From a virus: a stretch of 29,189 nucleotides of DNA. Under the pieces are notes generated by a model. The model was not told the origin of the DNA and made no database searches. It was given only the letters and a program-made list of their open reading frames with translations. The DNA lies in the IMG/VR virus record IMGVR_UViG_3300026136_000346, positions 1 to 29,189 of that record. One strand, 5' to 3'. Position numbers and translations under genes: made by a program. This document shows positions 1 to 29,189 of this stretch, piece by piece (positions within the stretch are counted from its first letter, which is position 1; every line of letters begins with the position of its first letter).

Positions 1-1
1 T

Positions 2-226
2 AATCTTACTATCGATGGAGGATGCAATACAAAAATCATTGGAGATTGGAATGTTCAAGTGACAGGAAACAAGTATGAACATATAGGAGGCGAGCATGTG
101 CATCGAGTTCAAAATAATCAAACCATTGATATTGGAGGTGGAATCACTGAAAATACTGGAGGAACAGTAACAGAGGCATATGGCGGAAATCAAGTAACAA
201 CAGCGCCGAATATATTCCTCAACTAA
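2..226 (+). CDS. gp5-like baseplate hub/needle protein, C-terminal end (partial)
   Basis: The window opens inside a gene whose frame runs from base 2 to a TAA at 224-226, giving 74 residues. The peptide is rich in Gly, Asn, Thr and Val and has short periodic repeats such as IIGDWNVQVTGN, YEHIGGEHVH and TIDIGGGITENTGG. This spacing is typical of the intertwined three-stranded beta-helix at the end of T4 gp5 and of VgrG-type spikes, which forms the membrane-piercing needle under the baseplate. The gene directly precedes gp25 and gp6, which fits a gp5 homologue. The lysozyme and OB-fold parts lie outside the window, so a VgrG-like spike without lysozyme is equally possible. The assignment is inferred from repeat style and position. 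Confidence 0.6.
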   Translation, partial: NLTIDGGCNTKIIGDWNVQVTGNKYEHIGGEHVHRVQNNQTIDIGGGITENTGGTVTEAYGGNQVTTAPNIFLN

Positions 227-234
227 TATAAATA
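227..234 (+). promoter_or_regulatory. T4-type late promoter octamer before gp25
   Basis: Exact TATAAATA, the T4 late promoter -10 octamer recognised by the gp55 sigma-like factor. It begins one base after the upstream stop codon and ends 6 nt before the gp25 ATG. Initiation would fall at about the start codon, so the transcript would have essentially no leader. Confidence 0.75.
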
Positions 235-240
235 GATTAC

Positions 241-675
241 ATGTCACGCGCACTATCAGATATAAATCCATCGCCAGATAAAGTTGCGATGAAAGGTTTA
301 TATAGGGATTTCCCTATGTTTTTTAAAACTGTGCATCCGACTAAAAAAGATATAGCTGCTGTTAAGGATTTAGATGCTGTAAAACACTCAGTAAAGAATT
401 TAATATTAACAAATTTTAATGAGCGGCCATTTCATCCTGAGATTGGTTCAAATGTAACAGCTTTGTTATTTGAACCAGCAGATAATTTTACATCAATGGC
501 GATTAAAGAAGAAATATTATATGTTTTAAAAAAGTTTGAACCAAGAACGAATGGTCATACCGTTGAAATAATTGATAATTCAGATAGAAATGCGTATGAA
601 ATTACAATTGGGTTTAATGTTATATTTTCTCCAAAGCGAGAAGAAATTAGTTTTTACTTACAACGATTACGATAA
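241..675 (+). CDS. 25: Baseplate wedge subunit gp25
   Basis: This 144-residue protein belongs to the gp25/GPW family (T4 gp25 is 132 residues). The family joins the inner baseplate wedge, next to gp6 and gp53, and contacts the sheath-initiation region. The supporting signature is ERPFHPEIGSN at residues 61-71, followed a few residues later by LLFEP. After it comes the amphipathic helix and beta segment (EEILYVLKKFEPR, then VEIIDN and EITIGFNVIF) usual for the family. The ATG at 241 lies 6 nt after an exact late promoter octamer. The next in-frame ATG is codon 17 (289); starting there would remove a non-conserved extension, so the start is probable rather than certain. No Shine-Dalgarno is visible. 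The stop overlaps the gp6 start (TAATG), suggesting translational coupling. Confidence 0.93.
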   Translation: MSRALSDINPSPDKVAMKGLYRDFPMFFKTVHPTKKDIAAVKDLDAVKHSVKNLILTNFNERPFHPEIGSNVTALLFEPADNFTSMAIKEEILYVLKKFEPRTNGHTVEIIDNSDRNAYEITIGFNVIFSPKREEISFYLQRLR

Positions 676-2531
676 TGAAGCAACTTAATGTCACAGAACT
701 CGACTTTGATGCAATCAAAGAAAACCTCAAAGATTATTTTAAAAACGTAGATAACGGAGAATATTCTGATTGGGATTTTGAAGGATCGGGTCTTAGTCAT
801 CTACTCGACGTTTTAGCATATAATACACATTATAATGCAGTTGTTGCCCATAATGCAATGAACGAATCTTTCCTCGATTCGGCTCAAATTCGATCAAATG
901 TAGTATCTCGGGCTAAGCTTCTTGGATATACACCAAAAAGCCAAACAGCGCCGATGGCAAAAATTTCATTAACATTCCCATCGGCTGTTAATCGAAATCT
1001 TTCAACATATACACTTACTAAAGGACAATCGCTTACATCTGCAATTGATGGAGTAACATATACTTTTATTACTCGAGATGATTATACTGCTGTTCTTGAT
1101 GAAGAAAATAGGCAATATGTATTCGATGATGTAGTCATATATCAAGGTCGCATGAAAGAAAGTTCATATGTCGTCGAAACAGGAAATATTGATCAAAAAT
1201 ATATTATCGAAGACAATACAGTTGATTTAGATCATTTACTTGTTGATGTATATGATAATCAATACTCAACAGCATTTGAATCTTATGCTCGATTTAAAAG
1301 TTTAGCTGGTGTTGGTCCATCGACCGCAGCATATTTTATTAATGAGAATTACAATGGTAATTATGAAATTAAGTTTGGTGATAATATCTTTGGTAAAAAA
1401 CCATCTTCTTTAAATATTATTAAAATCCGGTATTTAAGTACAAAAGGACCTAATGCTAACGGTGCTAATGTGTTTGAATGGGCAAGTCCGGGTTCTGTTA
1501 GTCCTACAATTGTTACTCTTTCATCTGCTACGAATGGTAGTATTAAAGAAGACGTTGAGACAATTCGTCATAATGCACCACTTTCTTTTACATCACAGAA
1601 TAGAGCCGTTACATCAACTGATTATAAAGTTCTTATTCAACAGATTTTAAATAATATCGAAACAGTTTCTGTATGGGGAGGTGAAGATAATAATCCTCCT
1701 CAATATGGAAAAGTATATGCTTCGATTAAACCATTTGATTCAGAAAAGCTTACAGAGTTGGATAAAGATTTTCTCTTAAGAGAGTTGGTTGAAAAAAGAG
1801 TAATTGGAATCGAGCCAGTTTTGATTGATCCAGAATATACATATTTGTATTTTGATATCATGTTTAAATATGATTCGAATAGAACATCATTTTCTCCTGG
1901 TCAATTATCAACAAAGGTTGAAGAAATGCTCGAGGAATTTAATGTTACAAATCTACAAAAATTTGATGGTGTATTTCGTTATTCAAAACTTTTATCACAC
2001 CTTGATAACTTAGATGTTTCAATCGTAAATTCCTTTGCTCGAGTATACTTATATAAACGAGTTACATTTGAATATGGAAAACTTTTATCAACTCCGGTAG
2101 ATTTTCAGTTAGAAATCTATGGAGAAATTGATCAAAAAGAACCAATGATGGCATCAGATAGTTGGGTGCACAATAATATTATTTATAGATTAGAAGATGA
2201 GCCAATTACCGGTTCAGTCGAAGAAAGAAATGTATATGCATATCATATCGGTGCAAATGGTAATAAGAAAAAGTTATCTAAAAGTGTAGGTACACTTAAT
2301 ATGAAGACCGGATTAGTTTCTATTAATCCTCTTCCAATTAGTAAAACAGAAACTATAAATATATACGTCACTCCAGCATCAAACGACGTAGTATCGAAAA
2401 GAAACAAACTAATTAGTATTGATATTGGAAGAACAAACATTACTCCAGAAGTTGATACAATTGTTGTATCTGGATCATCTGGAGTTGATGAATATACACC
2501 ATTCTTAAGACACCGTCCAGATAATACATAA
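675..2531 (+). CDS. 6: Baseplate wedge subunit gp6
   Basis: This 618-residue protein corresponds to T4 gp6 (660 residues), the wedge protein whose dimers form the continuous inner ring of the baseplate and whose core resembles the baseplate J family. Recognisable parts are the N-terminal LDFDAIKENLKDYFKN, then GSGLSHLLDVLAYNTHYNA and NESFLDSAQIRSNVVSRAK near residues 35-80, the usual opening of gp6-like proteins. Later segments such as ITVTSSDYK-like AVTSTDYKVLIQQ, and SVWGGEDNNPPQYGKVYASIKP at about residues 332-353, are also family-typical. The ATG shares its A with the gp25 stop codon. No Shine-Dalgarno precedes it, so expression probably relies on coupling and on the late transcript begun before gp25. 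The final 30 or so residues, ending in HRPDNT, look linker-like. Confidence 0.93.
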   Translation: MKQLNVTELDFDAIKENLKDYFKNVDNGEYSDWDFEGSGLSHLLDVLAYNTHYNAVVAHNAMNESFLDSAQIRSNVVSRAKLLGYTPKSQTAPMAKISLTFPSAVNRNLSTYTLTKGQSLTSAIDGVTYTFITRDDYTAVLDEENRQYVFDDVVIYQGRMKESSYVVETGNIDQKYIIEDNTVDLDHLLVDVYDNQYSTAFESYARFKSLAGVGPSTAAYFINENYNGNYEIKFGDNIFGKKPSSLNIIKIRYLSTKGPNANGANVFEWASPGSVSPTIVTLSSATNGSIKEDVETIRHNAPLSFTSQNRAVTSTDYKVLIQQILNNIETVSVWGGEDNNPPQYGKVYASIKPFDSEKLTELDKDFLLRELVEKRVIGIEPVLIDPEYTYLYFDIMFKYDSNRTSFSPGQLSTKVEEMLEEFNVTNLQKFDGVFRYSKLLSHLDNLDVSIVNSFARVYLYKRVTFEYGKLLSTPVDFQLEIYGEIDQKEPMMASDSWVHNNIIYRLEDEPITGSVEERNVYAYHIGANGNKKKLSKSVGTLNMKTGLVSINPLPISKTETINIYVTPASNDVVSKRNKLISIDIGRTNITPEVDTIVVSGSSGVDEYTPFLRHRPDNT

Positions 2532-2533
2532 AC

Positions 2534-5500
2534 ATGTCTCATATTTCTATAGCTTCGGCCGCTCCTCAAGGAACTGTTCCTCATAACGTAGAATCACTTC
2601 GCGTTGAAGAACTTATCCCTGAGCAACTTAGACAAAGTTCAGAAAAATTTATAGATCTAATTAAGAAGTATTATGATCATCTTAATTCTGAAGGTCTTCC
2701 TACATATGAAATAAATCGTATTATCGATGAACATGATATCGATAAAGTTTCTGAGAAATATTTAGATGGAATTCAGGCAGAAATTGCAAAGAATGTACCA
2801 GATTCTCGAGTAATGGATCGAGTTTCTTTGTATAAGAAAATTATTAAGTATTATACAGTAAAAGGTTCACAAGAAAGTATTACAACATTCTTTCGACTTT
2901 TCTTTGATGAGATTATTGAGGTATCATATCCGAAAGAAAAGCTTTTTAAACTTTCTGATGGTAATTGGGATCGAAACGATAATAAGTATATCAATACTAT
3001 TAATGCATCGTTGTTATATGGTAATAAAAATATTACCTTTAATTATAATAAGTTTGAATTAAAGAATGATGATGATGTTGTATTAGGAACAGGAAAAATT
3101 ATTAAAGGTGAAAGAGTTTCATTATATGATGAAGCTCCTAAAATCCAATCTCTTGTTTTTGATATTAACTCTACAAAGAACGTTAATTCTATTATTGGAT
3201 CGTGGGATTCATTAGCATTAGAAGAAAAGTGGAGAGGGTATTTTAATAATGGTGCAACGTTCAATCAATATGACGATGTTGTTGTATTAGATGGAAAAAA
3301 GTCATATGTCGATTTCGGAGATATTGGAGATCATGCTGTTGATCTTAATACAGATGAACATTCTTTTATAATTCGAGCTCGGCCTAAAAAGAATAAAGAA
3401 AATACTCAAATACAACCTCTTTTCTCTTTAGCTAAAGATTATTCACAGGTTGGATCTCACGAGCTATTCTTTGATAAAACAACTAGAAAGGTTGGAAGAT
3501 CCTTTATCGACAATAAAGATCCAAATATTATTTTAGATACTGATAATACATCTTTAATATTTTCTAATTTTATTGATAGCACATCTCTAAATGGAGAGTC
3601 ATCTGATTATTATAATAGATTTTTTGCAGATTACCCTTCTTTTATTAATGGGAAATGGGTGCAAACAACAAGCCTTTTTAATAATGCGCCGGTATACGAA
3701 TTTAATACAGATCCAGATTTAACATTATATGTAGAAACCGATGGTTCGAAATATAGATGGACATTACAGTCACGTGGTGCTAATTTATATTTTACTGATT
3801 GGGTTGATTTAGCAGATATACCAAATCCATACGATTTGAATTTAAAATGGAATTCTGGATATAAACCAGGAACACACGAATTTAAAGTGTTACCAACATG
3901 TGATGCTCTAAAGAAAAACGAATCCTTTATATTTGAACTACATAATCGTGGTTATCTTTCGATATATCATAATGATATTATAAAGCAAGAGATTACATTT
4001 GCAAATTCTGATATAAAAGATATTTTAGATTATGCAATAGAAGGTGATTATCTTTTGATTTTAGATAAAGAACTTAATGATAATACTCGAGTTATTGCTT
4101 ATAAACGAGATTCATTCAATGATTATGTATATGAGAAAACACTTAACCTAAATGGTCACTTTTCTCATATTAAATTAGTTAAGTCTCAAATTGTTGTTGG
4201 TACTGGTATTAGTGGCCATCAAGATCTTCGAGTATATGATAATTGGGAAGAAGATAATTATACAACGTTAAAAACCGATGATTTTAGATCTGTTACTCCA
4301 GATTTAGAATATAACGATCTTAATATTTCCTCTTCACCTATTGGAAATATTATTTCTAATATTAATGAAGAATATAATTGGGATGGAAACGGATTAGCGT
4401 ATGCTGAAGATGAAGGAGATTACAAACGCACTAAAGATTTTACAGTAAAAAAGAGATTTACTATTGCGTTACGTTTTAAAGTATCGGGAGTCGTTGACAA
4501 TCGGGATCTTACACTCTTTAAACTTGGTTCTTTATCAGTTATTACAAATAAAGATGGAAATATTGCTATATCTGATGGTACTACGGATACGAATAATATT
4601 CCAAGATATACAGATGGTGATGATCAAATCTTACAAACACTCAAACACAGTGGTTGGAATACTCTCGTTGTTGATTTTGAATTAGGAGAATTTGACGAAA
4701 TATCAAATCCTACCTATGATGTATGGATAAATTCTAATATTTCTATTAATGGATTTAGAAGAACAATTTATAATTTAGCTCTTGACTATGGCGGTAATTG
4801 GATAAGTGCAAACTTTAATGCAACGAGTACTATTGAAGTTGGTTCTAATAATGTAGAGGTATCGTATTTCGCTATCTATGATGGTAAACTTACTGAATTA
4901 GAACATAGACATATCGATACGTATTTAGCATCAAGCATTGATGTAGCTCATGATTTAGGTAGATTTGAAGTAAATGAATCGGGTAATGTTATTATAAAAG
5001 CTTCTGATTACGGATTATATATTTGGGAAAAAATAAATGATGAATGGCATTCTTACTTTAATACGATTGAAGATATTACTGATAATGATTCATCTCAAAT
5101 TTATAAGAATTCGAATCTAACATATTCGTATAAGTTTTTTGGTGATGCTTTATTACTTGTAAATGGTGGATATAATAATAAAATTATTCTAAGTGAAGTT
5201 ATTTGGGATTATGATGAAGATGCCGATGGTGTTAATCCAGCAAATGCACTAGATATAATTAGACATACTGGCTATTATAAACAATTCGAACCGCTAACAT
5301 ATTTCTCGGATCAAAATCGCGAATATGAGTTATACTATATCGAAAGCGAATATCTTTCTACTCGTAATTCATGGAAAGTAAAAAGAAAATTTAAACCTTC
5401 TACAGTATTTGTACAGCCTAATACTGAAATTGATGGTGGAAATACGGTAGAAGCTAAATTTAAAATAGGTCTTCAATATGGATTAGATATCGCGATTGAC

Positions 5501-8500
5501 AATAGCAATGAATATTTTGCTATATCATACGAGCCATCTTTTTATAGCGATAATGTCGATACAATCGATGGCTCGTTATATAGAACAAGCGGTAAAGGTT
5601 TACGCTATGACATTTATAGAAAAGTTAGTGATAATACTATCGTTCCCAGGCAAATAGAAGAACCGATTGCCGGATGGCCAAAGATTGATAGCTTCGTATA
5701 TAATAATTATTCGTTAAAATATAGAACAGATAGGTATCCAACATATAATGCGATATTATCATATCCGTATCTTATTCATAGTACTAATACAAATGATTCA
5801 TACGCTGAACATTCGCTTTTAAAATATGGTTATAGTACTGATAATTCTTTATATGAATTATTAGATGATGAGGTAATTACTGGCGATTTTGTTGTATCTA
5901 CACCGGCTACAAATGAAATATATTTAGATAATAGCGAAATACTTCCGTATGAATATTCAATTGTTATTATTAGAGGTAGAGCAAATAGATATAATGGATA
6001 CGTTGATATATCAGTAAACGGTACAGACTTTGAAAGAATCTTTAGTGGTAATACATCGAAAACATTATTAATTTCTCCCGAAGCAAATTTTGTTCTTGGT
6101 AGAAATAAAAGAGGATATTTCAATGGAGATATAAGCCATGCTCAATATTATAATGATGCAATATCAGATTCTACTAAAGACGAAATTGTAGAGTATCTAA
6201 ATAAAAATGTTTTAGACTTTTATGCTCTTGAATTCGATGAAATTTCTGGCACATCGATTGGTGCTACAAAAATGGTATCGGATCCTCTTGAAAAAGATGA
6301 TGTATTTACCTTTAACAATTTAGATGGTCATATATTTAATTCTTTTTGGGTTTTTGATCAACCAAATTTAAATGATAATCCATATCCACGGATTCGTATA
6401 ACTGCTAATTATAATAATGCAATTTCTGCAGCGCAAGATATTCATTGGGGGGATGGAAATTCTGATCTTCTTCTTGATGAGGCTGCGGTTCAACATTTAT
6501 ACACTTCTGATTTTGTAGGAAAATACTTAGATCGAAAAGGTCAAGCTTCGTCTGTCAATCGTATTCAAGATAGTATGTTTTGGCAAGAGTTCTCGTATAA
6601 TATTCGTTCGTCTTTAAAGATCGACGAATGGGAACAGCAGTTTGTAAATCTAGTTCACCCTGCAGGTTTAAGATTTTTTGCTACTGTTCTTCTTCTTGTA
6701 ATAAGAGACAATCATTGGTTTGGACCAAAATACGTTACCTTCGATCCAAGCTCAAGAGAAAACATTAATCTTATTAAAGTTGAAGATAAATTTTTATCAC
6801 CGTTTAGAACTACACAGCCAATAGAAGATCTTCGGTGGCTTGAATCATTGACTGCACCTACTGAAGGTGGGGGTTATCATATGCCTATTTTCCAACCAGG
6901 TTGGTTACAAGGAGATATTCGAGTAAGACAATTTATTTTCGAGGCAGCACAATGGACAAAACTTGCTCGCTTCGTACCTGGAAATGAAGCAACTGCTAAA
7001 TATACATATGAGTATATTGAAGGTGATCCGGTTTTTGATAAAGAAATTCGTATTATTGGATATAGCGGAGAAGAATTAAAGGTAGGTGATCAAGTCTATC
7101 AAGATGTTGAAAATATAACATACGAAGGTGTTATAACTAAAATTATACCAGACGGTGACGAGTTTACCGGTATTTTAAGATTAACTAATACTGCTATAGG
7201 AATTGACAATGTTCCAGAAAGTCAGCGAGAGTATTCTTTGCCTGGACCGCACATTTCATCGTTAGATGATAAAACATATTTTGAAGAAGGCGACGGAAGC
7301 GGTGATGCAACCGGTAATTATATTACACTTAATCTTTTCGATGAGACATATGTTCATGGATTGATTGTACAAGGCGGTATCAATCCAGATACCTCTTTTG
7401 ATGTTACTACTAATGAACAGCTACTTTCAGATGATGAGTTTACTCAATTTGGATTTGCAGAAAAGATAAGCGGTAATGATATTGCACAGGCAGTTGCAGT
7501 AAGAGGTATATTAAAATCAACTGGAAAAAAGGGAATAGCAATATACGAATTTACCACGAGTTGGAATCAGATTAGCGACGTTATTCTTGTCGATCCAGAT
7601 AATGATGGTTCAAAAAGATTTGGTGATGAGTTAAAATATTCTGGAGATGGAGTTGCTATTGATAATTATAATCATAATGATCTTGAAGGGGTAATTCAAG
7701 TATATGACTCTACTTTAGGTACCCGCCACGGAAGTGATATTATTGTACCAACAGAAAGTGAATATGGTTATACCTTTGATTTCGAAAAAAATGGTAATGA
7801 TTACAATGTAATTGTTGCAAATACTGCTCCAACTAATTCTGAATATACTAGTATTGTTAGCTCATACAAATATGACAGCTCTGGTGTAGTGCAGCATTTT
7901 TCGAAATACGCTGATGATCTAGTAAGCACTCGTAATGATGCTTTTGGTAAAGCTGTTGCAATAAGTGGAGATCGAATTGCAATTAGTAGTCCAAATTATG
8001 AAATTAATAAAGGTAAAATACAAGTGTTTGATTTGTATAAACACACAGAAAATATTACTGTTAATCCAGAATATGAAGATCGATATCATACCTCAGTTTG
8101 GGGGATCACCGAAGACGCACTATATAGACATTCATTATCTAAACTCGATTCATCCCAGGGTTGGTCATGTTCTTCCGCTGCTAAAGACGAAATTGATAAT
8201 CTAGATTATAATACATATGTTGAACTTGATTTAGGAGAAGAAAAATCGGTTGCTGGAATTATAACTCAAGGACGCAATTCAGAAGAGTATAAACAATGGG
8301 TAACTGACTATAAAATAGAAGTTTCTATAGATGGTAATACTTGGAATTATCTACAAAACCCAAATTTTTATGGCACAAGTTCAGATAGGTGGATTGGAAA
8401 TAATGAATCTAACTATTTAACTAGTGCAACTAATACATTTGAAGATTATGTAACAGCTAGATATATTCGAATATATCCAACTGGTTATCAAAGTCATCCG

Positions 8501-10366
8501 ACTATGAGAGTAGGAGCAATTGTTGGAAGTGGTGAAAGTAAATGGGTACAAGTAGGTAAAGATATTGTTGGTGATTATAATAATCATCTAGGTGAAAAGA
8601 TTGTACTTGATAAAAACGTAATAGTAACATCTTCTAATAGAAAAACTACAGATGGCTTAACAACGATTGATACAAAGGTATATGAGTATAATGATAATAG
8701 TGGATGGATTCAAAAAGGTCAAACACTTTCTGAACATATTATTGAATATACCTTTCCTTCTGATAAGTATAATCTATCATATAAAAATGATTATACATTC
8801 GGAGACGGTTATTTAGGAATCGGTGGTTTAATTTCGAGAGATAGTTTATTATCTGATAATGTGCCTCAATATTTTAGTTCAATTTATTCATTTGATCGCA
8901 ATGAAAATGAATGGATAAAGATTGGTCAATTTAATGGTGAAAACATTACCGCAACTTTAACACATTCATCTATTGGCGCAGTAACTGGTGATTTCTTTAC
9001 TGGTAATTCGCTAAATAGTCCAAGTGAAGATGGATATATTGCTTATCATACTGCTACAGAGCAAAGTGAAAATGCCTTAGGAGTTACAGGATATATCGAC
9101 AAATTAAATATTCAATATACAACTGATAATGAAAATTGGATCGATATATCAAGCGATTCACCGCCAGAATTTGAAACTGGATTAACTGACTATAGCGGGA
9201 AATCTAAAATAGAATTTGATAGTCCGGTTATTGCTACAGGTATAAGAGTTATTCCATTAGAATCTCCGGTTTTTCTTCGATTCGGAATTGCAACAGAGTC
9301 AACTATAGGTGGATTTGTAGATGGTGATATCTATACTCTTAATAGTCCTTCGACTGTTGCAGCAATTAATATAGCACCTCTTAAAACCAAAACAGAAATA
9401 ATTGATGTCGGTGAAGGAGAGCAAGAGGCTGCATACGCCCAACAAGATCGATCGACAATTGACATTAATTCTGAGCTCTTTATGAGAGCAGTATTAATGT
9501 CGTTTAAGTACGTTATTCCTTCATTCCAGCCACATACACAATTTACAAAATCAGATTATCAACAGAATCTTAAGTTTAAAGATATTGGAGAAATTAGCTG
9601 CTTCTTTAATATAACAATTGATGATGCGATTGCTGATGAATTTGTATTTACTAATATATCGGCTATTGCAGAAAAACGTAATCCTCTTACTACTGAGAGT
9701 GGAAACTTCATATATCTTGAAAGTGATTCTTCACCATTCAATAGAGAACTTCTTATTGATGATATTGAAGATTGGTGGAATAATCCTGAAAATTCGAATG
9801 ATATTTCTGAACCAGTTCAATTTAATATTACATCCTCAACTGGTCCTTCGGTAAATCAAGGAGATATGGTATATCAAGATATTACTACAACAATGTTGCG
9901 TAAATATGATAGTATTGATGAAGTTAATATTATTGAAACCGGAGATGGCGATATTAATGGTACTTGGATAAAGACTACAGACGTAAATGGTAAAGCCGCA
10001 TTTGAAAAGGGAACTGATGGAACTATCGAATGGGACGGTACTAAATGGGAAATTGTTTATGATGGAAATACATATTATGAATCTACAGAAGATACTGATT
10101 ACCCATGGGAAGTAGTATTATGGACAATTACATCACACGGTACAGATGCTCCTGACTTCTCGGTTAATATTACTATTGGAGGCCTCATTACTGAAACACT
10201 TGATGATGGTGATACTATAATGGTTGGTTGGAAAAATGCTATAAATACATCTGGTACCGACTTTGAATTGCCTTCAATGCCAGAAGTCGATCTTCTCTTT
10301 AGAGATGGAACAATTTATACTGATTATAGCCCACAAACTACATTACAGATTACTGTTAGCACGTAA
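2534..10366 (+). CDS. Giant gp7-like baseplate wedge protein with adhesin modules
   Basis: The gene encodes 2610 residues; T4 gp7 has 1032. It follows gp6 by two bases, the gp7 position. A wedge-like N terminus (residues 24-54, LRVEELIPEQLRQSS then FIDLIKKYYDHLNSEG) and a core near 1260-1400 (SVNRIQDSMFWQEFSYNIRS, FVNLVHPAGLRFF) resemble large wedge-region proteins of marine T4-like phages. Around these lie binding modules: LamG/ConA-like folds near 233-330, 616-800 and 1103-1231; an ING-W module near 365-435 and again near 2466-2531; propeller-like repeats near 490-576, 1633-1830 (FGKAVAISGDRIAISSPN) and 2000-2140; a full discoidin (F5/8 C)-like domain near 1850-2000 (VELDLGEEKSVAGI, ARYIRIYPTGYQSHP); and discoidin-like fragments near 1573-1620 and 2145-2252. 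The frame is open throughout. Inferred role: a wedge arm that also binds host glycans. The gp7 label is positional; the domain calls are by eye. Confidence 0.7.
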   Translation: MSHISIASAAPQGTVPHNVESLRVEELIPEQLRQSSEKFIDLIKKYYDHLNSEGLPTYEINRIIDEHDIDKVSEKYLDGIQAEIAKNVPDSRVMDRVSLYKKIIKYYTVKGSQESITTFFRLFFDEIIEVSYPKEKLFKLSDGNWDRNDNKYINTINASLLYGNKNITFNYNKFELKNDDDVVLGTGKIIKGERVSLYDEAPKIQSLVFDINSTKNVNSIIGSWDSLALEEKWRGYFNNGATFNQYDDVVVLDGKKSYVDFGDIGDHAVDLNTDEHSFIIRARPKKNKENTQIQPLFSLAKDYSQVGSHELFFDKTTRKVGRSFIDNKDPNIILDTDNTSLIFSNFIDSTSLNGESSDYYNRFFADYPSFINGKWVQTTSLFNNAPVYEFNTDPDLTLYVETDGSKYRWTLQSRGANLYFTDWVDLADIPNPYDLNLKWNSGYKPGTHEFKVLPTCDALKKNESFIFELHNRGYLSIYHNDIIKQEITFANSDIKDILDYAIEGDYLLILDKELNDNTRVIAYKRDSFNDYVYEKTLNLNGHFSHIKLVKSQIVVGTGISGHQDLRVYDNWEEDNYTTLKTDDFRSVTPDLEYNDLNISSSPIGNIISNINEEYNWDGNGLAYAEDEGDYKRTKDFTVKKRFTIALRFKVSGVVDNRDLTLFKLGSLSVITNKDGNIAISDGTTDTNNIPRYTDGDDQILQTLKHSGWNTLVVDFELGEFDEISNPTYDVWINSNISINGFRRTIYNLALDYGGNWISANFNATSTIEVGSNNVEVSYFAIYDGKLTELEHRHIDTYLASSIDVAHDLGRFEVNESGNVIIKASDYGLYIWEKINDEWHSYFNTIEDITDNDSSQIYKNSNLTYSYKFFGDALLLVNGGYNNKIILSEVIWDYDEDADGVNPANALDIIRHTGYYKQFEPLTYFSDQNREYELYYIESEYLSTRNSWKVKRKFKPSTVFVQPNTEIDGGNTVEAKFKIGLQYGLDIAIDNSNEYFAISYEPSFYSDNVDTIDGSLYRTSGKGLRYDIYRKVSDNTIVPRQIEEPIAGWPKIDSFVYNNYSLKYRTDRYPTYNAILSYPYLIHSTNTNDSYAEHSLLKYGYSTDNSLYELLDDEVITGDFVVSTPATNEIYLDNSEILPYEYSIVIIRGRANRYNGYVDISVNGTDFERIFSGNTSKTLLISPEANFVLGRNKRGYFNGDISHAQYYNDAISDSTKDEIVEYLNKNVLDFYALEFDEISGTSIGATKMVSDPLEKDDVFTFNNLDGHIFNSFWVFDQPNLNDNPYPRIRITANYNNAISAAQDIHWGDGNSDLLLDEAAVQHLYTSDFVGKYLDRKGQASSVNRIQDSMFWQEFSYNIRSSLKIDEWEQQFVNLVHPAGLRFFATVLLLVIRDNHWFGPKYVTFDPSSRENINLIKVEDKFLSPFRTTQPIEDLRWLESLTAPTEGGGYHMPIFQPGWLQGDIRVRQFIFEAAQWTKLARFVPGNEATAKYTYEYIEGDPVFDKEIRIIGYSGEELKVGDQVYQDVENITYEGVITKIIPDGDEFTGILRLTNTAIGIDNVPESQREYSLPGPHISSLDDKTYFEEGDGSGDATGNYITLNLFDETYVHGLIVQGGINPDTSFDVTTNEQLLSDDEFTQFGFAEKISGNDIAQAVAVRGILKSTGKKGIAIYEFTTSWNQISDVILVDPDNDGSKRFGDELKYSGDGVAIDNYNHNDLEGVIQVYDSTLGTRHGSDIIVPTESEYGYTFDFEKNGNDYNVIVANTAPTNSEYTSIVSSYKYDSSGVVQHFSKYADDLVSTRNDAFGKAVAISGDRIAISSPNYEINKGKIQVFDLYKHTENITVNPEYEDRYHTSVWGITEDALYRHSLSKLDSSQGWSCSSAAKDEIDNLDYNTYVELDLGEEKSVAGIITQGRNSEEYKQWVTDYKIEVSIDGNTWNYLQNPNFYGTSSDRWIGNNESNYLTSATNTFEDYVTARYIRIYPTGYQSHPTMRVGAIVGSGESKWVQVGKDIVGDYNNHLGEKIVLDKNVIVTSSNRKTTDGLTTIDTKVYEYNDNSGWIQKGQTLSEHIIEYTFPSDKYNLSYKNDYTFGDGYLGIGGLISRDSLLSDNVPQYFSSIYSFDRNENEWIKIGQFNGENITATLTHSSIGAVTGDFFTGNSLNSPSEDGYIAYHTATEQSENALGVTGYIDKLNIQYTTDNENWIDISSDSPPEFETGLTDYSGKSKIEFDSPVIATGIRVIPLESPVFLRFGIATESTIGGFVDGDIYTLNSPSTVAAINIAPLKTKTEIIDVGEGEQEAAYAQQDRSTIDINSELFMRAVLMSFKYVIPSFQPHTQFTKSDYQQNLKFKDIGEISCFFNITIDDAIADEFVFTNISAIAEKRNPLTTESGNFIYLESDSSPFNRELLIDDIEDWWNNPENSNDISEPVQFNITSSTGPSVNQGDMVYQDITTTMLRKYDSIDEVNIIETGDGDINGTWIKTTDVNGKAAFEKGTDGTIEWDGTKWEIVYDGNTYYESTEDTDYPWEVVLWTITSHGTDAPDFSVNITIGGLITETLDDGDTIMVGWKNAINTSGTDFELPSMPEVDLLFRDGTIYTDYSPQTTLQITVST
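8088..8530 (+). other. Discoidin (F5/8 type C)-like domain in the gp7-like protein
   Basis: Residues about 1852-2000 of the gp7-like protein. The order of motifs is typical of the fold: a Trp/Ser-rich opening (GWSCSSAAKDE), a hydrophobic edge strand (YVELDLGEEKSVAGIITQGR), the QWVTDYKIEVSIDGNTWNY strand pair, and the closing ARYIRIYPTGYQSHPTMRVG. This family usually binds sugars or lipids on cell surfaces. A related copy lies in the next gene at about 15975-16378. Confidence 0.75.
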
Positions 10367-10371
10367 AAATA

Positions 10372-10379
10372 TATAAATA
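10372..10379 (+). promoter_or_regulatory. T4-type late promoter octamer before the first tail fibre
   Basis: Exact TATAAATA within the 19-base gap between the gp7-like gene and the fibre gene. It ends 6 nt before the ATG at 10386, the same spacing as at gp25. This marks a separate late transcription unit starting at the fibre and predicts a leaderless message. Confidence 0.77.
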
Positions 10380-10385
10380 GAATCA

Positions 10386-13300
10386 ATGAGTACAAAAATT
10401 TCAGGATTAACCGAACGGCTACAAACAAATATCAATGGTGAAGAGTTTTTCCCCATTATTGACTCAACGAATAGTCAATATCATACGTATAAGATAAAGC
10501 TTGATACTCTTTTTCAAAGTGGGCAAGGATATGAGAAGGTAACAAACCTTGAACTTACTAGTGATAATAATACTGAATTTGTATTAACATATACTAAAGA
10601 AGATAATACAACTGATGTATTAACTATTCCGAAATATTTTATTGAAGATAATGATGTAGCATTTAGTCATATCGATCCGGCTGGATATATTACTTCTACT
10701 CAAAAGATTTCTAATAATAATTCTGACGATAAACTTGCTACGGCAAAGTCAGTAGATCAACACATTGATCATCGCTTATATGGAACGGGTTTATATGATG
10801 ATGAAATTAAAGCATACTTTGGCGATAGTTCGACTCCTCGGAGTGAAACACACGTATTAGCAGATTTTAGACTTAATACCGAAGTTGCATCAGATTTTGC
10901 TGCATTAAAAGATGGTGTATCAACTAGACATGATACGCTTAAAAAGATCGAGGTAGAAATCGATGCATTAAATGCATCAAATGCAACTAAGATTGGTATT
11001 GATCAAGTTAATACTTCTCATTTTAAAATTAATAGCAGTAACTTAAGTACTCGCTTAAATATTAAAGATTTAGGTATTACGACTAATTTACTTAATCACC
11101 AAGCAGTTACTCGTGATAAACTTGCTAATAATGCAGTTGAAACAGCAAAGATTAAAACCGGTGCAGTCACTGCTGATAAGCTTGCAACTAATGCGGTTGA
11201 AACAGCAAAGATTAAAAATGATGCTGTTACTCCAGCAAAAATATCAAGCGGCGGTCCTTCTTGGGATAATACTACAGTAAGTATTCCAGGTGCTTTATCT
11301 GTAACTGCAAATGTTACTACTTCTGGTAGATTTAGATCACACGCTACTGATTTTCATCTATATAATACTGGACGTTCTAAAGGAAATGTTCATGATGGTA
11401 GAGCATTAGTTCATGGATTTAGTGATGAACTCGTTATTAATTATGGCGGCGATTATACCGGTGGAGTAACAATTAGAGGCATAGTAACAGTACCAGATTT
11501 ATCTGTTCAAAAAATAAAATCTAATGGTGATAATACCGTTGTAACAAAGGCATATGTTGATGATGCAGATATTCGAATAAGGCCATTAGATTCATCTCGT
11601 GTTAGTGATGATTGTATTTTATTAAGACATATGTCTGATAATTCTGTTGGTACAGCAGAAATTCTCGATGACTCAATTACAAGTGCAAAGATTGAAAATA
11701 TTGGTCCACAATGGGACTCAAACGGTAGTGTTACTATTCAAAATGATTTAGATGCGAACGGTTTAAATTTCGAAATTGGTAATAGCGCAAGTACAAGTAA
11801 TAATCCTACTATTGTAAAACTTATTTCATCGAAATCAACGAGTGGATTTGCTGCTATTAAAAGAAATAGCGGAAATTCAGGAACACTTATATTTGATAAT
11901 AAAGGAAGCGGTACTCACGAATTCCAAATTAACGGTTCAAAGAAGTTCGAAGTACAATCTGGAAGATCTACCGTACACGGCGGATTTACTGTTACTGGAG
12001 GTGGAACTACAACAATTGCAGGAAGTAATTTTAGTAATCCAGCATTCCTTGTTGGTAGCGATAGCACTGGAATCGCAATTGATAATAATGAGATATATCA
12101 AAAGGGTCATCATATGCATATTGGTGTCACTGCTGAATCTCAAAATATTTATTTTAGAAGTTCATTAGGAGGTCTTCTTACTATTCATGGTAATGGTGGT
12201 AATGTTTGGATGAGAAACGGTATCACTTCGGATAGTGGTATATTTAGACAGAATCATGATAACCAAAGAACTCATATCCTTGGTGGAACGACTGCTAATA
12301 AGGGTGCCAATGTTATATTGTATGGTATTAATAATACTAATCATCCTGGCTATGCATATTATGATGCAGATAAACATATATTTAGATCGAATAATCATGC
12401 AAGAACTCTACTTACGATTGATTCTGTAGCAAATAATGTTACACTTAATTATGAAGGTACATCGGCTAAACACCTTGTTACAAAAGGGTACGTTGATGCA
12501 AATACATTCCCTAAGATAACCCAGATAGATGATATTACTAATCGTTTAAATAGCGGATTTTATCAAACGAAACAAGCTGATACCGGAAATGGATGGCCAG
12601 AAAGTACCGGTACTTGGTATCATATGCTTTCAAATACTCATAGTAATACATCGAATTATAATGCATTACAATTTGCGGCTGATTATTATAAGCAAAAAGT
12701 TTTCTTTAGATCAACTAATAATAATGGTAAACAAGCTTGGAGCGAACTATGGCATACAAATAATATGGGATCAGAGTCTGGTCTCGATGCTGATACAGTA
12801 GACGGCAAGCATGCGGCTGATTTTGCAACAGCTACTCATAATCATGATAGCCGCTATCTTAGAACCGGTGCGGCAGGAACTGCTACAAAACTAATAACGT
12901 TTACTGGTGGTCTTGTTTCAACAAATGTTGGCACTACGCCTGATAAGATTGGTAATATTGCAATTCATAGAAAGAATTATAATATTGATAAACTAGAATC
13001 GTTTATTCTATCTAAAACTGATGGCCAATTTAGTGGATCTAGACCGGCCGGAACCCATAACGGGTTTGGTGTTATTTCGTTAAGAACACACAGTGGTAAT
13101 TACTTTACTCAGCTTGGATTAGACACAAACCAAAATAATCTATGGATTAGAAGCGCGAATAATTCTACTTCATTTAATTCGTGGAATAAAATTTGGCATG
13201 ATGGCAATGATGGATCTGGTTCTGGCCTTGATGCTGATAAGTTAGCCGGTGTAGCTTCATCATCATATGCTACAAAGACATATAGTGACGGAAGATATAT

Positions 13301-16300
13301 TCAAAAGACCGGTAATCAAACACTTGATGGTACTCTTAATTTTAATAAGACTAATCAAGGTTTAGTTTGGGGAATGAATTCAGACGGAGCTTCTATTCGA
13401 TTCCACAATACTGGCGATGGTGATACTAATTCGAGATTAGAGTTTAACACCCGCGATAATTACAGCGAAGAATTCTTATTTAGTCATACTGCGTGGCGTG
13501 GTATTGATGTGCCTTCAGAACATATTGAATGGCTTCGTATTGGTCATAATAAACTATTACATATGGGCCATAAGGTTTGGCACGAGGGTAATGATGGCGC
13601 TAATTCTGGTCTTGACGCTGATACACTAGATGGTAAGCATGCGTCTAATTTTGCTACATCTAATCATAATCATGATGATATATACGTTAAAAAGGGTGTA
13701 ACGATTACTCCATCAGATCTTTCGGTCGGTGGACCAATTTGGGATACAAATAGTAATCTTACAGTAAATGGTTCTTTAACAGTTGGTGATAATGCTGGTG
13801 AAGGAATTACAACTCGTAAAATTGTTGGTGTTGGTGATTCTTTGATGCTTCATGGTGGTTCACAAACCAATGCAGCAAAGATTGAATTATATAGTGATAA
13901 TAATAGCAACTTAGCTAAACATATTCGTTTACGTGGTCTTACAACCCAAATATATTCTCAATCAAATCTTGCTCTTGACATAAAGTCTGATGGCCAAATT
14001 GTTGCCCCTCAACAAACAAAGGCTCGTATCAATATTGATAAAGCTCTTACAACGAAAGAATGGGTTCTTTCTGAAATCGCAAAGGTATATCCAGATGATA
14101 ATTATGTATTAAGAGATGATCCAGAATTTGTATCTGGTGTTATCATTAACGGATCACTTGATAACGCAGACTATACGAGATATACCGGAGGGCAAGTGCC
14201 CGGTGGTTTCGGCACATTTAAGAATGATGGCGTTAACTTATTACTTAAAGGAAATGCAAATGGTGTAAGTGGTGTTTATTTTGAATCTGAAAAAGATGGT
14301 ACACGAATTAATTCTGGATCTGATTTCGGATTTATCCAATATCACGCCCATGGTATTGGTAATTCAACCGGCGAACAATCTGATCTTGTTATTGGTGTAA
14401 CAAATGACGGACCCGGAGGTGTTGAAGATAAAATCATATTTGATGTTCCAAATAAAAATAATCTAAAGGTTATTATTCAGAATAACACTTCTACTGAATA
14501 TAAGGTTTGGCACGAAGGTAATGATGGTACCGGTTCTGGTCTTGATGCTGATACAGTAGATGGTATACACGCTGCTAGTTTCTTTAATAAGTCATCTACT
14601 TCTCAACAAAATATTAAAGGCGATACTCGATTTGATCAAGGGAAACGAATTTCATTTGGTCATACAAATCAAATAGATAGTAATGATGGAGGAATTTCGG
14701 CTGGTAGACACGGAAGCGGATTAAACATTGTTGGTGTTCAAACAAAGACTGGCGAAGGTCGAGTTATTAGAACTTGGGGCGAGTTGATTACTCATGGTAG
14801 TCATAAATATTGGCATTCTGGTAATGATGGTAAAAATTCTGGTCTTGATGCTGGATATTTAGGTGGACAAAAATACGATAATTATTTGCTTAAAACCGAT
14901 AAAGCCGCTGATTCAAGTAAGCTTGGAGGAACTGCTGCATCTAATTATGTTACTAAATCTAATGCACATTTTATTACAACTGATAATACTGCTCCAGTTA
15001 TTATTAGTCGATTCGGCCATACTAGAGAAAGTGTAAAGATTGGTCTTACTGATCAAGCGTGTACATTTAATTACACAAATGATGAAAATTGGAATTCATA
15101 TGTATTTGAATTTAATAACACTGATACTGAACGTGAAGGCGGTGCTAGAGCAAATACCGGAAAAGTTTGGTTTAGATCTAGGAAAGATTATATAGATAGT
15201 TCCGATAAGTCAAAGGGTGTTGGTCCACATACTATTGAGGGTTATATTCGGGACTCTCGTTCTGGAACAACTAGAGATTATAAGATATGGCACTCTGGTA
15301 ATGATGGTAGCGGTTCTGGTCTTGATGCTGATACACTCGATGGTGTACATGCAGCATCCTTTGCTAAAATTAATACTAGGATACCAGTAAGTACACCAAC
15401 TTCTGATAACCATGCCGCAACAAAGAAATATGTTGATGATAAAGTATTTGACGATGCCAAAACTCTTGACGGTATTGATAGTAGAGGTTTTTATAATAAT
15501 ACATCTCAAGAAATTCCTAGCGGATCTAGTAGTAGCCTTCCAGTGGGATGGTACACAATTGCATATAATAATGGAGATAGAGCAATTGCACGATTTGGTG
15601 TTAGAGATGCAGCAGGGGGTAGACATCAGTCGATTATTTTTACTGCTTCTCATACGTTTGGTATGAATGCTTCGAATAATATTACAATTACGCATAATTC
15701 ACATTATGCAAACCAACCTATTAAAGGTATTCGAATTAAAGAAGGTAATACATATGATGGAGCAGCATTACAAATTTACATTGCTAATCCAAGTAATATT
15801 GTAAAAGCATATATATTAGGAGATAATTTCCAATCAAACGGTTGGGTAAAAGCCGAAAAATGGGTTCCAGATAATACAAATCCAGGTATACCTTCCGAAA
15901 GAAGAGATCCATCAATAAATAATAGAACCCAAACTAGTTACTATAGTTCTGGTGGTACAACTCTTAATAATGCACGATGGGGCGACAGGTTTGGATGGGC
16001 GCCAAGCACTACATCGAATCTTATACCGGCTGGCGTAACGCTTGTTCCGCACCCGAGCCAAGGTTACGATTACACACAATTAGATCTCGGAGCAGTAAAG
16101 ACTGTGACCGGTGTTGACACACGAGGTAGGTATGATATTGATCATTGGGTAACAAAGTATCAGGTAGCATACTCTTCAAATGGATCTAGTTGGACCTTTG
16201 CTCAACAATTTGGCAAAACCGACTATGTGTTTACTGGAAATAGTAATAGAAATTCATCGGTGGCAAGAACTTTTTCACAGCCGGTGCAAGCTCGATATAT

Positions 16301-17714
16301 TCGTATATATCCAACTGCCGGTAATTTTTATGGTTGGCCAGTGCTTCGATTTGCAGCGAAGATTGATGTTTGGCCAGAATTAACAAATATAGCAGCAGAT
16401 CTTGATTTATCTAATTCTAATGGTGGTATTATTACTACTGATGAAATTTATGCGGGTGGTACAATAGATCAATATAAAGTTTGGCATGAAGGTAATACCA
16501 AAGATGCTATTGTAACAGATAAAATTAAGAATGGTGCGGTTACAACTGCAAAACTATCGACTGGAGCCCCTACTTGGAATACTGCATCTGATCTTTTTGT
16601 TGAAGGTGCTTTACGATTAGGTGATACTAGTGGTCAGGGTTCAGTAATACCATATACATCAATAAGTGCAGAACGCGATGCTCATAAGACAGATACACTA
16701 AAATTATTTAGTGATGAAAATATAGTATTTTCTACAATTAACGAGTATAATCGTCCTAGAATGATTATCAGTAGGTACGGTAATATCAGATTATCAGCAC
16801 GAGATAATACCGGTGAAGGACATTCTAAATTACATATCGAAGATAAAGCAGTTCCATTATCATTTAAAGAAACTGATGAAACTGGTGCTGGTTCATTGTG
16901 GAGAATGCCACTTGATGGTAAAGAATTAAGATTTGATGCATCACAAGATGGAACGACTTTTACCGGATATAAGGATATTTTAAGATTAGGCGCTGATGGT
17001 AAAATTGTTGCTCCTAACTTACTTAAAGAAAATATTACCAGTGCAAAATCTCTTGTTACAAAGGAATACGTTGATAATAATCCCGAGGTAGCTGCCCTCG
17101 GTCTGTCGCTTGCATCGATGGCTTACTCCATGAGTCGTGTTTCACCCAGTGGCTCATACACAGCTGTAGAAAGATATAGTTACCCGAATGTTACTTACAC
17201 CTCGGCGATGGGGGCAAGATATGGAAGCACCAGCGCAGGAAGTTGGAGATGGACTCGCGGAGCGATCGCGAGTGACGGATATCTTTTTACTGGTAGTTCT
17301 AACAAATTATATCATATTAATTCGAATAAGGAATGGTTTGCGAGAGCGGCCAATTTACATCCCACGTTAGATCTAAAAATTAAAGTAAACTTTCAATTTA
17401 TTAGCAATACTGATGATCAGGCAGATCATATACTTTGGTATAGGCTAAAAACAACTAATAATCCCTTGGATTCTAATCCAGGTACTGGCGCTTTAGTCAC
17501 TGTAGAAGAAAGACGTAATGCGGCTGGAGATAGCGGGAGTCAGTATGCGCCGCATACTTGGGGCGTATATCGAACAGTAACAAATAGAGAAATTATTGTA
17601 CCAGCTGGACAAACAATATTCTTTAAATTTTTTGGAAGAATTAATTACGGTAGTGGTCAAAACGAAGGTATAGGTATTAGAGGATTTAATATACATTCTC
17701 CTACTTGGGGTTAA
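10386..17714 (+). CDS. Large modular tail fibre protein
   Basis: A 2442-residue fibre, probably a trimeric host-binding appendage. The N terminus (MSTKISGLTERL, then NGEEFFPIIDSTNSQYHTYK) resembles particle-anchoring ends of phage fibres; no in-frame ATG follows nearby, so this start is well supported. The shaft holds an AVTxDKLA/ETAKIK tandem repeat (residues 240-283), seven WHxGN motifs, six of them in the longer WHxGNDG-SGLDAD form typical of T4-type fibres, TKxYVD motifs, and four GPxW units that each open a new module. A compact domain near 1717-1820 (SLPVGWYTIAYNNGDRAIAR) is a type I associate with many marine phage fibres. A discoidin-like domain fills about 1864-2000. The end, about 2231-2442, looks like a receptor-binding tip; I see no S74-type chaperone. 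The tip and the front of the discoidin domain are GC-rich against AT-rich surroundings. The gene sits between the gp7-like gene and gp8. Confidence 0.88.
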   Translation: MSTKISGLTERLQTNINGEEFFPIIDSTNSQYHTYKIKLDTLFQSGQGYEKVTNLELTSDNNTEFVLTYTKEDNTTDVLTIPKYFIEDNDVAFSHIDPAGYITSTQKISNNNSDDKLATAKSVDQHIDHRLYGTGLYDDEIKAYFGDSSTPRSETHVLADFRLNTEVASDFAALKDGVSTRHDTLKKIEVEIDALNASNATKIGIDQVNTSHFKINSSNLSTRLNIKDLGITTNLLNHQAVTRDKLANNAVETAKIKTGAVTADKLATNAVETAKIKNDAVTPAKISSGGPSWDNTTVSIPGALSVTANVTTSGRFRSHATDFHLYNTGRSKGNVHDGRALVHGFSDELVINYGGDYTGGVTIRGIVTVPDLSVQKIKSNGDNTVVTKAYVDDADIRIRPLDSSRVSDDCILLRHMSDNSVGTAEILDDSITSAKIENIGPQWDSNGSVTIQNDLDANGLNFEIGNSASTSNNPTIVKLISSKSTSGFAAIKRNSGNSGTLIFDNKGSGTHEFQINGSKKFEVQSGRSTVHGGFTVTGGGTTTIAGSNFSNPAFLVGSDSTGIAIDNNEIYQKGHHMHIGVTAESQNIYFRSSLGGLLTIHGNGGNVWMRNGITSDSGIFRQNHDNQRTHILGGTTANKGANVILYGINNTNHPGYAYYDADKHIFRSNNHARTLLTIDSVANNVTLNYEGTSAKHLVTKGYVDANTFPKITQIDDITNRLNSGFYQTKQADTGNGWPESTGTWYHMLSNTHSNTSNYNALQFAADYYKQKVFFRSTNNNGKQAWSELWHTNNMGSESGLDADTVDGKHAADFATATHNHDSRYLRTGAAGTATKLITFTGGLVSTNVGTTPDKIGNIAIHRKNYNIDKLESFILSKTDGQFSGSRPAGTHNGFGVISLRTHSGNYFTQLGLDTNQNNLWIRSANNSTSFNSWNKIWHDGNDGSGSGLDADKLAGVASSSYATKTYSDGRYIQKTGNQTLDGTLNFNKTNQGLVWGMNSDGASIRFHNTGDGDTNSRLEFNTRDNYSEEFLFSHTAWRGIDVPSEHIEWLRIGHNKLLHMGHKVWHEGNDGANSGLDADTLDGKHASNFATSNHNHDDIYVKKGVTITPSDLSVGGPIWDTNSNLTVNGSLTVGDNAGEGITTRKIVGVGDSLMLHGGSQTNAAKIELYSDNNSNLAKHIRLRGLTTQIYSQSNLALDIKSDGQIVAPQQTKARINIDKALTTKEWVLSEIAKVYPDDNYVLRDDPEFVSGVIINGSLDNADYTRYTGGQVPGGFGTFKNDGVNLLLKGNANGVSGVYFESEKDGTRINSGSDFGFIQYHAHGIGNSTGEQSDLVIGVTNDGPGGVEDKIIFDVPNKNNLKVIIQNNTSTEYKVWHEGNDGTGSGLDADTVDGIHAASFFNKSSTSQQNIKGDTRFDQGKRISFGHTNQIDSNDGGISAGRHGSGLNIVGVQTKTGEGRVIRTWGELITHGSHKYWHSGNDGKNSGLDAGYLGGQKYDNYLLKTDKAADSSKLGGTAASNYVTKSNAHFITTDNTAPVIISRFGHTRESVKIGLTDQACTFNYTNDENWNSYVFEFNNTDTEREGGARANTGKVWFRSRKDYIDSSDKSKGVGPHTIEGYIRDSRSGTTRDYKIWHSGNDGSGSGLDADTLDGVHAASFAKINTRIPVSTPTSDNHAATKKYVDDKVFDDAKTLDGIDSRGFYNNTSQEIPSGSSSSLPVGWYTIAYNNGDRAIARFGVRDAAGGRHQSIIFTASHTFGMNASNNITITHNSHYANQPIKGIRIKEGNTYDGAALQIYIANPSNIVKAYILGDNFQSNGWVKAEKWVPDNTNPGIPSERRDPSINNRTQTSYYSSGGTTLNNARWGDRFGWAPSTTSNLIPAGVTLVPHPSQGYDYTQLDLGAVKTVTGVDTRGRYDIDHWVTKYQVAYSSNGSSWTFAQQFGKTDYVFTGNSNRNSSVARTFSQPVQARYIRIYPTAGNFYGWPVLRFAAKIDVWPELTNIAADLDLSNSNGGIITTDEIYAGGTIDQYKVWHEGNTKDAIVTDKIKNGAVTTAKLSTGAPTWNTASDLFVEGALRLGDTSGQGSVIPYTSISAERDAHKTDTLKLFSDENIVFSTINEYNRPRMIISRYGNIRLSARDNTGEGHSKLHIEDKAVPLSFKETDETGAGSLWRMPLDGKELRFDASQDGTTFTGYKDILRLGADGKIVAPNLLKENITSAKSLVTKEYVDNNPEVAALGLSLASMAYSMSRVSPSGSYTAVERYSYPNVTYTSAMGARYGSTSAGSWRWTRGAIASDGYLFTGSSNKLYHINSNKEWFARAANLHPTLDLKIKVNFQFISNTDDQADHILWYRLKTTNNPLDSNPGTGALVTVEERRNAAGDSGSQYAPHTWGVYRTVTNREIIVPAGQTIFFKFFGRINYGSGQNEGIGIRGFNIHSPTWG
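11115..11234 (+). repeat. Two tandem 60-bp repeats in the fibre shaft
   Basis: Two adjacent 60-bp units (11115-11174 and 11175-11234) encode DKLANNAVETAKIKTGAVTA and DKLATNAVETAKIKNDAVTP. They are close in DNA as well as protein, including a shared GTTGAAACAGCAAAGATTAA run, so the duplication looks recent. The 20-residue period is typical of repetitive fibre shafts. Confidence 0.85.
14382..14471 (+). repeat. 90-bp block nearly identical to 28681-28770
   Basis: I aligned these bases by eye to 28681-28770 and find one mismatch in 90 (an A/C change in the GAAGAT-AATC context). The block encodes DLVIGVTNDGPGGVEDK and IIFDVPNKNNLKV in the first fibre. Conservation includes synonymous positions, so a recent duplication or gene conversion is likelier than protein-level selection. 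Confidence 0.92.
14715..14780 (+). repeat. 66-bp block identical to 29011-29076
   Basis: All 66 bases match 29011-29076 by eye. The block encodes SGLNIVGVQTKTGEG and RVIRTWG. It lies about 240 bp after the 90-bp block, at nearly the same offset as in the downstream fibre, with a diverged stretch between them. Confidence 0.92.
15975..16378 (+). other. Discoidin (F5/8 type C)-like domain in the first tail fibre
   Basis: Residues about 1864-1998 of the fibre. Key segments are YTQLDLGAVKTVTGVDTRGR, HWVTKYQVAYSSNGSSWTF and ARYIRIYPTAGNFYGWPVLR. The pattern matches the domain at 8088-8530, and the DNA under the closing strand is almost the same (27 of 29 bases). The first 120 bases or so (15961-16080) are about 52% G+C by my count, well above neighbouring DNA. 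Confidence 0.75.
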
Positions 17715-17849
17715 TAAAAAAAGAATAATATTTTAGAATTAGCACTAATGTATTTTTAATATATTACGTCTTTCGGTCTACAGTTTTATGATTTCAATGA
17801 ACACAAATATTAGTAATATTATTAGCAACGAATCTATATAAATAACACC
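17715..17849 (+). other. 135-bp intergenic gap before gp8
   Basis: The only sizeable non-coding stretch in the window. It is very AT-rich and holds a late promoter octamer at its 3' end. I see no GC-rich hairpin with a U tract, so there is no convincing intrinsic terminator. One weak AT-only inverted repeat (AATATT, three-base loop, AATATT) lies near 17806-17820. No credible gene is present. Confidence 0.7.
17837..17844 (+). promoter_or_regulatory. T4-type late promoter octamer before gp8
   Basis: Exact TATAAATA ending 5 nt before the gp8 ATG at 17850. It sits in a true intergenic gap, so coding constraint cannot explain it. Initiation at the usual distance would fall on or next to the A of the ATG, giving a leaderless gp8 message. 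Confidence 0.8.
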
Positions 17850-19418
17850 ATGGCAGCAATTATTACAAGTGATTTTAGAAAGAATTCTCGACAAATATTC
17901 ATCAATGATATTAAGACATCTACCGTTGATGATTATTTTATTGGACTAGGTAAGACAGACAGTTGGCCAGATTCGGCAGACGCTGAAGGTAATGCGATAA
18001 CAGAATATAATAGAAATTTCTCTGCGCCATTACCAACTGATACGATTCAGAATAAAGAAGATGTTCTGAAGAATCTTATGGTTTTAGTAAAAACAAAAGC
18101 CGCAGAAGTTTTTACTGTTGTTCCTCGAAATAATTGGGCATATAATAGAGTTTATAAGATATACGATCCAACCGATCCAAGATGTTTTGATTACGAAACA
18201 ATTGATGGTGTAGCGCACTATCCGTGTTATGTTACATCGAATGATAGAATTTATATTTGCTTATCTAACGTGGATGGAGATGGCGAAGTAGTAGAATCAA
18301 CTACTCCAATTCCTTCAGGCGCTGGATCAACCCATGAAACATATCATAGTCCAAGAGCATTAAGTGATGGATATGTTTGGGCATATGTTACTTTGCTCGA
18401 TGATGATTCTAAATTTTATACTGACCAATTTGTTAATTACACATATCCAAGCTCTAGTGATTATACAAATATTGTAAATGCTACTGGAGGATTAGTATAT
18501 GGATTTAAGATTATTAATGGCGGAGGTCCTACTATTAGTACAACATCACTAACTGAACTTAAATTAATTGGTACTGGATATAGCAATGGTGAATTAACAC
18601 CAGTATCAGACGTAATTATAACAGATACGAGTGGATCCACTACAGATTTTAATGTAATATTTGGTGCAAATGGAATTGAAAAAATTGAATATAAAGATCC
18701 ACCTCAAACTGGAGATCCATTTTCTTGGAAAACTGGATTCGAATCAGCATCAATTGTTGCTAAAGTAAATGGAGAGGTTAATACCGATATTCAAATTGTT
18801 CCATATGTTTTACCGTATAACGGTTTAGGAAGAAATCCCGATAGCGACCTTCCTTCATACTATGCTGGAATTGCTGTTGATTTTATTGGAGAAGTCGATG
18901 GTGAAGCACCAGTTGGATATAATGTTGATGTTAGACAAATTAGTTTAATTAAAAATCCCACTCGAAACCCAGACGTTGATATTACTACTGATAATGATTC
19001 TGATGCTGATCAGGGCTTTTATACACATGACGAAGCATATGATGCATTAAAATATATTTCATTATCTGCTGGAACATTAACGAGAGATTATATAGGTAGA
19101 GATTTTATTATTGAACAACAAAGTACTGGAGCGAAAGCTTGGTTAGATTATGCAGACAACGTAAACGAAAAATTGTATTATCACCAAAATAGTTCAAATC
19201 TTGTTAACTTTAAACGATTTGAAGCTAATAGTATTACTGATGATATTATCGTTAAAAGTATTACTGGATATGATGACGGTGAAAGATATCAATGCATTCA
19301 AGTTGATAATCCAGAATATTTACCTGAAACGGGTGAAGTGATTTTCTATGAGAATAGAAAGCCTATAAATAGAAATTATAATCAAACAGATGAAGTAAAA
19401 CTTGTTATTCAATTCTAA
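17850..19418 (+). CDS. 8: Baseplate wedge subunit gp8
   Basis: This 522-residue protein is a long form of T4 gp8 (334 residues), a wedge subunit that binds gp7 and gp10 in the outer baseplate arm. The N-terminal AAIITSDFRKNSRQIFINDI aligns with the RAIVTSKF start of T4 gp8. VVPRNNWAYNRVY near residue 90 matches the VIPRRDW segment, and SDGYVWAYVTLL matches GDGYVWEYLFEI. RQISLIKNP and the closing GEVIFYENRKPINRN, then QTDEVKLVIQF, match RQISIITNP and the T4 C terminus. The extra length is mainly a central stretch (about residues 205-350) with Gly-rich GTGYSNGEL-type motifs, plus an insertion before the C-terminal strand. The start is supported by the N-terminal match. The stop overlaps the next ATG (TAATG). 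Confidence 0.93.
   Translation: MAAIITSDFRKNSRQIFINDIKTSTVDDYFIGLGKTDSWPDSADAEGNAITEYNRNFSAPLPTDTIQNKEDVLKNLMVLVKTKAAEVFTVVPRNNWAYNRVYKIYDPTDPRCFDYETIDGVAHYPCYVTSNDRIYICLSNVDGDGEVVESTTPIPSGAGSTHETYHSPRALSDGYVWAYVTLLDDDSKFYTDQFVNYTYPSSSDYTNIVNATGGLVYGFKIINGGGPTISTTSLTELKLIGTGYSNGELTPVSDVIITDTSGSTTDFNVIFGANGIEKIEYKDPPQTGDPFSWKTGFESASIVAKVNGEVNTDIQIVPYVLPYNGLGRNPDSDLPSYYAGIAVDFIGEVDGEAPVGYNVDVRQISLIKNPTRNPDVDITTDNDSDADQGFYTHDEAYDALKYISLSAGTLTRDYIGRDFIIEQQSTGAKAWLDYADNVNEKLYYHQNSSNLVNFKRFEANSITDDIIVKSITGYDDGERYQCIQVDNPEYLPETGEVIFYENRKPINRNYNQTDEVKLVIQF
19364..19371 (+). promoter_or_regulatory. Possible late promoter octamer inside the end of gp8
   Basis: Exact TATAAATA inside gp8, 46 nt before the next start at 19418. 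It encodes part of the conserved KPINRNYN stretch, so coding constraint may explain it, and it lacks the 5-6 nt spacing to an ATG seen elsewhere. It could add late transcription of the DUF4815-type gene, but a chance match is equally likely. Confidence 0.3.
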
Positions 19419-22400
19419 TGGCTATTAAAACTTATGAAAATACACCGTATGTTGATGACTTTGCGGTAAGAGATCTTAATTTCGACAATAAGAATGCAGA
19501 GGAAAAGAATTTTCTTCGCATTTTGTTTAAGCCTGGTGTAAGTGTACAAGTACGTGAACTGAATCAGATGCAGTCGATTTTGCAAAATCAAATCGACAAA
19601 GTAGGTAGAAGTTCCTTTAAAGAAGGTCCTGTTCCATCTTTAGCAGATGAAGCAACTTTTCAACAAGATCTAAATTTTGTAGATATCGATATTGATAGTG
19701 AGCTTACTGATTTATTTTCTAATTTATCTTATATAGAAAAGATTCGTTTAGATTATTATCAAGGTACTCCTTCTACATCATTTTTAGAAGCAGATATTTT
19801 ACATTATGAAGCGTTAGCCGAAACAAATCGATATCGCTTTTATATTAAATATAAGACATCGGTTCAAGATTCTGATGGAGAAAATATTAGTGAATTTGAT
19901 GTCAGTACTCCTCCTCAAGTTATTGAGTTAGATAATGATATTATAATTAATAATAATACTCTTTATTCTCGATCACAAAATATTGGTACAGTAGCTAATA
20001 GCGGAAGAGCCGGAGTTGTAAAAGTTGATAGCGGCACATATTTTGTTAAAGGGGAGTTTGTATATACTGATGATCAAATTGTATATTTTTCTTTACCATA
20101 TAGACAATATTTAACAAATGTCGATGTTAGATTTATTATAAAGGAAATTGTTGTTAATTATCAAATGGATGCATCTTTGCTTGATAATGCAGCAGGTTAT
20201 CCAAATGCTACTGCACCAGGTGCTGATCGATACACAATTGATTTAGAATTAGTTATTACTAGCAAAAATGAAACGAGCGTCGATCAAGATTTTATTGATG
20301 ATAATACTCACGTTTATGATGAAGGTGATTTTCCATTTAAAGATACATTGTCACTTATAAAGGTTGAAAATGGAAATGTAATAGAAGTTGCTAGACCAGA
20401 GCTTGCCGAGATTATGGATATAATGGCAACGCGAACAAAGGAAATAAGCGGAGATTTCGTTGTTGATCCATTTGTAATAGACATTAAAGAATTTTATAAT
20501 GATGTTGATGATGAAAATAATCGAGGAATATATACTGAAAGCCAAATTGATGATTTAGGAATAAACGTAAAACAAGATGATATTTCTGGTTTAGGTAGTA
20601 CGTATACTGGTCAATTAGCTAATGCAACACTCGCTCAAAAGAAACAATATGCCGATGCTCGAATTGTTGTAGGTATTGAACCTTCGGTTGCATATGTTGA
20701 TGGTTATAGAATTGCACCGCCTGATAAAATAAATGTTGTTGTTGAAAAGGCTAGAGTACAATCAGAACAAAAAGATGTTTATAGTAATGCATTACTTGGA
20801 TCATATGTTTTAGGTGATGAAATTACCGGATATCCATCATTTGATGTTGACGATGCCGCAGAGATTAAAGCCGGATCTACATTACTTGCTACATGTAAAA
20901 TTCGCGGATTAGAGAATCCTTCTTCTGGTGTATATCGCTTGTATATTTACGACGTTGAATTAGAACCTAATCAAGATTTAACTAATGCCGATACAATTAC
21001 ACAGAGTGTTGGATCATTTGACTTTAATATTGATGCTGGCTTTGCGCTCTATGATAGTGAGTATAATAAATCTATCTACCAATTACCAGCTGATTTTATT
21101 TCACAAATAATCGGTGATAGTGAATTTACTCTTAGAAAAGTACTATCGCCTGCTTCAAGTACCGAAACGCCAGCCGGTACACCAGATAAAACAGAGATTG
21201 TCTTAAATCTTAGTGGAGCAAATGATCGATTCGAAGAATTTGGATTTAGATCTTTTATTGTTATTGATCAAAGCGGTAATCATAGAGATGTTGATGACGT
21301 CGACTTATCAAATAATAATCAAACAGCTACATTAACTATTAACTCTATTGGTCTTGGTACTACTGGACAAATAAAAGTCATTTATTCATATAGAAGTCAT
21401 GGCTTAGCTCTTAAAACAAAAACATATACACAAGACACCGAAACCCTATCACTTGGTTCTCCATCAGTTATCAATACTGGTGATGAAATTGAATTAAGCA
21501 ATTATGATATTCATAAAATTGTAAGTATTACCGATACTGCTTCATCACCGCCCTTAGATATTACAGATAAATTTACTCTAGATAACGGACAAAGAGATGG
21601 ATGTTATAAAAAAGGTAAAATTAAATATATCGGATCTAATACTATTAACGACAGTATCGTAATAAAATATAATTATTTTTCACACGGATCTGGTGACTAT
21701 TTCTCTCTCGCTTCTTATGGAGCAGCCAATACAGGTTTAGATCCTATTACATATGGTGATATACCAAATTATAAAGACGTTCGTTTAGCTGATAGTTATG
21801 ACTTTAGAGCAAAGGAAGGTGACGGTGATCACGGAACATACGTAGATCCTTATAGTACAATCGACTCTACTATTAAATATTATCTTTCTAGAATTGATAA
21901 ACTTGTAGTAACACGAGAAGGTGAATTTAAATTTGTAGGTGGTATACCCGGAGTTCAACCAGATGCACCAGATCTTCCGTCTGATTCACTACATTTATAT
22001 AGCTTATTTCTTCCAGCATATACATTTAGTTCTAAAGATATATCTACTGATTTCGTTGATAATAAGAAATATACAAATCGCGATATTGGTGCAATTGAAT
22101 CAAGGATTCAAAACTTAGAATATTATACAACGCTATCTCTTTTAGAGCGTGAAGCAACAGGCAAGCAAATATTTGAAACTTCGCAAGGAAATCCATATGA
22201 TAGATTTAAGAATGGTATAATTGTCGATAGTTTCCAAAGTCATAGTGTTGGAAATGTATTAGATGAACATTATAATTGTTCTATAGATGCAGACGATCCG
22301 GTTCTTCGCCCATATTTCGAAACAAGAAGTGTTCCATTTGGAATTACTGGTAATAGCGATGATGTCGATAATATTGTAGTAGAAGATGGTCTAGCGACTC

Positions 22401-24583
22401 TTAAGTATACTACTGGTCCAGCATTTATTGATCAGCAAAAAGCTGCGGTGTCTATTAGTGTTAATCCATACGATGTAGCTACATGGTTAGGATCAGTAAA
22501 GGTTTCTCCATCTTCAGACGAATGGTTAGAAACACGGAGAGCTCCTAATATTGTAAATGAAGTTGGTGGTAGCTTATCTGATTTAAGAGCCGAAATGGAT
22601 CGCGTTAATCAATTAGGTACACAATGGAATTCTTGGCAGACAACTTGGACAGGTAAGCCAAAAGCAACACGAACACGCGAATGGAGAAAGGGAACTGGTG
22701 TTCCTTGGGGTAGAGGACCCGGTAGAGGTTGGCTTCGTTGGACTACTACAACAACTACTGATTCTAAGCAAGTACGTGAAGGTATTAAAACAACTGCATC
22801 TATACAGACTGTCACACAAGTGAAAGACGATAGAGTTATTGATGTAAGCTTTGTTCCATTTATTCGAGCCAGAAAGGTATATTTTAAAGGTAAACTATTT
22901 AAACCAAATACTAAGCTTAATGTATTTTTTGATGGAGTTGACATTACTAAGTATGCAACAGGCATCCAACCAAATCAATACCAAAACTGGAGTGATAGAC
23001 CAACAACACAAGTATTTCATCAATGGAAAAATACACAAATTCCAGATGCTGGAGGATCTATTGTAACAGATTTTCGTGGTGACGTATATGGTTGGTTCGT
23101 TATTCCTAACAATTCTGAGCATCAATTCCTTGCCGGTGAAAGAAAGGTTATTTTATCTGATGGAAAAACTGCTACAGATCCAGGTGCCTCAACAAGCGGT
23201 GATGCAGTTTATACTGCTCAAGGAAAAGTTCAAACAAAACAAAGAACGCTTATCACCACTCGAACACTTGTTAAACAAGAACAACGAGTATCTGAATCAC
23301 GGCTTCAAACAACTAAAAAGGTAACGCGTACTCAATGGTATGATCCATTGGCTCAATCATTTATTATTGGTGAATTGCCAACCGGTCTTTTTATTCACTC
23401 GATTGATTTATATTTTAGTCACGTATCTACTAAAAATATACCGCTTAAGATGTATATTGTTGAAGTTGAAAATGGTATGCCGACACAAAGACGTGTACCA
23501 TTAAGTGATGTTTCTAAACAACCAGAAGAAGTTGCAACGAGTAATGATGCAACTGCTGCTACTACATTCACATTCGATACGCCATTATATTTACAATATG
23601 GTACCGAATACGCAATTGTAACAGAATCTAATTCTTCGGAATATCGCCAATGGTTATCTGAAGTAGGTAAAGATGATGTTAATACTGGTGAATTTATTTC
23701 GAAAAACCCATTCTTAGGCGTATCGTTTAAATCACAAAATGCTTCTACTTGGACACCGGATCAGAATAAAGACTTTAAGATGGTTGTTCGTAGAGCAGAA
23801 TACGAATCATCTGGTAGTATTATAATGCATGCTGTTGGTATTAGTAATGTAGCAGATGACACAAGTGATGGTCCATTAGAGTTCTCACAAATACAATTGA
23901 ATACTGATTTTATTGAACACCCTAAAACGAGTGTACAATATCAAATTAATATCAATAATACTGGTTGGGAAAATATTACGCCAAATGAAAATCATTATGT
24001 CTCTACAGTAAATCCAATAACTGTAAATAGCAATGTTATGCTAAAGATTATAATGGAAAGCGAAGCATCAGAAGTTTCACCAGTTGTTGATTTAGATCGT
24101 ATTTCTCTTATTGCTGTTAAAAATATCATTGGTCCAGAAGATAACACTAATGAAACTGATAGTTTAATGCAACTCGATGATTCATCGCCTCAACAAAAGA
24201 TCGATAGTGAAGAGAGCAATGAACATGGAAATGCAACCGCGGTTTATATGACAAAGGAAGTTATTTTAAATAATCCTTCTGATAGATTAGATACTTATCT
24301 TAATATTAATAAACCAGCAGGAGCTAATGTATTAGTATATGCAAGATTTAAACGGGCAGAAAATAATATTGAAGATATTAACTTTGAACGAATTGATCCA
24401 TCTCGATTGATACCAATTGACGACTATGGTGATTATAGTGAAATACGCTATATTAAAGATTTCTCTGAAGATTCTCCTTCTCCCGCATTGTTTAATTCTT
24501 TCCAAGTTAAAATAGTACTAGTATCTAATCATCATGCCTCTGTTCCTACAGTAAAAGACTTTAGAGCTATAGCTACTATATAA
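19418..24583 (+). CDS. DUF4815-type large virion structural protein
   Basis: A 1721-residue protein of the kind carrying a DUF4815 domain, found behind baseplate genes in marine and rhizobial T4-like phages. The N terminus (FAVRDLNFDNKNAEEKNFLR, then LFKPGVSVQVRELNQMQSIL and GRSSFKEGPVP, residues 14-71) is the most recognisable part. A conserved middle begins near residue 821 (YYLSRIDKLVVTREGEF), followed by an RDIGAIESRIQNLEYYTTLS helix. The last third holds VSFVPFIRARKVYFKGKL, then WYDPLAQSFIIGELPTG and IDLYFSHVS near 1308. Its job is not established; its place after gp8, where T4 has gp9-gp10, suggests a peripheral baseplate or fibre-network part. An Arg/Gly/Trp-rich stretch at about 1085-1105 runs into six Thr residues. 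The ATG overlaps the gp8 stop; no Shine-Dalgarno is visible. Confidence 0.75.
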   Translation: MAIKTYENTPYVDDFAVRDLNFDNKNAEEKNFLRILFKPGVSVQVRELNQMQSILQNQIDKVGRSSFKEGPVPSLADEATFQQDLNFVDIDIDSELTDLFSNLSYIEKIRLDYYQGTPSTSFLEADILHYEALAETNRYRFYIKYKTSVQDSDGENISEFDVSTPPQVIELDNDIIINNNTLYSRSQNIGTVANSGRAGVVKVDSGTYFVKGEFVYTDDQIVYFSLPYRQYLTNVDVRFIIKEIVVNYQMDASLLDNAAGYPNATAPGADRYTIDLELVITSKNETSVDQDFIDDNTHVYDEGDFPFKDTLSLIKVENGNVIEVARPELAEIMDIMATRTKEISGDFVVDPFVIDIKEFYNDVDDENNRGIYTESQIDDLGINVKQDDISGLGSTYTGQLANATLAQKKQYADARIVVGIEPSVAYVDGYRIAPPDKINVVVEKARVQSEQKDVYSNALLGSYVLGDEITGYPSFDVDDAAEIKAGSTLLATCKIRGLENPSSGVYRLYIYDVELEPNQDLTNADTITQSVGSFDFNIDAGFALYDSEYNKSIYQLPADFISQIIGDSEFTLRKVLSPASSTETPAGTPDKTEIVLNLSGANDRFEEFGFRSFIVIDQSGNHRDVDDVDLSNNNQTATLTINSIGLGTTGQIKVIYSYRSHGLALKTKTYTQDTETLSLGSPSVINTGDEIELSNYDIHKIVSITDTASSPPLDITDKFTLDNGQRDGCYKKGKIKYIGSNTINDSIVIKYNYFSHGSGDYFSLASYGAANTGLDPITYGDIPNYKDVRLADSYDFRAKEGDGDHGTYVDPYSTIDSTIKYYLSRIDKLVVTREGEFKFVGGIPGVQPDAPDLPSDSLHLYSLFLPAYTFSSKDISTDFVDNKKYTNRDIGAIESRIQNLEYYTTLSLLEREATGKQIFETSQGNPYDRFKNGIIVDSFQSHSVGNVLDEHYNCSIDADDPVLRPYFETRSVPFGITGNSDDVDNIVVEDGLATLKYTTGPAFIDQQKAAVSISVNPYDVATWLGSVKVSPSSDEWLETRRAPNIVNEVGGSLSDLRAEMDRVNQLGTQWNSWQTTWTGKPKATRTREWRKGTGVPWGRGPGRGWLRWTTTTTTDSKQVREGIKTTASIQTVTQVKDDRVIDVSFVPFIRARKVYFKGKLFKPNTKLNVFFDGVDITKYATGIQPNQYQNWSDRPTTQVFHQWKNTQIPDAGGSIVTDFRGDVYGWFVIPNNSEHQFLAGERKVILSDGKTATDPGASTSGDAVYTAQGKVQTKQRTLITTRTLVKQEQRVSESRLQTTKKVTRTQWYDPLAQSFIIGELPTGLFIHSIDLYFSHVSTKNIPLKMYIVEVENGMPTQRRVPLSDVSKQPEEVATSNDATAATTFTFDTPLYLQYGTEYAIVTESNSSEYRQWLSEVGKDDVNTGEFISKNPFLGVSFKSQNASTWTPDQNKDFKMVVRRAEYESSGSIIMHAVGISNVADDTSDGPLEFSQIQLNTDFIEHPKTSVQYQININNTGWENITPNENHYVSTVNPITVNSNVMLKIIMESEASEVSPVVDLDRISLIAVKNIIGPEDNTNETDSLMQLDDSSPQQKIDSEESNEHGNATAVYMTKEVILNNPSDRLDTYLNINKPAGANVLVYARFKRAENNIEDINFERIDPSRLIPIDDYGDYSEIRYIKDFSEDSPSPALFNSFQVKIVLVSNHHASVPTVKDFRAIATI

Positions 24584-24584
24584 C

Positions 24585-24791
24585 ATGAGATTAAAGGTAC
24601 AGGAAAATCAATCATTAGAAAGAGATTCTATTACTAATGCAATATTGAATACTGATTCAGAAGGATATTCTGCTGCTTTATTGAGAAAGAAAAACAAAAA
24701 CAATACTGAAAAAAGATTTAATGAATTGCAATCAGAAATATCTGAATTAAAAGATTTGGTTAAAACACTCATTGTTAAAATGAATAAATAG
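24585..24791 (+). CDS. Small conserved-type coiled-coil protein
   Basis: A 68-residue gene starting two bases after the preceding stop, so probably co-translated with the DUF4815-type gene. The N-terminal half (SLERDSITNAILNTDSEGYS) resembles small proteins I have seen next to structural genes in marine T4-like phages. The C-terminal half (RFNELQSEISELKDLVKTLI) has a clear heptad spacing of Leu, Ile and Val and is very likely a short coiled coil. There is no signal peptide or membrane segment. Function is unknown; an assembly helper or a small baseplate or fibre connector would fit the position, but nothing in the sequence proves it. Its last codons overlap the variant promoter of the next gene. 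Confidence 0.75.
   Translation: MRLKVQENQSLERDSITNAILNTDSEGYSAALLRKKNKNNTEKRFNELQSEISELKDLVKTLIVKMNK
24783..24790 (+). promoter_or_regulatory. Variant late promoter octamer before the second tail fibre
   Basis: AATAAATA, one mismatch from TATAAATA, ending 5 nt before the ATG at 24796. It overlaps the stop codon of the small upstream gene. The spacing equals that of the exact octamers, which makes a real late promoter plausible despite the mismatch. Confidence 0.55.
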
Positions 24792-24795
24792 AGTT

Positions 24796-27700
24796 ATGGC
24801 ACGAAAAGACATTTTTGAAGAAGTATTTGGAACTGACACATTTGATCAATGGCGATTAAAGACTAATTCGATTAGGCTTAATCTCCAAGACATGTATGAT
24901 GAAATTGATAATTTTCCAAATATTGCTGTCATGCTTAAAGGCGATCAAACAGTTGATGGTATTAAGACGTTTGTTAAGCCTTCTGTTTGGGATCAAGAAT
25001 ATACTAAAGGTAAAGTAACACCGCTATTAGAACTAAAGATTAGAAACTCTGATGTTCCAGAAACAAATGATGGGCATCAAGGATCTGGTCCTGCTATTGA
25101 TTTTTATAATCCAGATACAACTGCCACTGGAAATACTTGGTTAACTGGAAGAATCGCCTCTATTTGCGAACGCATTAATGATACAGTTCCAGACGGGTCT
25201 TTAGTATTTTATACTGCAAAAAATACTAAAGACCTCATTGAACAAATGAGGATTACAAGTTTGGGTAAAGTTGGTATTGGAACATCAAATCCTCAATCAA
25301 TTTTAAATGTATATCAAACTGGCAATGATGCAGAAATTTCTATTCAATCAAGGGATGATAAGTCAGCTTCTATAACATTCGGTGATAGTAAAAGTCATAA
25401 GTCAGGAGCTATTAGATATTTTAACATCGGTAATTCGATGCGGTTCTTTACAGGAGAAGCAAGTAATGGTTCTTCTGCAGAAAGAATGCGAATAACTAGT
25501 TCTGGTAATGTTGGTATAAAAACCGGTAATCCAGAAGCTACACTTGATGTTCATGGTAATATTATATCTGAATCATCTATCGAAGCTGGTCCACAAACTG
25601 GCGGTGTCGCTCTTACTGTTAATGATGGTTACGGAAATGCTAATGTTGCATTTAATCATAATAGAGGTATACCTTCAAATGATGGTTCTTCTGCTAGAAT
25701 TGAATGTGGTGTTGATGTATCATCTGCTGCTATGGTATTTGAGCTGGGCGATAATTCACAAAAAAATATAGCAAAAGGTTTAACCGCGATTATTCAATTA
25801 AAAACCGATCGTATTGATTTATATAAAAATACGTATAACCACGGTAGTTTAAGCGTAAATGGTAAAATCGGTATTAAAGAAGAATCGCCAGATTGGGATT
25901 TAAATATTGGAGGTAAAACTACCGAAGCTGGACACGTTGCGTTAAATGCTAATGGTGGAGAAATATCTTTAAGACCTAAATTAAATACAACTCACGGTTG
26001 GAGAATAAATGCGTATGATAAAAACGCTGGTCAACTTGCTATTGTATCTTCAAAGTGGAATACTGAAAAATCAACTTATGATAATACTGCTGTTACAGAA
26101 TTTAGATCAGATAACTCGGTATATATTCATCGTAAATTAAATATTGGTTCTCCTGGTACTTCTAATAATGGAACACCAAGTAGTGCTACACTTACTGTAA
26201 AAACTAGTAATGATAATAGTGTATCTGCTCAATTTAGAGGTGGTATCCAAGTTAATCAATGGGATGGCAATACACGAGCATACGGATTTTTATCAACAAA
26301 TTATAGCAGTACACTTATTGGTGGAAATCTAAGATATTCTGGAAATACAACTTATTCTAAAGGAACTAATCTCCGAGCGAGTGCTGCTATTGCTCTTAAT
26401 AATGAAAGTTGGGTATCAGGATCATCCTCATCGACCGATTCGAGAGGTGGGCAAATTCAATTTCTAAGAGCGAATGATACAAATGATTCAAATTATACCG
26501 TAAGTGAGTCTGGCCGATTTGATGAACATGGCAACTTAGGTCTTGGCACAACAAATCCTATTACAAAGCTTGATGTTAATGGTTCTATTAGGTCTAATGC
26601 ACATGTACAGATTCATAGCGATGGATGGCCACAGCTTATACTTGCAAATGCTAATGGTAAAAATGAAAGATTTGGTATTTGGAGAAGTGGTCAAAGTGAC
26701 GCAATGTATATTGGCCCTCAAAATACCTCTGGTTCTGGTACTTCTGCAATTCGAATTAATCGTAATGCATCGATTGAGGTACCAAATGGTGGTAAACTTC
26801 AAACGATTTTAAATGACGATAATGCACTCGTTAATAAGAAATACGTTGATGATGCAGTAGATGGTTTTGCAGATGATTTATCTACTCTTAAGCTTAAAAG
26901 AGTTAATCAATCGGGTGAAGGTGGACAAATCACATTTAATCGATCGAGCGATGATACTGGTTATTGGCATATTGATACATATGGAACGAATGCCGCAAAG
27001 CCGAATCTACGAATTTTTCACGAGAATGACTCATTGTCATATGCAACTCAAACATTTACCATTACTTCAGGAGATAGGGTTGGTATTAATGAAACAGATC
27101 CAGATTGGATGCTGTGTGTTGGTAATAAACAAAGTGAAGCTGGTCATATAGCTGCTCATCCCGGTGGTGGTATGATATCAATTAGACCCACCGCAAACAA
27201 AACTCATCGTTGGTTACTTAATGCGCATGATGCTGATGGTGGTTCCTTTGATATTGCTATAAGTGCTCTTAGTGGTACTAATTATAATAATTTACCCGTT
27301 GCAACATTTACTAAAGATAGAGATGTAAATTTTAAACGTAATATTAGTGTTGCTGGTACTATTAATGTCGGAGGAAATATTCATAGTAAGCAAGATCATA
27401 CGATTGGCGACGGTAAAAAAAGGTGGATACTTCATACTAGACAAAGTACTGATGGTGACTTCTTTGAACTAGCTGCAAGAAAGGATGATAATACCAATTG
27501 GGATTGGGGTAAAGGTTTTAGACAAAAGCGTGATGGTAGTGTTGGAATCGGAAAAACTCCCGGCAGTTTATATAAACTGGATGTTAATGGAGCCATACGT
27601 ACTGGAAAAATAACTTCGACCACCATTATATCTTCTGGACCCGACATTATGTTAGATAATGCAACTCGTCGTAGTGGTCAAACCGGAGATTATAGAAGAG

Positions 27701-29189
27701 CATTAGTTCATGGAACTAGCGATACTCTTGTTATTAATTATGCTAGTGATTATACTGGCGGAGTGACTATTAGAGGAGGTATAACCGCTCCTGATCAAAC
27801 AAGTAAGCTTAGTGCATTAGGAGATACTGCTCTTGTTACAAAGAAATACGTTGATAATGCAGTATCTAGCGGTGTTAGTAGTATTAAGCCTGCTGATAAT
27901 TTTGAAGTATCAGATAATATTGCATATAGTATTGGAACGAGAAACGTAACTACTACCGCATCTGGAAATGTAATTCCAAATGGAGATGGTAAATATTCGC
28001 ATGGTACGCATTTCGTTGGAAGAATGACATCAACTAATAATAGTGATGGAGGTGGTCTATTCATTGAAGTAACTGATACTAATGATGATGAGCACGCAAT
28101 TAGTGTTTATAATAGTAAAAAGGATAACGGGAAAGAAGTATTCCACGTTAGATCAACTGATGGTGATACATTTGTTGGAAGTAGTTTATACGCAAATGAA
28201 AATATCGGTTTAAATGGTCATTTATCATTTAATAAGAATTTAAGTACTCATTGGAAGATTGAGGAAGCATCTAATAGTTTATATATTAGACGGAAAAATT
28301 CTGGACAAACAAAAACCGCACTTTCATTTGGATCTGATAATAAGGTAACTCTTGGCACTGAAGGTACCGCTGATAATCACCTTATTACAAAGAAATATGT
28401 TGATGATAACTTTGTTGGTAGCTCAGGTCCAACAATATCAGGAGTAGCTAACTTTAGTGGAACAATTGCAATCCACGGATCGTCTAATCCAGCTGGTGAA
28501 AGAACTAATTGTACATATGCTTCTAACGGAACAAATTTATTATTAAAGGGTAGTTCCGAAGGTGTAAGTGGATTATTCTTCCAATCAGAAAAGGATGGTA
28601 CTAATATTAATCATGCTTCTGATTTCGGATTTATCCAATATCATGCTCACGGTGTTAGAAATACAACTGGTGAAAAGTCCGATCTTGTTATTGGTGTAAC
28701 AAATGACGGACCCGGAGGTGTTGAAGATCAAATCATATTTGATGTTCCAAATAAAAATAATCTAAAGGTTACTTATGATGGAGGAGTAACTGAATATAAA
28801 GTTTGGCATGAAGGTAATGATGGTAGCGGCTCTGGTCTTGATGCTGATAAGTTAGATGGTATAGATTCTGCTAGTTTCTTTAATAAGTCATCCATTACTA
28901 ATCAAAATATTAAAGGGGATGTCTCCCTTGATCAGGGAAAACAAATTAGATTTGGTCATACAAGTCAAACAGATGGTAACGATGGTTCGATATCGGCTGG
29001 TCGATTTGCTAGCGGATTAAACATTGTTGGTGTTCAAACAAAGACTGGCGAAGGTCGAGTTATTAGAACTTGGGGCAACTTGATTACTAATGGTAATCAA
29101 AAATATTGGCATTCTGGTAATGATGGTGCTAATTCTGGCCTCGATGCTGATACACTTGATGGTCATCATGCCTCAGATTTTGCACTTAA
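24796..29189 (+). CDS. Second modular tail fibre protein (3' end outside window)
   Basis: The frame is open for 1464 codons to the window edge, so the protein is truncated only by the window. The N terminus (MARKDIFEEVFGTDTFDQWR, then LKTNSIRLNLQDMYDE) resembles the anchoring end of phage fibres. The shaft has six VGIGTxNP-type repeats (first KVGIGTSNPQSILNV and NVGIKTGNPEATLDV; later LGLGTTNPITKLDVNG), common in fibres that end in a self-cleaving S74 chaperone, so one may lie downstream. Three KKYVD motifs follow, at about 26839, 27841 and 28390. A 44-residue unit occurs twice (25888-26019 and 27100-27231). From about 28500 the sequence parallels the first fibre, with nearly identical DNA blocks and two WHxGNDG repeats. 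A one-mismatch late octamer lies 5 nt before the ATG. Confidence 0.87.
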   Translation, partial: MARKDIFEEVFGTDTFDQWRLKTNSIRLNLQDMYDEIDNFPNIAVMLKGDQTVDGIKTFVKPSVWDQEYTKGKVTPLLELKIRNSDVPETNDGHQGSGPAIDFYNPDTTATGNTWLTGRIASICERINDTVPDGSLVFYTAKNTKDLIEQMRITSLGKVGIGTSNPQSILNVYQTGNDAEISIQSRDDKSASITFGDSKSHKSGAIRYFNIGNSMRFFTGEASNGSSAERMRITSSGNVGIKTGNPEATLDVHGNIISESSIEAGPQTGGVALTVNDGYGNANVAFNHNRGIPSNDGSSARIECGVDVSSAAMVFELGDNSQKNIAKGLTAIIQLKTDRIDLYKNTYNHGSLSVNGKIGIKEESPDWDLNIGGKTTEAGHVALNANGGEISLRPKLNTTHGWRINAYDKNAGQLAIVSSKWNTEKSTYDNTAVTEFRSDNSVYIHRKLNIGSPGTSNNGTPSSATLTVKTSNDNSVSAQFRGGIQVNQWDGNTRAYGFLSTNYSSTLIGGNLRYSGNTTYSKGTNLRASAAIALNNESWVSGSSSSTDSRGGQIQFLRANDTNDSNYTVSESGRFDEHGNLGLGTTNPITKLDVNGSIRSNAHVQIHSDGWPQLILANANGKNERFGIWRSGQSDAMYIGPQNTSGSGTSAIRINRNASIEVPNGGKLQTILNDDNALVNKKYVDDAVDGFADDLSTLKLKRVNQSGEGGQITFNRSSDDTGYWHIDTYGTNAAKPNLRIFHENDSLSYATQTFTITSGDRVGINETDPDWMLCVGNKQSEAGHIAAHPGGGMISIRPTANKTHRWLLNAHDADGGSFDIAISALSGTNYNNLPVATFTKDRDVNFKRNISVAGTINVGGNIHSKQDHTIGDGKKRWILHTRQSTDGDFFELAARKDDNTNWDWGKGFRQKRDGSVGIGKTPGSLYKLDVNGAIRTGKITSTTIISSGPDIMLDNATRRSGQTGDYRRALVHGTSDTLVINYASDYTGGVTIRGGITAPDQTSKLSALGDTALVTKKYVDNAVSSGVSSIKPADNFEVSDNIAYSIGTRNVTTTASGNVIPNGDGKYSHGTHFVGRMTSTNNSDGGGLFIEVTDTNDDEHAISVYNSKKDNGKEVFHVRSTDGDTFVGSSLYANENIGLNGHLSFNKNLSTHWKIEEASNSLYIRRKNSGQTKTALSFGSDNKVTLGTEGTADNHLITKKYVDDNFVGSSGPTISGVANFSGTIAIHGSSNPAGERTNCTYASNGTNLLLKGSSEGVSGLFFQSEKDGTNINHASDFGFIQYHAHGVRNTTGEKSDLVIGVTNDGPGGVEDQIIFDVPNKNNLKVTYDGGVTEYKVWHEGNDGSGSGLDADKLDGIDSASFFNKSSITNQNIKGDVSLDQGKQIRFGHTSQTDGNDGSISAGRFASGLNIVGVQTKTGEGRVIRTWGNLITNGNQKYWHSGNDGANSGLDADTLDGHHASDFAL
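25888..26019 (+). repeat. 44-residue unit duplicated at 27100-27231
   Basis: Both copies are exactly 132 bp and encode PDWxLxxGxKxxEAGHxA, then GGxISxRPxxNxTHxW and NAxD. I count 24 identical residues of 44. The DNA has diverged, so the duplication is old. Each copy follows a VGI-type fibre repeat, which suggests one repeated structural module. Confidence 0.8.
28681..28770 (+). repeat. 90-bp block nearly identical to 14382-14471
   Basis: Second copy of the shared fibre block, with 89 of 90 bases the same. It is followed by diverged sequence and then again by a VWHEGNDG repeat, in the same order as in the first fibre. Confidence 0.92.
29011..29076 (+). repeat. 66-bp block identical to 14715-14780
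   Basis: Second copy of the exact 66-bp block, close to the window end. A YWHSGNDG repeat follows it in both fibres, so the shared segment probably continues past the window edge. Confidence 0.92.

Follow-up and report, generated by a model that had tools for sequence, protein, structure and literature searches.

The window, by which we mean the whole stretch of DNA that was analysed, is a 29,189-base virus record that encodes, in this order, gp25, gp6, a 2610-aa ORF, a 2442-aa fibre-like ORF, gp8, a DUF4815/VrlC-like ORF and another fibre-like ORF. A nucleotide search of the window against phage records gave no match; the named phages closest to it in gp6 are Methylophilales phage Melnitz and the Pelagibacter phages HTVC008M and Mosig (34–37% identity). 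The 2610-aa ORF starts directly 3' of gp6, and a single fibre-like ORF lies between it and gp8. In the T4 baseplate, gp7 belongs to the wedge heterotrimer, (gp6)2-gp7. The features of the locus are listed below, with residue numbers, unless ascribed to T4, referring to the 2610-aa protein.

241..675, plus strand: gp25 homologue (wedge / sheath initiator); Pfam GPW_gp25 2.8e-11, phrog_261 4.8e-41
675..2531, plus strand: gp6 homologue (wedge); Pfam Gp6-like_1st 3.8e-17, phrog_219 3.7e-152
2534..10366, plus strand: gp7 homologue of 2610 aa with inserted modules; ATG at 2534 to stop at 10366, two anchors
2534..2992, plus strand: anchor 1 (residues 1–153), the gp7 helical wedge core, equivalent to T4 gp7 647–759; hhalign, PDB profile, PF23786
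2993..6517, plus strand: site A insertion (residues 154–1328), where T4 has domain V (766–861) and L051 has nothing; comparison of gp7-slot proteins
3146..3568, plus strand: candidate LamG-like segment 1 (residues 205–345); conserved among relatives, no credible PDB match
3647..3769, plus strand: ING-W segment (residues 372–412), the place of a nested 430–750 aa insert in relatives; alignment of relatives
3893..5725, plus strand: predicted beta-propeller (residues 454–1064) with another domain between blades; AF2 model pLDDT 47, VIA-align Z 17.4
4301..4948, plus strand: candidate LamG-like segment 2 (residues 590–805), within the propeller; alignment, no credible database match
5786..6238, plus strand: weak LamG-like segment 3 (residues 1085–1235); Laminin_G_3 E 0.0073, below cut-off
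6518..6721, plus strand: anchor 2 (residues 1329–1396, VHPAG), equivalent to T4 gp7 862–898; HMM order and specificity, PDB profile
6722..7210, plus strand: conserved segment following anchor 2 (residues 1397–1559); retained in relatives
7211..9304, plus strand: site B insertion (residues 1560–2257), ~700 aa in the tail; missing from the L030 and L040 groups
7931..8029, plus strand: FG-GAP_2 repeat (residues 1800–1832); Pfam 1.8e-5, 25.2 bits against a cut-off of 23
8135..8530, plus strand: F5/8 type C (discoidin, CBM32-like) domain (residues 1868–1999); Pfam 2.6e-27, PDB matches, fold comparison
9305..10363, plus strand: C-terminal segment (residues 2258–2610); retained in relatives
16068..16364, plus strand: second F5/8C domain, in the adjoining fibre-like ORF (10386–17714); Pfam 1.9e-21, 41% identity to the gp7 copy
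17850..19418, plus strand: gp8 homologue; Pfam Phage-Gp8 2.2e-12, hhalign 98.1% to T4 gp8

Anchor HMMs were built from residues 14–170 (anchor 1) and 1329–1396 (anchor 2), with Straboviridae sequences left out of the building. Among the 4,239 six-frame ORFs of the compared loci, both HMMs matched gp7-slot ORFs only, T4 gp7 included, and the two segments occur in T4 gp7 in the same order as in the window protein. T4 gp7 was also the top match of each profile among 177,635 PDB sequences, with E=3.6e-5 for anchor 1 and E=0.23 for anchor 2, which had just two matches, both gp7; as the latter E value is weak by itself, the argument is carried by order and specificity. The VHPAG segment of anchor 2 corresponds to the T4 VHPVG segment, downstream of the helical core, and Pfam domain V of T4 gp7 (766–861) falls exactly between the anchor equivalents. 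In addition, the window protein scores 31.3 bits against a gathering cut-off of 27 for PF23786 Baseplate_wedge (Pfam, E 1.8e-7), and compact same-slot proteins match Straboviridae gp7 over T4 residues 641–838 (hhalign, 97.1% probability, E 7.7e-11). The Pfam search did not find Gp7_5th and Gp7_6th, which are present in T4 gp7, in the window protein; we do not take these domains as defining gp7 outside Straboviridae, because compact relatives are also without the inter-anchor domain. From these sequence comparisons, in which the matches of the two wedge segments lie well outside what chance would give, we conclude that the 2610-aa ORF is a true T4 gp7 homologue and the gp7 wedge protein of this phage. 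The sequence-only reading had put the gene in the gp7 slot, with wedge-like segments at the N terminus and near residues 1260–1400, and its position directly after gp6 and the two anchors (residues 1–153 and 1329–1396), both homologous to T4 gp7, bear this out.

With 2610 aa, the protein is 2.53 times as long as T4 gp7 (1032 aa), which agrees with the earlier estimate of about 2.5. As T4 gp7 is itself expanded from a core of ~390 aa, this ratio understates the expansion; the inter-anchor distance is ~1,176 aa in the window, compared to 102 in T4 and none in L051. T4 gp7 (PDB 5hx2, 5iv5, 5iv7) resembles the window protein in its slot (25-6-7-8) and in having both core anchors in identical order. 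However, the extra mass of T4 gp7 is in front (~640 aa N-terminal to anchor 1), where the window protein has no extension, and T4 has the 96-aa domain V alone between the anchors, whereas the window protein has modules there and in the tail. The compact gp7s (PF23786 Baseplate_wedge: L051, Ochrobactrum phage OC, C48C1, SRB7757) have the core in common with the window, contiguous in L051, but their inter-anchor inserts are absent or short and their total length is 316–631 aa. Overall, the reading of the 2610-aa ORF as an expanded modular gp7 is well supported.

The inserted modules are of kinds usual in glycan or cell-surface binding. The F5/8C domain scored 95.9 bits against a Pfam cut-off of 28.2, and its matches among PDB sequences are neuropilin, lactadherin and others. 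Its predicted fold is closest to galactose-binding CBM32s (the nearest is the NanJ CBM32, with Z 9.5 and rmsd 2.9 over 108 aa, from a low-confidence model), with modules of sialidase, fucosidase and galactose oxidase among the neighbours; judged by its sequence, we consider a discoidin/CBM32 domain in the window gp7 to be certain. AF2 confidence was poor (pLDDT 47.2 for site A, or 47 when rounded, and 37.5 for site B), and just the propeller and the discoidin domain were read from these models, each via fold comparison; Foldseek global TM-scores were ~0.1 and were left out as evidence of global fold. In the low-confidence model, residues 454–1064 aligned to propellers with Z 17.4 and rmsd 3.3 over 254 aa (VIA-align), and the top fold rows were nearly all WD40-type, which supports a predicted WD40-type propeller interrupted by another domain. 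Homology of this site-A propeller to the FG-GAP module was considered and is unsupported (hhalign 0.1%).

Of the modules named in the sequence-only reading, both the discoidin-like one, a lectin-type fold (CBM32/discoidin), and the propeller-like one were recovered, the propeller from a low-confidence model; the lectin-type folds thus number one or more. Its LamG/ConA-like modules fared less evenly: residues 1085–1235 have a sub-threshold match (Laminin_G_3, 16.9 bits against a cut-off of 27.6) that is seen in 4/10 relatives, and residues ~205–345 and ~590–805 had no credible match in the databases searched. Profile searches of all three LamG-like segments against the PDB gave nothing credible, and Nup98 and similar matches were taken as chance. 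The ING-W string does occur, at residue 372, but our searches matched it to none of the described families. The term multi-lectin is therefore not supported, there being one clear (CBM32/discoidin) and one weak (LamG-type) domain of lectin type.

Across relatives, gp7 length ranges from 316 to 6,483 aa. In 37 gp7-slot proteins, the inter-anchor distance varies from none to 2,695 aa and the tail beyond anchor 2 from 12 to 2,983 aa. The anchors are separated by approximately zero residues in L051 and C48C1; 78–102 aa in OC, SRB7757 and five Straboviridae; 351–500 aa in Melnitz, Mosig and HTVC008M; 1,176 aa in the window; ~1,560 aa in S-PM2 and S-H9-1; and ~2,600–2,700 aa in S-H38 and Syn19. A third insertion place, inside anchor 1, holds 88–104 aa in pelagiphages, Melnitz, S-PM2 and S-H9-1 and ~600 aa in S-H38 and Syn19. 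L051, whose 391-aa gp7 lies between gp8 and a gp6 that is 45% identical to that of the window, is a natural empty site A, passing from ...YPKDYLFKTSDG to ...NRIQDGYVWQEYSY within ~20 residues. The L030 and L040 groups (gp6 identity ~70–75%) are without window residues ~1560–2257, and in L015 and L012 the flanks of the missing site B directly abut. These groups have an extra 430–750 aa at residue ~403, inside the ING-W segment, and this nested site-A insert is homologous to window site B (hhalign, 97.3%, E 2.2e-11); L049 and L016 each carry both site B and the nested block. Since modules are lost and moved between sites in relatives, with residues 154–1328 absent from L051 and 1560–2257 from the L030 and L040 groups, they are not constant structural parts. 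The post-gp6 "virion structural proteins" of cyanophages (S-PM2, S-H9-1, Syn19, S-H38) have the gp7 core with giant inserts at the window's sites, but differ in the added insert inside anchor 1, in bearing YHYH and LamG_3 domains, and in their length. As Syn19 gp7 reaches 6,483 aa, the arrangement is not special to the window phage; the expanded-gp7 pattern spans Kyanoviridae.

Two observations on the relatives are set apart here. The cyanophage gp7 homologues of L010, L009, L011 and L022 contain a YHYH domain (E 1e-26 to 1e-31), which may place a hydrolase within a wedge protein. The gp7 frame is broken at L016:3653-3655 and L015:6559-6561 and open in the close relative L049; the breaks are likely sequencing or assembly indels.

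We then compared rates of change in modules and core; amino acids change much faster in the modules. When the window is set against L001, gp25, gp6 and the anchors, taken together as the wedge core, differ by 9 nonsynonymous and 29 synonymous changes and site A by 79 and 51, a nonsynonymous excess in site A (Fisher, OR 8.6, p=8e-15) that peaks at residues 361–420, 721–780 and 1021–1080. Synonymous change in site A is also mildly raised (OR 1.8, p=0.011), so recombination probably contributes, and the Fisher p-values are optimistic, as sites are treated as independent while changes cluster. For three more divergent pairs, dN/dS in site A (0.19–0.32) exceeded that of every core segment of its pair (0.05–0.21). 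In the very close pair L016 and L049, the changes lie mainly in site B, where 56 are nonsynonymous and 15 are synonymous (dN/dS 1.1), and they form short loop-like patches that include the F5/8C domain. Frameshift artefacts were ruled out as the source of the L016/L049 differences, which are single and clustered substitutions with the frame intact. The fast change in inserts may reflect relaxed constraint or recombination.

For the published record we relied in part on Zaragoza-Solas et al. 2020 (PMC7029224) and Sullivan et al. 2010 (PMC3037559). T4 gp7 has been stated to be absent from pelagi- and cyanomyophages, where VrlC apparently substitutes for it, and YHYH and ConA domains were noted separately in unidentified structural proteins of the operon (PMC7029224). 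Among non-cyanophages, gp7, gp10 and gp12 are so divergent that they form up to nine clusters (PMC3037559). The presence of both anchors in the post-gp6 gene contradicts the published absence (PMC7029224), and in cyano- and pelagimyophages gp7 seems to have gone unrecognised (L010, L006, L007 and other Kyanoviridae post-gp6 genes). VrlC was tried as a gp7 substitute and rejected (hhalign 0.3% for gp7 homology, with 98.1% for the gp8 positive control); hhalign found no homology of VrlC to T4 gp7, gp8, gp9 or gp10. Kyanoviridae post-gp6 genes are annotated as hypothetical or structural protein, usually not as gp7, and that of C48C1 as "head closure". In Ochrobactrum phage OC, both the gp6-slot gene (L018:4091-5974) and the gene after it carry the note "T4-like gp7". 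Our literature search, which was thin on subscription journals, found no paper joining these observations into an expanded gp7.

We consider it probable, with some reserve, that the protein is a gp7 core with two long looped-out module arrays, which share host recognition with the fibres. The helical and VHPAG core segments would fold jointly into the inner wedge, arranged as (gp6)2-gp7, and from this core the inter-anchor and tail inserts would emerge at fixed points of the surface and extend as loops at the edge of the baseplate. The inserts are likely arrays of propeller and lectin-type domains, which related phages gain, lose, move and alter rapidly; these domains would face outward, presumably as six arrays per baseplate. 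They would touch host-surface glycans directly, giving reversible, multivalent and host-tuned adhesion, with recognition divided between wedge arrays and separate fibres. The proposal of the sequence-only reading that host recognition may be built into the baseplate is plausible in these terms. If the gp7 core of marine phages can carry swappable binding modules that amount to hundreds or thousands of residues, host recognition would not be confined to fibres. The finding also identifies as gp7 the large "virion structural proteins" that lack annotation in cyano- and pelagiphages.

At least two large fibre-like ORFs of the window phage could do the recognition instead, and by analogy with eCIS and T6SS the strongest rival to adhesion would be fibre docking, in which the inserts widen the wedge periphery to hold huge fibres and other baseplate proteins without host contact. 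eCIS offer the precedent of a gp7-like part that holds fibres: in AlgoCIS, AFP and PVC it contacts the tail fibres and is termed an evolutionary hotspot, as for Alg12 of AlgoCIS (PMC8894135), and TssG, the gp7 counterpart, grips TssK trimers via loops (PMC6300606). AlgoCIS, a contractile injection system rather than a phage, also resembles the window in having wedge proteins with added domains (Alg11 and Alg12), although the two carbohydrate-binding modules of Alg11 form a spike cage and, unlike those of the window, are not in the gp7-like part (PMC8894135). In the window, the 2442-aa fibre-like ORF adjoins gp7, and a fibre and its docking site could co-evolve, likewise yielding fast change. 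However, docking would be an unusual task for a discoidin/CBM32 domain, and the changes are grouped in short loop-like patches; we regard docking without host contact as unlikely.

The same propeller and CBM32 combination, as in sialidases and galactose oxidase, could make gp7 a glycan-degrading surface depolymerase. The CBM32 fold neighbours include sialidase, fucosidase and galactose oxidase modules, and YHYH, a predicted metal-dependent hydrolase that is often fused to tail or baseplate proteins (PMC7824862), occurs in cyanophage gp7s, but the Pfam search found neither a catalytic family nor YHYH in the window protein, leaving an enzyme improbable. We think it very improbable that the modules are weakly constrained decoration, piled up in permissive surface loops with little function. 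Compact gp7s without inserts and the fast change of inserts are what decoration would predict, but site A as a whole has dN/dS below 1 (0.19–0.39), most relatives keep a gp7 frame that is uninterrupted for thousands of bases, and the module types are selective.

Adhesion by wedge-borne arrays can also be put more generally. The F5/8C domain occurs both in gp7 and in the adjoining fibre-like ORF, and in L014 the 1482-aa gene after gp7 contains, at L014:11945-12502, an FG-GAP-like propeller stretch that is akin to site B of gp7. As gp7 and adjoining fibre genes have module types in common, an exchange of cassettes between the wedge gene and fibre genes is suggested, and would be a fair inference. 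More tentatively, it is possible that gp7 in Kyanoviridae and their kin is a general receptor-binding platform, with a ~390-aa core and fixed sites for lectin, propeller and enzyme-like cassettes exchanged with fibre genes, through which the wedge would detect glycans of the host and might link their binding to the trigger for contraction.

The fibre-like ORFs themselves (10386–17714 and 24796–29187) contain repeated strings of the WHEGNDGxxSGLDADxxDG kind, and the latter extends past the contig end. At 11103–11217, in the former, there is a 60-base tandem repeat (1.9 copies, 87% match).
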